A stretch of 64,000 nucleotides of DNA from Lentimicrobiaceae bacterium. Its GTDB lineage: Bacteria > Bacteroidota > Bacteroidia > Bacteroidales > JAGONC01. A program made the position numbers and the translations under genes. The notes under the pieces were generated by a model. The model ran no database searches. It saw nothing but the letters and a program-made list of their open reading frames with translations, and had not been told where the DNA came from. This document shows positions 1 to 64,000 of this stretch, in pieces (within the stretch, counting starts at the first letter, position 1; each line of letters starts with the position of its first letter). Location of the stretch: NCBI GenBank assembly GCA_017993235.1, contig JAGONC010000001.1, forward strand, positions 66,880 through 130,879, read 5' to 3'.

Positions 1-605
1 TTATATTGCATAGCTGTTCCAACATAAGTAGCTCCCCTAACATTATCAATACATTGATCTTCAGCAGCATCGTAGGCTAATATATTTCCAGTTAGATCTT
101 CAATATTTTTAATATCAACTGTAAAAGCTACGATAGGATCAATTGACCAAACCCTAAAATTATCTGCACAACCAGTTGTTGGAGCTTCATAATAAGTAGC
201 CACAAAAGTTGGAGAAGTTGCGGGATCAGTACCATTTAATATAGCATCTGACCAGGTAATTGAGACATAATCCTGAGGATCTGGATTAGCATAATTAGCA
301 CTGGTTTCTAAAAGGTCAGTGCCTGGAGGTGTTGTAGTTGGAGAAAGAAGCATTGTATTAATATTGGTCGTAGTTACACCGGCTGCTGTGGAAATAAAGT
401 CTGGGTCTTTAGTTGCCCAAAATAAATAGTCTCCCCCAGAAGGCGTTGCAGATGCTTGGTAATTATATGATTTACCAGCAATTGGATTTCCAGGACCATC
501 TTCGCAATCAACACCACGGGGTGGTGAACCAGGGAGGGATTGACTCCAGGATACGGACATGCCGGCAAATATTGCCAGAACTGTAAATAAAATTGATTTT
601 TTCAT
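1..605 (-). CDS. Secreted protein of unknown function, 5' part only
   Basis: The reading frame is open from an ATG at 603-605 (minus strand) to the window edge, giving about 201 residues without a stop; the C-terminus lies outside. It begins with a clear Sec signal peptide (MKKSILFTVLAIFAGMSVSW, cleavage near SWSQ). The mature part has the Thr/Pro/Asn/Gly-rich, cysteine-poor composition of Bacteroidota extracellular beta-sandwich proteins, with phrases such as NYQASATPSGGDYLFWATKD and TTTPPGTDLLETSANY. I do not recognise a named family. The neighbouring HYR protein on the same strand suggests a surface or secreted adhesive role, which is inference only. A T9SS sorting tail could be encoded beyond the window. 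Confidence 0.7.
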   Translation of the reverse strand, partial: MKKSILFTVLAIFAGMSVSWSQSLPGSPPRGVDCEDGPGNPIAGKSYNYQASATPSGGDYLFWATKDPDFISTAAGVTTTNINTMLLSPTTTPPGTDLLETSANYANPDPQDYVSITWSDAILNGTDPATSPTFVATYYEAPTTGCADNFRVWSIDPIVAFTVDIKNIEDLTGNILAYDAAEDQCIDNVRGATYVGTAMQY

Positions 606-993
606 TGTTGTAAAATTTTTAGAATTAATGAATAAATGGGTTTGTTTTTGCCAAAGGCTTGCCGCTGGCGGAAATTCAGATGTTGTGATTAAAAAAAATT
701 GCATTAAATGTTGTGTTTAATTGTTTGACTTTGATTTTCGGGTCCGTAAAAACCCACTTTTTGCTCCATAGGCTTTAAGTTTTAATTAGTACTCAGTTTG
801 ATTGAACTTTAACTTGTTTGCTGTTTCATAGGCGTGAGGTTTTAGTTATTACTATTTATGGTGAGTTTGATGTTCCATTGTTCGATTGTTCCATTGTTCC
901 ATTGTTATGGGTTCCAGACCGCTGACCGCTGACTGCTGACCGTTAAATCCTCTCTTTTCCGTTTCTATCATCGTTTTATTCCTTTTTCAATCA
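606..993. other. Intergenic region with short 'text-like' repeats
   Basis: This 388 bp gap separates the partial secreted gene from the 3' end of the HYR gene. It holds no convincing ORF. Around 870-907 there is a degenerate tandem of an 11-mer (ttccattgttc/ttcgattgttc), followed at 911-945 by a run of gaccgctgaccgctgactgc-like units. Such near-repetitive strings recur elsewhere in this window at gene ends. Confidence 0.6.
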
Positions 994-3900
994 TTAATAT
1001 TGTTTGATCAAATTCGGCCTTGGTTTTATCGTTATGTTAACACTTTCGGCCTCTGAAACAATTCCGTAACAGTCAACCAGGTAGAAGATCATAGTATAAT
1101 ACACCTCGGTATTGTTCTCATTTCCCTGGAAGACAATAGGATCCGGATAGCCGTCATCGTCGGGATCATAAGCAGAAGGCTGTCCCGTGCCGCTCAGATA
1201 GACAGCATTGTTAGAATCCAGTATGGTCCAGTAAATTTGAATGGAATCCAGGTCACAACAATTGTCATTTATCCCAGTTACATCGAGTTCAGTACTGCCG
1301 GCTACCAAGATGTACCAGTCGGGGCGACGCGGCTCACCCGGTACCCAGTCCTCCTCAGGTTTAATATCCGCACCTGGAATAGGATCCGGAAAACCATCCC
1401 ACATGGCTGAATAAATGTCGAGCACACAGTAAGCTGTATCATTGGGGGCATTAAATGTGGCCGGTATGGTATCGATTACAATGACAACCTGGACACAGGT
1501 ATCCATGCCTGAAATATTTTCAGCAAACCAGGTTATCCAGGTCGTATCCACATTGAACGGATACGGGCTCGGAACAATCGGATTGCCAGTGCCGCTGTCG
1601 ATGGTGGCGCCAGTCATCTGCCAGTACCAGGTAATAGGCTGAACGCCCGAGATAAGCTCCGGACTGAGTGTATCAGTCGATATCAGTGCAATGCAATCTT
1701 CATCCGCGTATGCGGTCATGGTATCGGGACATGCAATCTCGGGCTTGGAAATTACCGTGATATCGAAATTGCAGGTGCTGATATTGCCCGAGGAATCGAC
1801 AGCCGTATAGGTTATCGTGGTCACTCCGACAAACAGCGTATCTACCAGCGTGAGCTGATTTATGCCTGTAAATGGCGAATTCCCGGTAGTGACGCCGGTC
1901 ATCAACCATGTCAGCGTTTCCACCCCGCAGGCATCGGCATAAACTGCGATGTCTACAGGCACATTCGTGGCAAATGGTAAATTGTAATCCGCAGGCAAGT
2001 CAAATGATGGAGGACAGATCAGCAGCGGGTTTATTGTATCTCGCACCTCAATGACCTGTTCACAGGTGGTGTCATTGCCTGATGCATCGGTGAACGTCCA
2101 GGTAATGGTGTAAATTCCAACATCATAAATACCGCTGGCATCCCCGGGAGTACCAACCGGTGAATCATGGGTAACAGATACAATTTCTCCGCAGGGGTCT
2201 GTTACTTCAGGTGGGGTAATTCTGACAAAAACAGCGCAGGAATCATCGCTTGCGAAAACTGTCGTATCACCGGGACAGGTGAATTCTGTCGGGGGAAGCT
2301 CATCGTTTACGATTACGACAAAAGTGCAGGAATCATCGTTGCCCGTGGAATCGGTGACAATATAGGTTACATAGGTCACTCCGACGTTAAATTGCGTCGT
2401 GTCGACAAGGCCTGTTCCGCTGCCGTTCGTGGCTCCAGTTTTTATCCAGGTAAGCAACGGATCGGGGCAATTGTCGCTGTATACAGGATCTTCAATATCG
2501 ATAGCCGGCACTTCGCAATCCGGCGGCTCAGCAATGGCAAAGACACTGTCAGGACAGGATGATAAGACCGGTGATTGGTCATCATGCACGATAATAGTCT
2601 GCACGCAGGTAGTATCGTTGCCTGATTGGTCAGTAAAAGTCCAGGTTATGGTATGCACTCCAACGGGATAGGTTCCGCTGGCTGTATCAGGGCTGATTCC
2701 ATAGGGTGAATCATGCCTGATTGAAACGATCTCGCCACAGGAATCCGAGACCATGGGCTGAGGTACTTCGACGTATGTATCGCATTTACCTAAATCAGCA
2801 TAAGCGGTTGTATCAGTTGGACAATCGATGACAGTGGGGGGTACCTGGTCATTGACAGTGACGGTAAAAGTACATGATGCACTGTTGCCGGCGGTATCAC
2901 TGACTGTATATGTAACGGAAGTAATCCCCACATCAAATAAAGCGTCATTTAAACTGCCTGTTCCGCTCCCTGTCGTTGCACCTTCCATGATCCATGTAAG
3001 AAATGTCGAATCGCAGTTATCCCAGAGGACAGGATCAGCTATGCCCTTGATATCCAGTTGACATTCGGGAGGGGGAGCGGTAAACACTGTATCGTTTGGG
3101 CAAATTATAGCGGGTGATTCATTATCAACGACCGTGACGGTCTGCAAACACGTGATCGCATTCCCGCTTGTATCGCTGACTGTCCAAATGATGCATGTGA
3201 TTCCCACAGGATAGAAACCGGAGGCATCTTCGGTTCCAGTGTAATCATTGATGATAATGACAGGGCTACATGGATCTGAGGCAACGAGTGAATCCATTAC
3301 AATGTTGGCACCGCATTTTCCGATTTCATTATAAACCGTCGTGTCATTTGGGCATTCAACATAGAGGGGTGGAATGTCATCGTAAATTGTAACTATTTGC
3401 GTACAGGTAGCAGAATTATTGCATTCATCCGTTGCCGTCCAGGTAACGATCGAAGTACCAACCGGAAAACCTTCGGCAGGAGCATCATTGTAGATGGTAA
3501 CTGTTCCAGGGCAGGCATCGATGGCCGTTGCCGTTCCAAGAACAACATCAGTGGCCAGGCAGGTGTTTGGATCGATGCCTCCAGTGGTGTTAGGGGGACA
3601 ATAGATTACAGGAGGTTGGTAATCAGTCACGAAAATAGTGGAAGTTGCTGTACCCATATTTCCGCATTCGTCGGTGGCAAAGAAAATCACTGTATCCACA
3701 TTGTTGCAGATCAGTTCAATTCCTGCATAGTCATCATCAATCCAAAGGCTATCACCGTTGTCATCCAAAGCATAAGCTCGACTGAGCCAAATGATAATAT
3801 TTTGTAGCGTCAATGGATCACTGCAATCAACAATTGTATCAGGAGGTGGATAAATCAGGGGTGGTGATTCATCGAATCCAACTTCGAAATTCATAATGGC

Positions 3901-6900
3901 TGTACTACAGGGGTTCCCTTCCTCGGTATCTGTTACTTTGATTGAATATTGACCGGGCAAAGTCGGTTGCCATGTAGGTCCGGTATAAATGAGATTTTCT
4001 GGAAGAGCATTATAATCCTGGTACCATTCAATGATATAATTATAGCCTGGTGGATTGACAATCGCTTGTAGCGAATCCATTTCATTCAGGCATAGATGTG
4101 AAGGATCAATATTAAATGAAATTTGGATGGAGTCTTTTACATATACTGTAATTGTGTCGCAAATAATTCCAAGGGAATCAACACATGGAATAGTTCCCAG
4201 ACTTCCACAGATCTGATAATCAATAGAAGTTGGTGAATTTGTATCAGGTATGAACTGAGGACTGAGTACAGTGTTACTTGGATGCAGATAGCTATTCCAT
4301 TCTCCAATGTCGCCAGGGCTAATACTGTTCCAGACAGGATTAGTTATAGTGGAGTCGACCGTGATCTGAGAACCGCAACCTACCCTCGCATTTATATCAT
4401 CCCCGACCACTATACCCGCGATCGACTTAAAATAGAAATCATTTGCATTATGCCCAGGTTTACAGTATGTAAATAGATGAAATGTAACTCCGGGAAGACA
4501 TATTATTCCGTCATTAATGGGAACATCAATGCAGTCGACCTTCCAATCATGAGGTTGAGGTGTAGATCCTCCAACCTCAATATAAACCCCAACAGCATCA
4601 GGATCGATGCGTACATTGAATGAAATGCAATAATCAGATTTATCAGGCTTACAACACTTGTCCCATCGTTTTTTTTGAGTAAAGAGAGTGTCACCATATG
4701 GTTGTCCGATGAAATCAACCTGGTAAAAAGAACTATCTGAGTTACAGGGGGCACAATCACATATACTATCAACAACAATAGTCTGTAATGCATCTATATA
4801 ATTACTGCATGAGTCTTCAACCCTGTATTTTCGGTAAACACTATCGGGGCAATAGCCAGGTCGGTCCTCAAGTCCGAATGGAATTTCTTCAAGGAGTGTA
4901 ATATTCAACAGACTGTCGGCAAGGCAATTATCCTGGGCTACGATTACATTTGGATCAGGGAAAGGTATGGAATCAGGGCAGGGTACTTCCGTGTCAAATA
5001 TGGATATGATTTCAGGAGGAGTGTAGTCAGAAATAGTAATGGTTTGGATTTTTAATGTATTATTTCCACTGCAATCGGTCCCTTTCCATGTACGAGTAAT
5101 AGTATAATCGTTAAAACAGTTACCAGGCGTAGTATTATCTGAATAAGTTATAGTTACCGTTGCACTGCAATTATCTGTTGCATTAGCCTGACCAGTATTC
5201 GCCGGTAAGGTGCTTTCTGAACAGGAAATAGATATATCTGTAGGTGGAGTGAGGTTGGGAGGTATATTGTCAGATACAGTAATAGTTTGGGTATATGTAG
5301 TAGTATTAGCGTGGATATCGGTAACTGACCATGTGCGTGTAAAAAAACCTGTTCCGTAACAGGGTCCATTTAATGGTCCATCAGTGAAATTTGCAGCCAA
5401 GCCTGAAGGAGTACAATTATCATAAATACTGGTTGGAAATCCAGTGATTGATGGCGAAGCATTGTATGAGCACGAAGTGTTCGTATTAATTGTGATTGAA
5501 GGGGGAGGTGTGAAAGAGGGCGGGGTATTGTCGATGACGGTCACCGTAAATATACAGGTAGCTGTATTGACAGGAGCATCAGTAACCGTATAAGTAACAG
5601 TTGTAGTTCCTACCGGAAAGGTATAACCAGGCAAGTGTGACTTTGTCCATACAAGCTGAGAAACGGGAGTACAGTTGTCTGTTGCCGTTGGTTCAGTCCA
5701 GGTTGCACTTTGACCGCAAATCGTGCTTCCAGTACCTGTATAGAGAGTTATATTTCCCGGGCAATTACTAATAACCGGAGGAAAGTTGTCAATTATGTCA
5801 ACTGTAAAGGTACAGGTGGCAGTGTTATTAACTGCATCCTTGATTGTGTAGACAATGGTCGTGATCCCAACATCAAATTGCATATTACCAATAAAACCGG
5901 TTCCACTTCCAAAAGTCGCACCTGTCATTGTCCATGAACAATTATTGGATGTGACACCACAGTTGTCTCCAATTATCGGATCCGGAACAGAAACATTTAG
6001 TTTGCAACTGTTTTCTGGGGTGTAGCCTGTAATATTGGAAGGGCATGTAATGGAAGGGTCCTGGTCATCGGTAACATTGACTGTGATTGGACAGACAGCT
6101 GTATTTCCGCTGGCATCGGTGACGGTCCAGGTGATGGTATTGGATCCTTTGGGCAGTTGAGCACCAGCCAGTGTACTGGATCCATTAAAGCTGTTAGAAA
6201 GAGTCGAACCTGGGCAGTTATCGGAGAAAGTGGCATCAAACTCGGTTCCCTGCACAGTGTAATAACACTGGTTTGGATCAGTATTTCTGGCAAAGGGACT
6301 GCCGGAAGGACATGTAATGGAAGGATCCTGGTTATCAACTATAATAATTGTATAGTTACATGTAGCTACGTTGTTACCATCTGTCACAGTCCAGGTGACT
6401 AAAGTACTACCTAGAGGGAATATAGCACCTTGTAATGTAACATCATTATTAAAATCATTTGTTGCTATTCCGCCAGAACAATTGACAAATATAGGATCAA
6501 GTTCTGTTCCAGGTACTGTGTAAGTACACACACTAGGATCTGTTGGATAATTGGTTTCCGGCGTAGCACAATTAATAATACAATCCTCTGGTGGATTAAT
6601 TAATTCTTTTTTTTGAAAAGTTGATAACCTGTAATTATTACGTGGTATATTACTAGATAGAAATGATAAAGATGATGGAGTGCAACTTTCAGGGTAATGA
6701 GGATTATAGGTGAAGAATTTTATGTAATTATCTTGAATATCACATATGTTTTCTGTTTTATTTATTTGCCCTAGTATTCTCCATGGTATAGCAAGAGAAA
6801 CCAATATTAGGTTAAATATTGACAATTTTCTCAGGCAACTTCGTCTGGTAATGTTTAAAAGTCGGGCTGGCCAGCTCTCGATTAAGTGTTTCTTATGTAG

Positions 6901-7002
6901 AGTATCAGGCAATGTCTGTTTTATAAGATAAAAAACTGCAAAAAGTAAACAACAAAATAAACTGTAAACAGCAAATAGCAAATAGCGAACAGCGAACGAC
7001 AA
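994..7002 (-). CDS. Giant secreted HYR (hyalin repeat) domain protein
   Basis: The 2002-codon frame encodes about 17 HYR-like immunoglobulin-fold repeats. Each is ~80 residues with a CP-N/DTT start, a paired cysteine, and an ending of the TWTVTDASGNTATC type followed by a short linker and the next CP. A different, cysteine-rich segment without HYR signature lies at about residues 770-1010 (KKRWDKCCKPDKSDYC region). HYR domains are adhesive modules in extracellular proteins. The apparent ATG at 7002 lies in a simple repeat, and residues 1-50 look like translated repeat; a better signal peptide (RRSCLRKLSIFNLILVSLAI, cleavage near LGQ) begins around residues 53-60, so the true start may be a non-ATG codon near 6825-6850. 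The C-terminus ends IKPRPNLIKQY and shows no T9SS tail, so its export route is unclear. Confidence 0.85.
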   Translation of the reverse strand: MSFAVRYLLFAVYSLFCCLLFAVFYLIKQTLPDTLHKKHLIESWPARLLNITRRSCLRKLSIFNLILVSLAIPWRILGQINKTENICDIQDNYIKFFTYNPHYPESCTPSSLSFLSSNIPRNNYRLSTFQKKELINPPEDCIINCATPETNYPTDPSVCTYTVPGTELDPIFVNCSGGIATNDFNNDVTLQGAIFPLGSTLVTWTVTDGNNVATCNYTIIIVDNQDPSITCPSGSPFARNTDPNQCYYTVQGTEFDATFSDNCPGSTLSNSFNGSSTLAGAQLPKGSNTITWTVTDASGNTAVCPITVNVTDDQDPSITCPSNITGYTPENSCKLNVSVPDPIIGDNCGVTSNNCSWTMTGATFGSGTGFIGNMQFDVGITTIVYTIKDAVNNTATCTFTVDIIDNFPPVISNCPGNITLYTGTGSTICGQSATWTEPTATDNCTPVSQLVWTKSHLPGYTFPVGTTTVTYTVTDAPVNTATCIFTVTVIDNTPPSFTPPPSITINTNTSCSYNASPSITGFPTSIYDNCTPSGLAANFTDGPLNGPCYGTGFFTRTWSVTDIHANTTTYTQTITVSDNIPPNLTPPTDISISCSESTLPANTGQANATDNCSATVTITYSDNTTPGNCFNDYTITRTWKGTDCSGNNTLKIQTITISDYTPPEIISIFDTEVPCPDSIPFPDPNVIVAQDNCLADSLLNITLLEEIPFGLEDRPGYCPDSVYRKYRVEDSCSNYIDALQTIVVDSICDCAPCNSDSSFYQVDFIGQPYGDTLFTQKKRWDKCCKPDKSDYCISFNVRIDPDAVGVYIEVGGSTPQPHDWKVDCIDVPINDGIICLPGVTFHLFTYCKPGHNANDFYFKSIAGIVVGDDINARVGCGSQITVDSTITNPVWNSISPGDIGEWNSYLHPSNTVLSPQFIPDTNSPTSIDYQICGSLGTIPCVDSLGIICDTITVYVKDSIQISFNIDPSHLCLNEMDSLQAIVNPPGYNYIIEWYQDYNALPENLIYTGPTWQPTLPGQYSIKVTDTEEGNPCSTAIMNFEVGFDESPPLIYPPPDTIVDCSDPLTLQNIIIWLSRAYALDDNGDSLWIDDDYAGIELICNNVDTVIFFATDECGNMGTATSTIFVTDYQPPVIYCPPNTTGGIDPNTCLATDVVLGTATAIDACPGTVTIYNDAPAEGFPVGTSIVTWTATDECNNSATCTQIVTIYDDIPPLYVECPNDTTVYNEIGKCGANIVMDSLVASDPCSPVIIINDYTGTEDASGFYPVGITCIIWTVSDTSGNAITCLQTVTVVDNESPAIICPNDTVFTAPPPECQLDIKGIADPVLWDNCDSTFLTWIMEGATTGSGTGSLNDALFDVGITSVTYTVSDTAGNSASCTFTVTVNDQVPPTVIDCPTDTTAYADLGKCDTYVEVPQPMVSDSCGEIVSIRHDSPYGISPDTASGTYPVGVHTITWTFTDQSGNDTTCVQTIIVHDDQSPVLSSCPDSVFAIAEPPDCEVPAIDIEDPVYSDNCPDPLLTWIKTGATNGSGTGLVDTTQFNVGVTYVTYIVTDSTGNDDSCTFVVIVNDELPPTEFTCPGDTTVFASDDSCAVFVRITPPEVTDPCGEIVSVTHDSPVGTPGDASGIYDVGIYTITWTFTDASGNDTTCEQVIEVRDTINPLLICPPSFDLPADYNLPFATNVPVDIAVYADACGVETLTWLMTGVTTGNSPFTGINQLTLVDTLFVGVTTITYTAVDSSGNISTCNFDITVISKPEIACPDTMTAYADEDCIALISTDTLSPELISGVQPITWYWQMTGATIDSGTGNPIVPSPYPFNVDTTWITWFAENISGMDTCVQVVIVIDTIPATFNAPNDTAYCVLDIYSAMWDGFPDPIPGADIKPEEDWVPGEPRRPDWYILVAGSTELDVTGINDNCCDLDSIQIYWTILDSNNAVYLSGTGQPSAYDPDDDGYPDPIVFQGNENNTEVYYTMIFYLVDCYGIVSEAESVNITIKPRPNLIKQY

Positions 7003-7045
7003 ACTGATATTCGCAGTTTGCTGTTTGCTGTTCGCTGTTAATAAA
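6946..7045. repeat. Inverted simple repeat (aacagcaaatagcgaacagcg type)
   Basis: The left half carries aacagcaaatagcaaatagc and aacagcgaac units. The right half carries the reverse complement (gcagtttgctgtttgctgtt, cgctgtt), so the segment can fold into an imperfect hairpin. The same vocabulary (attcgctgttcgctattcgc) reappears at 9538-9592. It overlaps the apparent start of the HYR reading frame. Confidence 0.65.
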
Positions 7046-7446
7046 AAGATAAATCCTCTCGCCGGGCATGGCGGGAAAAATACGTTTGCAAGAAAGAAAT
7101 ATCCACGGGAAAATGCGGGAAACGCCGTCGGAATGATGGATGCGTGTAAAATACCTGTTACAAGTTTGCCTCATACTGCCTTTCTCAACGCCCCCGCAAT
7201 ATCAGTTCATCGGGATCACTGAATTGTTAAAAGGCATCCGGCAGAAACAAATGCGGAATGACAGAAAAGAAAAAAGGACAGAAAAATCGTACCGCTTTTA
7301 CCTTCGATAATATACGATTAAATGAATACCACCTTTTTACTACACAATTGCAAATCTACTCTGTCAGTCGTACATTTTGCTCCACCATAGCCATGGATGA
7401 ACAAAAAACATCAACCTCATAATCTGATTTCCTAAATAAAAAGTAA
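7046..7446. other. Intergenic, no gene recognised
   Basis: About 400 bp between the HYR gene and the IS4 element. Short ORFs on both strands show no family resemblance or credible start context. I see no promoter with a good TAnnTTTG box pointing into the HYR gene. Nothing else is supported here. Confidence 0.5.
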
Positions 7447-7466
7447 CTAAGTACATGACAAAAATT
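7447..7466. repeat. IS4 terminal inverted repeat, one end
   Basis: Reads ctaagtacatgacaaaaatt. It pairs with 8664-8683 (reverse complement cttcgtacatgacaaaaatt), with two mismatches near the outer end. It contains the transposase stop codon. Confidence 0.75.
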
Positions 7467-8469
7467 TACAAACATCTTTAAATTTATCTATATCGTTGGA
7501 AAACAGGACACTCGCAAGATAGGTTAATCCGTATTTGAATAAGCTTTTTGCCCTTCTTCCATGCTTTTTGATTTTGATTGGGACGAGCGAGTCCAGAAAG
7601 ATTCCAGCCAGATAAGCCCAGGTAAAAGCAAAAAGAACCAGCGCCAGGAGTTTATTGATACGGTCCCAATCGGTCAAGTGGGTGTCTTCAATGTTAAAAC
7701 CGCTTGTTTTCAGTGCTTTAAATGCAGATTCAGTCTGCCATCGTTCTTTGTATAATGACTGTGATTCATCGAGTTTGTTAAACGAGACAATGATCTGGAG
7801 TTCCAGAGCCCCGTGCTTGTTTTTGATTTTTGAGGCGGACAGGTAACAAAGTTGACCATTGACATAGACAATCCCCCGGTAAAATTCATACTGATTGATC
7901 TTTAAGTGGTTAAACAGCCAGGATGCTTTTACATGATGTCTATTTCGTGGAATAACAACTCAGAAGTTTTCCCGGATTCGGATGTGGTAGCGGATATGCC
8001 GGTGGGTGAGGTAGGACAGCCAGTGTTGGCCAACAAACTCGCGGTCAGCCAGCAGACATTCGATGCTGCCAGCGCCAAACAGTTCGATGAACTCTTCCAT
8101 GAGTGCGATTCGTTCCCCGGTAGAAGAATTGCCTCTCTTGGGCATCATCCTGTACACTACCGTAAAGGCCACCCCCAGATAAACTACGGCCAGTACCAGG
8201 ATATTGATATCGGTGGATCCGAATTTCCAGTTGGTTCGGTCCATGGTCAGACGATACGGTGGCTTGTGCGGTAACAAGGCGAAGATAAACCGGGCAATAT
8301 GCCGTGTGTCCAGTATATATTCGGCCATGAACCGCTGGATCCTGCGCAGGGGAGAATCCACTTTAGCCGGGCAGTCAAAACCGGTTGCCAGTTTCTCGAA
8401 ACAGACGGTTTGAACCTTGCAAAGAGCACACATAAATAAGCCAAAGAACTTAATGCGGGCCAAATTCAT
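7447..8469 (-). pseudogene. IS4-family transposase, interrupted by one in-frame TGA
   Basis: Two open segments (8469 to 7960, and 7959 to 7447) lie in the same frame, separated only by a TGA at 7960-7962 after RIRENF. Read through, they give ~340 residues with all hallmarks: first Asp in MDRTNW, second Asp in LLADREF, and Glu within an exact YREK motif (Y-x2-R-x3-E-x6-K in LYKERWQTESAFKALK). The start is taken at ATG 8469 (MNLARIKFFG) rather than at the upstream ATG 8553. The stop codon at 7447-7449 falls inside the terminal inverted repeat, so the last residues (KFLSCT) are coded by the IS end. A single nonsense change (possibly TGG to TGA) is the simplest explanation; sequencing error is possible. 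Confidence 0.85.
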
Positions 8470-8663
8470 TTTGTCCCCAAAAATTTGTGTCAATGTTACG
8501 AATAAAATGCTATTTTTACTCTCAGCCCTGGGGTTCGTGCACCTTGGATGCATACTTGTCGGTATTTCATCTAAGATACTGAATGTCAGGACTTTATATC
8601 ATTTTATACTGAAAAGTTATCACCAAGTTATTAACATAAATAATTGATATTCAAAATATTACG

Positions 8664-8683
8664 AATTTTTGTCATGTACGAAG
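8664..8683. repeat. IS4 terminal inverted repeat, other end
   Basis: Reads aatttttgtcatgtacgaag, the partner of 7447-7466. It lies ~195 bp upstream of the transposase ATG. The rest of 8470-8826 shows no gene: it is AT-rich IS leader followed by ~140 bp of unassigned sequence before the higA stop codon. Confidence 0.75.
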
Positions 8684-8826
8684 GAAAATTATACTTTTTT
8701 ATCCCATTAACAAAATTTTTGTGGGTTTTCTTTATGAACCCTGGTGTTTTTACGGTGAAGACGGGGGAGATGTTTCATATACAGAGGAGGGGAATGTATG
8801 TAAATCTACCTTCGGCAATCGGCTAT

Positions 8827-9153
8827 CTAGATCTCCTCCCAATCAATCTCGATCCGGACCTTTCCTCCAAGTCCGACCTCTACAATTTCGTATAGCGTTT
8901 TAATGGTGATATTGGTCACATCATTTTCAATCCGGGAAATATAGCTTCGTTTTTTTGCGACTAATCGAGCCAGCTGCTCCTGCGTCATCTGTCGCGATTC
9001 CCTGGCCTGTCTGAGCAGTATTCCGATTTTGAAAGAATTAAATTCACGCTCCAAAGCATCACGATATGGCGTTCCGATTTCACCATACTGCCGGTCCTTG
9101 ATCTGTGACCAGGATGTTATGTTCGATTTTTCACTTTTTTCTATTCTTTTCAT
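8827..9153 (-). CDS. higA: HigA-like XRE antitoxin
   Basis: A 108-residue protein with a C-terminal Cro/C1-type helix-turn-helix at about residues 57-90 (TQEQLARLVAKKRSYISRIE). The N-terminal ~45 residues form a separate segment likely to contact the toxin. In HigBA-type modules the toxin gene comes first, as here: the ATG at 9153 lies inside the toxin gene, and the two overlap by 23 bp in different frames, implying coupled translation. The antitoxin would bind the palindrome at 9500-9515 to repress its own operon. Assignment to the HigBA class rests on domain type and gene order. Confidence 0.85.
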   Translation of the reverse strand: MKRIEKSEKSNITSWSQIKDRQYGEIGTPYRDALEREFNSFKIGILLRQARESRQMTQEQLARLVAKKRSYISRIENDVTNITIKTLYEIVEVGLGGKVRIEIDWEEI

Positions 9154-9481
9154 GAAAGTATTCTTTTCTCAATTTTAAAGCCCGAATAATTTCCCTGCGT
9201 GGTGTTTTTACTGATTTCTTTTGAAAACCAGATAATAAAATTACCAGCTGATCTCCATCAAAGAAACAAAATACTCTCCAGTGTTGATTTCCTATTGAAA
9301 ACCTGGTTTCATAAAGACCATCCGTTCCAATGATATGTTTAATGTATGTGTCTGGTATCTTCTGCTGCGACTCAACAAGATTTAGGATTTTAAAGATTTT
9401 AGCCTTAACCCTTTCCGGTTGCCTGCTGAGAAACTTCTCAAAGTAGTCCTTATAGGCAACAATCACACGAAATTTTTCCAT
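9131..9481 (-). CDS. higB: HigB/RelE-type toxin (phage Gp49-like)
   Basis: A 116-residue basic protein of the RelE/HigB-like Gp49 family, recognised from the pattern KHIIGTDGLYETRF, then WRVFCFFDGDQLVILLSGFQKKSVKTP and a basic tail. Members are mRNA interferases that act at the ribosome. It is the first gene of a two-gene operon with the HTH antitoxin. A Bacteroidota-type -7 box (TACTTTTG, 9502-9495) lies only 14 bp upstream of the ATG, and a 16-bp palindrome overlaps it. The length is normal for the family and the gene looks intact. Confidence 0.85.
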   Translation of the reverse strand: MEKFRVIVAYKDYFEKFLSRQPERVKAKIFKILNLVESQQKIPDTYIKHIIGTDGLYETRFSIGNQHWRVFCFFDGDQLVILLSGFQKKSVKTPRREIIRALKLRKEYFHEKNRKK

Positions 9482-9494
9482 CTCAGCACATTTG

Positions 9495-9515
9495 CAAAAG
9501 TAACTTATAAGTTAC
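9495..9515 (-). promoter_or_regulatory. higBA promoter -7 box with overlapping operator palindrome
   Basis: On the minus strand TACTTTTG (9502-9495) fits the Bacteroidota -7 consensus TAnnTTTG, with a TTG about 20 bp further upstream as a candidate -33. gtaacttataagttac at 9500-9515 is a perfect 16-bp palindrome overlapping the -7 box, the expected position for an antitoxin autorepression site. Confidence 0.6.
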
Positions 9516-9535
9516 AATTATGCAATAAACAATTT

Positions 9536-9597
9536 TTAACAGCGAATTGCGAATTAAAGTTTGAAATTCGCTGTTCGCTATTCGCAGTTTCATACCC
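9536..9597. repeat. Simple repeat (attcgctgttcgctattcgc type)
   Basis: aacagcgaattgcgaatt and aattcgctgttcgctattcg form an imperfect inverted pair. The wording matches the repeat at 6946-7045. It directly adjoins the first copy of the long palindromic repeat. Confidence 0.55.
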
Positions 9598-9790
9598 GTT
9601 AATCCGGAAAGAGGGGAAAATGTTACCCTCCCTGAATATCCAACATACGAACATACAAAGGCGAAGTAGAACTGGAAGGCGAAGTAGATTTGCGATAGGA
9701 ATGAAAAAATCCGGATTCATCCTTCTAATCTTGAATCGCCTTCTCCTTACCCTTCGCCTTCAACCTCGTATGTTCGTATGTTGGATATTT
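9598..9790. repeat. Long palindromic repeat, copy 1 of 3
   Basis: A ~193 bp element starting gttaatccggaaagagggga and ending at a terminal arm tatgttcgtatgttggatat. The arm at 9637-9656 (atatccaacatacgaacata) is its exact reverse complement. Internal GA-rich text (aaggcgaagtaga twice on the left, cttctccttacccttcgcc on the right) is also roughly self-complementary, so the whole can fold into one large imperfect hairpin. It lies between vapC and higB in the same orientation as copies 2 and 3. Confidence 0.9.
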
Positions 9791-9813
9791 ACCAGGGCTC
9801 CGCGGTCCACATC

Positions 9814-10248
9814 CTACATCACCCCGATCATCCTGAGGTACTCTTCGGGCGTCATAATCGCAATGTTGCTCTTGCGGTAATCTTTAATGTTCCGTGTGAT
9901 GATGGCGGTCATCCCGGGCTTTCCCCTTGCAACCTCGTATTGGATAGCATCTTCGAAATCCTTGAATCCTGAACGTAATGCATCCATAATGTTCTCTTTC
10001 CGGACATCCAGTATCTCGGCAATGGTGCTGAACTGCATCAGCTTTTCCATGACCTGGCTGTGCGTGGAAACGCGTTTCAGGATATAATAACAATTCGCAA
10101 TGGTCAATGCGGATACACAGGCTGTCAGTTTTCCCTCCTCGGCCAGCGTGAAAAGTATAGCTGCCTGTCCGGCAAACGGTTCACGCCCTGAAAAGAAATC
10201 CAGAACGACATCTGTGTCAAAAAAAATCCTGATTTCCGTTTTATTCAT
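9814..10248 (-). CDS. vapC: VapC-like PIN-domain toxin
   Basis: A PIN-domain ribonuclease toxin of 144 residues from the internal ATG at 10248 (147 if the upstream in-frame ATG at 10257 is used). Acidic active-site positions are visible: Asp in IFFDTDVVLDFF near the N-terminus, Asp in FKDFEDAIQ, and the ITRNIKDY motif near the C-terminus. PIN toxins cleave tRNA or rRNA with Mg2+. The ATG at 10248 overlaps the antitoxin stop by 8 bp (ATGAATAA), which favours that start. The gene ends 23 bp before palindromic repeat copy 1. Confidence 0.88.
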   Translation of the reverse strand: MNKTEIRIFFDTDVVLDFFSGREPFAGQAAILFTLAEEGKLTACVSALTIANCYYILKRVSTHSQVMEKLMQFSTIAEILDVRKENIMDALRSGFKDFEDAIQYEVARGKPGMTAIITRNIKDYRKSNIAIMTPEEYLRMIGVM

Positions 10249-10486
10249 ACTTCTCATGTATTGCCTTCACAAGTTCTGCTCTATAACAGAAATCATCTGA
10301 CAACGGGAATGACCCCATCAGGGATCTGACCAGGGGAGAAAGAGGGATCGGGGGAGCGGGCTCTCGTACGAGACTTTTCAGGTAATTTTCAATCAGGTCC
10401 GAAAGGCTCCTTCCCGTTTTCTTTGCATACACCTTTGCTGCGGGCAAAAGCTCCTCATCAATGGTCAGCGTTAGTTTTATTTTCAT
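10241..10486 (-). CDS. vapB: VapB-like antitoxin, DUF6364 type
   Basis: An 81-residue protein starting MKIKLTLTIDEELLPAAKVY at 10486, the classic N-terminal beta-strand plus helix of DUF6364 / ribbon-helix-helix-like antitoxins. The Pro-rich middle and the C-terminal half (RSLMGSFPLSDDFCYRAELV) would wrap the PIN toxin. An upstream in-frame ATG at 10543 would add residues encoded by the operator region and is unlikely. Antitoxin-first order and the 8-bp overlap with vapC are typical. It would repress the operon through the palindrome at 10505-10520. Confidence 0.82.
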   Translation of the reverse strand: MKIKLTLTIDEELLPAAKVYAKKTGRSLSDLIENYLKSLVREPAPPIPLSPLVRSLMGSFPLSDDFCYRAELVKAIHEKYE

Positions 10487-10503
10487 ACGTATATTATTTT
10501 CGT

Positions 10504-10520
10504 CAAATATACGTATATTT
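10504..10520 (-). promoter_or_regulatory. vapBC promoter -7 box and operator palindrome
   Basis: TATATTTG on the minus strand (10511-10504) fits TAnnTTTG. aaatatacgtatattt at 10505-10520 is a perfect 16-bp palindrome overlapping it. A second acgtatatt half lies at 10487-10495, next to the vapB ATG. This layout suits antitoxin autoregulation. Confidence 0.55.
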
Positions 10521-10565
10521 TCTAAAGTAAAATCAGGTGACATTAAGGAATAATTGCTTATTCCT

Positions 10566-10764
10566 GTTAATACGTAAAGGGTGGAAAATGTTACCCTCCC
10601 TGAATATCCAACATACGAACATACAAAGGCGAAGTAGAACTGGAAGGCGAAGTAGATTTGCGATAGGAATGAAAAAATTCGAATTCATCCTTCTAATCTT
10701 AAATCGCCTTCTCCTTACCCTTCGCCTTCAACCTCGTATGTTCGTATGTTGGATATTTTCGAAG
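10566..10764. repeat. Long palindromic repeat, copy 2 of 3
   Basis: Nearly identical to copies 1 and 3 (a few substitutions, e.g. gttaatacgtaaagggtgga at the start and aaaattcgaattc in the middle). It lies between vapB and the ORF6N gene. Its right arm encodes the last ~20 residues and the stop codon of the ORF6N protein. Copies 2 and 3 share a longer right end (ggatattttcgaag) than copy 1. Confidence 0.9.
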
Positions 10765-11238
10765 AGCATCAATTCGGTCCAGCAGATATTTGAACACCCT
10801 GTTTATTTTCTGATCCAGAACATGAATCTCCTTTTTCAGATCTTCATTTTCTTTTAAAAGTGCTCGGTATTTGGAAAATGCCCGCATGATCTCGATGTTG
10901 ACCAGGATTGCCTTTTCTGAACGAAGAACGGAGGAGAGCATTGCTACACCGTGTTCGGTGAATGCATGAGGATTAACTGTTGAGTGTTTCAGGTTCTTTA
11001 ACCGGTCACAATTTGTGACCAGTTGATTTTTTTCCTCATCATTCAATTCAAATAAAAAATCAGGAGGAAAGCGATTTTGATTCCGTTTAACCTGTTGTTT
11101 TAATGCCTTTGTTGTCACACCATAGATAGCGGATAAATCGGAGTCGATCATCACCCGATATCCCCGGAATTCAAAGATCAAACTGACCAGATTGCTTTTA
11201 ATAAGATCTTCATTCATTGAATTGATATTTACATGCAT
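10699..11238 (-). CDS. ORF6N-domain protein
   Basis: A 179-residue protein with an N-terminal ORF6N domain (FEFRGYRVMIDSDLSAIYGV, then VKRNQNRFPPDFLFEL and AFTEHGVAMLSSVL). This DNA-binding module was first known from phage proteins and is common as a single gene in Bacteroidota. The C-terminal half is a predicted coiled coil (about residues 120-160). The likely start is the ATG at 11238 or the internal ATG at 11217. The last ~20 residues (KYPTYEHTRLKAKGKEKAI) and the stop are coded by palindromic repeat copy 2, so the original C-terminus has probably been replaced. No toxin or antitoxin partner is visible; a regulatory role is inferred. Confidence 0.82.
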   Translation of the reverse strand: MHVNINSMNEDLIKSNLVSLIFEFRGYRVMIDSDLSAIYGVTTKALKQQVKRNQNRFPPDFLFELNDEEKNQLVTNCDRLKNLKHSTVNPHAFTEHGVAMLSSVLRSEKAILVNIEIMRAFSKYRALLKENEDLKKEIHVLDQKINRVFKYLLDRIDALRKYPTYEHTRLKAKGKEKAI

Positions 11239-11246
11239 TCATAAAG

Positions 11247-11445
11247 GTTAATCCGGAAAGAGGGGAAAATGTTACCCTCCCTGAATATCCAACATACGAA
11301 CATACAAAGGCGAAGTAGAACTGGAAGGCGAAGTAGATTTGCGATAGGAATGAAAAAATCCGAATTCATCCTTCTAATCTTAAATCGCCTTCTCCTTACC
11401 CTTCGCCTTCAACCTCGTATGTTCGTATGTTGGATATTTTCGAAG
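11247..11445. repeat. Long palindromic repeat, copy 3 of 3
   Basis: Same element and orientation as copies 1 and 2, with the start gttaatccggaaagagggga shared with copy 1 and the extended end ggatattttcgaag shared with copy 2. It sits immediately upstream (minus-strand sense) of the ORF6N start codon. Confidence 0.9.
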
Positions 11446-11787
11446 TGTATCCCCGACGGGGAATGTGTATTCGGCGTTATCCCCGGCATATTGCAATAGT
11501 TCAACCGATACGCGATAGGGGTGAGGTGCCAGGCTACCGGCTACTGACTACCGCCTCCCGTTGAACACCGAACGTGATCTCCTATCACTTCGTGACTCGG
11601 GACAATCGCGGAACGCGAAATGATATTAATTGCTTATCTTCGCAACCTGCAAGATCACGCGCGGCACGGCGCGAATCGCCCCTGGGATGCAGGACAAGCT
11701 GTGCCCTGCACCCCTGCCCTGATACCAGGGGAGGAAACGGGGGAGGGGTATGCTCTTTGAACTTTACTCTTGGCAATTTGATCTTTT
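11446..11787. other. Intergenic, no gene recognised
   Basis: About 340 bp between the repeat island and the SDR gene. It is noticeably more GC-rich than the island, with small inverted repeats (gtgatctcctatcac; gcgcggcacggcgcg). Both strands have ORFs over 60 codons, but they overlap one another and resemble nothing. It may be decayed sequence at the island edge. Confidence 0.45.
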
Positions 11788-12597
11788 ATGAAGGATAAAG
11801 TCATTATCATCACCGGTGCCTCTTCGGGCATCGGCCTTGCCCTGGCCGACGAACTTGCGAACCGGGGAGCAATGCTGGCCCTGGGTGCACGGAACAGGGT
11901 GAAACTGGAGGAAATGGTTGAGACCTACACCCGCCGTGGTGTCAGAGCGATTGCTGTGCCGACCGATGTTTCCAGCGAAGAGGATTGCCGCAGCCTGGTG
12001 CAGCAGACGGTGGATGCCTTTGGCCGAGTGGATGTGCTCATCAATAACGCCGGCATATCCATGCGGGCACTGTTTGAAGACACGGAGCTTACAGTCTTGC
12101 ATAAATTAATGGATGTAAATTTCTGGGGGACGGTCTATTGTACGAAATATGCGCTACCGTACCTGCTTCAGACCAGGGGATCGGTCGTTGGTGTCATTTC
12201 GATTGCCGGTTATATCGGATTGCCGGGGCGGACGGGTTATTCGGCCTCCAAGTTTGCCATACGCGGTTTCCTGGATACGCTTCGCACGGAGAACCGCAAA
12301 AAGGGACTGCATGTGCTGGTTGCCGCGCCGGGATTTACGGGAACCAACATCCGGAACCAGTCGCTGACCGCTGATGGAACGCCGCAGGGGAAGACACCGC
12401 GCGACGAAGGGAAGATGATGACGGCCCGTGAGGTGGCGCGGCGGATCGTGCGGGCGATCGGAAAAAGAAAACGATCGCTGATCCTTACCTTTACGGAAGG
12501 GAAACTGACGGTATTCCTGAATAAATGGTTCCCCTCGCTGGTCGACAGACTTTCATACCAGCATATGGCCAAGGAGCCCGATTCACCCTTTAAATAG
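11788..12597 (+). CDS. Short-chain dehydrogenase/reductase (SDR)
   Basis: A 269-residue classical SDR. The Rossmann nucleotide-binding motif TGASSGIG is at residues 9-16, NNAG at 86-89, the catalytic Ser at 138 in VISIAG, and the catalytic Tyr-x3-Lys at 151-155 (YSASK). The Arg after the second strand (GARNR) suggests NADP(H). The substrate cannot be told from the sequence. It starts a same-strand run with the DUF2304 gene (6 bp gap) and the GT2 gene, so the three may be cotranscribed. Codon use and GC match the following housekeeping genes, not the upstream island. Confidence 0.88.
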   Translation: MKDKVIIITGASSGIGLALADELANRGAMLALGARNRVKLEEMVETYTRRGVRAIAVPTDVSSEEDCRSLVQQTVDAFGRVDVLINNAGISMRALFEDTELTVLHKLMDVNFWGTVYCTKYALPYLLQTRGSVVGVISIAGYIGLPGRTGYSASKFAIRGFLDTLRTENRKKGLHVLVAAPGFTGTNIRNQSLTADGTPQGKTPRDEGKMMTAREVARRIVRAIGKRKRSLILTFTEGKLTVFLNKWFPSLVDRLSYQHMAKEPDSPFK

Positions 12598-12603
12598 TCG
12601 CAT

Positions 12604-13014
12604 ATGGAACCTCAACTTCAGGAACAGCTGCTGCAGCAATCTGTCAACACAGTTCGTATCCAGTACCTCGCCATCGCGGGGAGCATCCTTTTTCTTCTGC
12701 TCATACTGGAGCTTATCCGGCGCAAAAAGATCAGGGAAGCCTATTCCCTCCTGTGGCTATTTTTTGGTATTGTTTTTCTGTTCTTTTCCATCTTCCGAAG
12801 CTGCCTCGAAAAACTGGCTAATTTAATGGGTATTGCATACGCCCCTGCAGCCATTCTCATCCTGTTGCTTATGGCGATCATCTTTGTACTGATCCAGTTT
12901 TCCGTAATCCTCAGCCAGCTTTCGGAACAGAATAAAAAGCTGATCCAGGAGGTTGGAACCTTAAAAGCTGAGATTGAATCGCTGAAAAAGAATAACGAGT
13001 CCAAATCCGTCTGA
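12604..13014 (+). CDS. DUF2304 membrane protein
   Basis: A 136-residue protein with three hydrophobic segments (about residues 21-38, 46-64 and 76-102) and a C-terminal cytoplasmic coiled coil (about 104-132). The IRRKKIREAYSLLWLFFGI stretch is the DUF2304 signature. This family is almost always encoded next to a dolichyl-phosphate-type glycosyltransferase 2, as here (11 bp gap), and probably forms a membrane partner for that enzyme in surface glycan synthesis. The partnership is from gene context. Confidence 0.82.
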   Translation: MEPQLQEQLLQQSVNTVRIQYLAIAGSILFLLLILELIRRKKIREAYSLLWLFFGIVFLFFSIFRSCLEKLANLMGIAYAPAAILILLLMAIIFVLIQFSVILSQLSEQNKKLIQEVGTLKAEIESLKKNNESKSV

Positions 13015-13025
13015 AATCATCTGCG

Positions 13026-13739
13026 ATGGACAGGATACTGGCCATTATACCCGCTTTTAATGAACAGGAGACCATCAGTGGTTTACTGGCAGAGCTCTCT
13101 CGTGCGAAAGAGCAACTCCCGTTCGACATCCTTGTGATCAACGATGCTTCGACCGATGAAACAGGCGAACTGGCAAGGCGATCAGAGATGGCCCGTGTCA
13201 TTGACCTTCCCTGCAACCTGGGTGTTGGAGGTGCCGTGCAGACAGGATTCTTTTATGCACTGAAGAATGACTACGATGTCGTATTTCAGTTTGATGCGGA
13301 CGGGCAACACAGGACGGATGAGATTGTCAGCCTGCTGGATCCGATTCGAAAGGGAGAGGCAGATGTCGTAATTGGTTCACGGTTTCTTGAAAGGCATGCA
13401 GGTTACCGGTCGACATGGGGAAGAAGAGTCGGTATCCAACTGCTGAAATTTATGACCCGTTTATTGATACATCAGGCTATCACCGACTGTACATCCGGTT
13501 TTCGTGCTTACAACCGAAGTGCCACTGAGTTCCTGGCAGAACACTATCCCGTGGATTATCCTGAGCCAGAGGCAGTTATTTTACTCGGAAAAAATGGTTT
13601 TCAGATGAAGGAGGTATTCACACCCATGAATGAGCGCATGGGGGGGCGCTCCTCCATCACGTTTTTCCAGGGACCGTACTACATGGTGAAGGTGATGCTG
13701 AGCATCATAATGGTCGCGATGAGACGCAAGGCTCTATAA
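13026..13739 (+). CDS. Glycosyltransferase family 2 (DPM1-like)
   Basis: A 237-residue GT-A glycosyltransferase without membrane segments. It has the N-terminal AIIPAFNEQETI motif, NDASTDET, and the metal-binding DAD at residues 90-92 (FQFDADGQHR), as in polyprenyl-phosphate mannosyl or glucosyl transferases. The C-terminal part has the DCTSGFRAYNR motif of the DPM1-like branch. It probably transfers a sugar from a nucleotide donor to a lipid phosphate carrier, anchored through the adjacent DUF2304 protein. Sugar specificity is unknown. Confidence 0.88.
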   Translation: MDRILAIIPAFNEQETISGLLAELSRAKEQLPFDILVINDASTDETGELARRSEMARVIDLPCNLGVGGAVQTGFFYALKNDYDVVFQFDADGQHRTDEIVSLLDPIRKGEADVVIGSRFLERHAGYRSTWGRRVGIQLLKFMTRLLIHQAITDCTSGFRAYNRSATEFLAEHYPVDYPEPEAVILLGKNGFQMKEVFTPMNERMGGRSSITFFQGPYYMVKVMLSIIMVAMRRKAL

Positions 13740-13740
13740 A

Positions 13741-13854
13741 TTCCAAATTCCAAGCACCAAAATCCAAACAAATTACAAAATCCAAATTCCAATATTTTTC
13801 CGGAAGATATATGGAATTTGAAGACTGGGATTTGCCTGGAATTTGGAATTTGTG
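13741..13854. repeat. Imperfect inverted repeat between convergent genes
   Basis: The left arm is built of caaattccaa and aaaatccaaa units. The right arm (ggaatttgaagactgggatt, then ggaatttggaatttg) is its rough complement around ttccgg. It lies exactly between the ends of the GT2 and xerD genes and could act as a bidirectional terminator-like hairpin, although no clean U-tract hairpin is present. Confidence 0.55.
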
Positions 13855-13861
13855 AACAGAC

Positions 13862-14767
13862 CTACTTATACCTCGGATGGTAACTAATGATCGTGTCCCT
13901 CAGGTACCTTCGGTCGAGATGCGTGTAGATCTCCGTTGTCGTGATCGATTCATGCCCCAGCATCTCCTGCACGGCCCGCAGATCAGCACCTCCTTCTACC
14001 AGATGCGTTGCAAAGGAATGACGCAGCGTGTGGGGACTGATCGTTTTCCGGATGCCACACCTTGCCGCCAGGTCCTTGATGATCTTGAACACCATGACCC
14101 TCGACAACTGCCCACCCCTTTTATTGAGGAACAGGATATCCTTTGCCTCTTTCGTCACCGTCTGATGTCGCCGGGTCTCTTCCAGGTAGATCATGATGAA
14201 CTTTATGGCAGTCTGCCCGATAGGGATCAGCCTTTCCTTATTGCCTTTCCCCGTGACCCGGATAAATCCCTCGTGAAAATAAAGATCCGTGATACGAAGG
14301 TTGACCGATTCGGAGACACGAAGCCCGCATCCATAAAGCGTTTCCAGCAGGGCTTTGTTGCGGTGTCCCTCCGGTTTGCTCATATCGATCGCCTGGATCA
14401 TCCTGTCGATCTCATCCAATGTCAGGGTTTCGGGAAGTTTACGGCCAATTTTGGGGGATTCGATCAGTTCGGTCGGATCTTGAGTGATTTCATTCTCCAG
14501 CAGCAGGTATTTGTAAAATCCTTTGATCCCAGACAGGATCCGTGCCTGGCTCCGCGCTTCCAGCCCGATCTCATGGATCCAGCCCAGAAATCCCTTTACA
14601 TGATCAGGGGTAATTCCGGTTGGTAAAGCATCTGCATGCAGGTATTCAACATACTGCTGAAGCTTGGCAACATCGTTCAGGTAAGCTTCCACCGAGTTCG
14701 CCGACAGCGATTTTTCAAGCTGTAAATAGGCTTTGTAACCTCTTATATAGGATTCCCAGGTTCCCAT
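13862..14767 (-). CDS. xerD: Tyrosine recombinase XerD
   Basis: A 301-residue site-specific recombinase with the full catalytic set: Arg150 (YGCGLRVSES), Lys174 (GKGNKERLIP), His246-x2-Arg249 (SPHTLRHSFATHL), His272 (LGHES) and Tyr281 (TTEIYTHL). The N-terminal SAM-like core-binding domain covers residues 1-100. Length and motifs match chromosomal XerD, which resolves chromosome dimers at dif with XerC and FtsK. The only good -7 box (TAACTTTG, 14779-14772) ends 5 bp before the ATG, so the transcript may have almost no leader. XerD-like enzymes in Bacteroidota can also serve mobile elements, but nothing here points to that. Confidence 0.92.
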   Translation of the reverse strand: MGTWESYIRGYKAYLQLEKSLSANSVEAYLNDVAKLQQYVEYLHADALPTGITPDHVKGFLGWIHEIGLEARSQARILSGIKGFYKYLLLENEITQDPTELIESPKIGRKLPETLTLDEIDRMIQAIDMSKPEGHRNKALLETLYGCGLRVSESVNLRITDLYFHEGFIRVTGKGNKERLIPIGQTAIKFIMIYLEETRRHQTVTKEAKDILFLNKRGGQLSRVMVFKIIKDLAARCGIRKTISPHTLRHSFATHLVEGGADLRAVQEMLGHESITTTEIYTHLDRRYLRDTIISYHPRYK

Positions 14768-14915
14768 AGTACAAAGTTACGACAATATGCTTCAAAGTCA
14801 TTCGTTGTTATTTGCGCGGCGTACAGCCGTAAGGCGGGACGCCGAGCGTTATTCATAGTCATTAGCTTGCAGTAAAAAAGTTATTCCGTAATTATGATAT
14901 TTCAAGTAAAATGTA

Positions 14916-14923
14916 TAATTTTG
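14916..14923 (+). promoter_or_regulatory. Promoter -7 box for rpmG
   Basis: TAATTTTG matches the Bacteroidota -7 consensus and lies 27 bp upstream of the rpmG ATG. No clear -33 TTTG is seen. The preceding 14768-14915 region has no gene. Confidence 0.5.
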
Positions 14924-14949
14924 CCGCTCCAAAAAAAGGAAGCTGAAAA

Positions 14950-15138
14950 ATGGCAAAGAAATCAAAGGATGCCCGCATACAGGTGATCATGGAATGCACC
15001 GAGCATAAGAACAGTGGTCTGCCGGGAACGTCAAGGTACATTACGACGAAGAATAAGAAAAATACCCCCGAGCGGTTGGAATTGAAGAAGTACAATCCGA
15101 TCCTCAAGCGGGTGACCGTACATAAGGAAATTAAATAA
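14950..15138 (+). CDS. rpmG: 50S ribosomal protein L33
   Basis: A 62-residue basic protein ([20 protein letters not shown] start, [20 protein letters not shown] core, [12 protein letters not shown] end) of the L33 family of the large ribosomal subunit. Only one Cys (in MECTEH) of the four zinc-ribbon cysteines is present, so this is the zinc-free form. It starts a small operon with the DUF4295 gene 8 bp downstream; ftsY follows after a terminator. In many Bacteroidota rpmB (L28) precedes rpmG, but no L28 gene is found upstream here. Confidence 0.93.
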
Positions 15139-15146
15139 GTGAAACC

Positions 15147-15302
15147 ATGGCAAAGAAAGTTGTTGCAACACTGAAAACCGCTACCGGCAAGGATTTTGCC
15201 AGGGTGATCCGGATGGTGAAATCTCCCAAGACCGGAGCGTATGTTTTTAAAGAAACCATTGTTTCCAATGAACAGGTGAAAGAGTTTCTTTCCGAGAAAT
15301 AA
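15147..15302 (+). CDS. DUF4295 small protein
   Basis: A 51-residue protein read directly from the sequence: MAKKVVATLKTATGKDF at the start, VIRMVKSPKTGAYVFKE in the middle, EQVKEFLSEK at the end. It belongs to DUF4295, a short basic protein found in Bacteroidota almost always between rpmG and ftsY, which makes a ribosome-associated role plausible but unproven. It starts 8 bp after rpmG and ends before a strong terminator. Confidence 0.9.
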   Translation: MAKKVVATLKTATGKDFARVIRMVKSPKTGAYVFKETIVSNEQVKEFLSEK

Positions 15303-15324
15303 GTTTTTCCTGCTCTGGGAATCT

Positions 15325-15361
15325 AAAAAGCTTTTTCTGGTGCGGAAAAAGCTTTTTTTTT
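15325..15361 (+). terminator. Rho-independent terminator after rpmG-DUF4295
   Basis: A perfect 13-bp stem (aaaaagctttttc, 15325-15337, with gaaaaagcttttt, 15345-15357) and a 7-nt loop, followed by a T run. It lies 22 bp after the DUF4295 stop codon. Confidence 0.85.
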
Positions 15362-15364
15362 AAT

Positions 15365-15423
15365 ACCTCACTCCCCATCACCCTCTCCACCATGGAGAGG
15401 GGGAGAAAGGGGGTGAGGTAAAA
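15365..15423. repeat. Inverted repeat (cctcac...gtgagg)
   Basis: Nested complementary arms acctcac / gtgaggt and ccctctcc / ggagaggg around accat make a ~55-nt hairpin between the terminator and ftsY. It belongs with the low-complexity palindromes scattered through the window. Confidence 0.6.
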
Positions 15424-15433
15424 ACCGAAATTC

Positions 15434-16384
15434 ATGGGCATATTTTCTATTTTTAGTAAAGAAAAGAAGCAGCAGCTCGATCAGGGTTTATCCAAAACCA
15501 AGGAGAGCGTTTTTACCCGGATATCCAAGGCTATCATCGGTAAATCCAGGGTGGATGATGATGTGCTGGACAACCTGGAGGAGATCCTGGTGACATCCGA
15601 TGTAGGAGTCGACACCACGCTGAGGATCATTGAAAGGATCCAGCAGCGGATCGCCAGGGATAAATACGTTGGCACAGCAGAACTGAACACGATCCTGAAG
15701 GAGGAGATTGCCGCACTGCTGGCAGAAAATGAGTCGCAGCCTTTCGCTGATTTTACCGTTCCCACTGCCGATTTTCCTTACGTTATCCTGGTCGTGGGCG
15801 TCAACGGGGTTGGAAAGACCACAACGATCGGTAAACTCGCTTATCAGTACAAAAAGAGTGGCTTTCAGGTACTTTTAGGTGCCGCTGACACCTATCGCGC
15901 TGCAGCCATTGATCAGCTGAAGATATGGTCCGAAAGGGTAGGGGTGCCCATGGTCAGCCAGCACATGGGTTCCGACCCTGCCTCAGTGGCTTATGACGCT
16001 CTTTCATCGGCTGTAGCTCAGAAAAAAGACGTGGTGATCATCGACACGGCCGGAAGGCTGCATAACAAGGCTCACCTGATGAATGAACTGGGTAAGATCA
16101 AACGGGTGATGCAAAAAGTGATCCCGACAGCCCCGCAGGAGGTCCTGCTGATCCTGGATGCCTCAACGGGACAGAATGCCTATGAGCAGGCAAAGCAATT
16201 CACGGAGGTAACCGATGTCAATGCCCTTGCCATCACCAAACTGGATGGAACCGCCAAAGGCGGCGTGGTCATCGGCATATCCGACCAGTTCAGAGTTCCG
16301 GTGAAGTACATCGGTATCGGTGAGAAGCTGGAGGATCTGCAGATCTTTAACAGGGAAGAATTTGTGGACTCGTTGTTTAGATAG
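15434..16384 (+). CDS. ftsY: Signal recognition particle receptor FtsY
   Basis: A 316-residue SRP GTPase receptor. It has a short N-terminal segment without an acidic A domain, an N domain (about 20-105), and a G domain with GVNGVGKTTTIGKL (about 122-134), DTYRAAAIDQL, DTAGRLHNK and TKLDGTAKGG. It docks SRP-bound ribosomes (see ffh at 61.2 kb) at the inner membrane. The ATG follows the inverted repeat at 15365-15423. The gene ends 22 bp before the convergent cysQ stop. Confidence 0.95.
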   Translation: MGIFSIFSKEKKQQLDQGLSKTKESVFTRISKAIIGKSRVDDDVLDNLEEILVTSDVGVDTTLRIIERIQQRIARDKYVGTAELNTILKEEIAALLAENESQPFADFTVPTADFPYVILVVGVNGVGKTTTIGKLAYQYKKSGFQVLLGAADTYRAAAIDQLKIWSERVGVPMVSQHMGSDPASVAYDALSSAVAQKKDVVIIDTAGRLHNKAHLMNELGKIKRVMQKVIPTAPQEVLLILDASTGQNAYEQAKQFTEVTDVNALAITKLDGTAKGGVVIGISDQFRVPVKYIGIGEKLEDLQIFNREEFVDSLFR

Positions 16385-16442
16385 CTGCAAGCTGCAAGCT
16401 GCTATTTCAAAGTTTAAGGCTTGAAGCTTGAGTCTTGTAGCT
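16385..16442. repeat. Simple inverted repeat at the ftsY/cysQ junction
   Basis: agctgcaagctgcaagctgc on the left and gcttgaagcttgagtcttgt on the right form imperfect complementary units. The right part encodes the C-terminal ~12 residues of CysQ (NSYKTQASSLKL), so the repeat replaces or extends that gene's end. Confidence 0.6.
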
Positions 16443-17240
16443 GTTAGCCACAAACTCCGGATTTACCAGATTCTCTTTATTATAGCAAAGACGGTCTCCG
16501 CTCGCGGCAACAATCACCCTTCCGCCTGCCGCTTCCACGATTGCCTGGCCGGCAGCCGTATCCCACTCGCAGGTTGGTCCAAACCGGGGATAGACATCGG
16601 CTGAGCCTTCCGCTATCAGGCAGAATTTCAACGAACTGCCCACGGATTTTACATCGACCTGACCATACTCCTTTTCAAGTGATTCGAGAAACGACTGTGT
16701 TTTCGGATTCGTATGAGAGCGGCTGGCCACTGCAGTGAATATCTGCCGCGACTGTTTTAAAGGCAGAGATCCGGCATGGGCCGGCAACGTGCCTGTATCC
16801 AGCCATGCAGGATCAATGGATGCATGATCGATCCGAAAGCTTCCCTTTCCAGCCATGCCCAGGTAGACCAGGTCCTGCACCGGTGCCAGGATGATGCCCG
16901 CAACGGGTACCTGATGATGGATCAGGGCAATGTTGACCGTGAATTCGCCATTGCGGTTGATGAACTCTTTGGTGCCGTCAAGGGGATCGACCAGCCAGAA
17001 ATGCTCCCAGTGTCTGCGTTCGTCCCAGGGGATTTCTCTTCCTTCTTCGCTGAGAACAGGGAGGCCGGTTCGATCCAGAAATTCCATGATGATTTTGTGC
17101 GACGCACGGTCGGCCAGGGTGAGAGGACTGCTATCGGCTTTGATCTCCACACCGAAGTCACGCTGCTGATAGATCGAAAGGATAGCCTGACCCGCTTTCA
17201 GAGCACTCCTTAGCGCTATCCATAAGTCGTTCATATTCAT
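16407..17240 (-). CDS. cysQ: 3'(2'),5'-bisphosphate nucleotidase CysQ
   Basis: A 277-residue inositol-monophosphatase-fold protein with the metal-site motifs SEEG (Glu65-Glu66), DPLDGTKEF (85-93) and WDTAAGQAIVEAAGG near the C-terminus. CysQ removes the 3'-phosphate from PAP/PAPS, a by-product of sulfate assimilation, using Mg2+. The gene is monocistronic between convergent ftsY and the uvrB end. Its last ~12 codons lie in a simple repeat. Confidence 0.9.
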   Translation of the reverse strand: MNMNDLWIALRSALKAGQAILSIYQQRDFGVEIKADSSPLTLADRASHKIIMEFLDRTGLPVLSEEGREIPWDERRHWEHFWLVDPLDGTKEFINRNGEFTVNIALIHHQVPVAGIILAPVQDLVYLGMAGKGSFRIDHASIDPAWLDTGTLPAHAGSLPLKQSRQIFTAVASRSHTNPKTQSFLESLEKEYGQVDVKSVGSSLKFCLIAEGSADVYPRFGPTCEWDTAAGQAIVEAAGGRVIVAASGDRLCYNKENLVNPEFVANSYKTQASSLKL

Positions 17241-17280
17241 TGTGTAATGTTTTTTCCTCTATCCGGGTATGCGTCCTGTT

Positions 17281-19326
17281 TTAACTTCTCCCCGGGTGGG
17301 GAGGGAGATGATCTTTCAGTCTTTCTTCCAGAGCGTACACTTCATCCCTGAACTTTGCCGCGGCGATGAAGTCGAGCTCCTTCACAGCAGCTTCCATTGA
17401 CTTGCGGGCTTTCTCAATGGCTTTGCGGACCTGGTCCTCATCCATATAGCTCACCACCGGATCGGCAGCCGCGTCCGTATATTCTTTTTCGATATAGGCT
17501 TTGGATAATTTGCCGGTCACGTCCACCACAGCCGTCTGCCCGAGGATAGCCTGGGCTGATTTTACGATCTGGCGCGGAGTGATGTGGTTCTCTTCATTGT
17601 ATTTAAGCTGTTTCTCGCGCCGGCGGTCGGTTTCTTCCATGGTTTTTTTCATGGAGTCGGTGATGGTATCTGCGTACATGATGACCCGGCTGTTCAGATG
17701 ACGCGCTGCCCTTCCGGCTGTCTGCGTCAGCGACCTGGCGGATCGCAGGAATCCTTCCTTGTCAGCGTCCAGAATCGCCACCAGGGACACTTCGGGAAGA
17801 TCCAGGCCTTCGCGCAGGAGGTTCACCCCCACCAGTACATCGAAAGCGCCCAGCCGCAGATCCCGCATGATCTCCACCCTGTCGAGGGTCTCGACCTCGG
17901 AATGGATATACCGGCATTTGATGTTCATTTTCTGCAGGTATTTCGTCAGCTCCTCGGCCATGCGCTTGGTCAGTGTGGTCACCAGTACCCGACTGCCCTG
18001 TTTGACCGTCTGATCGATCTCTTCCAGCAGGTCATCGATCTGGTTGAGGCTGGGGCGGATCTCGATGGTGGGATCCAGCAGACCCGTGGGGCGGATCAGC
18101 TGCTCTACCAGCACGCCCTCGCTCATGGTCAGCTCATAATCGGCAGGTGTGGCGGAAACAAAGATGACCTGGTTTATCAGGGCCTCGAACTCGTCGAATT
18201 TCAGCGGGCGGTTGTCCATGGCCGAGGGCAGTCGGAACCCATACTCCACCAGGGTTTGTTTCCTGCTTCGGTCGCCGCCGTACATGGCCCTGATCTGTGG
18301 AACGGTCACGTGGCTTTCATCAATGACCACCAGGAAATCATCGGGGAAATAATCCATAAGGCAGAAGGGTCGGGTGCCCGGATCCCGGCCGTCAAAATAC
18401 CGGGAATAATTCTCGATCCCGGAGCAGTATCCCAGTTCCCTCATCATTTCAATATCGTAGGACACTCTGTCCTCCAGTCTTTTCGCTTCCAGGTGCCTGC
18501 CATTTTCCTTGAAGTAATCCACCTGTTTGAACAGATCCTGCTGAATTTCAAACAGTGCCTCTTTCATCTTGTCCCTGGAGGTTATGAAGATATTGGCCGG
18601 AAAAAGGGTCTTGCTTTCAAAGCTTTCGATTCCCTGTCCGGTCACAGGATTAAAGGATTCAATAGCTTCAATCTGATCCCCGTCGAACACCACCCGGAAT
18701 GCATAATCCGCATAGGCCGGAAATATGTCGACCGTATCTCCCTTCACCCTGAAGGTACCCCGGTGAAAGTCCACTTCTGTACGGGAATACAGGGCGTCGA
18801 CCAGGCTGTGCAGGAACCGGTTTCGCCCCAGATTTGCACCGGTCTGGATATAAATGACGTTGGATGAGAAGTCATCGGGATTTCCTATTCCATAGATACA
18901 GGAGACAGACGATACCACGATGACGTCCCTGCGTCCGGAAAGAAGGGAGGATGAGGCACTCAGCCGTAATTTTTCAATTTCGTCATTGATCGACAGGTCC
19001 TTTTCAATATAGGTGTTGGTTACGGGTAAATACGCTTCGGGTTGATAGTAATCGTAATAGGATACAAAATATTCCACGGCGTTGTCGGGGAAGAACTGCT
19101 TGAATTCACCGTAAAGCTGGGCCGCGAGGGTTTTATTGTGGCTGAGGATCAGCGTGGGACGCTGAATCCGCGCGATGACATTGGCAATGGTGAATGTTTT
19201 ACCCGATCCCGTCACTCCCAGCAGTGTCTGGAAGGGATCTCCCCGTTCCAGCCCCTCCACCAGTTGCTGTATGGCTTCGGGCTGATCCCCGGTAGGTTCA
19301 AATTCGGAGGTTATGCGAAACAGCAT
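17281..19326 (-). CDS. uvrB: Excinuclease ABC subunit B
   Basis: A full-length 681-residue UvrB. Walker A GVTGSGKTF lies at residues 37-45, the damage-verifying beta-hairpin YYDYYQPEAYLP near residue 92-103, DESHV as the DEAD-like box, helicase motif VI (QTAGRAARH), and a C-terminal UVR motif for UvrC binding (about 635-672). UvrB loads on damaged DNA with UvrA in nucleotide excision repair. A -7 box TATTTTTG (19338-19331) sits 4 bp upstream of the ATG, so the mRNA may be leaderless. EEP and rhomboid genes lie upstream on the same strand. Confidence 0.96.
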   Translation of the reverse strand: MLFRITSEFEPTGDQPEAIQQLVEGLERGDPFQTLLGVTGSGKTFTIANVIARIQRPTLILSHNKTLAAQLYGEFKQFFPDNAVEYFVSYYDYYQPEAYLPVTNTYIEKDLSINDEIEKLRLSASSSLLSGRRDVIVVSSVSCIYGIGNPDDFSSNVIYIQTGANLGRNRFLHSLVDALYSRTEVDFHRGTFRVKGDTVDIFPAYADYAFRVVFDGDQIEAIESFNPVTGQGIESFESKTLFPANIFITSRDKMKEALFEIQQDLFKQVDYFKENGRHLEAKRLEDRVSYDIEMMRELGYCSGIENYSRYFDGRDPGTRPFCLMDYFPDDFLVVIDESHVTVPQIRAMYGGDRSRKQTLVEYGFRLPSAMDNRPLKFDEFEALINQVIFVSATPADYELTMSEGVLVEQLIRPTGLLDPTIEIRPSLNQIDDLLEEIDQTVKQGSRVLVTTLTKRMAEELTKYLQKMNIKCRYIHSEVETLDRVEIMRDLRLGAFDVLVGVNLLREGLDLPEVSLVAILDADKEGFLRSARSLTQTAGRAARHLNSRVIMYADTITDSMKKTMEETDRRREKQLKYNEENHITPRQIVKSAQAILGQTAVVDVTGKLSKAYIEKEYTDAAADPVVSYMDEDQVRKAIEKARKSMEAAVKELDFIAAAKFRDEVYALEERLKDHLPPHPGRS

Positions 19327-19340
19327 GGGACAAAAATAAC

Positions 19341-20492
19341 TTATTTGCCGGAAAGATCAGTGCCGGGGATCAAAACCCGAACCGAAACCGGATAGTGATC
19401 AGAAATGGATAACTTCTCAGTCTTATAGTTGCAGCAGGAGAACGACTTATCGGTCAGGATAAAATCGATCCGGAGGGGTATCAGGATGGCATTTCTGAAG
19501 GTTGAAGCAAATCCGCGTCCGCATTCGCAGAACACATCCTTCATTCCTTTTTTTAGCTGCCGGTAGGTGAACGAGGTGGGTGTGACGTTAAAATCGCCGC
19601 AAAGGATCATGGGGTAAGGACACAGGTTCATATGTTCCCTTAACAGGGTGACCTGACCGACCTTTTTCTGATAGGCATCCTTCAGCTTTTTGAAAATGGA
19701 AGCAGAACCTTTCGAAATATCCTGATCCATTCTTCCCGGGGTGGTTATGTTTTTAACGAAGTCGTAATCTTTACGATGGAAATACACCGATTCAAGATGG
19801 ACATTGTAAATTCTCACCGTATCCGCATCATGGATCAGAATATCCGTATAAATGGAAAAAGCCTTGCTCCTGTTGTCGCGCAGGGTACCCGTATTTAATA
19901 CCGGAAAACGGGAAAAGATGATCAAGCCGTTCGTTTTTGTCGGATTGCTTTTATAATAGTTGCTCAGGTAATGGTATGGCAGCTCCATGCGTTCGCCCAG
20001 TGCTTTTATTTCATTCAGGTGATCTGTTCCAGTGGTGGTGAATTCCTGCATGCAGACAAGCTGTGCATCTGCCAGATCCAGAAAATCGTATATAGCGTCC
20101 TTCGACGGGTTGCTTTTATTGGGGAGCGGGTTCTCCGTCAGGTTATGCGTATTGAACGAAATGATTTTGATCCCCTGGCTGTCCGAAACAATCGTACAAC
20201 GATGTCCAGGCTGAATGTAGGGAGTATGCCGTGGTATCCCTGCCAGCAGAAGGATCAGGGAGATTAATAGATACCATTTACCAGCGATCATCCAGATCAG
20301 GACAAAAGCGCCGTTCAGCAGTACCAGGTAAGGATAAGCAAGGCCGAAGAAAGCAGGTATCAGAAATTTCTCGGGATTAATGAACGGAGCTGCATAGGCA
20401 ACCAGCAATGCAAGAACCAGCACCAGATTGATAAAAAGGAGAATGCCCCTGAATATCCCTGTCTTTTTTCGCTGTTTTTTTTTCCTGGTCAC
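19341..20492 (-). CDS. Membrane-anchored endonuclease/exonuclease/phosphatase family protein
   Basis: A 383-residue protein with three N-terminal membrane segments (about residues 12-33, 40-62 and 66-84) and a C-terminal EEP domain. Catalytic motifs visible: NTHNL, MQEF (metal Glu), GDFNVTP (Asp/Asn), and SDHYPV (Asp-His) near the C-terminus. The catalytic domain would face the periplasm. Substrate is unknown (DNA, lipid phosphate and other phosphodiesters occur in this fold). The start overlaps the upstream rhomboid stop by 4 bp, so it is translationally linked to the rhomboid pair. Confidence 0.86.
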   Translation of the reverse strand: MTRKKKQRKKTGIFRGILLFINLVLVLALLVAYAAPFINPEKFLIPAFFGLAYPYLVLLNGAFVLIWMIAGKWYLLISLILLLAGIPRHTPYIQPGHRCTIVSDSQGIKIISFNTHNLTENPLPNKSNPSKDAIYDFLDLADAQLVCMQEFTTTGTDHLNEIKALGERMELPYHYLSNYYKSNPTKTNGLIIFSRFPVLNTGTLRDNRSKAFSIYTDILIHDADTVRIYNVHLESVYFHRKDYDFVKNITTPGRMDQDISKGSASIFKKLKDAYQKKVGQVTLLREHMNLCPYPMILCGDFNVTPTSFTYRQLKKGMKDVFCECGRGFASTFRNAILIPLRIDFILTDKSFSCCNYKTEKLSISDHYPVSVRVLIPGTDLSGK

Positions 20493-21427
20493 TGATCTTT
20501 ATTGCTTGCTTTAAAAAGAAGTTCTTTTTCTTCCTTTGTAAGGCTATCGTACCCAGAACGGGAAATCTTTTCTAAAATTATATCGATCTTCCTTTGCTTT
20601 TCAACTTTCATGCGGTTGTATTCCTCATCCGTCACCGGTCTTCGGTCTTCCGGCTTCTTTTTGTAGTAGATGATTTTTGGTTTACGCTTAAACCATTGGG
20701 ATATATTCCTGATCCCATACCAGTTGATCAGCAGAGGGTTAGGGTGCCCATTTTTCAGCAGGATGATAGACAGATAGCCCCAGAAAGCTCCTCCAAGGTG
20801 GGCAATATGTCCTCCCGGGTTGCCCCGCTCGATGCTCAGAATATCCAGGATAACAAACAGGATGGCAATATATTTAAGTTTTATTCTTCCGAAAAACAGG
20901 AGATTGACGCTATAATCCGGCACGTATGTAGCGATGGCGATCAGGATGGCCAGGACTGCCGCAGAGGATCCCAGGGCAACCGAAAGGTCCACACTATCAC
21001 GAAATACCGGAAAAATATTAAAAGCTGCGATGTAAAACAGGGCACCGATAAGGCCACCCCAGACATAGGTGTTTACAAGGCGTTTCTCGTCGAGGTATTC
21101 CATGAAGATCCGTCCGCCAAAGTACAGCATGATCATGTTCAGCAGGATGTGCAGGAAATTTTCCTGAGTGAACATATAGGTGAAGAGTGTCCAGGGTTTC
21201 TGTGCCAGGGCATCCAGATGGGAAGGAACGGCCAGCCACCGTGTGATCCTTGTCGCCCCTGCGATCCCTTCCATTTCGATGTTTATCGTAAATAGCCACA
21301 GAAACAGGTTGATTACGTTAACGGCTATGAAGACGGCGATATTGATGATGATCAGGTTGGACAACGCAGACCGTTTCCTGAAGAACGAGCGAAATGAATC
21401 AAAGGGGGAGGAATAAAGGGAAGGCAT
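20489..21427 (-). CDS. Rhomboid family intramembrane protease (second of pair)
   Basis: A 312-residue polytopic protein. Rhomboid features: an HILLNM motif in TM2 after the ENF loop, candidate nucleophile Ser in ALGSSAAVLAI, and catalytic His in HIAHLGGAFWGY. The motif reads GSSA instead of the usual GxSG, a mild deviation. The C-terminal ~70 residues are a charged cytoplasmic tail with RPVTDEEYNRMKVEKQRKID and the KEEKELLFKAS motif, typical of a Bacteroidota DUF6576-like tail. It is encoded 4 bp after the first rhomboid and overlaps the EEP gene. Confidence 0.85.
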   Translation of the reverse strand: MPSLYSSPFDSFRSFFRKRSALSNLIIINIAVFIAVNVINLFLWLFTINIEMEGIAGATRITRWLAVPSHLDALAQKPWTLFTYMFTQENFLHILLNMIMLYFGGRIFMEYLDEKRLVNTYVWGGLIGALFYIAAFNIFPVFRDSVDLSVALGSSAAVLAILIAIATYVPDYSVNLLFFGRIKLKYIAILFVILDILSIERGNPGGHIAHLGGAFWGYLSIILLKNGHPNPLLINWYGIRNISQWFKRKPKIIYYKKKPEDRRPVTDEEYNRMKVEKQRKIDIILEKISRSGYDSLTKEEKELLFKASNKDQ

Positions 21428-21431
21428 TGTC

Positions 21432-22256
21432 TTAGCTGTACCGAATTCGTTTGTTCCAATATTTGATCAGGAAAAAGCCAAAGAGCATGCCACCGAGATG
21501 GGCAAAATGGGCCACGTTGTCGCCCGGATTATTGGAAATACCAAGGTAGATTTCAAGAGCCCCGTAGGCTATGACGAAATATTTGGCTTTGACGGGTATG
21601 GCGAAAAAAATGTACAGGAGTGAATTGGGAAACATCATACCAAAGGCAAGCAGGATGCCGAAGATGGCCCCCGATGCACCGACGGTGGGGATATCCATTT
21701 TGAGCTGGATCAGCTCATGAATGTAGGAAAGTGAATTCTGGATCATCTCACTATCCGAAGGCTGAGCGTTCCATGAAGTGACGAATCCGCTGATCTGATT
21801 GAAGTACAGCGGAAAATGTTCTTTGACAAAGGCCACGAAGGCATCAGGCCCGGGTGATGATAAATAGTCATTGACATCTCTTTCTATGCCATTAAATCCG
21901 ATCCAGGTGACGAATGTCTGAATCAGGGCGGCTCCAATGCCGGTCACCATATAGTAAGTCAGAAAACGCTTTCCTCCCCAGACATTTTCAAGGACATTGC
22001 CAAACATCCATAATGCAAACATATTGAAGAAGATATGCGAAAATCCGCCATGCATGAACATATAGCTGATGAACTGGAAAGGATTGAATTTATCTGACTG
22101 AACATAATGAAGGCCGAGATAATCGACCAGATTCAGGTCAAAGGCATAACCCACGGCATAGGTGGCCATGAACATCAACACATTGATGATGATCAGGTTC
22201 TTTACGACAGGTGGTAGCACCCTGAAACCTGTTGGCCGGTATTGTTCGTATGCCAT
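21432..22256 (-). CDS. Rhomboid family intramembrane serine protease (first of pair)
   Basis: A 274-residue rhomboid protease with the canonical set: HIFFNMFALWMFG (TM2), nucleophile Ser in the GASGAIFGIL motif (TM4), and His in HFAHLGGMLFGF (TM6). A large insertion between TM3 and TM4 (about residues 120-180, IGFNGIERDVNDYLSSPGP onward) is probably periplasmic. It cleaves single-pass membrane proteins within the bilayer; substrates are unknown. It lies 15 bp after the mutL stop, in a run mutL-rhomboid-rhomboid-EEP. Confidence 0.9.
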   Translation of the reverse strand: MAYEQYRPTGFRVLPPVVKNLIIINVLMFMATYAVGYAFDLNLVDYLGLHYVQSDKFNPFQFISYMFMHGGFSHIFFNMFALWMFGNVLENVWGGKRFLTYYMVTGIGAALIQTFVTWIGFNGIERDVNDYLSSPGPDAFVAFVKEHFPLYFNQISGFVTSWNAQPSDSEMIQNSLSYIHELIQLKMDIPTVGASGAIFGILLAFGMMFPNSLLYIFFAIPVKAKYFVIAYGALEIYLGISNNPGDNVAHFAHLGGMLFGFFLIKYWNKRIRYS

Positions 22257-22271
22257 ACTATTCGGTTACTT

Positions 22272-24038
22272 TTATTTAAATCGCCTGGCCATCTCTTCAA
22301 AGGTCAGTAGGATGTACGTTTTTCTTCCGTCGGGTCCCATCTCCGGGACATCACATCCAAACAACTCATCGATCAGATGGTTCATTTCAGCCTCGGACAA
22401 CTTTCTCCCTGCTTTCAGGGCCTGTTGCCCGGATAATGAGCGAGCAAAATTAATCTTTTTATCCTGTACCAGGTCTTCTTTATTTTTTTTGAAATTCTCC
22501 AGTACGGTTTCGATCAATTCTTCGATATTCTGGTTTTCCATACCAGCCGGTACACCCGTAATGACGAACAGGTTCGTGCCAAACTCGCTGATCTCAAAAC
22601 CTATGTGTCGGATCTCGGCCAACAGGGAATTGATCAACTCAAAGTCCTGAGGCGACAGATGCAGGGTCTGGGGGTAGAGCAGTTGCTGGGACACGGCTTT
22701 GTGCTGCGAAAACAGGTGCAGGTAACGTTCAAAAAGGATACGTTCATGCGCTACCTGCTGGTCAATGATCAGCATTCCTGATTTCATAGCGGAAACGATG
22801 AATTGATCATGGATCTGTATTGCCGTCCGTGTATCCTTGACTTCCGGATCAGATGTGTCGTAAAGTTTTTCCCAGTTTCGGGTATCCGTTTTCTGAGGCG
22901 GGAATGGTGATTTCCCGGAGGCAGGCTGCCTGTAAAAGGGATTATAATCCGGATCGGTGGTGATGACCGGTTGTTTTATCACACTGCCTGCCGGTGGTGG
23001 CGAGAAGGAGAGACTTTGTTCCTGTTCAAAATCGAGTGATGGGGTAAGGTTATGGATACCCAGGGCTTTTTTGACTGCAGCTTTTAAAACCGTGTAAATG
23101 AGTTGTTGATGTAAAAAATTGACCTCGATCTTCGTCGGGTGGATGTTCACATCGATGGTTGCCGGATCAACTTCGAGCATGATGAAATACGAGGGGAACG
23201 ATTCGTCAGGGATCAGTTCCTCATAGGCGTCTTCCACCGCGTGATGCAGGTAGGGATGACGGATGTAACGGCGGTTGACGAAGAAGTACTGTTCTCCGCG
23301 GGTCTTCCGGGCAAACTGTGGCTTCCCGATAAAGCCCCCGATCCTGATCAGTTCAGTGCTTTCTTCCAGCGGCACCAGCCGTTCATTGTACGGGGATCCA
23401 AAAATATTTACCAGCCGGGTTCTCAGGTTAGTGACCAGCAAATGGTAGATGATCCGGTTATCATGATAAAAGGAAAGGGTGATCTCGGGATGAGCTATTG
23501 CCAGACGCTGGAATTCCTCCATCAGGTTTCGGAATTCTACCGCATCTGATTTCAGGAATTTTCGTCGTGCAGGAACATTATAGAAAAGATTCTTTACCGC
23601 TATGGAGGTACCATTATTGAATCCGCACAGGGTCTGTTCCCTGACCTGTGAACCTTCGATCAGGATACAGGTCCCGGTTTCATCTTCCACCCTTTTGGTT
23701 TTCAGTTCCACTTGGGCGACGGCTGCGATGGAGGCCAGTGCTTCACCCCTGAATCCCATGGTGCGTATGGCAAACAGATCATTTGCATCCCTTATCTTGG
23801 AGGTGGCGTGCCTTTCGAAGCACATCCGGGCATCGGTCGGACTCATCCCACAGCCATTATCCGTCACCTGGATGAGCGTCCGGCCTGAATCACGGATCAC
23901 CACATGAATATCGGTGGCGCCCGCGTCAATGCTGTTTTCCAGGATTTCTTTCAGGGCCGATGCCGGCCGCTGGATCACTTCGCCTGCAGCGATCTGGTTG
24001 GCGACGCCATCCGGTAATAGCTTGACGATATCAGCCAT
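22272..24038 (-). CDS. mutL: DNA mismatch repair protein MutL
   Basis: A 588-residue MutL from the ATG at 24038 (MADIVKLLPDGVANQIAAGE), which overlaps the upstream stop as TAATG; the frame is open further upstream, but that part duplicates the preceding gene. The GHKL ATPase motifs are clear: ENSIDAGA, TDNGCGM and GFRGEALASI. The C-terminal domain has DQQVAHERILFE where endonuclease MutLs have DQHA-x2-E-x4-E, and GPDGRK in place of CPHGRP, so nicking activity is uncertain. MutL couples MutS mismatch recognition to repair. Confidence 0.94.
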   Translation of the reverse strand: MADIVKLLPDGVANQIAAGEVIQRPASALKEILENSIDAGATDIHVVIRDSGRTLIQVTDNGCGMSPTDARMCFERHATSKIRDANDLFAIRTMGFRGEALASIAAVAQVELKTKRVEDETGTCILIEGSQVREQTLCGFNNGTSIAVKNLFYNVPARRKFLKSDAVEFRNLMEEFQRLAIAHPEITLSFYHDNRIIYHLLVTNLRTRLVNIFGSPYNERLVPLEESTELIRIGGFIGKPQFARKTRGEQYFFVNRRYIRHPYLHHAVEDAYEELIPDESFPSYFIMLEVDPATIDVNIHPTKIEVNFLHQQLIYTVLKAAVKKALGIHNLTPSLDFEQEQSLSFSPPPAGSVIKQPVITTDPDYNPFYRQPASGKSPFPPQKTDTRNWEKLYDTSDPEVKDTRTAIQIHDQFIVSAMKSGMLIIDQQVAHERILFERYLHLFSQHKAVSQQLLYPQTLHLSPQDFELINSLLAEIRHIGFEISEFGTNLFVITGVPAGMENQNIEELIETVLENFKKNKEDLVQDKKINFARSLSGQQALKAGRKLSEAEMNHLIDELFGCDVPEMGPDGRKTYILLTFEEMARRFK

Positions 24039-24307
24039 TATTTCCGGAGGAATAAGAGATAGATCAATAGGAAGGCAAGCAGAATGAAGATGATCAGCCG
24101 CTGTGAACTGGCTTTTCTTCTGGATTCCCTTCGGCCATCTCTCCACCTCTGCTGCATCTGCGACCTGAGCCTTAATTCCGGATCACTTGAATCCGTCAAC
24201 CCCAGTTCTCTCTTTCGCTGCTCAAGCTCATCTTTCTTCGGATCATAATACCTTGGCTTGATCTCGAATTGCTTGGGTTTAGGGGTATGGAAGAATTTAA
24301 AAGCCAT
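24038..24307 (-). CDS. Small basic single-pass membrane protein
   Basis: An 89-residue protein with a charged N-terminal part (KPKQFEIKPRYYDPKKDELE), an Arg-rich stretch (QRWRDGRRESRRKASSQ) and one C-terminal membrane helix (LIIFILLAFLLIYLLFLRK). I do not know a named family, though the same type of gene is often seen in front of mutL in Bacteroidota. Its stop overlaps the mutL ATG by one base (TAATG), which supports that both are real. Topology would place the basic part in the cytoplasm. Function unknown. Confidence 0.75.
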   Translation of the reverse strand: MAFKFFHTPKPKQFEIKPRYYDPKKDELEQRKRELGLTDSSDPELRLRSQMQQRWRDGRRESRRKASSQRLIIFILLAFLLIYLLFLRK

Positions 24308-24324
24308 GGATCCATTATTTTGAG

Positions 24325-24332
24325 CAAAAATA
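24325..24332 (-). promoter_or_regulatory. Candidate -7 box upstream of the mutL operon
   Basis: TATTTTTG on the minus strand, 17 bp upstream of the ATG at 24307, matches TAnnTTTG. No clear -33 element is seen. It would drive the 89-aa gene, mutL, both rhomboids and the EEP gene. Confidence 0.4.
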
Positions 24333-24382
24333 GCAAATTTTTCCTGAGTTGGCTACGGGATCAATGGATCATTTCAGAGAAA

Positions 24383-24883
24383 CTACCATCGGTTATACCT
24401 GATTTTACCCCAGTCAAAATCACTTTTCGGAGGTTTGTGTTCTGCCGGGTGACCAATGGCAATCAGTGCGACGGGAACAATATGATCCGGCAAGTTGAAG
24501 AGATCTTTCATGGCTTTCATCCGATCTTCTTTCGGGTAAACACCCAGCCAGACAGAGCCAAGTCCCAGATCGGCAGTGGTCACAAGTACGTTTTCTGTGG
24601 CAGCAGCGCAGTTCAGTGCGATGTAGCCGATATTGTTTTCAACCTGCAGGTCACCACAGACCAGGATGGCCAGGCTTGCCTCCCTGGTCATGGTCGCATA
24701 GGGATGGAAATCAGGTATCTTATCCAGTTGTTCTCTTTCGGTTACCGCGATGAAATGCCAGGATTGCGTGTTACGAGCCGAAGGAGCGCACAATCCCGCT
24801 TTCAGCAGGATCTTTACCTGATCGTCGGTGATGGGCTCAGGGGTAAATTTCCGGATGCTTCTCCTTGAAAATACAGGGTTCAT
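24383..24883 (-). CDS. Nitroreductase family protein
   Basis: A 166-residue FMN-dependent nitroreductase-fold protein. The N-terminal FSRRSIRKF motif binds the FMN phosphate; APSARNTQSWHF and the C-terminal LGSVWLGVYP and PVALIAIGHPAE motifs are typical. Such enzymes reduce nitro compounds, quinones or flavins with NAD(P)H as dimers in the cytoplasm. The natural substrate is unknown. It lies 22 bp downstream of the DUF6580 gene on the same strand. Confidence 0.9.
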   Translation of the reverse strand: MNPVFSRRSIRKFTPEPITDDQVKILLKAGLCAPSARNTQSWHFIAVTEREQLDKIPDFHPYATMTREASLAILVCGDLQVENNIGYIALNCAAATENVLVTTADLGLGSVWLGVYPKEDRMKAMKDLFNLPDHIVPVALIAIGHPAEHKPPKSDFDWGKIRYNRW

Positions 24884-24904
24884 ATTGGCCTGCTTTTTAT
24901 GGGA

Positions 24905-25459
24905 TCAGTCCCTGGCCAGGGCAGGAAACCGCTGCCCCAATAAATAAAGGCTTCCAAAAAGTACGGTATTGTAAAAAAGGCTTCCCAGTACCTCATTGAG
25001 GAAAAAGGAAATGCCGTAACTACCATCATTGAAGAACACCAGACCGGCAATGTAACACTGGATCAACCCCGCAAAAGTATCCGGATAGAGAGGACTGGCC
25101 AGCCAGGCTCCGAAATTGGTCACCAGAAAGAATAATACTGAGGAGAGCAGGGAAGCACCGGCTACATTAAAAAGGTTAATATTCCGTTTGAGCAGGAGAC
25201 CGATACCAACGGTGATCATAAAACCCGCATACACCCAGCCCATCATGGAATGGAATCCCAGGAACAGGTCACTGATGAACAGAGCGATCAGCGGTACCAG
25301 AAAAGCAAGATATTTTTTATTCAGGCAAGCTCCGCCGAAAAGTGCTATGGCAGCCACAGGCGTAAAATTGGGCCAGTGAGGAACCAGCCGGAACAGGGCT
25401 GCTGCCAGGATGATTGCTGCAATAACTGCAAAACGGGGAGTGAAGGTCATTTTTACCAT
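24905..25459 (-). CDS. DUF6580 family membrane protein
   Basis: A ~184-residue hydrophobic protein with about five membrane segments. The pattern RLVPHWPNFTPVAAIALFGG, then YLAFLVPLIALFISD and LFFLVTNFGAWL identifies DUF6580. The fold resembles the small ECF-transporter S components, so vitamin or metal-related uptake has been suggested for such proteins; no energising module lies nearby. The start is taken at ATG 25459 (MVKMTFTPRF); an upstream ATG at 25498 would add a charged, non-conserved stretch. Confidence 0.8.
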   Translation of the reverse strand: MVKMTFTPRFAVIAAIILAAALFRLVPHWPNFTPVAAIALFGGACLNKKYLAFLVPLIALFISDLFLGFHSMMGWVYAGFMITVGIGLLLKRNINLFNVAGASLLSSVLFFLVTNFGAWLASPLYPDTFAGLIQCYIAGLVFFNDGSYGISFFLNEVLGSLFYNTVLFGSLYLLGQRFPALARD

Positions 25460-25581
25460 GGTCTTTCTGTATTTGGAATGAACAAATATATAAATCATTT
25501 ACCAGAATGTAATGCGTATCTGTGAATTAATAATTCACTGTTTACGTTTAATAACTATTTTTGATCCGCAACCATCATGTT

Positions 25582-27222
25582 ATGAAACGAATCGGTTTAT
25601 TGGCAATTTTTGTACCGTTATTTTTTTCCTGTAAAGAGATGAGAACTGAGGCTGATCTGATCCTGCACCATGCAACCCTGTATATAGTTGATCCGGCATT
25701 TTCGATGGCAGAAAGTATCGCCATCAGGAATGGCAGAGTGATGGCCGTTGGATCGAACCAGGATATTCAGAATCATTATACGTCTGTTAACCAGATCGAT
25801 ATGACTGGTAAGTTTATCTTTCCCGGCTTTATTGATGCACACTGCCATTTTTACGGGTACGGTAAAAAATTACTTCAGTATGTGGATCTGAATGGAACCC
25901 ACTCGTTTGATGAGGTGTTACAGCGGCTCCAGGAGCATTATCGTTCTAATCCCTCCGAATGGTTGCAGGGAAGGGGGTGGGATCAGAATGACTGGCCTTT
26001 GAAGGAGTTTCCTGACAATGCTGTGCTGGACAGTCTTTTCCCCGGGGTTCCGGTTTACCTGAGGAGGGTGGATGGCCATGCAGCTCTGGCCAGTACGGAG
26101 GCTCTGCGGCGAGCCGGCATCACTGCCGGAATGAGCATTAAGGGCGGTGAAGTGGAAGTGAAGAACGGAAAGATGACAGGGATACTGTTGGATAATGCAA
26201 TGGACATGGTTGCTGCGGTAATCCCTGCCCTGACGCTACATGAGGAGACCGAAGCCCTGATGATAGCCCAGAATCATTGCCTTGCAGCGGGTTTGACCAT
26301 GGTCGTGGATGCTGGTCTGGACAGGCAGACCATTGGCCTCATCGATTCCCTTCAACAGAAAAATAGGATGAAGCTGCGCGTGGATGCTATGCTGAATCCG
26401 GAGGAAGAAAATCTGCAGGCATTTTTACCAAACGGCGTATACCTGACGGATAAGCTCAGGGTGGGCTCCATCAAACTGTATGCGGATGGCGCACTGGGAT
26501 CCAGGGGTGCCTGCCTGCTTGAACCCTATACTGATGCACCTGAGCGAACCGGATTCATGATCCAGGAACCTGTTTATTATCAATCGATCTGTGAACGCGC
26601 CTATCAAAGTGGTTATCAGGTAAATACGCATGCAATTGGCGATTCGGGCGTACGGTTCATGCTTCAGCTGTATGCATCTTTTCTAAAGGGAAATAACGAT
26701 CGCCGGTGGAGGATCGAGCATGCGCAGGTGGTTCATCCTGAGGATTTCAGCATGTTTGGTAGCTATTCCATCATCCCATCCATTCAGGCCACCCATGCCA
26801 CCTCCGACATGAAATGGGCTGCTGAGCGTCTGGGAAGTGAGCGAATCCAGAGGGCCTATGCCTACCGGCAGCTGCTCAGTGAGAACGGCTGGCTGCCCAA
26901 TGGTACCGACTTCCCGATCGAAGAGATCTATCCTCTTTTCACTTTTTATGCCTCCGTTGTTCGCAAAGACCATGAAGGATTTCCCGAGGGGGGTTTTCAG
27001 ATGGAAAATGCCCTGTCGCGGGAGGAGGCTCTTCGTTCGATGACCATCTGGGCAGCGATGGGGAGTTTCCGGGAGAAGGAGATAGGAAGCCTTGAGCCCG
27101 ATAAGTGGGCTGACATGGTGGTGCTGGACCGGGATATCCTGATGTGCCCGGAAAAAGAGATCCTGAAGGCGAAGGTGATGAAGACGTTCATCGCAGGGGA
27201 GGAGGTCTATACCGCTCACTGA
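25582..27222 (+). CDS. Amidohydrolase (YtcJ-like) lipoprotein
   Basis: A 546-residue protein beginning MKRIGLLAIFVPLFFSCKEM, a lipoprotein signal with Cys at the cleavage point. The rest is a YtcJ-type metal-dependent amidohydrolase: an N-terminal composite domain (VDPAFSMAESIAIRNGRVMAVG), metal-binding HxH in FIDAHCHFYG, a His in VNTHAIGDSG, the RIEHAQ motif, and a late Asp in NGTDFPIE. These enzymes hydrolyse amide or ester bonds in small molecules; the substrate is unknown. A TTG at 25561 is in frame, but the ATG fits the signal peptide. It looks monocistronic. Confidence 0.88.
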   Translation: MKRIGLLAIFVPLFFSCKEMRTEADLILHHATLYIVDPAFSMAESIAIRNGRVMAVGSNQDIQNHYTSVNQIDMTGKFIFPGFIDAHCHFYGYGKKLLQYVDLNGTHSFDEVLQRLQEHYRSNPSEWLQGRGWDQNDWPLKEFPDNAVLDSLFPGVPVYLRRVDGHAALASTEALRRAGITAGMSIKGGEVEVKNGKMTGILLDNAMDMVAAVIPALTLHEETEALMIAQNHCLAAGLTMVVDAGLDRQTIGLIDSLQQKNRMKLRVDAMLNPEEENLQAFLPNGVYLTDKLRVGSIKLYADGALGSRGACLLEPYTDAPERTGFMIQEPVYYQSICERAYQSGYQVNTHAIGDSGVRFMLQLYASFLKGNNDRRWRIEHAQVVHPEDFSMFGSYSIIPSIQATHATSDMKWAAERLGSERIQRAYAYRQLLSENGWLPNGTDFPIEEIYPLFTFYASVVRKDHEGFPEGGFQMENALSREEALRSMTIWAAMGSFREKEIGSLEPDKWADMVVLDRDILMCPEKEILKAKVMKTFIAGEEVYTAH

Positions 27223-27315
27223 GTCATCTATCCAATACAGGAACCTCTTTCATCCCTTACTTCAAATTTCTTCTTCTCCTTCAACCTACACCTCTACTTC
27301 GGTAATCGTTAATGG

Positions 27316-27876
27316 TTATTCATAGAGATAACTCACGCCAAATAATGCAATGAACTCCTCAAAAATTTTTATTTTATCTCCGCCGTATTTACTGATCTTA
27401 TTCCGTATGTGTTCGATTGGTTTCGGCGTGGTCAGGTATTTATCGCTTTTTGAGTAGAACTTGTCCGCATAGCAGACGATCTTCTCTTCGATCGTCACGG
27501 GAACCATTTCCCTGTGCGGCAGCGGCAGGTCGTATCCGATGATGTCACTGAGGGTAATTCCCACACCGATGTGCCGCTCGCAAACGGGTGCAATCTCATG
27601 CAGCCCTTCCTTTTCCAGTAGTTCGCGGCCAAGGTAACCGTGGGCAAGGTAGGGAAAAGAGCCCGTGCATCCGATCTCAGAAGCATCGGTCATGAAGATG
27701 CCGATATCGTGCAGCATGGCCGACCAGCGGATGATCTCCCGATCGGGGTTCAGCAACGGATTATGTACTGCAATGCTGAGGGCAGCTTCCGTCACCTTCT
27801 GGCTATGTACGAGGAGATAATTGTAGGAGAGCGATCCTTCGGGGTAATATCTCCGGATGATATCTTCAGGGATCAT
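27316..27876 (-). CDS. HD-domain phosphohydrolase
   Basis: A 186-residue HD-domain protein. Key metal ligands: His in YLLVHSQKV, the HD doublet in AMLHDIGIFMTDA, and further His in YLAHGYLGRELL and CERHIGVGITL. HD proteins hydrolyse phosphoester bonds in nucleotides or similar small molecules; the conserved PLPHREMVPVTIEEKIVCYADKFYSK stretch resembles the YqeK/TIGR00295-like branch. The start at 27876 lies just after an 18-bp palindrome containing a -7-like box. It is monocistronic and convergent with the amidohydrolase. Confidence 0.85.
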   Translation of the reverse strand: MIPEDIIRRYYPEGSLSYNYLLVHSQKVTEAALSIAVHNPLLNPDREIIRWSAMLHDIGIFMTDASEIGCTGSFPYLAHGYLGRELLEKEGLHEIAPVCERHIGVGITLSDIIGYDLPLPHREMVPVTIEEKIVCYADKFYSKSDKYLTTPKPIEHIRNKISKYGGDKIKIFEEFIALFGVSYLYE

Positions 27877-27882
27877 GATGAA

Positions 27883-27900
27883 TACATTTGTACAAATGTA
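27883..27900. promoter_or_regulatory. 18-bp palindrome with -7 boxes on both strands
   Basis: tacatttgtacaaatgta is a perfect palindrome 7 bp upstream of the HD gene start. Each half reads TACATTTG outward, matching the -7 consensus, so it could be a promoter/operator for the HD gene or a divergent promoter. Confidence 0.45.
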
Positions 27901-28119
27901 CGTTAAAGTTATTCATGATCATTTGCTTGGCGCCGGAGGCGCCCTGCGTTATTGATGGCCATTCGTGGTTATTTGCTCGGCGCTGGAGGCGCCTCGCGTC
28001 ATTTGTAGTTATTTATATTTCAACCTGCAATCCCGACAAAGTCGGGATCTCGCTACGCTCGACCTGCGACTTGCAACCATTACCATGAAAAATGTAGAAT
28101 GAAGTATGAAGAAATGTAT
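27901..28119. other. Intergenic with short direct and inverted repeats
   Basis: No gene. The unit atttgctYggcgcYggaggcgcc occurs twice (about 27918-27940 and 27971-27993), and tcccgacaaagtcggga at 28031-28047 forms a small hairpin. It lies between the HD gene and the tRNA promoter. Confidence 0.5.
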
Positions 28120-28127
28120 TACTTTTG
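28120..28127 (+). promoter_or_regulatory. Promoter -7 box for tRNA-Arg
   Basis: TACTTTTG matches TAnnTTTG and ends 12 bp before the tRNA, the expected distance for transcription starting a few bases upstream of the mature 5' end. Confidence 0.6.
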
Positions 28128-28139
28128 CATCGGTTTTTA

Positions 28140-28213
28140 GGACCCGTAGCTTAATTGGATAGAGCATCTGACTACGGATCAGAAGGTTGGGGGTTCGAGT
28201 CCCTCCGGGTTCA
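28140..28213 (+). tRNA. tRNA-Arg (anticodon ACG)
   Basis: The 74-nt cloverleaf folds fully. Acceptor GGACCCG pairs with CGGGTTC (one G-T pair), the D arm is GCTT/GAGC, the anticodon stem is TCTGA/TCAGA around loop CTACGGA with anticodon ACG, and the T arm is GGGGG/CCCTC with loop TTCGAGT. The discriminator is A and no CCA is encoded. ACG is read as ICG and decodes CGN arginine codons. Confidence 0.95.
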
Positions 28214-28224
28214 CTGCTAAATCG

Positions 28225-28272
28225 GCAATCGCAATCGAAAATCGAAAATCGAAAATCGACAATCGACAATTT
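28225..28272. repeat. Short tandem repeat (aatcgaaaatcg type)
   Basis: About six degenerate units of an 8-mer (aatcgaaa / aatcgaca) directly downstream of the tRNA. Repeats of this style recur at other gene borders here. Confidence 0.6.
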
Positions 28273-28352
28273 ACAGCCTGCCCATTCTCTTCTTAATTCT
28301 CTTATCCCATATCGCTTTTTCTTATTTTTACACGGTAAAAATCAGAAACCGA

Positions 28353-29738
28353 ATGAATATGCGCTGGATTTTATTATTCGTTGTCTTTGCCTTTTCCATG
28401 TGTACACCTCAACAACATGATGTTGTGTACCATTCAAATGGCAGGATCATATATCCGCTGACAGCTGATGATGAGACCATGCTGGATTCGATCCAGCAAA
28501 AGACATTTCTGTTCTTTATGAATGAACATCATCCCGACTGGGGTATCGTAAAGGACCGTGCTGCAGCCTGGGCCCCTGCCAGCATCGCTTCCACCGGATT
28601 TGCCATCCCCTGCTTTGCCATCGGCGCCGAGAGAAAATGGATTAGCCGTGAACAGGCAGCAGCGATCACATTGAAGGTCCTGAACTTCTTTATCAGCTCC
28701 GTTCAGAGCGCGGATACCGGTGTGACTGGATACCGTGGATTTTATTACCATTTCCTTGATATGCAGACTGGAACCAGGGAATGGAATTGTGAGCTCTCGT
28801 CCATCGATACGGGCCTGCTGATGATGGGGATCATTTTTGCACGAAACTACTTTGACCTCAATAATGATACCGAAACCAGGATCCGCGAACTGGCAGCACA
28901 ACTGCTGGGCCGTATGGAGTGGAACTTCCTGGAGATGCCTTCAACGGGGAAGCATCCGTATGCGATCTCCATGGCGTGGACCCCGGAAAAGGGATTGCTT
29001 GATTTTGGCTGGAGCGGATACAACGAGGGATTGTTCCTGTATGTGCTGGCTGCTGGCACAGGAATGGAAAACGTGGAAAGAAGCTATCAGTCATGGCTGA
29101 GTACCTATAAATGGACCACTCCCTATGATGGCCTGTCCCACGTGGCTTTCCCCCCGTTGTTCGGCCACCAGTTTTCACAGGCATTCATTGATTACCGTGG
29201 ACTGGCCGATGCCTACATGAAAGAAAAAGGCATGGATTACTTTGAGAATTCACGACGGGCGACCTATGTCCAGCGGCAGTATGCCATCGATAATCCACAC
29301 GGCTGGACTGGCTATGATTCGCTTTGCTGGGGGATCACCGCCTGCGACGGGCCCACGGAGAAATTTAATTTCGACGATAATAAATTTCTGGGATATGCGG
29401 GACGGGGCACCAGCGGACCCGATTATAACTATTTCGACGACGGGACCATTGCGCCGTATGGAGCTTTGTCATCCCTGCCTTTTGCTCCGGAAATCGTTCT
29501 ACCGACCGCTAAAGCGATGCTGCTGAACTATGAAGGAAAACTCTGGGGCAAATATGGTTTTTATGATTCGTTCAACCTGACGGCGGGATGGGTGGATGAT
29601 GATTTCATCGGCATCGACCAGGGACCGATGCTGATCATGATCGAGAATTTCCGTACAGGGCTGGTGTGGAACTATGTGATGAAGGACCCGATCATACAGA
29701 CTGGTATGGCTAAGCTCGGTTACGAATATTTGCCGTAA
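28353..29738 (+). CDS. GH144-type (glycoamylase-domain) lipoprotein, likely beta-1,2-glucan hydrolase
   Basis: A 461-residue protein with a lipoprotein signal (MRWILLFVVFAFSMCTPQQ, Cys at the cleavage site) followed by one (alpha/alpha)6 'glycoamylase' domain (PF10091, GH144). Diagnostic stretches: LQQKTFLFFMNEHHPDWGIV-like start, ASTGFAIPCFAIGAER, WSGYNEGLFLYVLA, CWGITACDGP, and IDQGPMLIMIENFRTGLVWN near the C-terminus. GH144 members cut beta-1,2-glucan; single-domain Bacteroidota forms include sophorose-releasing exo enzymes. Here it begins the plus-strand catabolic run, and as a lipoprotein it probably acts in the periplasm or at the outer membrane. Endo or exo mode is not decidable from sequence. 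Confidence 0.85.
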   Translation: MNMRWILLFVVFAFSMCTPQQHDVVYHSNGRIIYPLTADDETMLDSIQQKTFLFFMNEHHPDWGIVKDRAAAWAPASIASTGFAIPCFAIGAERKWISREQAAAITLKVLNFFISSVQSADTGVTGYRGFYYHFLDMQTGTREWNCELSSIDTGLLMMGIIFARNYFDLNNDTETRIRELAAQLLGRMEWNFLEMPSTGKHPYAISMAWTPEKGLLDFGWSGYNEGLFLYVLAAGTGMENVERSYQSWLSTYKWTTPYDGLSHVAFPPLFGHQFSQAFIDYRGLADAYMKEKGMDYFENSRRATYVQRQYAIDNPHGWTGYDSLCWGITACDGPTEKFNFDDNKFLGYAGRGTSGPDYNYFDDGTIAPYGALSSLPFAPEIVLPTAKAMLLNYEGKLWGKYGFYDSFNLTAGWVDDDFIGIDQGPMLIMIENFRTGLVWNYVMKDPIIQTGMAKLGYEYLP

Positions 29739-29770
29739 GAAAATTTGGCGCATGATGCTAACGAATTCTT

Positions 29771-29877
29771 TACCACAGAGGCGCGCAGAGGGATTCACCA
29801 AGGCGCACAGAGGCTATAAGAACAAGACAATAACCCTCTGTGCGCCTCTGCGATTACCTCTGTCGCCTCTGTGGTTA
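29771..29877. repeat. Imperfect ~107-nt palindrome (accacagagg...cctctgtggt)
   Basis: accacagaggcgcgcagagg on the left and the complement (ccctctgtgcgcctctgcg ... gtcgcctctgtggt) on the right fold into a long hairpin in the 168-bp gap between the GH144 lipoprotein gene and the 1069-aa gene. It could attenuate transcription between them. Confidence 0.65.
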
Positions 29878-29905
29878 ATGAAAAACAGCTTCTGATTAGC
29901 TTTCA

Positions 29906-32900
29906 ATGATTAATAAAAACTTAGTAAATATGCAATTCACCATATATAAAGAAGCTGCATTTGTTGTCCTGCTGGCCATCTTAACGACAATAACTTCAGC
30001 CCAGGTCAGGACCCTGGATGATTTTGAAAACAAGGAGGGCTGGACATTCAACAAATCCGACGGAGTCGTCGTGAGCCTTTCCAATGAAAAGGGAATGACC
30101 GGCAACGCGATACGATTTGATTATGATTTCAGCAAAGGCACAGGCTACGGGGGAATCCAGAAACTCTTCCCGGTGGATCTTCCTGAAAACTATGAATTCA
30201 CTTTTTATGTCAGGGCAGAATCTCCGTCCAATAATTTTGAGATCAAATTCATCGACAGCACGGGAAACAATGTCTGGTGGGTGAACAATCGCAACTACGA
30301 TTTTCCGGAGGAATGGAAAAAGATCCGCGTTAAGAAACGACATATCCAGTTCGCCTGGGGGCCGGTGACGGATCAAAGCATAAGGCGTGTAGACAGGATC
30401 GAGTTTACCATCGCATCCTTTGTGGGGGGTAAGGGGACGATCTGGCTGGATGATCTGAAATTTGAGCCTCTTCCGCCCGAAACACTGACTTACCCGGAGC
30501 CTGCTGTCACTGCATCCTCCTGTGCGAGACACCATTCATCCTGTCTAATAACGGATCACTCGGATCTGACCTGGTGGAAAAGCCGCCGGATGAATGATCA
30601 GTTCATTATTTTTGATTTCACAATGAAAAGAGAATTTGGCGGCCTTCAGATCGACTGGCTGAAAGATCATAATGCGGTAAGTTTTGATATTCTCCTTTCG
30701 GAGGACGGTGAGATGTGGGAAAAGGCTTATTCCGTTCCTTCCAATCGCAATGCTGTCAGTTTTATCCGGTTGCCGGAGGCAGAGACAAGGTTTCTGAAAA
30801 TCGATCTTAAAGAACCATATTCAGAAAAGGGATATGCCATCAGGGAGGTCAAATTCCTGGATATCAGGAATTCCTTGACGTTGAATGATTTTCTGATCTA
30901 CACTGCAAAGAATTCTCCCCATGGCGATTATCCCAGGTATTTCCTTGAGCAGGCTTCCTACTGGACGATCACGGGTGTTAATAACGATGTGAAGGAAGCC
31001 ATGATCAACGAAGAGGGCATGGTTGAGGTGGATAAGGCGCTGTTTTCCATTGAACCGATGATCAAAATGGATGGTGTCCTTTATAACTGGAGCAATGTCA
31101 ATGTGATGCAATCCATGGGCAGCGATGATGATCCGGATGAATTCAGCTTCGTTCCATCCGTCACCTGGAATTGCCGTGACCTTGAATTCAGGACAGGAGT
31201 GACCGCCAATGGCATTGCCAACCGGAGTTCCGTTCTCCAGATCCAGTATGCATTTAACAACACGTCGGGACAGGCGATGGATTTTGAATTTTACCTGCTG
31301 ATCCGTCCGTTCCAGGTGAACCCTTACTACCAGTTTCTGAACCTTGCCGGCGGTGCCGGTAAGATTAGGTCGATCAGGGAACTCACGGGAGAAAGCATTG
31401 CTGTTGATGATAAGGTGGTCACTTCCTGGAAGAAATATGATTCATTTGGAGCCGTTAGCTTTGATTATGGCAACGTGGTTGATTTAATGAGAGAGGGTGT
31501 GATGCCACACGAAAAGGCTGTTACTGATCAGCGCGGACTGGCCAGTGGGATCATCAAATACTCATTGCACCTTGATCCCGGTGAAGATACCCGGTTCTTC
31601 GTTACGGTACCATTTTATACACAACAGCCAGTTGGCAGTGACAGGGAAGCCGGCTATCCTTCTGATGAAATCGGAAAGGTGGAGGAATTCTGGAAAGAGA
31701 AGACCGGTCATGTCAAATTCAACCTGCCCGCCTCGGCCGACCGGATTGTCAACACGTACAAGTCGAACCTGGCCTACATATTAGTTAACAGGGACAGGGT
31801 GGGGATACAGCCCGGCTCCCGGTCCTATGAGCGAAGCTGGATCCGTGACGGGGCGCTGACGTCTTCTGCCCTGTTGAAATCCGGCATCGTACCGGAGGTG
31901 AAAGATTTCATTGACTGGTACGCGGATCACCAGTACGAAAATGGAAAGGTTCCCTGTGTGGTGGATGCAAGGGGACCTGATCCGGTTCCGGAAAACGACA
32001 GTCATGGTGAATTCATTTACCTGATCCGTGAATATTTCAACTTTACACAGGACACCGCTTTTCTCCGGTCCAAAAATCAAAACGTACTGAAAGCGGTGGA
32101 ATACATTGAATCGTTGATTGCAGAGCGGTCGACGGATCATTATAAATATGGTAATGACAGCGTCAGGGCCCATTACGGATTGGTACCGGAATCGATCAGC
32201 CATGAAGGCTATTCAGCCAAGCCCATGCATTCGTACTGGGATAATTTCTTTACAATGAAAGGGCTGAAAGACGCAGTGGAAATACAGAAGATCCTCGGGG
32301 AAACGGAAAATTATGAAAGGATTTCAAAAGTCCGCGATACATTCAGGGAGAACCTGTACACTTCGCTGAACCTGGCCATGAAGTACAAGAACATTGATTA
32401 CATCCCCGGTTGTGTTGAGCTGGGTGATTTTGACGCCACCTCCACCACCATAGCCCTGACTCCGTGCAATGAACTGATAAATCTTCCCGGACCACAGGTT
32501 TACAATACCTTTGACCGCTATTATGACTTTTTCAGGAACAGGCGTGACAGGAAGATCGACTGGGTCAACTATACACCCTATGAGAACCGTCTGATCGGTT
32601 CGTTTATCATCCTGGATCAGCCGGAAAGAGCGCATGAGCTGATCGAATTTTTCCTGGATGATCAGCGCCCTCAGGGATGGCATCACTGGGCCGAGGTTGT
32701 GTGGAAAGATTACCGCACTCCCCGTTATATTGGCGATATGCCGCATACCTGGTGCGGAAGTGACTTTCTGAACGCCATCCGGGCCTTGTTCGTCTATGAA
32801 AATGAATATGATCAATCACTGGTATTGGCCCCGGCACTGTACCAGGACTGGATCGATGCGCCCGGCGGCATGTCGGTCGAGAACCTGCCGACCTATTACG

Positions 32901-33115
32901 GCGAGATCTCCTATTTTATTAAAAAAGAGGACAATCGGTACCGATTTTCTATTTTTGGCGATGTGAATCTTCCTGAGAACGGGATCAGGATCAAAAATTT
33001 CAATGGATCAAAAATGCCGGTGAAGGTCACTGTCAACGGTTTGGAGATCAATGATTTCAATTACCGGGAGATTCCGGTCGGGATCGTACCGGCAGAGGTG
33101 GAGATTTATTATTAA
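29906..33115 (+). CDS. Large secreted discoidin/(alpha/alpha)6-barrel protein, glycosidase-like, family not recognised
   Basis: A 1069-residue protein with a Sec signal peptide (hydrophobic run FVVLLAILTTITSA; start at 29906 or at internal ATG 29930). Apparent order: a beta-sandwich like a carbohydrate-binding module (about 34-190, ending GTIWLDDLKFEPLP), an F5/8-type C (discoidin) domain (about 195-325, TASSCARHHSSCLITD and IREVKFLDI), a long beta-sandwich (about 340-630), then an (alpha/alpha)6-barrel-like region (about 640-990) with the acidic motifs YERSWIRDGAL (641-651), ELGDFDATSTT and HHWAEVVWKD. This architecture resembles clan GH-L/GH15- and GH78-like glycosidases, but I cannot assign a family. 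It lies in the presumed beta-1,2-glucan operon, 23 bp before the transporter gene. Confidence 0.75.
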   Translation: MINKNLVNMQFTIYKEAAFVVLLAILTTITSAQVRTLDDFENKEGWTFNKSDGVVVSLSNEKGMTGNAIRFDYDFSKGTGYGGIQKLFPVDLPENYEFTFYVRAESPSNNFEIKFIDSTGNNVWWVNNRNYDFPEEWKKIRVKKRHIQFAWGPVTDQSIRRVDRIEFTIASFVGGKGTIWLDDLKFEPLPPETLTYPEPAVTASSCARHHSSCLITDHSDLTWWKSRRMNDQFIIFDFTMKREFGGLQIDWLKDHNAVSFDILLSEDGEMWEKAYSVPSNRNAVSFIRLPEAETRFLKIDLKEPYSEKGYAIREVKFLDIRNSLTLNDFLIYTAKNSPHGDYPRYFLEQASYWTITGVNNDVKEAMINEEGMVEVDKALFSIEPMIKMDGVLYNWSNVNVMQSMGSDDDPDEFSFVPSVTWNCRDLEFRTGVTANGIANRSSVLQIQYAFNNTSGQAMDFEFYLLIRPFQVNPYYQFLNLAGGAGKIRSIRELTGESIAVDDKVVTSWKKYDSFGAVSFDYGNVVDLMREGVMPHEKAVTDQRGLASGIIKYSLHLDPGEDTRFFVTVPFYTQQPVGSDREAGYPSDEIGKVEEFWKEKTGHVKFNLPASADRIVNTYKSNLAYILVNRDRVGIQPGSRSYERSWIRDGALTSSALLKSGIVPEVKDFIDWYADHQYENGKVPCVVDARGPDPVPENDSHGEFIYLIREYFNFTQDTAFLRSKNQNVLKAVEYIESLIAERSTDHYKYGNDSVRAHYGLVPESISHEGYSAKPMHSYWDNFFTMKGLKDAVEIQKILGETENYERISKVRDTFRENLYTSLNLAMKYKNIDYIPGCVELGDFDATSTTIALTPCNELINLPGPQVYNTFDRYYDFFRNRRDRKIDWVNYTPYENRLIGSFIILDQPERAHELIEFFLDDQRPQGWHHWAEVVWKDYRTPRYIGDMPHTWCGSDFLNAIRALFVYENEYDQSLVLAPALYQDWIDAPGGMSVENLPTYYGEISYFIKKEDNRYRFSIFGDVNLPENGIRIKNFNGSKMPVKVTVNGLEINDFNYREIPVGIVPAEVEIYY

Positions 33116-33137
33116 TGCAGCATATAACCTGAGATCT

Positions 33138-35228
33138 ATGAACGAAGCAGATAACAGCGCGGCACGCACTACAAGACCGGAAGAAAAGATCAAATTTTCG
33201 CAGATGGCTGCCTACGGCGCCGGAGGTATCATCCCCATCGCCCTCTTCAACATAGCAGGGATCATGGTGGGGTTGATGGGCAATATCAGCCTGGGACTCA
33301 GCGCCTTCTGGCTGGGACTCATCCTGATCATCCCGCGTCTGTGGGATGCGATCTCAGATCCGATCATTGGTCATCTTTCCGATAACACAAGAACACGCTG
33401 GGGGCGCCGCCGGCCCTACCTGCTGATCGGAGGGCTGCTGGTCGCCCTGTTCTTTGTTGTGATGTGGTGGATCCCAAAGGGGGAAATGGCACAGACCTGG
33501 TTTCCGACAGAGTCCGGGTTCCAGGCGTTTCAACTGGTCTATATACTCATCGCCCTTCTGCTGTTCTTCACGGCTGTCAATATCTTTGAGATACCGCATG
33601 GTGCCCTGGGGATGGAACTGACGACGGATTACCATTACCGTACGCGACTGTTCAGCGCAAAGAGCTTTGTAGGGAACCTTTTTGCCATGAGCACGCCCTG
33701 GCTCATCAAACTCGCCCGCCTGGAAATCTTCAGGGGCCCGGGGGGAAATGAAGCCGACGGTATGCGCTATGTTTCCATTATGATCGCAGCATTCCTCATC
33801 CCGCTATCATTCTGGTGGTTCTTCAAACTACGAGAACCAGGATTTGTCAAGGCAGCCAAGCATGAAAAGACACCTTTCTGGAAGGATATGAAGACGGTTG
33901 TGACCAACAGGAATTTTGTCATGCTGACCTTGACGATCTTCACCCTGGCCATGGGATTCAATTTTGTTCAGCTGCTCGGATCGTACATACCCATCTTTTA
34001 TGTGTTTGGCGGAGATAAGGATGCCGGAGCCACCATGCTGGGAATCAACGGTACTGTGTGGGCCATCACGGGAGTGCTGGCTGTTTTCCCCCTGAATGTG
34101 ATCAGCCCGAAACTGGGCAAGCGAAACACACTGGCCATCTCCATCATTCTGATGTGCCTGGCTCAGCTTTCCAAAATAGTCTGTTATAATCCTGATTATC
34201 CTTATTTAATCGTCATTCCGACGATTCTGCTTTCTGCAGGTATGCTGTTTTTCTTTACGCTGGGATCCTCCATGGTGGGTGATATCTGCGATGAAGATGA
34301 ATTGCACAGAGGTTACCGTTCGGAGGGAAGTTTTTATTCCATCTTCTGGTGGTTCATAAAAATGGGCACCGCCCTGGCAAGCTTTGTAGGAGGAGCCCTG
34401 ATCGTTCTCACCATGTTCGATGAAATTCAGGTCACCAAAGTGGATGGCTTACAGGGAAGCATCGGAGAACTTCAAAATAAAGTACAGTACTGGAAGGATT
34501 ATCAGGGAAGGGCAGGGATCACTGTCGAATGGATTGAAAAAGCCAGGGTTCAGTGCGCCGAAGCCCTGGAGGAATCACGGGATTATACCCGGTACCTTGA
34601 GAAGGAATCCCTGAAGGAACCCGACAAAACATTTGAAGATATCACAGCTTACCAGCGGCAGCGCAAGGACGTGCTGACGAATGCCCTGACTGCAACGAAA
34701 ACCACCCTTGCCGGGCTGGAAAAACTTCAACCCCGTCTGAATACCCTGGAAATGAGCGATCCGGACACGCTGATCCATTCACTTATCAAACAGACGATTC
34801 CACTTACGCTGCAGACCAAAGTCGAAAAAGCCAGGAAGAATTCGTTTGACCTCATGTCGCACCTGCAGGCGAAATCACTGAAATCCAGGAACAGCAAAGA
34901 GCACTATAACACGGTCATGCGGGATATGACCCGGATCAATAACCGCATTACAAACCTGAACCTGGCAGTATCGCTTGATTTTCTGGATAAAGAACTCAGT
35001 GTCACTAAGGAAGAGACCAGCCTGCTCACCAAACAGACACCCTATACCCTGTTGATGATGCGGGTGGTCGAGATCGGTCTGCCAGTGATCCTGAGTATCT
35101 TATCCATTATCTTCCTCCTGCGGTACTCACTGACGGAAAAGCGTTCGCACGAAATCAAGGATCTTCTGGAGAAAAGAAGTGCTGAACGGCTCAGGGAAGA
35201 AAATGCAGCCGGAAATGCAATAACTTAA
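33138..35228 (+). CDS. GPH-type (glycoside-pentoside-hexuronide) sugar:cation symporter with coiled-coil insert
   Basis: A 696-residue MFS transporter of the GPH group from ATG 33138; upstream codons in frame overlap the preceding gene. The first ~420 residues hold about 11 membrane helices with GPH marks (AISDPIIGHLSDNTRTRWGR, GDICDEDELHRGYRSEGSFY). A ~205-residue hydrophilic, helix-rich, probably coiled-coil insert follows (about 426-632), then the last membrane helix (MRVVEIGLPVILSILSIIFL) and a charged tail. Typical GPH carriers are 450-500 residues, so the insert is unusual. It probably brings sophoro-oligosaccharides from periplasm to cytoplasm for GH94/GH35. Confidence 0.86.
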   Translation: MNEADNSAARTTRPEEKIKFSQMAAYGAGGIIPIALFNIAGIMVGLMGNISLGLSAFWLGLILIIPRLWDAISDPIIGHLSDNTRTRWGRRRPYLLIGGLLVALFFVVMWWIPKGEMAQTWFPTESGFQAFQLVYILIALLLFFTAVNIFEIPHGALGMELTTDYHYRTRLFSAKSFVGNLFAMSTPWLIKLARLEIFRGPGGNEADGMRYVSIMIAAFLIPLSFWWFFKLREPGFVKAAKHEKTPFWKDMKTVVTNRNFVMLTLTIFTLAMGFNFVQLLGSYIPIFYVFGGDKDAGATMLGINGTVWAITGVLAVFPLNVISPKLGKRNTLAISIILMCLAQLSKIVCYNPDYPYLIVIPTILLSAGMLFFFTLGSSMVGDICDEDELHRGYRSEGSFYSIFWWFIKMGTALASFVGGALIVLTMFDEIQVTKVDGLQGSIGELQNKVQYWKDYQGRAGITVEWIEKARVQCAEALEESRDYTRYLEKESLKEPDKTFEDITAYQRQRKDVLTNALTATKTTLAGLEKLQPRLNTLEMSDPDTLIHSLIKQTIPLTLQTKVEKARKNSFDLMSHLQAKSLKSRNSKEHYNTVMRDMTRINNRITNLNLAVSLDFLDKELSVTKEETSLLTKQTPYTLLMMRVVEIGLPVILSILSIIFLLRYSLTEKRSHEIKDLLEKRSAERLREENAAGNAIT

Positions 35229-35267
35229 TAATGATGATGGAAGAGGTCACGTCAATCAATATTTCGA

Positions 35268-37721
35268 ATGATGACTTTCGCGATCAGGGAGAACAACTTT
35301 TTTCTGAATGACAGGAAGGTGTTTCTCAATTCAGGAGAGATCCATTACTTCCGTATCCCACGTGAACACTGGGATGAGCACCTGGATGCTGCCAGGAAGG
35401 CAGGTCTGACCACCGTCAGCACGTACATTCCCTGGGCGTGGCATGAATATAAAGAGGGAGTTGTTGATCTTGACGGCAGATCCTGCCCGGAGCGTGATTT
35501 GAGCGGTTGGCTGGCCAGGTGCCAGTTTCATGGATTGCACTGCATTGTGAAGCCCGGTCCGTTCATTCTGGCCGAAACCCGGGGAGCCGGATTACCCGAC
35601 TGGTTCCTGGAGCACTTCGGTGAACAGGTGAAGATGCGTAATCGTTCAGGTGAGACCGTTCAGAGTGACGGTGTCAGCCTGTTCCATCCACGTTACCTGG
35701 AAAAGGTCACATTGTGGTACGATCAGATCATGCCGTTCATACGGGAGCGGGAAATCACCCGCGGCGGACCTGTCATCATGATGCAGATCTGCAATGAGAT
35801 CGGCGTTTTTTCGTGGCTGGCGCACCAGGCAGATTACGGCGGTGCAGTCAGGGATCGTTTCATAGCCTATATGAAAGGTAAATCTGCAGATATTCAGGCG
35901 GTGAATACATTATGGGGAACTGATTATCACGATTTTACTCATATTGAGCTGCCTCCCGACGGACGGCAACCCTACGCATCCAGGGGTGACCGCGCTCGCG
36001 ATCATGAATGGCACTGCTTCTGGCGGACCTATTACGGAGATTACCTGCGCATGCTGTCCGCCATGGCCCGCGAAAGGGGTGTAGCTGTTCCTTTCTATCA
36101 TAACCTGCCTGGCTGGATTTACGGGAGCGGTTATGAATTTCCGGTGAATATCACCATGTACGATGATCTGTTCGGGGATAAGAGCGGGATCCTATTCGGG
36201 GTGGATCATATTCCTGAGTATGTTTCGCACCGCAACATGCATGATGACCGGATCATCAACGATATCACCCGTGCCATGCAGGGTAACAAGCCCCTTTTTG
36301 CCGCGGAATTTCAGTGTGGCTCCCGCGAGTACCATGTAGTGACCAATCCCCGCGAGCTGGAACTTTTTTATAAGGCAAGTATCGCCCACGGACTGACCGG
36401 CTGGAATTACTATATGTTCTCACAGGGGAGGAATCCCGCACGCAGGGGTTATTCCGGATCGACATTTTACTGGTTTACCCCGCTGACCCCTGAGGGAAAA
36501 CGAACTAGTGCATTTCCCCTGGTGCAAAGGATGAGTCAACGGATTAAGGTTTCGGAAAACATCATCGTTGAGGCAAAACGTAAAGCGGAAGTATGCGTGC
36601 TCTTTTATCCGCCATATTATGCAACCGAACTGGAGCGACCTGAAACGGGAGCCTCCGGGCTTCAATTCGTGGCATCAGCCATACGGCGACCGGCTTATTT
36701 CGATGGATTGCTGAAGGTGCTCCAGGTTCTCAATGTGGATTATGATATGGCGGATCTGAGCAAAGCCTCTTCTGATTCATTGGGTAAGTACAGTCAAGTA
36801 TGGGCATTCTGCACCGATGAGATGAATGCAGGGGATCAGCAGACCCTGGTCGATTATACCAGGGCTGGTGGACAACTGGTCATTTTGCCGCATTTGCCTG
36901 ATCGGGAGATATCACAAAAACCATGTAGTATCATTCGGGATGCTTTATCTGTGGCACCATCCGGAAAGGAAATCATCGATTCGCCCCTGGTTGATATCTT
37001 CCATTTGAAAGATATCAAGTGTGCCAATCCGCAGATCATTTATTCCGAGGAGTCCCTTACCGATGCGGAGATCATTGCCCGGACGATTGATGGTTCTGCC
37101 TGCGGATTTACCAAACGGCTAGGTAAGGGATCACTGACCCATCTGGGAACCTGGCTGGGATTTGACACAGAAGGACATAAGCCCGTTTATGAAGCCATTC
37201 TGATGCGGTCAGGCGCCAGACTGAGACAGGCATCTGCATCCAACGAGAATATCACTGTAAGAGAGCGTTTTACGGATGCTGGATCGGCCATTCTTTTCAT
37301 CGGAAATTATTATAATGAGGAACAAACGGGAAACGTCACCTACACCCATCCTGGAAGTGGTGAACCTGTTTCTATACCTTTTACGGGCGGAGAAATGGCA
37401 TGGCCGGCACTGTATGGGGTGCTGACACCGGTATGCATGGAGATTGCAGAGGGAATCAACATCCTCCACAGCACTTCGGATATTCTCGGAATTAAAGAAA
37501 CGAACGGTCATATTGAGATCACGCTTTATGGAGACCGGGATCTGGCAGGGGAGACCGTCTTTGCGGGGAAGAATGTTGATACGATCAACGCTGCTAGTAT
37601 CGGTGGAGAGGAGATCGAAATAATTTCTAAAGAGCATAGTATAGCATTGAATTATAGTCATTTACATAAGCAGGAGTTTATATTGAAAGTTGGAATAAAG
37701 AAACCTAGAGTCTGTGGTTAA
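35268..37721 (+). CDS. GH35 family enzyme, possibly a 1,2-beta-oligoglucan glucosyltransferase
   Basis: An 817-residue protein without signal peptide, hence cytoplasmic. The GH35 TIM barrel is clear: NSGEIHYFRIPREHW, STYIPWAWHEYKEG, acid/base Glu177 in MQICNEIG and nucleophile Glu347 in AAEFQCGS, followed by beta-sandwich domains. Most GH35 enzymes are beta-galactosidases, but a GH35 member from Ignavibacterium album, encoded with a GH94 phosphorylase, is a 1,2-beta-oligoglucan glucosyltransferase. Cytoplasmic location and direct pairing with the ~1,110-aa GH94 gene (36 bp downstream) make that activity more likely here than galactosidase. This is inference from context. Confidence 0.8.
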   Translation: MMTFAIRENNFFLNDRKVFLNSGEIHYFRIPREHWDEHLDAARKAGLTTVSTYIPWAWHEYKEGVVDLDGRSCPERDLSGWLARCQFHGLHCIVKPGPFILAETRGAGLPDWFLEHFGEQVKMRNRSGETVQSDGVSLFHPRYLEKVTLWYDQIMPFIREREITRGGPVIMMQICNEIGVFSWLAHQADYGGAVRDRFIAYMKGKSADIQAVNTLWGTDYHDFTHIELPPDGRQPYASRGDRARDHEWHCFWRTYYGDYLRMLSAMARERGVAVPFYHNLPGWIYGSGYEFPVNITMYDDLFGDKSGILFGVDHIPEYVSHRNMHDDRIINDITRAMQGNKPLFAAEFQCGSREYHVVTNPRELELFYKASIAHGLTGWNYYMFSQGRNPARRGYSGSTFYWFTPLTPEGKRTSAFPLVQRMSQRIKVSENIIVEAKRKAEVCVLFYPPYYATELERPETGASGLQFVASAIRRPAYFDGLLKVLQVLNVDYDMADLSKASSDSLGKYSQVWAFCTDEMNAGDQQTLVDYTRAGGQLVILPHLPDREISQKPCSIIRDALSVAPSGKEIIDSPLVDIFHLKDIKCANPQIIYSEESLTDAEIIARTIDGSACGFTKRLGKGSLTHLGTWLGFDTEGHKPVYEAILMRSGARLRQASASNENITVRERFTDAGSAILFIGNYYNEEQTGNVTYTHPGSGEPVSIPFTGGEMAWPALYGVLTPVCMEIAEGINILHSTSDILGIKETNGHIEITLYGDRDLAGETVFAGKNVDTINAASIGGEEIEIISKEHSIALNYSHLHKQEFILKVGIKKPRVCG

Positions 37722-37757
37722 AAATCCGAACACTACTTACAAACGGACAACAATCGC

Positions 37758-40700
37758 ATGAAAATAAGGAATTCCCCCGGCCTTTTCATTGAGTTCCTGG
37801 AAAATGGCGCTATTAAAAGCATTGAAGCCAGTCCCATCCGTATAAGCCTCAAACCCGCAACCCTTTTTTCATCGCACGGTGCAAGCCTTTTCCTGAGAAA
37901 ACGATCGCAAGCCATTGAATACAAGGCCATTACTGGTCCATTGAGCAATAGCCGCTTCGTGGTTCATGGCAACGCCTATTATGCTCAGGGTAGTTGGAAT
38001 AATATTGATTATCAGGTTGTTATACAGTTATCAGACAAAAGCTTGAGCTGGCAATATTCCGTCGAGATCAGCAATCATTCTGATGATACTGTTGAACTTG
38101 ATCTGATCTGCGTACAGGATGTTGGGCTTAAGCAGGTGACAGATGGCTTGATCAACGAATATTATGTGAGCCAGTATCTTGAAAGGCGCATTCTGGAGGA
38201 TGACCGGTTTGGCCCGGTTGTATGCTGCCGTCAGAATATGCGGGAATCTACTGGTCATCCGTGGCTGATGGCTATCTGCATGAATGGTGCCCAATCTGCT
38301 GCCACGGATGGTATGCTTTTCTATGGAAGAACATGCCGTGCAACCGGCATCCCGGAAGGGCTGATCACCGGGAGGCTGGGAGGTGAATATGCAGGGGAGT
38401 CTTCTGTCATCGCGCTGCAGGAAAAGCCATTTCATCTGGCTGCCGGCGGTCATCACCGGAGCGTTTTTATCTTCACCTATTTACCAGATCATCCGCAGGC
38501 AACGTCAGCTGCTGACCTTGGCCGACTGGCAGGCCTTTTATCGGAATTCTGCGATGTGATTGCCCTTTCTGTAACAAATCATTGGGTGACTCCTGTCGGA
38601 AACCTGTTTGACACCTCTTCTTTTTTACCGGTTGATGATCTGCATGAGGAGGAGTTGATTCGTTTCTTTGGTACCGACAGGCGTCATTGTGAATGGAATG
38701 GTGAGCGGTTATTGTCTTTTTTTTGCCGACAGAATGAGCATGTGGTATTGCAGGTCAAAGAAACCCTGGTTGATCGTCCCCATGCCCACATCATGCAGAC
38801 CGGAGCCGGATTATTACCGGACGAAAGCATTATGTCCACAACATCCTTTGCATCGGGAATATTTAATTCTCATCTGTCGCAGGGGAATACCAATTTCAAT
38901 GTTTTACTTTCCATCTGCACAAGTCAGTTCAATCTTGGGCGGGAAGCAGGGCAGAGGATCTTTGTGGAGATCGGCGGAAGATATTATCTGCTGGGTGTAC
39001 CCTCCGCATTTGAGATGGGTTTAAATCATTGCCGGTGGGTATACAAACATGGTGACCATTGTTTCCAGATCCGCACGTGGACATCAAAATCCATCCCGCA
39101 GGTCAACATGGATTTCAAGGTCATCAGTGGACCAAAAGTTAAATTACTGGTCACACATGATTTTGATCCACTGAACGGATGGGTAGTGCAACCGGGAAGG
39201 ACGACCCACGAATGGGAAGCCAAACCAAAAACAGACAGCATGATCCGTAGTCACTTTCCCCATGCAGCATTCCGTATGGTGATCCATGATCCGCACGTAC
39301 AGATGGATAATGGTGGAGACCAGATTCTTTTTGCCGATCAGAAGAATCACGGGAGCAGTTTATGGATCATCCTCACAGAGGAGACCTCGGATTTATGCAT
39401 GAGTTTTATTGGCGATGTTTGTGGCGTCAATCCGTACGAAATCATCCAGGATCCTGATCAAAAGTGGTCTTCAGATTGCGAGGCAGCCCGCTCAGCCTGG
39501 CAGGTGCTTAGCTTAGACCTGTCGCTCAAAAGTAGTCAGAGCGATATTAAAGCAATCCATGAGATCCTGCCCTGGTACGGCATGAATGCTCTTACCCATT
39601 TTTTAACGCCTTACGGACTGGAGCAGTTCAGCGGGGCTGCCTGGGGAACACGCGATGTGGCGCAGGGCCCGGTTGACCTGTTGCTGACCATGGGTAAATA
39701 CCGGGAAGTAAAGCAGGTGTTGAAGATCATCTTTTCCAATCAGCATCCCGATGGCGGATGGCCGCAATGGTGGATGTTCGACAGCTACCAGTCCATTCGC
39801 GCTGACAGCTCTCACGGAGACATTTATTACTGGTGCATCATCGCGCTGGCTAATTATATAAAGATCACAGGCGATCTTGACATTCTAGGGGAGCCTTTGC
39901 CGTATTACAGAGATAATAATGCTGAATCATCCCTAATAAAGCCGTTGAGTGAGCATATGGACAGGCTGATCCAGATGATTATTCATTCTTTTATTCCGGG
40001 AACTTCCCTGGTTCCATTTGATGGAGGCGACTGGAACGATTCCCTTCAGCCAGTCAGTAAAGAACTGGCTCAGCGCATGATCTCGAGCTGGACGGTGGAA
40101 ATGAATTACCAGGCATTCGGGGCATACGAGCAGGTATTTACATTAACCGGTAATAAAGCTAAAGCTGAAGAAATGCATGACATCTGCATGAGCATCAAAG
40201 CAGATTTTAACAGGCACCTTGTCAAAAACGGGATCGTAGCCGGTTACGGCCTGGTCGAAGAGGATCAAAGCATCAGCGTACTGCTTCATCCCGAAGACTA
40301 TACGACAGGGATCCATTACAGCATTTTACCAATGGAACGGGGTATTCTCAGTGGAATTTTTAGCAGGGAGCAGGCGCTGTATCACCAGGATTTGATCGAA
40401 AAGCAACTGAAGGGTCCAGATGGTGCCCGCCTGATGGATAGGCCGCTGAAGTACAAAGGGGGAATTCAGGATATTTTTCAGCGTGCGGAGAGCAGCACCC
40501 ATTTTGGCAGGGAGATCGGCCTGATGTACGTACATGAGCACATCCGTTATGCCGAGTCGTTGGCCATCACAGGCAGGGCGGATGCTTTCGTGAAAGCGCT
40601 TCGCCAGGCCATACCGGTCGGTTACAGGGAAATTGTACCCTGTGGCGACATCCGCCAGGCGAATTGTTATTACAGCAGTTCCGATGTCATTTTCCGGAAT

Positions 40701-41102
40701 CGTTACGAAGCGGATGTGCGCTATGATGAGATCAGGACCGGAAATCTGACACTCAGGGGCGGGTGGAGGGTATATTCCAGTGGCCCTGGTATTTATATCA
40801 GTTTGATAATTACCAGGTTACTGGGATTACGGATCCAAAATGGGTATGTGATCATTGATCCGGTCATCCCATTATCCATGGATGGTTTAGCGGCTTCCCT
40901 GAATTTGCTGGGTCATTCCGTCACCTTTAACTATTCCGTTCGGAATGGGAAATTCAGTCCCACAAGCATTTCCATCAATGGCGAATCCATTCCGTTCACC
41001 CTGGAAGAGAACAAATACCGCTTGGGCGGAGCGGTGATTCCGCGGGACCGGTTTATGGGAATGCTGGATCCCGGGACGAATGTCATCCATATCCGGTTAT
41101 AA
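37758..41102 (+). CDS. GH94 phosphorylase, probable 1,2-beta-oligoglucan phosphorylase
   Basis: A 1114-residue protein with no signal peptide. It contains the GH94 (alpha/alpha)6 catalytic domain with FDGGDWNDSLQPV (755-766), where the Asp before WND is the usual general acid, plus YGLEQFSGAAWGTRDVAQGP and the C-terminal YSSSDVIFRNRYEAD motif. The length and N-terminal extension match 1,2-beta-oligoglucan phosphorylases (~1,090-1,110 aa, e.g. Listeria Lin1839), not cellobiose phosphorylases (~800 aa). It would convert sophoro-oligosaccharides plus phosphate to alpha-glucose 1-phosphate in the cytoplasm, saving ATP. It is the last gene of the plus-strand run 28.3-41.1 kb; a GH144 relic follows. 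Confidence 0.86.
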   Translation: MKIRNSPGLFIEFLENGAIKSIEASPIRISLKPATLFSSHGASLFLRKRSQAIEYKAITGPLSNSRFVVHGNAYYAQGSWNNIDYQVVIQLSDKSLSWQYSVEISNHSDDTVELDLICVQDVGLKQVTDGLINEYYVSQYLERRILEDDRFGPVVCCRQNMRESTGHPWLMAICMNGAQSAATDGMLFYGRTCRATGIPEGLITGRLGGEYAGESSVIALQEKPFHLAAGGHHRSVFIFTYLPDHPQATSAADLGRLAGLLSEFCDVIALSVTNHWVTPVGNLFDTSSFLPVDDLHEEELIRFFGTDRRHCEWNGERLLSFFCRQNEHVVLQVKETLVDRPHAHIMQTGAGLLPDESIMSTTSFASGIFNSHLSQGNTNFNVLLSICTSQFNLGREAGQRIFVEIGGRYYLLGVPSAFEMGLNHCRWVYKHGDHCFQIRTWTSKSIPQVNMDFKVISGPKVKLLVTHDFDPLNGWVVQPGRTTHEWEAKPKTDSMIRSHFPHAAFRMVIHDPHVQMDNGGDQILFADQKNHGSSLWIILTEETSDLCMSFIGDVCGVNPYEIIQDPDQKWSSDCEAARSAWQVLSLDLSLKSSQSDIKAIHEILPWYGMNALTHFLTPYGLEQFSGAAWGTRDVAQGPVDLLLTMGKYREVKQVLKIIFSNQHPDGGWPQWWMFDSYQSIRADSSHGDIYYWCIIALANYIKITGDLDILGEPLPYYRDNNAESSLIKPLSEHMDRLIQMIIHSFIPGTSLVPFDGGDWNDSLQPVSKELAQRMISSWTVEMNYQAFGAYEQVFTLTGNKAKAEEMHDICMSIKADFNRHLVKNGIVAGYGLVEEDQSISVLLHPEDYTTGIHYSILPMERGILSGIFSREQALYHQDLIEKQLKGPDGARLMDRPLKYKGGIQDIFQRAESSTHFGREIGLMYVHEHIRYAESLAITGRADAFVKALRQAIPVGYREIVPCGDIRQANCYYSSSDVIFRNRYEADVRYDEIRTGNLTLRGGWRVYSSGPGIYISLIITRLLGLRIQNGYVIIDPVIPLSMDGLAASLNLLGHSVTFNYSVRNGKFSPTSISINGESIPFTLEENKYRLGGAVIPRDRFMGMLDPGTNVIHIRL

Positions 41103-41159
41103 TGCTACAATGCTTAATGCCATACGGGCAAAGCTTTTGGACTAAATATTCCATCAACA

Positions 41160-41840
41160 TTTTTGCAAAAAATCCATTACCTCGATGCGGTTACAGCATA
41201 ATAGACAAAACATCACTGGGATTACATCTATGAAGCCTGGGATGAACCGAATTTCAGCATGACGCCTTTCGGACCTGATGCCTGTGCCATCGGGGGAACC
41301 GGATTCGGGATCATGGCCACCATCGTTGCAGTAGAAAAATGATTTACCAGCCATTGGGTATCCAACAGCCCTACTTCAATCGCTATGAAGATTATACAGG
41401 TGAGTCAGCGAAAAATTATTCTTATATTGTTTAGATAATCCAAAAGGATTTAAGGAGTATGGTGAGGATGGCTGGGAGCTGACCGCCAGCGATGGGCCCT
41501 TTGATTATTCTGCAGATGAGCCCGTGCCCTGGCAGGACCACGGCAAGTTAACTCCAACCGGTGCCATCAGCTCCTTTCCCTATACCCCTGAGGAATCCAT
41601 GAAAGCCCTAAAGAATTACTATTTCAACTATGGCCATCTTCTCTGTGGGGAGTACGGATTCAGGGATGCCTTCAGCCTTACCGAGAATTGGTGTTTGGAA
41701 ATTTATATGGCTTTAACCAGGCACCCATGACCGTGATGATCGAGAATTACCGGACAGGTCTGATCTGGAAGCTGTTCATGCAGGATCCCGAGATACAGGA
41801 GGGACTCCGGAAACTGCAGGACGAAGGAACCAATGAATGA
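41160..41840 (+). pseudogene. Decayed GH144-type (glycoamylase-domain) gene
   Basis: Fragments in different frames match the intact GH144 proteins of this locus. About 41210-41340 encodes YIYEAWDEPNFSMTPFGPDA...GGTGFGIMATIVAVEK, like GGSGFGVMAVLVGIER in the 812-aa enzyme, then a stop. About 41450-41700 encodes YGEDGWELTASDGPFDYS...TPTGAISSFPYTPEESMKALKNYY, matching WGLTASDDPSGYS...TPSAALSSMPYTPQESMAALKHFY. After a small gap and frame change, 41700-41840 encodes MTVMIENYRTGLIWKLFMQDPEIQ. Roughly 200 central codons are missing and there are several stops, so the gene is dead. It lies directly downstream of the GH94 gene. Confidence 0.88.
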
Positions 41841-42179
41841 TCAATTCAGCGATTTGAGGTTCTCCAGTGCTTCCGGCGTATACTTATGTACATTCCCCAC
41901 GATGCTGCACGTTTCCAGCAGCTCACATTCGGCACAGGTCTGAAATCCTTTTGACCTGGCACATACCCTTATTTCACATGTTTCTACATGAGAAAATTTC
42001 ACTCCGGCTTCCCTGCAACCGGTGCAATTGATCATTTCAGGCGTAATGCCCGATGCATTGTACTCTGTGCTCCATTTTTTAGCCGTTTTTGCACGCAGTG
42101 CATCGTCATTGGCCATGGTGGCGATGTATGCATCGCAGGCAGCACAGTTTAAACCACAACAGGAGATTAGTTTTTCCAT
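41841..42179 (-). CDS. DUF3795 cysteine-rich protein
   Basis: A 112-residue protein with ten cysteines in pairs and CxxC-like groups: ISCCGLNCAACDAYIA, INCTGCREAG, CEIRVCARSKGFQTCAECELLETC. This is the DUF3795 pattern, thought to bind zinc or another metal; function unknown. It is convergent with the GH144 relic, and its stop codon directly adjoins the relic's stop. It is probably unrelated to glycan use. Confidence 0.85.
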   Translation of the reverse strand: MEKLISCCGLNCAACDAYIATMANDDALRAKTAKKWSTEYNASGITPEMINCTGCREAGVKFSHVETCEIRVCARSKGFQTCAECELLETCSIVGNVHKYTPEALENLKSLN

Positions 42180-42508
42180 ATCAGGTAATCATTTGGTTTT
42201 AGAAATATGCATATTTACCCATAATCATTCACAATAATGAAAAAAAAAGAATGGGAGATATGATTATCTTATTGATAATTAATGCCTTTATGGTGTAAAA
42301 TATTAAAAATTCTCCCATGAATAAATGTAAAGATAAAAATGACAATAGCGGCGAAAATTTTTCGGTAATATCCTCATTCATCTGGTTTAATCTGAAATTA
42401 ATGTTTTGCAATCCTGCCTGTCATCACTACATTCTTGAACCGATTGACTAAATTTGAAGTCTCAATGATTCGACTTATTTTTACATGCACCATGAAATAG
42501 AATTGCTC
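42180..42508. other. Intergenic region upstream of the GH43 gene
   Basis: AT-rich, no gene. It includes atgggaga and tctcccat as distant inverted arms (about 42253 and 42313), the palindrome aatatgcatatt near 42205, and a -7-like TAAATTTG at 42449-42456. Confidence 0.5.
42449..42456 (+). promoter_or_regulatory. Candidate -7 box for the GH43-SGNH-GH3 operon
   Basis: TAAATTTG fits TAnnTTTG about 52 bp upstream of the GH43 start at 42509. No convincing -33 at the right distance. Confidence 0.4.
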
Positions 42509-44260
42509 ATGAAGATACTAAAGATTTGCATTCTTCTGGGATTATCTGTAACCGCCACGCTGAGTCTGTTTGCCCAGCAAAAAACCTACTGCAATCCCAT
42601 TAATATCGACTATGGTTACACACCGATCCCTAATTTCACCGAATGGGGAAAGCATCGTGCCACGGCCGATCCGGTGATCGTGAACTACAAAGGGGATTAT
42701 TACCTGTTTTCGACGAACCAGTGGGGATACTGGTGGAGCGAGGATATGATCGAATGGAATTTCGTCCCGCGCAAATTCCTCCGTCCGTGGAATGAAGGCT
42801 ATGATGAACTCTGTGCACCGGCTGTGGGCATTATCGGCGATACCATGCTGGTACTCGGCTCCACATACACCAGCGAGTTTACGATCTGGATGAGTACAAA
42901 TCCGAAGGAAAATGAATGGAAATCCCTGGTGGAAAAGTTTACCATCGGGGGTTGGGATCCTGCTTTCTTCACTGATGATGACGGGCGTTTCTATATGTAT
43001 AACGGCAGCAGTAACCAATACCCTATCTATGGAGTAGAGCTCGACCGTAAAACCTTACAACCCCTGTCAGCCCGCAGGGAGATGTATATCCTTGAACCCT
43101 GGCGTTATGGCTGGCAGCGTTTTGGTGAACAGATGGACAATACATTCCTCGATCCGTTCATCGAAGGAGCCTGGATGACAAAACACAACGGGAAGTATTA
43201 CCTCCAGTATGGCGCTCCCGGAACCGAATTCAGCGGTTATGCCGATGGGGTGGTGGTGGGCGGTGATCCCCTTTTCAGAAGTGCTACTGAGCCCCAGCCG
43301 ATGCCCTTCAGCTTCAAACCCGGCGGTTTTGCACGGGGTGCTGGCCACGGAGCCACTTTCCAGGATAACTGGGGAAATTACTGGCACGTGTCAACGATCG
43401 CCATTTCCGTCAAAAACAATTTTGAGCGCCGGATCGGTATCTGGCCCGCCGGATTCGATCCCGATGATGTAATGTACTGTAATACGGCTTTCGGCGATTA
43501 CCCGACCTATTTACCGACCGGAGAAGCCGATCACCTGCAAAGCCGCTTCACCGGATGGATGCTGCTGAATTACGGGAAGCCTGTCACGGTATCCTCAACC
43601 TATGGAGCATACCAGGCTAATTTTGCCGTTGATGAGGACATCAGGACCTACTGGTCGGCCTCCACCGGTAACGATGGTGAGTGGATCCAGTCAGATCTAG
43701 GTGCTCTTTCGGCCGTTTATGCTATCCAGGTCAATTATGCCGATCAGGATCCAGAATTTCTGGGTAAATCAACCGGCGTTTACCACAGATACGTCATTTT
43801 TGAATCGGAGGATGGAAAAAGATGGAATCTTTTAGTCGATAAAAGCAAGAATAAAACCGATGTACCTCATGAATACATTGAACTGAAAAAACCGGTCAAA
43901 ACGCGGTATATCAAAATGGTGAACATCCAGATGCCCACCGGTAAATTTGCCATCAGTGGACTTCGCGTTTTTGGCCACGGTCAGGGATCAAAACCGGAAG
44001 CAGTAAAGGAATTCATGGTTTTACGCACCACAAAGGATAAACGGAGCGCATGGCTCAAATGGAGCCCGGTGGATAATGCCTATGCTTACAATATTTACAT
44101 GGGAACCGAACCTGATAAACTGTATAATTGCATCATGGTCTACAGTGCTAATGAATATTGGCTCAAGACCATGGACAATGAAAAAACCTATTTTTTCACG
44201 ATCGAGGCCATCAATGAGAATGGAATAAGCGATCGTTTCCCTCTAATTCAATCAGAATAA
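42509..44260 (+). CDS. GH43-family secreted protein with discoidin and FN3-like domains
   Basis: A 583-residue protein starting MKILKICILLGLSVTATLSL (signal peptide ending LFAQ; an upstream ATG at 42485 is less likely). The five-blade beta-propeller of GH43 is visible with the acidic triad Asp54 (ATADPVIV), Asp150 (GGWDPAFF) and Glu219 (FIEGAWM). A discoidin/CBM32-like domain follows (about 350-485, VDEDIRTYWSAS and YIELKKPVKTRYIKMV), then an FN3-like domain (about 490-583). GH43 enzymes act mainly on arabinosides and xylosides, so its role in a beta-1,2-glucan locus is unclear. It is first of three genes with SGNH and GH3 (23 and 11 bp gaps). Confidence 0.85.
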   Translation: MKILKICILLGLSVTATLSLFAQQKTYCNPINIDYGYTPIPNFTEWGKHRATADPVIVNYKGDYYLFSTNQWGYWWSEDMIEWNFVPRKFLRPWNEGYDELCAPAVGIIGDTMLVLGSTYTSEFTIWMSTNPKENEWKSLVEKFTIGGWDPAFFTDDDGRFYMYNGSSNQYPIYGVELDRKTLQPLSARREMYILEPWRYGWQRFGEQMDNTFLDPFIEGAWMTKHNGKYYLQYGAPGTEFSGYADGVVVGGDPLFRSATEPQPMPFSFKPGGFARGAGHGATFQDNWGNYWHVSTIAISVKNNFERRIGIWPAGFDPDDVMYCNTAFGDYPTYLPTGEADHLQSRFTGWMLLNYGKPVTVSSTYGAYQANFAVDEDIRTYWSASTGNDGEWIQSDLGALSAVYAIQVNYADQDPEFLGKSTGVYHRYVIFESEDGKRWNLLVDKSKNKTDVPHEYIELKKPVKTRYIKMVNIQMPTGKFAISGLRVFGHGQGSKPEAVKEFMVLRTTKDKRSAWLKWSPVDNAYAYNIYMGTEPDKLYNCIMVYSANEYWLKTMDNEKTYFFTIEAINENGISDRFPLIQSE

Positions 44261-44283
44261 AACATAGGATATTGTAAATCAAT

Positions 44284-44952
44284 ATGATAAAGCAAAGCAT
44301 AATTCTGGCCATCATTCTGTTGTGCGAGTGTTCTATGGGTCATTCACAGGAAACCGAGTACCCATTTGCGTCTGATATCCGTCATTTTAAAGAGGCGGAT
44401 CAGCAAAATCCACCGCCGCTGCATGCTATCCTGTTTGCCGGGAGTTCTTCATTTACACTCTGGAAGGATGTCCAGGACTATTTCCCGGAATATACCATCA
44501 TCAACCGTGGATTTGGAGGATCGACCCTGCCTGACCTCATCCGGTATGCGAATGATATTATTTTTCCCTATGCTCCAAGACAGATCGTAATTTATTGCGG
44601 AGAAAATGACATCGCAGCGAGTGATACTGTTTTCCCGGAAACGGTCACCGTCAGCTTCATCAGCCTTTTCACCCTGATCCGGTATAGACTCCCGGATGTC
44701 AGGATCACCTATATTTCGATGAAGCCAAGCCCCAGCCGTTGGCACCTGGCGGATAAGTTTACCGAAGCCAATCAAATGATCAGAGAGTATCTTGGTTCAC
44801 AAACAAATACTGGTTTTGTGAATATCTGGGACAAAATGCTGACCGAAGATCATCTGCCGGACTCCAGCCTGTTCCTTGAGGATATGCTGCACATGAATCC
44901 GAAAGGTTACCGGATATGGCAGGCAGCTATACAACCTGAATTAATCCATTAA
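44284..44952 (+). CDS. Secreted SGNH/GDSL hydrolase, possible esterase
   Basis: A 222-residue SGNH hydrolase with a signal peptide (IILAIILLCECSMGHS; a Cys at 16 makes lipoprotein processing possible but the context is poor). Catalytic blocks: Ser in FAGSSSFTLW (51-60), Gly in NRGFGGS (74-80), Asn in CGENDIA (105-111), and Asp-x2-His in DMLHMNPKGY near the end. Such enzymes remove acyl groups from sugars. In this operon it may strip substituents (for example succinyl groups known on bacterial cyclic beta-glucans) before hydrolysis; this is a hypothesis. Confidence 0.86.
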   Translation: MIKQSIILAIILLCECSMGHSQETEYPFASDIRHFKEADQQNPPPLHAILFAGSSSFTLWKDVQDYFPEYTIINRGFGGSTLPDLIRYANDIIFPYAPRQIVIYCGENDIAASDTVFPETVTVSFISLFTLIRYRLPDVRITYISMKPSPSRWHLADKFTEANQMIREYLGSQTNTGFVNIWDKMLTEDHLPDSSLFLEDMLHMNPKGYRIWQAAIQPELIH

Positions 44953-44963
44953 TCCATTTTGCA

Positions 44964-47261
44964 ATGAAATTCAAACTTTTATTACTGGGATCTCTTGTCC
45001 CGCTGCTGATTCTGACCACCTGTACACAAAAAATGGAAGCTCCTGCCAAAGGCGATATGACCGCTTTCATCGATGGCCTGATGAAAAAGATGACCCTGGA
45101 GGAAAAGATCGGCCAGCTGAACCTGCCCGGTTCGGGGGACATCATCACCGGACAGTCATCCAGCTCTGACATTGGCAAAAAGATCAAAGAAGGAAAGGTA
45201 GGCGGATTGCTGAACATCAAATCAGTGGATAAGATCCGTGATGTGCAGAAAGTGGCCGTTGAGGAGAGCCGTCTGGGCATTCCCCTGATCTTCGGTATGG
45301 ATGTTATCCACGGATATCAGACCACGTTTCCTATTCCACTGGGGCTTGCCAGCAGTTTCGATATGGCGCTGATCGAACAAAGTGCCCGCATCGCAGCGGT
45401 GGAAGCAAGCGCTGATGGAATATGCTGGGCTTTTTCCCCAATGGTTGATATTGCCCGTGATCCCCGCTGGGGAAGGATTGCCGAAGGGGCAGGGGAGGAC
45501 GCTTACCTGGGTTCCCGGGTGGCCGAAGCCTATGTGCATGGATATCAGGGTGATGATCTGTCGAAGAACAATACGATCCTGGCCTGTGTCAAACATTATG
45601 CGCTTTATGGTGCGGCTGAGGCCGGGCGCGATTACAATACGACCGATATGAGCCGTATCCGGATGTTCAATGAATACCTGCCTCCTTATCAGGCAGCTGT
45701 GAAGGCAGGTGTGGGCAGTGTGATGACATCCTTCAATGAAGTCGACGGCATACCTGCCACCGGTAACAAATGGCTGATGACGGATGTTCTGCGTGACCAG
45801 TGGGGATTTAACGGTTTTGTGGTGACCGATTATACCGCCATCAATGAAATGATTGCACATGGAATGGGCGATCTGCAAACCGTCTCAGCTTTAGCCCTAA
45901 AAGCAGGGGTTGATATGGATATGATAGGAGAAGGATTCCTGACCACGTTGAAGAAGTCGCTGGATGAAGGTAAGGTGACCCAGGCAGAGATCGACCAGGC
46001 CTGCCGTCGGATCCTCGAGGCCAAGTATAAACTCGGGCTTTTTGAAGATCCTTACCGTTATTGTGACCTGGATCGCCCTGCTACCGACATTGCCACCGAG
46101 GAGCATAATCGGATCGCCCGGGAAGCAGCCGCTCAAACGTTTGTTTTGCTTAAGAACGAAGATCAGCTGCTGCCACTGGAGAAAAAAGGGAAGATCGCTC
46201 TGGTGGGCCCTCTGGCTGACAGCAGGGATAATATGGCGGGTATGTGGAGTGTGGCTGTTGATCACGCTGAATCCGTCACGGTGCTGGAAGGTTTTAAAGA
46301 GGCGGTTGGTGACGGGGCGGAGATCTTTTACGCTAAAGGTAGTAACATTGTAGATGATAAGGACATGGATCTATGGGTCAGCACCTGGGGCAGACCTACA
46401 ATGGATACAGTAAGAACAGCCGGTGAGCTGAGGAAAGAAGCTGTTGCATTGGCTTCTAAATGTGATGTCATCATAGCCGCCATGGGAGAGGCTGCCGAGA
46501 TGAGTGGTGAAAGCTCGTGCCGTTCTGATATCTCCCTGCCGGGAAGCCAGAAGGAACTTCTGGAAGCACTGCTGAAAACAGGAAAGCCCATCGTACTGGT
46601 TCTCTTTACCGGAAGACCGCTCACGTTGACATGGGAACAGGAAAACATCCCTGCCATCCTCAATGTATGGTTTGGAGGCACTCAGGCAGGGAGTGCCATT
46701 GCAGATGTGATCTTTGGCAAGGTCAATCCTTCAGGCAAACTGCCGGTAACGTTCCCGCAAACTGTCGGACAGATACCGTTGTACTATAATCACAAGAATA
46801 CGGGGCGCCCATTGGCCGAAGGAGAATGGTACCAGAAATACCGCTCAAACTACCTGGATGTCACCAGCGAACCCCTCTATCCCTTCGGATTTGGTCTTAG
46901 CTACACCCGGTTCGGCTATGGTGATCTTGTGCTGGATCAGCAGCGGCTTTCCGGTGATCAGACCCTTACTGCAAGTATCGATATCACCAACACGGGTAAT
47001 TACGATGGTGCTGAAGTCGTTCAGCTTTATATCCGCGACCTGGTGGGGAGCATCACGCGGCCGGTAAAGGAGCTCAGAGGATTTCAGAAAGTATTTATCA
47101 AAGCCGGTGAAACAAAAACAGTGACATTTAAAATCACCCCTGATGATCTGAAATTCTATAACTATGACCTGGTCTATGACTGGGAGCCGGGCGAATTCGT
47201 CATCATGGTGGGAGGCAACTCAAGGGATGTCGGTTCTGAAACTGTTCTCTGGGAGAAATAA
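44964..47261 (+). CDS. bglX: GH3 beta-glucosidase lipoprotein
   Basis: A 765-residue GH3 enzyme with a lipoprotein signal (LLLLGSLVPLLILTTCTQK). The TIM-barrel domain has FGMDVIHGYQTTFPIP, KHYALYGAAEAGRDYN, and nucleophile Asp289 in GFVVTDYTAINEM. The alpha/beta sandwich (AAMGEAAEMSGESSCRSDI) and C-terminal FN3-like domain (GDVQLYIRDLVGSITRPVKE-like) follow, as in BglX. GH3 members from Bacteroides thetaiotaomicron (BT_3567) and Listeria (Lin1840) hydrolyse sophorose and other beta-1,2-glucosides, which fits this locus. It ends 8 bp before the convergent FISUMP gene. Confidence 0.9.
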   Translation: MKFKLLLLGSLVPLLILTTCTQKMEAPAKGDMTAFIDGLMKKMTLEEKIGQLNLPGSGDIITGQSSSSDIGKKIKEGKVGGLLNIKSVDKIRDVQKVAVEESRLGIPLIFGMDVIHGYQTTFPIPLGLASSFDMALIEQSARIAAVEASADGICWAFSPMVDIARDPRWGRIAEGAGEDAYLGSRVAEAYVHGYQGDDLSKNNTILACVKHYALYGAAEAGRDYNTTDMSRIRMFNEYLPPYQAAVKAGVGSVMTSFNEVDGIPATGNKWLMTDVLRDQWGFNGFVVTDYTAINEMIAHGMGDLQTVSALALKAGVDMDMIGEGFLTTLKKSLDEGKVTQAEIDQACRRILEAKYKLGLFEDPYRYCDLDRPATDIATEEHNRIAREAAAQTFVLLKNEDQLLPLEKKGKIALVGPLADSRDNMAGMWSVAVDHAESVTVLEGFKEAVGDGAEIFYAKGSNIVDDKDMDLWVSTWGRPTMDTVRTAGELRKEAVALASKCDVIIAAMGEAAEMSGESSCRSDISLPGSQKELLEALLKTGKPIVLVLFTGRPLTLTWEQENIPAILNVWFGGTQAGSAIADVIFGKVNPSGKLPVTFPQTVGQIPLYYNHKNTGRPLAEGEWYQKYRSNYLDVTSEPLYPFGFGLSYTRFGYGDLVLDQQRLSGDQTLTASIDITNTGNYDGAEVVQLYIRDLVGSITRPVKELRGFQKVFIKAGETKTVTFKITPDDLKFYNYDLVYDWEPGEFVIMVGGNSRDVGSETVLWEK

Positions 47262-47269
47262 GTCTCTTT

Positions 47270-50200
47270 TTAATAATCCCGGATACAACGGACGCTGATA
47301 CCCCTGTCTATCTCGTAGATTGTTTTTGTAATCAACGGATCATCATAATGGAGTTCGCGACAGTTCGTATAGTAATAGCTGCTTGGCTGTGACGACCACC
47401 ATGTTCCGTACTCATTGATAAAATGAAATCCGGGATAACCATAGAATGCACCACCCGCAAGCCCGGAAAAGCCGTACAAATCTAAACCATTGCCCTCTCC
47501 ATTCCAGCCACTGGTTGCCTTCAGGTTTAAACCTGCATCAAAACCATTGGGGCCTGATATTTCCCATATCATTTCTCCGATGCCGTACTGGCTGTCTGTC
47601 GCTCCTGAAAGAATCATCCAGTCAGAATGAGTCGGTATGTGCCAGTTATTGGGACAAATACCCCTGGCACCTTCCTGCAGGATGTATTGCATCGCCTCAT
47701 CCCACTGGTAGAGACCTCCATATGTATCGCAATTTGCAGGTACATTGCCATAACAATATCTCTCCACATATCCATTATCGGTCATGTCCAGGTTACTCAG
47801 GACCATGGTTCCATAGTTGAGATTTTCCTTGAACCAGCACTGGCTGAAGATCTGTACCGTATTGTAGGTTCTGGATCCGTAAAAAACAGTCGGGGTCCCC
47901 GGGCATGGAATGTTGGTGGCAAACTGAAAGACAACCGTATCAGGGATGTCGTATTGGATCATGATCCCAGACTCCTGATCGCCTGTATACCCTACGAGGA
48001 GCAGCTGATCACCCATTATGTAGGGTAATTCATATTCCAGCAGCAATGTAGTGTCGGGCCATGTCAGCACCGTTGATCCATCCTGGGAAAGGTTTGTTAT
48101 CTTCACCTGGTCAAGCTGAGCATACTCAGCGTTGTTAACCGCAGTGAAGGTCAACTGAAAAACTTCGTGGTAATCATCATTTCTGATACATCGCATATTG
48201 AATGCAGTTTCCCGGAAGCCAGGCTCTCTGCTTGATTTTGATTCGAGGTGCCCCAGGGTTCTCAGCCACGCATGATCGTTACTGATTTCCGAGGATGTCA
48301 TCCAATGACCGTAACTTCCTGCTCCTGAAAAAGTGCCATCATGATTGTGGCTCCCACCCGGATAACCGGCAAATCCGTACAGGTCAGCGCCATTGCCTTC
48401 ATCCTCCCAGCCCGACGTGGTTTTCAGGTTTATCCCGGCATCAAAGCCCCGGTAGAACTCACCGTCCCACTCCGGATCGCCTATTCCGAACAGGCTATCC
48501 GATGCCCCTTCCAGGAGTTTCCATTCATCATCGGAAGGCACATGCCAGTCGGGCGGACAAATTCCCTGAAGGCCCTGCTGACTTTCATACTTCATCATTT
48601 CATCCCAGGTGTAAAGGCCGCCAAACTGAGCACAATTGTAGGTGTCGTTATTGTAACAATATTTTTCAAGAAGATCATTATCGGTCATCTCCTGGGTCCC
48701 GGCGATCATGGTCCCTGCGTTCAGGTTCTCTTTCAGCCAGCACTGGCTGAATATCTGGACAGTATTGTACATCCTTCCTTCATAATACACAACCGGGGTC
48801 CCCGGACAGGGGATGTTTGTGGCAAACTGGAGCGTAACGGTCTCGCTGACCTCAGGTTTGCCCAATTTGCCGGATTCCAGCGTACCTGAATACCCGATGT
48901 AAAGCAGTTCATCACCAACAACATATGGCAGGTCGGTCTGAAGTGTCAGTACCGTATCAGGCCACAGCAACGTGATTTCCTTCCCCTGTGTCCTGTTCAT
49001 GATCCGAATGCTGTCAAGAGGGATATTGGCGGTATGGTTGACTGCTGTAAACGTTAGATCGAGCGTGTAGGGTGAATACACCACATTCCTGAGGCAGCGG
49101 ACCGAATGGCCAAACACCCTGGGTTGGTCGTTCCGACCTGAACCGGCATCATCATACCGTAGGTAATGGGTGTATGCGTTTTCAGGACTAAATGATGAGG
49201 AGGTCCAAAAACAGCCATCCGCGCCTTCCATGCCAAAATACCCGCTTTCGTAGCCATAGCGGTATGAACCCGGGAGTCCGCTGAAACCGGTTGAGTTCGT
49301 TGCTCCTTCATTGGGGTATTCCCAGTAGCCGGTACCGGTTTCCTTCAGGTTGCCGCCCGCATCGGTTCCCTGAAATCCGAAAAGATCCCATACGGGATCA
49401 CCCGGCGGAAAGTGGCTGTCGGCTATTCCTTCAAGCAACTTCCACTCCTCATCCGTGGGGATATGCCAACCCTCAGGGCAAATTCCCTGAGCGCCTTCTC
49501 CGTCAGCGTATTGCATGGCTTCATCCCATTCGTACAACCCTCCAAAGGCATTGCAGTAAGCAGCCTCATTCGCATAGCAGTACTTTTCAATGTAGCCGTT
49601 GTCAGTTTGCAATTGCCCTGGGCCCATGCTTGCGATCATCGTCCCTGCGTTCAGGTTCTCCTTCATCCAGCACTGGCTGAATATCTGTATTGTATGGTAG
49701 AGCTGGCCCTGGTATTCGACCGTGGGGGTTCCAGGGCAGGGTATGCGGGATGCAAACTGAAAAGTATAGGTCGTATGGGTGTCAGGAGTATCCAGGATAC
49801 CTGATTCGTAGACCGTTCCTCTCCTGGTTTGTGATGATGCTTTGGCGACTATCCCATTCCCCTGATCACTGCCTGTATAATCAAGTGAACATATTTTTCT
49901 GTTGGATTGTCCTGATGATACGATCTTGATGCTCCTGCTCATTCCATTCCATTTTGCCGTAAGGATGAGGAAGTTGTTATGTCCGGTCATGAACCTGAAG
50001 GAATGATTGCCCCGTGTAAGTTGCCAGTCTGAGGAAAGGATCACCCTACCCTGGAGATCGGAAACCAGTATATGCACCTGTCCTTTTCCCGGCAGGTACA
50101 TGCTTATTTCGGTCTGATCCCTTACGGGATTGGGGTAATTTTGGAACAACTGAAATGAACTGGTTTCCTGATTGTTTTCCGGGATCGCTACATAATGTTT

Positions 50201-50440
50201 TGTTCCGTAGCCAAGGTATAGGAGCAGATCTCCCGGGGTGATTTCAATGGTTATCATGGTGTCCGGCCAGCAGATCGTGGTCTGGATTCCCTGTGTGCGG
50301 TTTATGACTTTTATACTGTCAAGCTGCACATGGTTTAAATTATCAACAGCGGTGAAGGTCAGATCAATAGGCTGGTTTTGCCCTGCAGTCACCAGGGATA
50401 TAACCAGGCAAAATCCTGCAAGAACAGGCTGTGATTTCAT
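47270..50440 (-). CDS. FISUMP-repeat secreted protein with an internal T9SS-like sorting module
   Basis: A 1056-residue protein from ATG 50440 (MKSQPVLAGFCLVISLVTAG signal); an earlier ATG at 50518 would precede the signal peptide. Three units repeat: a ~60-residue beta unit (LTFTAVDNLNHVQLDSIKV, LTFTAVNHTANIPLDSIRI, LTFTAVNNAEYAQLDQVKI) followed by a ~200-residue FISUMP domain (TVQIFSQCWLKENLNAGTMI; EKYCYNNDTYNCAQFGGLYTWDEMM; GICPPDWHVPSDDEWKLLEG). A Por-secretion-type sorting module (FQLFQNYPNPVRDQTEISMY) lies near the N-terminus (about 97-175) instead of at the end. FISUMP proteins are extracellular and uncharacterised. It lies between GH3 and the T9SS GH144 gene. Confidence 0.85.
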   Translation of the reverse strand: MKSQPVLAGFCLVISLVTAGQNQPIDLTFTAVDNLNHVQLDSIKVINRTQGIQTTICWPDTMITIEITPGDLLLYLGYGTKHYVAIPENNQETSSFQLFQNYPNPVRDQTEISMYLPGKGQVHILVSDLQGRVILSSDWQLTRGNHSFRFMTGHNNFLILTAKWNGMSRSIKIVSSGQSNRKICSLDYTGSDQGNGIVAKASSQTRRGTVYESGILDTPDTHTTYTFQFASRIPCPGTPTVEYQGQLYHTIQIFSQCWMKENLNAGTMIASMGPGQLQTDNGYIEKYCYANEAAYCNAFGGLYEWDEAMQYADGEGAQGICPEGWHIPTDEEWKLLEGIADSHFPPGDPVWDLFGFQGTDAGGNLKETGTGYWEYPNEGATNSTGFSGLPGSYRYGYESGYFGMEGADGCFWTSSSFSPENAYTHYLRYDDAGSGRNDQPRVFGHSVRCLRNVVYSPYTLDLTFTAVNHTANIPLDSIRIMNRTQGKEITLLWPDTVLTLQTDLPYVVGDELLYIGYSGTLESGKLGKPEVSETVTLQFATNIPCPGTPVVYYEGRMYNTVQIFSQCWLKENLNAGTMIAGTQEMTDNDLLEKYCYNNDTYNCAQFGGLYTWDEMMKYESQQGLQGICPPDWHVPSDDEWKLLEGASDSLFGIGDPEWDGEFYRGFDAGINLKTTSGWEDEGNGADLYGFAGYPGGSHNHDGTFSGAGSYGHWMTSSEISNDHAWLRTLGHLESKSSREPGFRETAFNMRCIRNDDYHEVFQLTFTAVNNAEYAQLDQVKITNLSQDGSTVLTWPDTTLLLEYELPYIMGDQLLLVGYTGDQESGIMIQYDIPDTVVFQFATNIPCPGTPTVFYGSRTYNTVQIFSQCWFKENLNYGTMVLSNLDMTDNGYVERYCYGNVPANCDTYGGLYQWDEAMQYILQEGARGICPNNWHIPTHSDWMILSGATDSQYGIGEMIWEISGPNGFDAGLNLKATSGWNGEGNGLDLYGFSGLAGGAFYGYPGFHFINEYGTWWSSQPSSYYYTNCRELHYDDPLITKTIYEIDRGISVRCIRDY

Positions 50441-50516
50441 GATTTCAGAATTAACTGGAAATGTCGTTTTTGCTAAATTAATGAATTTCCGGATTATAAC
50501 TGGTATTTCATTGTAC

Positions 50517-50555
50517 AAAAAGAAGGCTGCTCCTGCACTTTGGAACAGCCTTCTT
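50517..50555 (-). terminator. Rho-independent terminator after the T9SS GH144 gene
   Basis: On the minus strand aagaaggctg (50555-50546) pairs perfectly with cagccttctt (50529-50520) around a 16-nt loop, followed by a T tract. It lies 28 bp after the stop codon at 50583. Confidence 0.8.
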
Positions 50556-50582
50556 AAATTCGGATTGATCAGGTTTTCCTTG

Positions 50583-53021
50583 TTATTGTTTTATCAATTT
50601 ATCAATTGCTATTATGTGCTGATCTTTACTTAAATAAATAAAGTAAAGCCCCGAAGGGATTCCTTCCAGTCCGGTTCTTATCCGATGAATGCCCGGGGGG
50701 CAAACCCGGCCTGCATGAAGTGATCTGACCTTTTGACCGGTCAGGCTCACGATCGTGATATCGATCTTTTCCTCTTTTTTGCATTCAACAGTAAGGATTG
50801 TCTCTTCATGTGCCGGATTGGGAGAACAGGAAAAGGATATCATATCTGGATCATATCCGGGTCCATTGATCGAATAGGGATCATTCACAAAACCGATGGA
50901 TTCCAGGGCCGGAGCGATCTCGGGATTTTTCATGAATTTATCCCACAGCAAACCGCTGCGGTGATTTTCGATCATGCAGATGATGGGACCCTGGTCGATG
51001 GCAAGGTATGAGTCCGCATACCAGTTTTGCTGCACATTGAAGGCATCATAAAATCCAAAGGGTCCCCACAGATCGGCACCACGGTCGCGGTAAAAATGCT
51101 TCAGTGCGGCCATGGACTCCTGGGGAGTATAAGGCATGGAGGACAAAGCTGCCGAGGGAGTAATGGTACCATTATCGCGGGATGTGATGGGCTCGTGAAC
51201 ACTGTAACCGGATGGATCATCGCTGGCGGTCAATCCCCAGCACGAGGCGCTGTAACCTGAATAATTCTTGGGATTATCCATGCAGTATGCCTGGTTGATC
51301 AGGCTCATGTTTTTATTGTTATTGAAGTAATTGGTATACTTATCTTTTATATTCCTGGGATCAAAACCAAGAAAGGAGTAGTGGGCAAAGAAAAGCGGGC
51401 CGCCGTAATCCCAGCCCACATCCAGTTTATATCCATAAAACGTTTTACCATTTTTGTAATAGGAACTTCCGGCCCATCCTGTCTCCCACAGGTTGGCAGG
51501 GACGCCATGTGTGGGAGACGCAATGGCAAGGATGTACACGATCATGGCTTCGTTGTACCCTCTGACCGTCATATTCATCTGCCAGCCGTAGTTGGGAGAC
51601 CAGTGCCAGTAGAGGACGCTGCTGCCATTGCGCCGGTACCAGTCCCATTCCATGGATTCCCAGAGCTGGGTAATGGTCTCCCGAATCGTTTGCTCATCCG
51701 TCGAATTCTGATCAAAATAATGTCGTGCCGTCAGCAGACCCTGGAACATGAACGCGGTTTCGACCAGGTCCCCTCCATTGTCATAGGTGGTGAAGGGGAT
51801 AACATCCCCGGTGTTTCCATTCATCCAGTGCGGCCAGGCTCCATGGAATCTATCGGCAGATTCCAGAAAGTGAACGATGGTGAGCATCCTTTCCACTCCC
51901 TGCTGGCGGGTGATGAATCCTCTTTCAATCCCGACAAGTACCGCCATTACTCCAAACCCGGAACCCCCGATGGTGACCACATCCCCTGAGGTATTTCTCT
52001 CACGTGTCAGTCCGCTCACCGGATGCGCGAAGTCCCAGAAATAGCGGAAGGTGGCTTCCTGAACCATGTTCATGAGCTCCTCATCGGTCATGTCATGCGT
52101 ACTGGTTGTAACGGATTCTGTGAATACCGAGGGCTGATTGACAGCATTCAGTGCATTGATTTTGTACTGCAGGTTCAGATTGGTTCCCAGGGATCGCACG
52201 AAGTCCGAAAAATAGGGAGTTGCTTTGCTGGCAATACCTGCTTTTTGCCAGTATGTGCCGTTATCAGTTGACCTGTAGATTTCATAGCCGTTCAGATTCG
52301 TTTCCGTATTGGGATTCCATTTCAGATATACATGGCTGTCGTACCCACTGACAGCAAGCCCAGTCGGAGTTGCTACGGGCGGGGAGGAACCATCACCCAC
52401 CTGCACCCTGACATCATCGATGAACAGGGTGTGTTCGGAGTCATCTGTCAGGTTCTGACCCCAGCCTACCGTTTTGATCTTTGTGAAGTCGACTGGATCA
52501 CCGGCATCAAAGAAAAGCTTCATTGGAACAGTGATCCGCGTCCACCTGTCAGGCGGCAGGTCATCAGCATATGAGGTCAGGCTGAACTGCGTTGTTGTGG
52601 TATTGTTGATATCTTCCAGGAATACGGTAGGCAGTTTTTCTTTTGCCAGTCCTTCAGGAGCGTAAAAATAAAATGCCAGTGTGTCGGTCTGTGATATGTC
52701 TTTAGCGGCCCAATCCAATCCTGCAGCGATGGCATGCCAGTATCCGCCGGGAACCGAGCGCCAGTGAAGCCGCAGGGAGTTCATGCCCTGTTGTGCAGGG
52801 GTGGTAGTTTCAACGGGGAACCGGCGACTGTCATATCCTGCCAGCTCAAGATAACTCGGTGTTGTCAGCACCAGCCAGCTGAAATCATAGTAGTTGTCCA
52901 GCGGGCTGTCCTGAAAGTAGTAATAGGTTTGGCCCTGGGTGTGGGTCCATAAGAGTAATGAGAGGAGAAAGGAGAGAGGAGAGAGGAGAGAGGAGAGAGT
53001 GTTTTTGGAGGGTGGTTTCAT
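50583..53021 (-). CDS. T9SS-exported multidomain GH144-type enzyme
   Basis: An 812-residue protein. Order: signal peptide (LLSPLSFLLSLLLWTHTQG), a beta-sandwich binding domain (about 30-215, ending HTLFIDDVRVQVG), an FN3 domain (about 218-310, LKWNPNTETNLNGYEIYRS), the glycoamylase/GH144 catalytic domain (about 315-725; ATFRYFWDFAHPVSGLTRER, GGSGFGVMAVLVGIERGF, RGYNEAMIVYILA, IDQGPIICMIENHRSG), and a type A T9SS tail (about 732-812; FSCSPNPAHEETILTVE ... GIPSGLYFIYLS). It would cut beta-1,2-glucan outside the cell. The signal peptide is coded by a 7-bp tandem repeat (see 52959-52999). It is followed by a terminator. Confidence 0.88.
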   Translation of the reverse strand: MKPPSKNTLSSLLSPLSFLLSLLLWTHTQGQTYYYFQDSPLDNYYDFSWLVLTTPSYLELAGYDSRRFPVETTTPAQQGMNSLRLHWRSVPGGYWHAIAAGLDWAAKDISQTDTLAFYFYAPEGLAKEKLPTVFLEDINNTTTTQFSLTSYADDLPPDRWTRITVPMKLFFDAGDPVDFTKIKTVGWGQNLTDDSEHTLFIDDVRVQVGDGSSPPVATPTGLAVSGYDSHVYLKWNPNTETNLNGYEIYRSTDNGTYWQKAGIASKATPYFSDFVRSLGTNLNLQYKINALNAVNQPSVFTESVTTSTHDMTDEELMNMVQEATFRYFWDFAHPVSGLTRERNTSGDVVTIGGSGFGVMAVLVGIERGFITRQQGVERMLTIVHFLESADRFHGAWPHWMNGNTGDVIPFTTYDNGGDLVETAFMFQGLLTARHYFDQNSTDEQTIRETITQLWESMEWDWYRRNGSSVLYWHWSPNYGWQMNMTVRGYNEAMIVYILAIASPTHGVPANLWETGWAGSSYYKNGKTFYGYKLDVGWDYGGPLFFAHYSFLGFDPRNIKDKYTNYFNNNKNMSLINQAYCMDNPKNYSGYSASCWGLTASDDPSGYSVHEPITSRDNGTITPSAALSSMPYTPQESMAALKHFYRDRGADLWGPFGFYDAFNVQQNWYADSYLAIDQGPIICMIENHRSGLLWDKFMKNPEIAPALESIGFVNDPYSINGPGYDPDMISFSCSPNPAHEETILTVECKKEEKIDITIVSLTGQKVRSLHAGRVCPPGIHRIRTGLEGIPSGLYFIYLSKDQHIIAIDKLIKQ
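52959..52999. repeat. 7-bp tandem repeat inside the GH144 signal-peptide codons
   Basis: Plus-strand ggagaga units: four perfect copies plus one base (52971-52999) preceded by a degenerate copy. On the coding strand it reads ctctcct repeats within codons for the Leu/Ser-rich signal peptide. Seven is not a multiple of three, so gain or loss of one unit would shift the frame. Confidence 0.85.
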
Positions 53022-53103
53022 GGAGAGTGGAATTATGATAGTTAAGGTTTGAATTGGTCAAAGTTAATGAATAACCGGTGAATGATCAAGACTCCGTCCC
53101 AAA

Positions 53104-53144
53104 AGAAAATACCCCAGGAGCTTTCAGGTATGCCCTGGGGTATT
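53104..53144 (-). terminator. Rho-independent terminator after the LamG lipoprotein gene
   Basis: aataccccagg (53144-53134 on the minus strand) pairs perfectly with cctggggtatt (53118-53108) around a 15-nt loop and is followed by TTTT. It lies 20 bp after the stop codon at 53165 and separates the SusCD-LamG operon from the downstream GH144 gene. Confidence 0.8.
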
Positions 53145-53164
53145 CTCATCCGTCATGTTTTCGG

Positions 53165-54214
53165 TCATTTGACCGAGTAGAGGCCAAACACCTCGCTTGC
53201 GGAAAGAGCCCGCGTGAACATGTGCATCTCATCGTACAGACTTAGGTCTGAGTAGTGCTCCCAGTATCCGAAATTGGGCATGCCGGAGCCAATGGAAATG
53301 GACGTGCAGTTTGCCCAGGAGATCTTGGCATCGATATCCTGTTCCTTGGCCACTGCGCCATCAACGTAAATGGTAGTATGCGTGGTTGAGATCGTAATGG
53401 CAATATGCATCCAGTCCTGGGTTGGAGGTATTGTGACGAAAGGATTTATCCAGACCTCAACTTCTCCGATGCCGAAATTCAATCCCAGATTCTGGTTATC
53501 GCCGCTGTTTTCGTGGAACATCCGGAGACCTGAGTTTCTGCTGTCGCCCGGGGGGCTGATCGCAAGGATACCGCCTCTTGGAGGCGTAGCGTTGATCTTA
53601 TACCAGAAGGCCACGCTGAATTCATCGGTCATGACTGCTGTTGCAGGAAATGTCAGGTAGGCATCCGTGGCACCTGCATAGGCACTTTTAACTTTTCCTT
53701 CAGCAAAGCCAGGAGAACCCACAATGCCGGCTTCTTCACCCGAGATGAAATCAATATAATTATCATTGAAGGAGAGGTATAATGCTTCTCCATCCATGGG
53801 TATGTATCCTTCACCGGTTATCTTCTTGAAATTGACCGATTTGGGATCGCTGGTTTTTCCAGTAAGGTCGGTGGCAACCACCGAGATAGTATGATCACCG
53901 TCGGGTACATCGCACTTTACTTCAAGAACAGCTCTCCGGTAATCCCTAAAGGATGAAATGGAAGCAACCTGTGCTCCATCCAGCTGTATTACCACTGATT
54001 TCAGCTCGATATCATCCGTGGCCTCCAGTTTGACGGTAACGATTGAAATGGTATCAATCACTGGCTGTCCTTCCTCAGGAAAATTGATCTTAACCTGCGG
54101 TTTTGAAACATCATTGGCCGTCTGGACCTCATTGATGGGATCGAGGTAGTCTTCACAGGACACGGCCAGCAATGCCACCAGAAAGCAGGTAATTATGATT
54201 TTTATAGGTTTCAT
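53165..54214 (-). CDS. Surface lipoprotein with Ig-like and LamG domains (SusE-position glycan-binding protein)
   Basis: A 349-residue lipoprotein (signal IIITCFLVALLAVSCEDYLD, Cys20). An Ig-like domain of the bacterial chitobiase-type (about 40-130, VKINFPEEGQPVIDTISIV; GDHTISVVATDLTGKTSD) is followed by a concanavalin/LamG domain (about 140-349, LYLSFNDNYIDFISG; EFSVAFWYKI; DWMHIAITISTTHTTIYVDG). In PULs the gene after susD usually encodes a surface glycan-binding protein; the LamG fold fits that role. It lies 36 bp after susD and ends at a strong terminator. Confidence 0.84.
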   Translation of the reverse strand: MKPIKIIITCFLVALLAVSCEDYLDPINEVQTANDVSKPQVKINFPEEGQPVIDTISIVTVKLEATDDIELKSVVIQLDGAQVASISSFRDYRRAVLEVKCDVPDGDHTISVVATDLTGKTSDPKSVNFKKITGEGYIPMDGEALYLSFNDNYIDFISGEEAGIVGSPGFAEGKVKSAYAGATDAYLTFPATAVMTDEFSVAFWYKINATPPRGGILAISPPGDSRNSGLRMFHENSGDNQNLGLNFGIGEVEVWINPFVTIPPTQDWMHIAITISTTHTTIYVDGAVAKEQDIDAKISWANCTSISIGSGMPNFGYWEHYSDLSLYDEMHMFTRALSASEVFGLYSVK

Positions 54215-54250
54215 TTTCTTGGTTTTTACAGTTTATACTCTATTTAGCTA

Positions 54251-55783
54251 TTACTGAAGAACAGGCAACTGATCCACCTGGTTTTGCGGATAGGGGAGAA
54301 AGGTTTTATCAGCGGAAAAAGTTCTTCCGTCATAACTCAATTCACCGGTTCTACCTAACCTTATCATGTCATAGAAGCGTGTGCCCCATTCCATAGCGAG
54401 TTCGGCATACTTCTCATCCATCACCTGGTCGTTGGTGACACCTGAGAGATTTGAAAGGCCAGCCCTTGACCGTACCTTATTGACCGCTGCATCAGCAGTG
54501 CCTGCATTACCCGATGCGCCCTGTGTCATTGCTTCGGCATACATAAGCAGGATTTCTGCATAGCGGATGCAGGTAAAGTTTTTATTCGTACCGTAGTTGG
54601 TTCTTCCGGGGGTCAACTGATCAGAAGGCAGGTAGTGCTTTCCGCTGGCAAACATTTCGCGGGCAAAATCATTGATAACATCCCCTGAAGGAGTGGTATT
54701 GGATATCCAAGATGGCAGGTTCGCATACTTGGGATCTTTTTTGATCTCCTCGATACCCCTGGGCGTGAATAACACACTGGTCTCCAGGCGTGTGGTTTCA
54801 CCCCTGTCGAGCATGAATTTGATCCATTTCATGCTCGGTTCCCAGAATCCCCATCCGTCGCCGGAACCTGCTACCTTGGGTGTCCAGCCCTGAGGGCCAA
54901 AGAAAGCGAACAGGTAGAAATAATTGTCACCAGATGCTTGTCCCAGGTCTGAATACTGCATCTCAAAAAGATTTTCATTGTTCAGCTTTCCTTTGATCTT
55001 GAATAGTTCATAAAAATCACTTTCAAGTTCGAACTTGCCTGAATTGATGATTTCACCTGTGGCATTCGCGACATTTTGATAATTTTTCAGTTCAAGATTG
55101 GCAAGAGCCTTTATGGCCAGGGCTGTATATTTTGTTACAGCACCGGGGATGTCAGTACGTTCGTTAGGCCTGAGGGCGGGCAGATTCGGTATCGCTTCGT
55201 CCATCCAGTCAGAGATCATCTGCATGATCTCATCCTTGGAGGATAGGCCGGCAACCAGCAGTTCTGAAGGATCTGAGCTGGGAGGAACCGGAAGGGCTCC
55301 CCAAACGCGACTGACCTGGAACAGCCACCAGGCTTTCAGGACTTTCGCCTCCGAAATGTATTGATCAGCAAGTTTCTGGTCAGCACCGGCATCGGCATAA
55401 AGGGTAACCTGTTCTATGGCAGAGTTGGCAATGAACATATTCTGGTAATAATTCTGCCAGAGCGAATTGTACATCCAGTAATCCTTGTTGTAGAGATACC
55501 AGTCCGTGTTTTCAAAGTCCTGCTGGTCGCCTTCTCCTCCGGCATTAACATCATCCCCGCGAACGGAGATCAGGGGGAAATTTTCCCAACCAGCGTCGAC
55601 CATGTTTAATCTTTGATAGGCACCGATGAGAGGCAGTTTCATATTACTGCTGATTGTGTAATCGGTTTCCTCTGTAAATGCTTTATTTTCAGGTGGTTCG
55701 TCAAGATACTTCTCGCACCCGGAATAGGCAAATAATAATAACAGAGCCCCAATGACAATGGATAGAAATTTATATGGTTTCAT
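54251..55783 (-). CDS. susD: SusD/RagB family outer-membrane lipoprotein
   Basis: A 510-residue SusD-like protein with lipoprotein signal (IGALLLLFAYSGCEKYLDEP) and the typical pattern: PLIGAYQRLNMVDAG start region, AEAKVLKAWWLFQVSRVWGALPV-type TPR helices, NFTCIRYAEILLMYAEAM, AVNKVRSRAGL, and the C-terminal FYDMIRLGRTGEL ... PYPQNQVDQLPVLQ. It caps the SusC barrel and binds the incoming oligosaccharide. It is 18 bp after susC. The specificity is not readable from sequence; the locus suggests beta-1,2-glucan. Confidence 0.93.
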   Translation of the reverse strand: MKPYKFLSIVIGALLLLFAYSGCEKYLDEPPENKAFTEETDYTISSNMKLPLIGAYQRLNMVDAGWENFPLISVRGDDVNAGGEGDQQDFENTDWYLYNKDYWMYNSLWQNYYQNMFIANSAIEQVTLYADAGADQKLADQYISEAKVLKAWWLFQVSRVWGALPVPPSSDPSELLVAGLSSKDEIMQMISDWMDEAIPNLPALRPNERTDIPGAVTKYTALAIKALANLELKNYQNVANATGEIINSGKFELESDFYELFKIKGKLNNENLFEMQYSDLGQASGDNYFYLFAFFGPQGWTPKVAGSGDGWGFWEPSMKWIKFMLDRGETTRLETSVLFTPRGIEEIKKDPKYANLPSWISNTTPSGDVINDFAREMFASGKHYLPSDQLTPGRTNYGTNKNFTCIRYAEILLMYAEAMTQGASGNAGTADAAVNKVRSRAGLSNLSGVTNDQVMDEKYAELAMEWGTRFYDMIRLGRTGELSYDGRTFSADKTFLPYPQNQVDQLPVLQ

Positions 55784-55801
55784 GAGTATTAGGTTTAAGG
55801 A

Positions 55802-58800
55802 TTAAAACTTGACATTCAGGCCTAAGGTATACACGGCTGCGACAGGATAGGTCTGTGAGTCCCATCCGTTGGCAACTTCAGGTGTAAAACCGTTGTACTG
55901 GAACAGTGACAGAGGGCGTTCCGCTGTGAAATAAATCCGGGTTACCGGGAAGTTACCGTTAAGCCATCCACTGCTATTCAGGGTGTAACCTAACTGAATA
56001 TTCTGGATCCGGAAGAAGGATCCATTCTCGACGAAATAATCACTCATTTTCTGATTCCAGCCTCTGCGTAAACCCGACGAGGAAGGATACTTGTCGGAAG
56101 TACCATCTCCATGCCAGCGGTTTTCAGCCAGATCGGCATCAACATTTCCGTCTGATGTCCAGATGATTTCACCGCGTTTCCGGTTGAGCACTTTATTCCC
56201 GGCCTGACCATATACACTCAGGGAAAAGTCAAGCCCCAGGTATTTAAATCCGAGATTTCCACCATAGATAAAGCTTGGGAAATAGGAACCAAGGATAACG
56301 CGATCATCATCGTCCAATTTTCCATCATTGTTTTGGTCTTTGTATTTGAAATCACCGGGCACAAGTCCGTTCTCCACAGCAATCGGATCGTTAAGGATTT
56401 CCTGTTCGTTCTGATACACTCCGACTACCTCGCGGCCGTAGAAGGCCATCAACGGCTCACCTACGTAGGTGCGCTGACGGAATTCAGCCGTGCCGCCGTC
56501 AATGTAGTCCTGACCGTAAAGATCCGTTGCCTCATTTTTTAAGGTGGAAACATTAACTCCCACGTTGTAGGTGAATTTATGGCTGACTTTATAGTTCCAG
56601 TCGAGGGCAAGTTCGATTCCGGAGTTCCGGATCGTTCCCACAGGTTTCAGTACGCTTCCACCCACCGATGGGATCATGACCGGAATGGCTGCATTCTTTG
56701 TGTCACGGGTGTACCAGTCGAAATCGGCTGAAAGTTTTTCATCCAGGAACCGGGCGGTAAAGCCGATGTTGGTCTCTTCGGTCAATTCCCACTTGAGTTC
56801 TGAATAATCGCTGGATACGACTGTCCCATAATAGATAATTCCACCCATGGTGGTGCTCACCACATTGGTTGTGTATGCACCATCACTGGCAGGGATCTTG
56901 TCGTTGCCCAGTCTTCCCCAGCTGGCTCTTAGCTTGAGAAAATCAACCACACCATTACCCTTCATGAAATTTTCCTCAGAAATCACCCAGCCTGCGCCCA
57001 CGGTGGGGAAGTATCCCCAGGTTTCCTGGTATTTATTGCTGCCATCAGCCCTGAAAGTGGCATAGAGCAGGTACCTGTTGCTGTAGTTATAGGCAACCCT
57101 TCCAAAGTATGACATTCCATACTCTCTCAGTCCGCCGTCGGAGACTGCCTCTGCGACAATGGCCGTCGCCTGGTCGATGTACCAGGATTGTTCCATATCT
57201 GTCGGAAAATCCTTCCCCTGGGCCATGAGCAGCTGATATCCTTCGTCACGGAAAGATGTCCCCGCCATCACTGTCAGGTTGTGATTTCCGAATTCTTCGG
57301 TGAAGGTCAGGACATTGTCCCAGATATTGTCGTTATAATTGGTCAGTGCCCTTGTAATGGTTGCATCCGGATTCTGGAAACCGTCGTCGATGTACCACGG
57401 CAGATTGACCACCCGCTGGTCGATTGACTGGAAAGCATAATTATAGGTTGTCTTGAACGTAAGTGTTTTGGGAATGAGGTTGAATTCGAGGTAAAAGTTG
57501 GAGGTCAGCTTCTTGATCTTCATGCGGTCAATGTTATAATCCATGGATGGAAAAGGATTCTGGCCGGCTCTGTAGCCAATGGAACGGGCGCTTGAGTAAT
57601 TCGTGGGCCAGGCTGCGGTATTCAGCTCGTCATAAACCGGCATGACGGGTACCGCAAAATAAGCGTCATTCCATGCATTGGCAGGAGCATTGTATTTCAA
57701 TGCATTGCTAAAGATTAGATTACCACCTACGGTAAGCCATTTGGTGGCTTTCAGATCCAGTTTTGTACGAAGGTTGAAACGTTCATACTTGTTTTCCATG
57801 TCCATGATCCCGTCCTGCAGGAAATAATTTCCCCCGATCGAATACTTGGCTATATCCGTTCCACCGGAGAAATCCAGACTGTGGTTAGTGATGGGAGCAG
57901 GGCGGATGATTTCGCTGTACCAGTCCGTATTGGGCTCCGGTATGCTGGGATCTACCCGGCTTCTCCCATAACGCTGCATGGCATTCAGGATGAAGGTGGC
58001 ATCAGCTGTGGATCCCGATTCCATCGCCATCGTGGTGAACTGCTGGGAATTCGACATCTTCACTACATTCTGGGCCACCTGGTATCCGAAATAGCCGTCG
58101 TAGGTGATCTGGGTCTTCTGGTTATAGGCTCCGGATTTGGTCTCGATGATTACCACACCGTTGGCGGCTCTCACACCGTAAATGGCCGCTGCGGAGGCGT
58201 CCTTCATGACCGACATGGACGCGATATCCGAAGGATTCAGAAAATCAATGTTATCAAAGAACATCCCATCGACAATGTAAAGGGGTGACTCGGAGTCCCT
58301 TCCGGGAAAGGAACCGATACCACGGATCCTGACGGTCGGCTGATCCCCCGGAGCTCCGCTGGTCACCACTTGCAACCCGGCCACCTTTCCCTGTAAGGCC
58401 TGTATCGGCTGCGAAGCAGGTGTTTTCATCAGATCCTCAGCTTTTACTGTGGCAATGGAGGAAGTGAGGTCCTTGACTTTTGTACTCCCATACCCAACCA
58501 CAACCACTCCCTCCAGTGAAGTTCTGGTGGGTAGCAATTGAAAGTTATAGACATTCTGACTACCAATAGCAACTTCCTGTGTGTCAAAACCAACAAAACT
58601 GACAACCAGTGTAGCATCTTCAGGAGCAACCTGCAGGCTGAACCGGCCATCCAGATCGGTGGCGGTTCCTTTGGAAGTACCTTTGATCAGCACCGTCGCT
58701 CCAGGCAGGGTCTCGTTTGTTTCACGGTCAGTGACCGTACCGGTGATGGTCCTTTGCTGACCGAATGCGACCGTACATGCACCGGCCAGCAAAAGCATCA

Positions 58801-58852
58801 ACATGCTTTTCACCAGCCTGAATGCTTGTATTTTGGGTAGATAGTTCTTCAT
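55802..58852 (-). CDS. susC: SusC/RagA TonB-linked outer-membrane transporter
   Basis: A 1016-residue SusC. The signal peptide ends near VAFGQ, the CarboxypepD-like domain spans about 33-108 (ITGTVTDRETNETLPGATVLI), the TonB box/plug runs about 112-235 (LEGVVVVGYGSTKVKDLTSS; LQGKVAGLQVVTSGAPGDQP; DIASMSVMKDASAAAIYGVR), then the beta-barrel ending in aromatic AAVYTLGLNVKF. There is no N-terminal STN domain, so no direct anti-sigma signalling is expected. It begins the minus-strand operon susC-susD-LamG and has a good promoter at 58931-58963. It imports glycan fragments with TonB energy. Confidence 0.95.
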   Translation of the reverse strand: MKNYLPKIQAFRLVKSMLMLLLAGACTVAFGQQRTITGTVTDRETNETLPGATVLIKGTSKGTATDLDGRFSLQVAPEDATLVVSFVGFDTQEVAIGSQNVYNFQLLPTRTSLEGVVVVGYGSTKVKDLTSSIATVKAEDLMKTPASQPIQALQGKVAGLQVVTSGAPGDQPTVRIRGIGSFPGRDSESPLYIVDGMFFDNIDFLNPSDIASMSVMKDASAAAIYGVRAANGVVIIETKSGAYNQKTQITYDGYFGYQVAQNVVKMSNSQQFTTMAMESGSTADATFILNAMQRYGRSRVDPSIPEPNTDWYSEIIRPAPITNHSLDFSGGTDIAKYSIGGNYFLQDGIMDMENKYERFNLRTKLDLKATKWLTVGGNLIFSNALKYNAPANAWNDAYFAVPVMPVYDELNTAAWPTNYSSARSIGYRAGQNPFPSMDYNIDRMKIKKLTSNFYLEFNLIPKTLTFKTTYNYAFQSIDQRVVNLPWYIDDGFQNPDATITRALTNYNDNIWDNVLTFTEEFGNHNLTVMAGTSFRDEGYQLLMAQGKDFPTDMEQSWYIDQATAIVAEAVSDGGLREYGMSYFGRVAYNYSNRYLLYATFRADGSNKYQETWGYFPTVGAGWVISEENFMKGNGVVDFLKLRASWGRLGNDKIPASDGAYTTNVVSTTMGGIIYYGTVVSSDYSELKWELTEETNIGFTARFLDEKLSADFDWYTRDTKNAAIPVMIPSVGGSVLKPVGTIRNSGIELALDWNYKVSHKFTYNVGVNVSTLKNEATDLYGQDYIDGGTAEFRQRTYVGEPLMAFYGREVVGVYQNEQEILNDPIAVENGLVPGDFKYKDQNNDGKLDDDDRVILGSYFPSFIYGGNLGFKYLGLDFSLSVYGQAGNKVLNRKRGEIIWTSDGNVDADLAENRWHGDGTSDKYPSSSGLRRGWNQKMSDYFVENGSFFRIQNIQLGYTLNSSGWLNGNFPVTRIYFTAERPLSLFQYNGFTPEVANGWDSQTYPVAAVYTLGLNVKF

Positions 58853-58930
58853 AATGGCTTAGTTTAGGTTTGACTGATTCATTTTTTGGAATATATAGAT
58901 GATTTTATAATGATCATCATGAAAGTTAGT

Positions 58931-58963
58931 CAAAATTACATACCTGAACAGGTAAAAAACAAA
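58931..58963 (-). promoter_or_regulatory. susC promoter (-33 TTTG, -7 TAATTTTG)
   Basis: On the minus strand TTTG (58963-58960) is followed after 21 bp by TAATTTTG (58938-58931), both matching the Bacteroidota consensus. The expected start near 58924 gives a leader of ~70 nt before the susC ATG. Confidence 0.65.
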
Positions 58964-58989
58964 TTTAACGTAAATTAATTATAGATCAA

Positions 58990-59835
58990 CTAATTCCTTT
59001 CAAGCGGCCGTAAATACGGCTTAATGATCTTTTTTTCCTTTTTGGGGCCGATAAGGAAAAGCATGCTGAACGGATCAATATTTTTTTGCAAAAATATTTT
59101 CATTTCACCCTTTTTCTGCAGTGAGGAAAGCGAACTTTTTAAAGTATTTCTGCTTACAGGGTCCAAAAAATCAACTCTTGCCAGTACGGATTTATTCTCT
59201 TTCCCATCCAGGGGAAGCAACATCAGTTCGAATGACTGAAATGGCTCAAAAAGGGTCGAAAAAACGGGATACCCGTTGGTGATCCCCAAAGGACCTTCCA
59301 TGTATTTCAACCGGTTAAGTGCATCCTGGCCGGCAAAGGGTTCAGGGAAAAGCATAGGATCAGTCTGATTTACCTGCTGCAGAGACTGCAGTTGCTTCAG
59401 CGCAAGCTGAGTGTGCAATGCAGTGCCAGCCTGGTTGGAGATCACCAGGTAATACTTTTCCATAACGGCCAGAACCTGATAGGGGGAAATACAATGAGGA
59501 AAAGCCAATGAATCATCCCATATGCAATGATAGCGGTAAACGGAAAATATTCCGAATGCTGCCCTGCTGTCCTGCATGCAAAAGGTTTCGAAAAGGAAAG
59601 GATGACCCTCCAGCAGGATGTCCTGAACATATACCCGATCAAACCCATATTCCATGTAGATATCTGCCCCGCCATCAATGTACCCCCATAATCCGCTACC
59701 CTCAAATATCCTGGTATTCAGTACTTCCCGACCAAGATCTGCATTGTCATCCCACGGAAAAATGCTACCCTGCCCGTCAGCACCCGCGCAACAACACAAA
59801 AATACCAACCACACCCCAACACTTCTACACTTCAT
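58990..59835 (-). CDS. DUF6599 family secreted protein
   Basis: A ~281-residue protein from ATG 59835 (MKCRSVGVWLVFLCCCAGAD, signal peptide; cleavage near ADGQ). The frame is open upstream to 59895, but those codons are translated tandem repeat. Features: WGYIDGGADIYMEYGF near the N-terminus, DSRAAFGIFSVYR, and a basic C-terminus (GPKKEKKIIKPYL). This matches DUF6599, a Bacteroidota periplasmic/secreted family of unknown function. It is followed upstream by the DUF362 gene on the same strand, and the two may work together. Confidence 0.78.
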   Translation of the reverse strand: MKCRSVGVWLVFLCCCAGADGQGSIFPWDDNADLGREVLNTRIFEGSGLWGYIDGGADIYMEYGFDRVYVQDILLEGHPFLFETFCMQDSRAAFGIFSVYRYHCIWDDSLAFPHCISPYQVLAVMEKYYLVISNQAGTALHTQLALKQLQSLQQVNQTDPMLFPEPFAGQDALNRLKYMEGPLGITNGYPVFSTLFEPFQSFELMLLPLDGKENKSVLARVDFLDPVSRNTLKSSLSSLQKKGEMKIFLQKNIDPFSMLFLIGPKKEKKIIKPYLRPLERN

Positions 59836-59942
59836 AGACAACCACGAATAACCACGAATAACCACGAATAACCACGAATAACTATGAATAACCATTGAAT
59901 GACTATTGAATGACTATTGAATGACTACTGAATAACCACGAA
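59836..59942. repeat. Tandem repeats (aataaccacg and ttgaatgacta units)
   Basis: About five copies of a 10-mer (aataaccacg) followed by three or four copies of an 11-12-mer (attgaatgact), ending again in aataaccacg. It fills the gap between DUF6599 and DUF362 and explains the false N-terminal extension of the former. Confidence 0.8.
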
Positions 59943-59952
59943 CCCTCCTTCC

Positions 59953-61131
59953 CTAACCCAGATTGATCTTCCTTACCTCGATCTTATCCAGTTCAGCCAC
60001 ACCGAGCCCCAATTCCTGCGCCATATTCATGAATTCCCTTGCCCTGGGCTGATCTTCCGTTTGCACACCCTCATCGATCCTCTTTTTGAGAACGACTTCA
60101 TAACCTATTCTGTCAACAGCAACCGGGTCAGTCCCCACCAGCAATGTCTTGAAATCTGTAATGAATTGCGGATTTGCGCCAGGGCCTCCGTTGAAGCAAC
60201 CCCGGATCCCATCGCCAATGTTCAGCACTACTTTATCCCTGACAGGCGGAAAGGCACACACCTGGGCACAGGTTTCGCCCCAGAGGTCTTTATGAAGGCG
60301 GCCCGTATTGGAAACCACCCCGTATGCCAGGTTTTTCAGGCAGAGCGTCACCGATGCGCCAGCATTCTTTAATATGGGAATATTGATGATCCTGTCGACC
60401 TGCTGGGTGCATATCTTGCTGAAGAAGGAATACTTTCCGCTGTTCACCATGTAGGGGATGGTATAGGCATCGTATTCTTCCTCCACGTCGGCCCAGTAAT
60501 ACCAGTCCTTATCAATCATTTTTTCTCCGTAAAGCACTCCATCGGCATCATAGAACGAACCTGCGGCATCCTGTTGCTCAGTGCCCGTGATCCGTATTCC
60601 CGGGTAGTTGTCGGCAGTGAAACCTGCCTCATGCAGTTCGAATTCACGACGGTCCCAGATCACGATCTGTTCTTTGGGTATGCCTGCACTTACCAGCTGC
60701 CCGATCACGGCCCTGACTACCTGATGGCTGGTTGACAGTATCTTACCTCCGATAGGATTGATCTTGAGGCCGATTCTGTCGCGGGGCGACACAAACTGGA
60801 ACCATGCATCTTTCAGGGTACTGAGCCCGGTAAGTTCCAGCATGGCTTTCTCCAGCATCCGGTCGACAGCCTGCTGGTCAGGTTCATTGTTGGTAATACA
60901 GTTCTCATCATATACCTGAACAACCTTTCCCGGGTATTTACCCGGTAGGGAATCCGGTGTCCTGGTATAGGCCAAAGCATCCTTTATGTTGGTTAAAGGC
61001 TTTATTTTTGGCTGTGGATCCTGCGCCCATCCTTTTTTTGAGATCAAGGGTGACAGGGCTGCTCCCAGTCCGCCAGCCGCTGCCAGATTAAAGAAATTCC
61101 TGCGGCTGATTTTCGATGATTTCCTGTTCAT
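59953..61131 (-). CDS. DUF362 domain protein with Tat signal
   Basis: A 392-residue protein starting with a twin-arginine signal (SRRNFFNLAAAGGLGAALSP), so it is exported folded, probably with a bound cofactor. The DUF362 core is marked by VGLKINPIGGKI-like, VIWDRREFELHEAGF, IINIPILKNAGASVTLCLKNLAYGV and VGTDPVAVDRIGYEV. Some DUF362 proteins carry Fe-S clusters, but no ferredoxin CxxCxxC motif is seen here. Function unknown. It is upstream of DUF6599 on the same strand, separated by the tandem repeat. Confidence 0.85.
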   Translation of the reverse strand: MNRKSSKISRRNFFNLAAAGGLGAALSPLISKKGWAQDPQPKIKPLTNIKDALAYTRTPDSLPGKYPGKVVQVYDENCITNNEPDQQAVDRMLEKAMLELTGLSTLKDAWFQFVSPRDRIGLKINPIGGKILSTSHQVVRAVIGQLVSAGIPKEQIVIWDRREFELHEAGFTADNYPGIRITGTEQQDAAGSFYDADGVLYGEKMIDKDWYYWADVEEEYDAYTIPYMVNSGKYSFFSKICTQQVDRIINIPILKNAGASVTLCLKNLAYGVVSNTGRLHKDLWGETCAQVCAFPPVRDKVVLNIGDGIRGCFNGGPGANPQFITDFKTLLVGTDPVAVDRIGYEVVLKKRIDEGVQTEDQPRAREFMNMAQELGLGVAELDKIEVRKINLG

Positions 61132-61198
61132 GCTGAAGCTGGATTAAGGTTACCGGCCAAATATACTAAAATGTGGATTTAGATACGTTTTAAAGTAT

Positions 61199-61206
61199 TA
61201 ATTTTG
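61199..61206 (+). promoter_or_regulatory. Promoter -7 box for ffh
   Basis: TAATTTTG matches TAnnTTTG and lies 32 bp upstream of the ffh ATG. A -33 TTTG is not clear. Confidence 0.5.
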
Positions 61207-61238
61207 CGCCCTGAAAATGATGTTGAAAAAGCGGATGT

Positions 61239-62582
61239 ATGTTTGAAAGTTTAAGTGACCGCCTCGACAGGGCTTTCAGGATCCTCAAGGGACAGGGATA
61301 CATTACGGAGATCAATGTTGCGGAGACTCTGAAGGATGTGCGGAAGGCCCTTCTGGATGCCGATGTCAGTTTTAAAATTGCCAGGCAGTTCACCGACCAG
61401 GTGAAAGAAAAGGCCATGGGACAAAAGATCCTGACGGCAGTATCACCGGGACAGCTCATGGTCAAAATCGTGCACGATGAACTGGTCCTGCTCATGGGTA
61501 GTGAGATGGCGGAGATCAATCTCAAAGGAACTCCGTGTGTCATATTGATTGCAGGGCTGAATGGTTCAGGCAAGACGACCTTCAGTGCCAAACTGGCCAA
61601 TTACCTCAGAACCAAAAGAGGGAGAAGACCCCTTCTGGTGGCAGGTGACGTCTATCGTCCTGCTGCCATCGAACAGCTAAAGGTCCTTGGCGGGCAGGTA
61701 GATGTGGATATTTATACGGAAGAGGACAGCAAAGAGCCTGTAAAGATCGCCAGAAGGGCCGTGTCGTTTGCGCGGGAAAAGGGATACAATACGGTTATCA
61801 TCGATACAGCCGGACGCCTTGCACTGGACGAGGAAATGATGAATGAGATTGCAGCGATCAAGCAGGCCGTTGACCCACAGGAGACACTTTTCGTTGTAGA
61901 TGCCATGACCGGCCAGGACGCAGTGAATACGGCGAAAGCATTCAATGAACGGCTGGATTACGATGGTGTGGTACTGACCAAACTGGATGGAGACACACGG
62001 GGAGGAGCGGCTCTGACGATCAAGGCAGTCGTCGACAAACCGATCAAGTTTGTCGGGATCGGTGAGAAAATGGAGGCGATCGATCTGTTCTATCCAAACC
62101 GGATGGCAGACAGGATCCTGGGCATGGGCGACATCGTTTCACTCGTTGAAAAAGCACAGGAGCAGTTTGATGAGGAGGAAGCCCGAAAGCTGCAGAAAAA
62201 AATCGCCAGGAATCAATTTGATTTTAATGATTTCCTTTCTCAGGTGAAACAAATAAAAAAAATGGGGAATGTTAAAGATCTGATGAGCATGATCCCCGGG
62301 ATGGGAAAAGCACTGAAAGATGTCGACCTGGATGACAATGCTTTCAAGAGCATTGAAGCCATCATTTATTCCATGACACCCGAGGAAAGGCTTGATCCGG
62401 CATTGCTAAACGGCAGCAGGCGTAAACGCATTTCCACAGGGAGCGGTACCAGCATACAGGAAGTGAACCGTCTGATCAAACAATTTGAAGATACGCGCAA
62501 GATGATGCGTAAAATGACCGAAAGCAAAGGGAAGAATATGATGCAACTGGTCCGCAACACCAGGAACATGCGGAGAAGATAA
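61239..62582 (+). CDS. ffh: Signal recognition particle protein Ffh
   Basis: A 447-residue SRP54 protein. N domain (about 1-90), G domain with GLNGSGKTTFSAKL, DVYRPAAIEQL, DTAGRLALD and TKLDGDTRGGAAL, and the Met-rich M domain (about 300-447) with MIPGMGKAL and RISTGSGTSIQEVNRLIKQFE for binding 4.5S RNA and signal sequences. Partner of FtsY, also in this window. The start MFESLSDRLDRAFRILKGQG is canonical. folD follows 41 bp downstream. Confidence 0.96.
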   Translation: MFESLSDRLDRAFRILKGQGYITEINVAETLKDVRKALLDADVSFKIARQFTDQVKEKAMGQKILTAVSPGQLMVKIVHDELVLLMGSEMAEINLKGTPCVILIAGLNGSGKTTFSAKLANYLRTKRGRRPLLVAGDVYRPAAIEQLKVLGGQVDVDIYTEEDSKEPVKIARRAVSFAREKGYNTVIIDTAGRLALDEEMMNEIAAIKQAVDPQETLFVVDAMTGQDAVNTAKAFNERLDYDGVVLTKLDGDTRGGAALTIKAVVDKPIKFVGIGEKMEAIDLFYPNRMADRILGMGDIVSLVEKAQEQFDEEEARKLQKKIARNQFDFNDFLSQVKQIKKMGNVKDLMSMIPGMGKALKDVDLDDNAFKSIEAIIYSMTPEERLDPALLNGSRRKRISTGSGTSIQEVNRLIKQFEDTRKMMRKMTESKGKNMMQLVRNTRNMRRR

Positions 62583-62623
62583 TGCTTTCGGAAATGGTTG
62601 AATAACATTAATACCAGAGAACT

Positions 62624-63505
62624 ATGGAGTTGATGGATGGTAAAAAGGTTGCTGCTGAGATTCGTGCAGACATAGCCCGCAATGTGGCTCAATCCATTGA
62701 CACCTGCGGCACCTCCCCACATCTTGCAGCCATCCTTGTCGGAGACGATCCTCCAAGCCAAACATACGTAAAAAACAAGGAAAAAGCCTGTCAGGAGGTT
62801 GGGATAACTTCTTCCTTATACAAATATCCCCAGAACCTGCCTGAAAAGGAGCTGCTGAACGTCATTGATTTTATCAATCAGGATAGCGATATCCATGGTC
62901 TGATTGTGCAACTACCCCTGCCGGGACATATCTCCGCATCAAAAATCATCGGGGCAATCGATCCCTCCAAGGATGTCGATGGATTTCACCCGGTGAATGT
63001 TGGAAGAATGGTTCAGGGATTACCTGCCTACCTGCCGGCCACGCCTTACGGTATCATGAAACTGCTGGAGTATTACCGTATCGAGACCGAAGGGAAACAT
63101 TGCGTTATCCTCGGAAGAAGCAACATTGTCGGCACACCGGTGAGTATATTGCTCTCGCGCAAAAACAATCCTGGTAACTGTACGGTGACCCTTTGCCACA
63201 GCAAGACGCGCAATCTGAGTGAATTGTGCCGCCAGGCAGATATACTGATCGCAGCCATCGGTCAGCCTCATTTTGTGAAGGCCGATATGGTCAAACAGGG
63301 TGCAGTGGTCATTGACGTGGGTATGCACCGGATCCCCGATCCTTCAAGAACATCTGGTCACCATCTTACGGGGGATGTGGATTTCGATCAGGTTTCCAAA
63401 AAATCGGATTACATTACTCCCGTACCGGGCGGCGTCGGGCCCATGACCATCGTTGCGTTGCTCAGTAATACACTGAAAGCATTTAATAAGGAGATCTATC
63501 CTTGA
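62624..63505 (+). CDS. folD: Bifunctional methylenetetrahydrofolate dehydrogenase/cyclohydrolase FolD
   Basis: A 293-residue FolD: substrate motif PPSQTYVKNKEKACQEVGI with the catalytic Lys, VQLPLPGHIS, DGFHPVNVGRM, the NADP-site GRSNIVGTPVSILL, and the C-terminal PVPGGVGPMTIVALL. It interconverts methylene-, methenyl- and 10-formyl-THF in one-carbon metabolism. Start at the first ATG; an in-frame ATG three codons later is possible. Its stop overlaps the next gene's apparent TTG start. Confidence 0.95.
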   Translation: MELMDGKKVAAEIRADIARNVAQSIDTCGTSPHLAAILVGDDPPSQTYVKNKEKACQEVGITSSLYKYPQNLPEKELLNVIDFINQDSDIHGLIVQLPLPGHISASKIIGAIDPSKDVDGFHPVNVGRMVQGLPAYLPATPYGIMKLLEYYRIETEGKHCVILGRSNIVGTPVSILLSRKNNPGNCTVTLCHSKTRNLSELCRQADILIAAIGQPHFVKADMVKQGAVVIDVGMHRIPDPSRTSGHHLTGDVDFDQVSKKSDYITPVPGGVGPMTIVALLSNTLKAFNKEIYP

Positions 63506-64000
63506 TTCCTTTCCAACATGAATCATTAAAGCAAGGTATTCTGCTCCCGCTGATGGAAGAATTTTACAGCCTGCAGGGGGAGGGGATCCATTCAGGAAAA
63601 GCTGCCTATTTCATTCGCATTGGAGGCTGTGATGTCGGATGCCACTGGTGTGACGTAAAGGAATCGTGGAACCCTGATATCCACCCTCTGACACCCGCCA
63701 GCCAGATCGTGCAAAATGCAGCCACCTGCGCGGCAAAGGCTGTTGTTGTCACCGGCGGTGAACCGCTGATGTACAACCTGGATTATCTCTGCGTGGAGTT
63801 GAAAAAGCACGGTATTGAAACCTACCTTGAGACTTCCGGAACCTATCCCCTGACGGGTCTGTGGGATTGGATCTGCCTGTCTCCTAAAAGAAAAAAGGAA
63901 CCGGATAACCTGATTTTTCAGCTTGCAAATGAGTTGAAAATCATTGTAATCGATGAAGATGACTTTGCATGGGCAGAACACTGCGCCACCAGGGTGAACA
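63502..64000 (+). CDS. queE: 7-carboxy-7-deazaguanine synthase QueE, 5' part
   Basis: Open to the window end. Radical-SAM motif C-x3-C-x2-C is seen in IRIGGCDVGCHWCDVKESWN, preceded by the QueE signature MEEFYSLQGEGIHSGKAAYF, followed by VVVTGGEPLMYNLDYL and ETYLETSGTYP. QueE makes the 7-deazaguanine core of queuosine from 6-carboxytetrahydropterin with SAM and an Fe-S cluster. The conserved N-terminal extension LLPLMEEFY lies before the ATG at 63553, so translation more likely starts at TTG 63502, which overlaps the folD stop (TTGA) and has taaggag ~9 bp upstream. The C-terminus is beyond the window. Confidence 0.9.
   Translation, partial: MIPFQHESLKQGILLPLMEEFYSLQGEGIHSGKAAYFIRIGGCDVGCHWCDVKESWNPDIHPLTPASQIVQNAATCAAKAVVVTGGEPLMYNLDYLCVELKKHGIETYLETSGTYPLTGLWDWICLSPKRKKEPDNLIFQLANELKIIVIDEDDFAWAEHCATRVN

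Follow-up and report, generated by a model that had tools for sequence, protein, structure and literature searches.

Symbiosis, pathogenesis and osmoregulation all involve β-1,2-glucans, whose enzymology is not yet complete (PMC12102758). Solved relatives of the enzymes considered here include XcSGL (XCC2207), a characterized endo-β-1,2-glucanase (PMC12102758), and IaSGT, a β-1,2-glucosyltransferase (PMC8861115). In clan GH-L, a Tyr located between helices α1 and α2 is separated by seven residues from an Asp on α2 (positions 337 and 344 in TtGA; PMC8626586), and the catalytic acid and base of GH-L or GH15 enzymes are placed on the α5-α6 and α11-α12 loops, respectively (PMC8626586, PMC12446779).

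Here we describe gene Q, encoding a predicted secreted glycoside hydrolase next to a GH144 gene in a 64,000-nucleotide stretch of a Lentimicrobiaceae genome (the window). No description of Q was found in the open-access literature, subscription journals being mostly outside the scope of the search, and the main text of PMC8861115 names no Q-like gene in the Ignavibacterium cluster. The family appears to be unnamed, and an earlier naming is possible.

Gene Q and the surrounding locus

The genes around Q (Table 1), as judged from their sequences, very probably form a β-1,2-glucan utilization locus, since they include relatives of GH144, GH35, SOGP and a second GH144, together with a SusC/SusD pair. 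The nearest solved relative of the GH144 protein encoded upstream of Q is XcSGL, while the second GH144 protein resembles BDI_3064, the sophorose-releasing enzyme.

Table 1. Genes, domains and predicted catalytic residues of the Q locus (positions in the window)
Feature	Position	Strand	Basis or remark
GH144 lipoprotein	28353..29738	+	Pfam PF10091; 8xul E 9e-105; lipobox by eye
Gene Q	29906..33115	+	1069 aa; predicted secreted glycoside hydrolase, family unnamed
Q, probable Sec signal peptide, residues 1-32	29906..30001	+	Sequence, by eye; no lipobox
Q, CBM11-like β-sandwich, residues ~33-190	30002..30475	+	AlphaFold model, Foldseek 1v0a E 1e-9
Q, F5/8 type C (discoidin), residues 201-314	30506..30847	+	Pfam PF00754 E 4.8e-9
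Q, long β-sandwich, residues ~350-570	30953..31615	+	AlphaFold model, fold matches
Q, (α/α)6 barrel, residues ~609-960	31730..32785	+	AlphaFold model; linker helix 584-600 before barrel
Q, YERSWIRD, residues 641-648	31826..31849	+	Contains Tyr641, Trp645, Arg647 and Asp648, assigned by prediction to the -1 subsite and water network
Q, Glu767, SHE motif	32204..32206	+	Predicted general acid, α5-α6 loop
Q, Glu930, WAE motif	32693..32695	+	Predicted general base, α11-α12 loop
GPH-type sugar symporter	33138..35228	+	Pfam MFS_2 E 6e-62; start inferred
GH35	35268..37721	+	7vkw E 8e-145; nearest solved relative IaSGT
SOGP, 1,2-β-oligoglucan phosphorylase type	37758..41102	+	Pfam SOGP domains; 5h3z E 4e-166
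GH3 β-glucosidase, lipoprotein-like	44964..47261	+	
Second GH144, BDI_3064-like	50583..53021	-	Sub-threshold Pfam match; C-terminal secretion tail
SusD	54251-55783	-	
SusC-like TonB-dependent receptor	55802-58852	-	

The window also contains a broken GH144 remnant after the SOGP gene (41211-41816, +), with its pieces in two frames; the related locus L047 carries an intact GH144 gene at this spot (15521-17014). Between the SOGP and GH3 genes are encoded a GH43-discoidin protein (42485-44260, +) and a secreted-looking protein of 222 aa (44284-44952, +), the latter also present in L046. A protein of 1082 aa with three Fib_succ_major stretches is encoded between GH3 and the second GH144 (47270-50518, -).

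The Q reading frame was found to be a genuine gene, as had been assumed in the preliminary description: it contains no internal stops, and it is not a chance ORF, because 49 homologous frames, mostly showing 36 to 91% identity, were recovered from other genomes. In the homologue alignment, 145 of the 1069 positions are conserved at a level of at least 97%. The start of Q is separated by 167 bp from the end of the upstream GH144 gene. Its placement between GH144 and the symporter gene was correctly described; the gap to the latter, given as 23 bp, was computed as 22 bp. This distance applies to the ATG at 33138, the mechanically called symporter ORF starting at 33051 and overlapping Q.

A Sec-like N-terminus without a lipobox is also found, by eye, in the homologues of Q. 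All four domains named in the preliminary description were recovered. The putative CBM gave only a sub-threshold Pfam match (CBM_4_9, E 0.025), yet the AlphaFold model of this part matches CBM11; the discoidin domain is above the Pfam cut-off; and the model contains both a long β-sandwich and an (α/α)6 barrel. In a separate model of the N-terminal region (pLDDT 86, pTM 0.76), a CBM11-like sandwich is accompanied by a discoidin-like one.

Fold, remote relatives and predicted active site

The F5/8 type C domain is the sole Pfam domain of Q above cut-off, and no GH family was matched. PF00723 (GH15), PF03632 (GH65) and PF17167 (GH94) gave no match in hmmscan at E values up to 1, and PF10091 (Glycoamylase, GH144) gave none in the Pfam scan. 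The NCBIfam GH15-type model TIGR01577 aligned to residues 640-740 with 19.8 bits (E 2.5e-4), compared to a cut-off of 820.7. Searches of PDB sequences with Q or its profile returned only weak CBM11 and GH15 or GH78 fragments, none of them significant, and PHROGs contained no match. The earlier statement that no recognized family accommodates Q is in agreement with the Pfam, NCBIfam and PDB results. As judged from Pfam, NCBIfam, PHROGs, PDB and open-access papers, Q is probably an undescribed glycoside hydrolase, and it might already have a CAZy number.

Residues 320-1069 were modeled with AlphaFold from 28 sequences, many of them more than 60% identical (pLDDT 85.5, pTM 0.89). The predicted architecture is of the clan GH-L type, with a β-sandwich, a helical linker and an (α/α)6 barrel, behind which a C-terminal β-domain is placed. 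The pLDDT falls below 50 in loops around 449-455, 517-529 and 622-627 of the model numbering, close to the predicted active-site loops. Every structural match of the model is a glycosidase with a barrel, often preceded by an N-terminal sandwich, and identities are 9-16%. The best Foldseek match is GH94 (E 6.5e-18, 11% identity). In VIA-align, a comparison that speaks only of the families in its match list, GH65, GH15, GH78 and GH116 were matched at Z 22-26, the best being GH65 7fe3 (Z 26.4, rmsd 4.6, 552 aligned), followed by GH15 dextran dextrinase 9ju0 (Z 26.3, rmsd 4.0, 551 aligned) and, at Z ∼25, GH15 isomaltose glucohydrolase. Matches at Z 22-26 establish the fold of the modeled protein, not its family.

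Profile comparisons with hhalign, which discriminate better between families, gave probabilities of 100 for a sister group of uncharacterized proteins (see below), 96.6 for GH15, 93.7 for GH94, 69 for GDE_C, 62 for SOGP, 36 for GH78, 6.3 for GH65 and 0.1 for GH144, with 3.6, 22 and 0.3 for unrelated controls. The alignments were small, made per family and run singly, and the E-values are therefore not database-calibrated. These comparisons suggest that Q is remotely related to GH15. At the level of sequence profiles, GH144 and Q are unrelated; an apparent kinship (probability 100) was rejected, as it came from a GH144-Q fusion (L056) included in the GH144 alignment, and the value of 0.1 was obtained without it. 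Q was classified as an unnamed GH-L-like family, because its model and alignments show the structural features examined for GH-L and the GH15, GH65, GH94 and GH144 profiles failed to match it. Of the clans suggested in the preliminary description, GH-L, the one examined specifically, fits best.

The three motifs highlighted previously were located at residues 641-651 (YERSWIRDGAL), 840-848 (GDFDATSTT) and 926-933 (HHWAEVVW). Across 25 diverse sequences, with identities down to 30%, the invariant positions included Tyr641, Trp645, Arg647, Asp648, Glu696, Asp698, Glu767, Trp778, Asp779, Asp841, Asp843, Glu930 and Asp944, as well as a GDMPH motif. An unforced alignment with the GH15 profile placed identical residues at Tyr641, Trp645, Arg647, Asp648, Asp698, Glu767 and Glu930, and a GH15 profile from the same sequences aligns in turn with the Kribbella isomaltose glucohydrolase at the Tyr, the Asp and the acid and base glutamates of that enzyme, for which a 20-residue tag offset was assumed in the numbering, in agreement with the Y48F, E178A and E335A entries and with Asp56 (PMC12446779). 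Tyr641 and Asp648 show the placement and spacing of the GH-L Tyr/Asp pair. By helix count, the model has Glu767 in the α5-α6 connection and Glu930 in the α11-α12 connection, so that profile alignment and helix positions place both on the GH-L acid and base loops; this residue correspondence between Q and GH15 derives from sequence profiles and helix order, not from atomic superposition. Since Q aligns with GH15 and the two glutamates fall on these loops, we propose inverting hydrolysis with Glu767 as the acid and Glu930 as the base. Glu762 was dropped as a candidate acid, since L013, L062 and L063 carry Ala or Pro instead. The predicted (α/α)6 fold and conserved acids agree with the earlier idea of a new glycoside hydrolase, while the lyase offered as an alternative found no support, the residues fitting an inverting hydrolase instead.

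Distribution of Q and its linkage to GH144

A scan of GTDB species genomes identified 29 Q loci, and within the same phylum strong matches were found in 20 of 395 genomes, the window's own included. Q is also carried by four plasmid records (Xanthomonas sacchari, Croceibacterium, Methylosinus and Methylocystis), and the recorded hosts include Phycisphaerales (L055) and Ignavibacteriaceae (L040 and L050). The family is spread over Bacteroidota, Pseudomonadota and, possibly, Planctomycetota.

Profiles built from fetched sequences were run over every Q-bearing fragment (52 loci), and 45 loci were found to have GH144 on the fragment that carries Q. The other seven comprise four contigs that begin inside Q, the Methylosinus locus with an adjoining SOGP gene, and L055 and L064, which have neither. 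The homologues are nearly always found near GH144, GH94 or GH35, which answers the question of co-occurrence raised in the preliminary description. The usual gene order is GH144-Q-GPH-GH35-SOGP-GH3; more distant loci carry apparent ABC transporter genes instead of the symporter (annotated as such in X. sacchari) and another GH94 instead of SOGP. The GH144-Q pairing also occurs in X. sacchari and Croceibacterium. In L056 (8558-13105, +), a single open frame joins a complete GH144 (residues 1-460) to Q residues 34-1069; judged by its sequence, this is apparently a natural fusion from which the Q signal peptide is absent.

GH144 is present in all 20 genomes carrying Q, compared to 135 of 395 overall (hypergeometric 2e-10, genomes treated as unrelated). 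The reverse does not hold: an XcSGL-like GH144 is present in 45 genomes, 17 of which have Q, so that Q can be regarded as an optional partner of GH144. It also appears dispensable, since less than a sixth of the genomes with GH144 carry it.

On the X. sacchari plasmid (L061:411-22724), genes for a LacI regulator, a TonB receptor, GH144, an ABC transporter and Q form a cluster adjoining glk, zwf, pgl and edd, with Q lacking a gene entry in the annotation table. The Methylosinus plasmid (L063:6445-14418) carries the Q homologue next to genes for a SOGP homologue and a GH15 protein, with no GH144 nearby. The neighbors of Q in the Phycisphaerales locus gave one transporter match only.

Proposed function and comparison with known systems

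We consider it likely that Q is a periplasmic, GH-L-type inverting hydrolase that would act in an exo manner, trimming oligosaccharides released by GH144. Its sequence, predicted fold, residue correspondence and gene linkage are the data from which we infer its activity, exo mode, inversion, location and substrate. In the proposed pathway, the surface GH144 would cleave β-1,2-glucan and the SusCD pair would take in the fragments, which the periplasmic GH144 and Q would shorten. The -1 subsite of Q (Trp645, Arg647, Asp648) may bind the terminal glucose, with Glu767 protonating the glycosidic oxygen and Glu930, positioned by Tyr641, activating a water molecule, so that glucose would be freed with inversion. 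The CBM11-like and discoidin domains may hold the glycan. Small products would be brought in by the GPH symporter, and breakdown would be completed by cytoplasmic SOGP and GH35. However, the enzymes of this pathway already cover the endo, exo and phosphorolytic steps.

The substrate, we think, would be a β-1,2-gluco-oligosaccharide, cut at a terminal β-1,2 bond or at an α-linked residue; the predicted GH15-like chemistry favours an α-glucosidic bond, whereas the gene context favours β-1,2. Exo-acting, inverting hydrolysis of the terminal β-1,2 bond, releasing glucose or sophorose by means of a GH-L-like fold adapted to β-linkages, is a serious if tentative candidate: the β-1,2-glucan context is nearly constant in several phyla, and GH94, the second-best named profile match, handles β-linkages with the same broad fold. 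On the other hand, β-1,2 bonds are already cut by GH144, GH3 and SOGP, and the nearest named profile, with the full catalytic set, is GH15, which acts on α-glucosides. The latter active site, alignable to that of isomaltose glucohydrolase, points to an exo α-glucosidase directed at an α-linkage in or on β-1,2-glucans, a reading that we regard as possible but somewhat doubtful. An example would be the single α-1,6 bond of α-1,6-cyclised β-1,2-glucans, attacked after trimming by GH144 and GH3; opening of this closure is one way in which chemistry and context might be reconciled. Such glucans have been found in Xanthomonas, Ralstonia and Rhodobacter (PMC11228985), a Xanthomonas plasmid has the cluster of GH144 and Q, and the presence of Q is optional among GH144 genomes. 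Against this, the hosts of Q come from many settings without known α-1,6-cyclised β-1,2-glucans, and anomeric preference cannot be read from a sequence.

A phosphorylase or transglycosylase activity in place of hydrolysis seems unlikely. Phosphorylases of GH94 and GH65 are among the fold neighbors, as is 9ju0, a GH15-type transglucosidase, but Q has a Glu at the base position, as in GH65 hydrolases in which phosphate binding has been lost (PMC8626586), and its probable periplasmic location would disfavour phosphorolysis. It is still harder to see Q as a non-catalytic, mainly glycan-binding protein on a hydrolase scaffold: two N-terminal domains are of the binding type, but homologues down to 30% identity show no variation at the predicted acid and base or at the Tyr and Asp. 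Returning to the inverting hydrolase, we tentatively suggest that Q may found a new GH family in or near clan GH-L, dedicated to β-1,2-glucans and performing a step missing from GH144, GH3, GH35 and SOGP, e.g., removal of the α-1,6 closure. For Q, a conserved protein that accompanies GH144 and has no name, explicit catalytic predictions can be given; if the activity is true, it would add one more GH family and could explain the opening of decorated or cyclised β-1,2-glucans.

The proteins of the sister group (L022-L026; uncharacterized, 793-850 aa) match Q with E 4.5e-57 and share the RD, WD and E motifs, but have only ∼20-22% identity, no discoidin domain found and no adjoining GH144. No Pfam family was above cut-off in the four members scanned. 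Their genes have a glycosyltransferase, GH92 and others as neighbors, which give no clue to the substrate. GH144 (clan GH-S) has an (α/α)6 barrel, the operon and probably the glycan in common with Q; in contrast, there is no detectable sequence relation, and the solved enzymes of the GH144 type each consist of one barrel (PMC12102758). GH94 phosphorylases resemble Q in overall architecture, give the best Foldseek matches and show remote profile similarity, but align nothing to its acid and base glutamates. GH65, e.g., the α-1,2-glucosidase FjGH65A (7fe3), shares the architecture and the acid and base loops, although at 10% identity and with the weak hhalign value given above. Q differs from GH15 (glucoamylase, glucodextranase, isomaltose glucohydrolase and dextran dextrinase) in the lack of a PF00723 match, in its additional CBM11-like and discoidin domains and in its β-1,2-glucan context, but shares with these enzymes the N-terminal sandwich, linker and (α/α)6 barrel, with Tyr, Trp, Arg, Asp, acid Glu and base Glu at corresponding places.

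Follow-up and report, generated by a model that had tools for sequence, protein, structure and literature searches.

A heptamer array in the signal-peptide region of a GH144 gene is one copy of a repeat family dispersed through a Lentimicrobiaceae genome

The heptamer array near the 5' end of a GH144 gene in a Lentimicrobiaceae bacterium is one copy of a dispersed repeat family, (TYTCTCC)n or, on the opposite strand, (GGAGARA)n. An earlier note on this DNA had proposed that the array makes the exported enzyme phase-variable. We think it probable that this dispersed copy was accepted as the core of the signal peptide and is held in frame by selection, and we consider dedicated phase variation less likely than such a tolerated array. 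The array at the GH144 gene is on its own no sign of a switch, because the heptamer is dispersed genome-wide, mostly at gene ends and in intergenic DNA, and since the genome is full of such arrays, no special purpose needs to be sought for this one. A frame-breaking repeat close to a start codon is thus insufficient to call a gene phase-variable in a genome where heptamer arrays are common, and both the genomic background and the orthologs must be checked before such a call is made. In what follows, the window is the whole stretch of 64,000 nucleotides that was analysed, G000 is the genome it comes from, G001 and G002 are two congeners, and G003 belongs to another genus of the same family.

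The gene encodes a protein that, by similarity across its catalytic domain, is a GH144 enzyme, as the earlier note had held. Pfam PF10091 matches residues 485-700 with 263 bits, and PDB chains 5z06, 5gzh and 5gzk, which we take to be GH144 enzymes, match with E-values of 5.3e-156 or less. The match of Por_Secre_tail to the C-terminus is weak (22.1 bits, under the curated 27) and hints at type IX export. The coordinates of the gene, its array and its neighbours are collected in Table 1. At 41422-41813 the window also holds the remnant of a second GH144 gene, split over two reading frames; this second gene is likewise in pieces in G002, and G001 has open genes of the kind.

Table 1. Coordinates within the window of the GH144 gene, its heptamer array and neighbouring genes
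Feature	Position	Strand	Basis
GH144 (endo-beta-1,2-glucanase-type) gene, 812 aa	50583..53021	-	PF10091, PDB chain matches
GH144 catalytic region, residues 302-716	50874..52118	-	PDB 5gzh match
Possible type IX secretion C-terminal sorting domain, residues 734-810	50592..50822	-	Weak Por_Secre_tail match
Inferred signal peptide, residues 1-30, MKPPSKNTLSSLLSPLSFLLSLLLWTHTQG	52932..53021	-	Translation and relatives
Heptamer array in coding sequence	52964..52998	-	Minus-strand reading, TRF, period-7 run count
(TCTCTCC)4	52971..52998	-	
TTTCTCC, degenerate unit following the four perfect units	52964..52970	-	
TCTCA, 3' of the TTTCTCC unit	52959..52963	-	
Laminin_G_3 and Ig-domain protein, same gene cluster as GH144	53165..54214	-	
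SusD-like neighbour	54251..55783	-	
SusC-like TonB-dependent receptor, neighbour	55802..58852	-	
GH3 family enzyme, neighbour	44964..47261	+	

The four perfect units and one degenerate unit that had been described at 52959-52999 are indeed present on the minus strand, and on the plus strand the array reads GGAGAAA(GGAGAGA)4. Its exact period-7 run extends over 30 bp (52970-52999), and TRF reports a repeat of period 7 with 5.7 copies and 93% matches at 52960-52999. Seven exact period-7 runs of at least 17 bp occur in the window, where 20 second-order Markov copies average 0.15, so chance is no explanation for the array. When the corresponding threshold of 10 bases past one unit is applied to other periods, the window has three exact runs of period 8, one each of periods 10 and 11, and none of periods 4, 5, 6, 9 and 12.

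The array begins 23 nt after the ATG (53021) and spans codons 8-20 of the leader MKPPSKNTLSSLLSPLSFLLSLLLWTHTQG and the Q that follows it. Judged by eye, this N-terminus appears to have a positively charged start with two lysines, a hydrophobic stretch and an end, GQT, which aligns with the signal-peptide ends of relatives and places the inferred cleavage before Gln31. The array supplies the hydrophobic core of this inferred signal peptide, in agreement with the claim that the repeat encodes part of it. These same features argue against the view that the true start lies downstream and that the array is 5' untranslated RNA contributing nothing to a signal peptide. Arrays that precede genes in the pyrimidine sense do occur in the family, as a downstream start would have it, but no ATG, GTG or TTG stands in frame between the array and the mature sequence alignable with relatives, and the ATG contained in CTCTTATGG belongs to another frame. 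We therefore reject a start codon 3' of the array, and the untranslated reading as a whole appears highly unlikely.

Because 7 and 3 share no factor, a TCTCTCC array encodes the same cyclic peptide, S-L-L-S-P-L-S, in every frame and contains no stop in any of them. The unit is nevertheless indivisible by three and sits within the 5' coding region, and the expectation that a one-unit change would shift the frame and abolish the enzyme was reproduced in silico: with one or two units added or removed, the protein ends after 40-56 aa, whereas with three added or removed the frame stays open. This arithmetic, a 7-nt unit early in a coding sequence with the frame lost at one or two units in either direction, is what recommends phase variation. 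According to that reading, slipped-strand mispairing would toggle secretion of the enzyme much as it does for neuO, with the gene ON at four perfect units or at three more or fewer, and cells would either pay or not pay for a public-good glucanase. We regard it as unlikely. It has a precedent in neuO, whose repeat is likewise a 7-nt coding repeat (PMC3046976), and an excess of simple sequence repeats close to N-termini has been reported (Lin and Kussell, cited in PMC4692102). The array, on the other hand, has only four perfect units, compared with a commonest number of 20 in neuO as reported in PMC13001214. In the 60 nt upstream of the array, a stop immediately ahead of it closes one alternative frame, and the remaining one lacks an ATG but contains a TTG, from which length variants may be weakly rescued.

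Evidence for the dispersed origin of the array comes from the distribution of the heptamer. Two adjacent perfect units, (TCTCTCC)2, match 45 times in G000, 84 times in G001 and 11 times in G002. From these we took every listed site, 27 in G000 (the window included), 37 in G001 and 8 in G002 (loci L114-L182, L081 and the window), and extending them with at most one mismatch per unit, a rule on which the unit counts depend, gave 29, 37 and 8 arrays, respectively, or 74 in total, with two G000 loci holding two arrays each. Five units is the length of 14 of the 29 arrays in G000. The family appears confined to the genus: the 18-mer TCTCTCCTCTCTCCTCTC was found in 2 of 119 genomes of the order, both of this genus, and was absent from the other 117, and a degenerate version was present in three of five genomes of the taxonomic family (142 matches in G000) and in neither of two genomes from sister genera. 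A reversed-pattern control for the doublet and 18-mer counts was uninformative, since reading the heptamer backwards yields a rotation of the same sequence. Period 7 is also the main class of tandem repeat in 464 kb sampled from the genome (20 chosen stretches of 20 kb plus the window), where it accounts for 33 of 93 exact runs of periods 2-15, followed by period 14 with 17 runs and period 8 with 13. Although 88% of this DNA is called coding, 27 of the 33 period-7 runs lie outside called genes, and the other six fall within three genes. The arrays, moreover, have recognisable ends: read on the pyrimidine strand, 40 of 74 open with TTTCTCC, a unit that takes 66 of 257 inner places (Fisher p = 9e-6), and TCTCA directly follows 38 of the 74.

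The arrays are placed with a clear orientation relative to genes. Those with GGAGAGA on the coding strand and a start between -70 and +60 nt of the end of a stop codon number 54 of 74, with ORFs filtered by a hexamer coding score, where 1,440 placements drawn at random from the noncoding DNA of these loci predict 22.4; the 74 arrays include orthologs and are not independent. In G000 alone the figure is 23 of 29 (binomial p = 7e-8). In arrays so placed, the array's own TGA often serves as the stop codon (TGAGAGGAGAGA). In the mirror orientation, by comparison, stop codons have 22 of 74 arrays with 21.7 expected. Membership in a genome-wide family found mostly at stop codons speaks against a dedicated switch at the GH144 gene. 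At gene starts, arrays in the purine sense number 29 (33.9 expected) and those in the pyrimidine sense 12 of 74, fewer than the 22.4 expected. The position of the GH144 copy is thus not a favoured one.

Opposite heptamers within 80 nt of each other accompany 16 of the 74 arrays, nine of them between convergent and seven between tandem genes. Strong hairpins need two such facing arrays: the pair at L131:2975-3065, which lies between tandem genes and is the only facing pair that was folded, forms a near-perfect hairpin (-62.9 and -65.8 kcal/mol; z-scores -7.2 and -8.3), and RNA folding of the lone GH144 array in the window gave no structure on either strand. Runs of three or more G of the quadruplex type are absent from the unit GGAGARA, which has GG only.

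The length of the GH144 array was unchanged over a distance at which most of the compared arrays of the family had changed. In the G001 ortholog the array is (TTTCTCC)2(TCTCTCC)2TTTCTCC, five units in frame, and the distance from the ATG to the same Trp codon is 72 nt in both species, each with five units. The two genes agree at 33 of 35 array bases and at 256 of 300 bases from the Trp codon on, and their proteins are 78% identical over residues 24-811 (81% over 2-779). This comparison rests on one ortholog with a readable 5' end, and hence on two species; the G002 sequence matches the last 81 residues at 98%, and its contig ends inside the gene. Among 14 orthologous loci chosen to exclude the coding cases, by contrast, the members have unequal unit numbers at 10, such as 5/8, 3/9, 8/5 and 4/10, and equal ones at 4. 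Five of the 10 differences are not multiples of three, which indicates that slippage by any number of units occurs in the genus. The first members of these pairs are L114, L116, L118, L119, L121, L124, L125, L128, L131, L132, L137, L138, L141 and L143; 13 of them match on both flanks and one, L131/L151, on one flank, and several overlap the end or start of a called gene. A pair is detectable only if both members hold two perfect units. We left out the short matches that L117, L138 and L146 have to other arrays on one flank, the weak pair L126/L175, and the paralogs L127/L164 and L144/L164.

That arrays of the family differ in unit number between species is what a slippage switch would draw upon, but the identical length and frame of the GH144 array in the sister species run counter to it. 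Thus, the frame arithmetic behind the proposal of phase variation stands, and the one comparison available at this gene goes against the hypervariability it calls for, with five units in each species while 10 of 14 other loci changed. The same agreement bears on the idea that the array length in the draft is an artefact of assembly or sequencing. The two genomes are draft assemblies of 91 and about 30 contigs, and it is at repeats that drafts go wrong, yet the assemblies of two different species arrive at the same length, in frame, and ordinary short reads are longer than the 30-bp run. We consider an artefact extremely improbable. In relatives outside the genus, namely G003 (L082) and the more distant L029, L030 and L031, the signal peptide contains no array, suggesting that the array probably entered within or just before the genus.

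Other genes that carry repeats behave in a similar way, and those of the set that are coding change length in steps that keep the frame. In a G000 gene assigned to Fib_succ_major by Pfam (L127), a TCTCTCC array again forms the core of the signal peptide, as it does in relatives that were assigned to it by flank similarity, one in G002 (L144) and two copies in G001 (L177). The number of residues up to SAQ is 28, 32, 32 and 28 in L127, L144 and the two L177 copies, respectively, so the length has changed by 12 nt and not by 7, and the frame is kept. The first L177 copy (L177:2975-3060) carries a frameshift just after the signal peptide, caused not by the heptamer but by a run of 8 C against 7 C in the neighbouring copy, which may be a real OFF allele or a sequencing error. 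An SRAP (SOS-response-associated peptidase) protein with a repeat of CAGTCAG, another heptamer, in a loop has 239, 249 and 248 aa in the three species (L203, L204 and L205), all open; heptamer repeats in such a gene, where switching makes no obvious sense, also count against a switching role. The frames are likewise open in all three species for a membrane protein whose insert, in G000, holds a TCTCTCC array. In G002, the inserts of the SRAP protein and the membrane protein (L208) consist of other repeat-rich sequence and not of the same heptamer array.

Altogether, the frame is kept across the repeat region in 8 of 8 relatives of the four repeat-bearing G000 genes (one for GH144, three for Fib_succ_major and two each for SRAP and the membrane protein), and none is OFF through its repeat, contrary to what phase variation would lead one to expect. 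These relatives came from protein or pattern searches that took no account of frame, whereas the set of four G000 genes is biased towards ON because they were recognised as coding through their open frames. Any minority of OFF cells would be invisible, since draft assemblies show one majority allele. Among 13 arrays checked in three frames, we found no downstream gene with a signal peptide broken through the heptamer; the called gene at L180 starts beyond the stretch examined, and neither the second L131 array nor L148 precedes a gene in the pyrimidine sense.

We therefore favor a history in which the array family would have spread within the genus, with most copies coming to lie at or just behind stop codons, and in which the GH144 copy would have landed at a gene start in the pyrimidine sense. 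The SLLSPLS peptide probably has the hydrophobicity that the core of a Sec signal peptide requires. With such a peptide encoded in any frame and no stops, we infer that the array took the place of an ordinary core in the ancestry of G000 and G001, and selection since then would have held it in frame. Slippage presumably still produces truncated, nonsecreted variants at some rate, and these are most likely deleterious mutants and not the product of a selected ON/OFF switch. Of this history, the array with its frame and its family, its absence from the signal peptides of the four more distant relatives and its equal length in the sister species are observations, whereas we infer in which direction the core was replaced, that the peptide functions through Sec and that selection is what keeps the frame.

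How the array relates to known heptamer systems also bears on its interpretation. A literature search for the heptamer letters brought up no paper on such a repeat among the ten titles listed of 482 partial matches. The closest coding precedent is the phase-variable (AAGACTC)n repeat of neuO in the CUS-3 prophage of E. coli K1 (PMC3046976, PMC13001214), which is described as starting two nucleotides past the start codon, with copy numbers of 2-93 and the ON state at multiples of three (PMC3046976). In a set of 64 genomes, 42 (65.6%) were reported to be OFF, and the commonest repeat number was 20 (PMC13001214). The likeness lies in the 7-nt unit near the 5' coding end, three units of which make one heptapeptide (SLLSPLS in GH144), so that a change by three keeps the frame. 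The neuO repeat, as described there, differs in usually having more units, many natural OFF alleles and demonstrated switching, whereas the GH144 array has four perfect units, no known length variant and membership in a genome-wide family. The tracts of hmw1A and hmw2A in Haemophilus influenzae, reported with 13-38 copies in two strains, share a 7-nt unit of changing number, but no reading frame is shifted there because the tracts lie upstream, in the promoter (PMC2651432).

Another parallel is provided by the dispersed G-rich heptamers of Xanthomonas and Nostoc, GGGAATC and GGGGA(C/T)T, of which two Xanthomonas genomes are reported to hold 186 and 183 arrays (PMC4692102). As described in that report, these arrays are mainly noncoding and variable in unit number, and they lie mostly within 50 bp past a stop codon with the G-rich strand coding, some of them overlapping the stop; its authors consider a role in phase variation unlikely (PMC4692102). 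The family described here resembles them in its many short dispersed arrays and in the position of the G-rich strand, coding just downstream of stops (54 of 74). It differs in its unit, GGAGARA, which has GG runs only, and in belonging to another phylum. A second preference reported for Xanthomonas and Nostoc, close upstream of genes with the G-rich strand noncoding, is absent here (12 of 74 against 22.4), and the use of some copies as signal-peptide cores sets the GGAGARA arrays apart from those heptamers as they are described in PMC4692102. Dispersed TAACTGA direct repeats, reported from Beggiatoaceae, Cyanobacteria and five Bacteroidetes, are alike in forming heptamer arrays, some in Bacteroidetes and some adjoining other heptamers; they have another sequence and lie, in the main genome of that study, mostly just upstream of start codons (PMC4679880). 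Forward TAACTGA repeats give stops in all three frames, unlike TCTCTCC (PMC4679880).

A broader reading, which we put forward tentatively and as perhaps somewhat doubtful, would make the family an oriented element of gene 3' ends that has also become the signal-peptide core in at least two unrelated families of secreted proteins. According to this proposal, facing pairs between neighbouring genes would form very strong hairpins, and the property of encoding the same heptapeptide in every frame would be what enables the use of the repeat in proteins. If the oriented placement at stop codons holds, an unrelated lineage joins Xanthomonas and Nostoc, and a shared cause, be it transcription termination, R-loops or slippage at gene ends, becomes testable. 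The signal-peptide copies would in turn represent a case of repeat DNA becoming protein.

Other repeats were also noted in the course of the analysis. The CAGTCAG heptamer forms another family in G000, with 29 matches of a 19-mer and one and two matches in sister genera. At L193:5294-7993 in G000, two parts, which we take to be GldF-like and GldG-like, are fused in one open frame via a linker of heptamer repeats. Heptamer arrays of different units lie in the window at 28219-28270, 16383-16402, 7016-7039 and 917-942, all outside called genes, together with an octamer array at 871-906, in keeping with the general abundance of such repeats in this genome. The window also has, at 59840-59938, a tandem array of mixed 10, 11 and 20 bp periods (AACCACGAAT, GAATGACTATT, GAATAACCATTGAATGACTAT).
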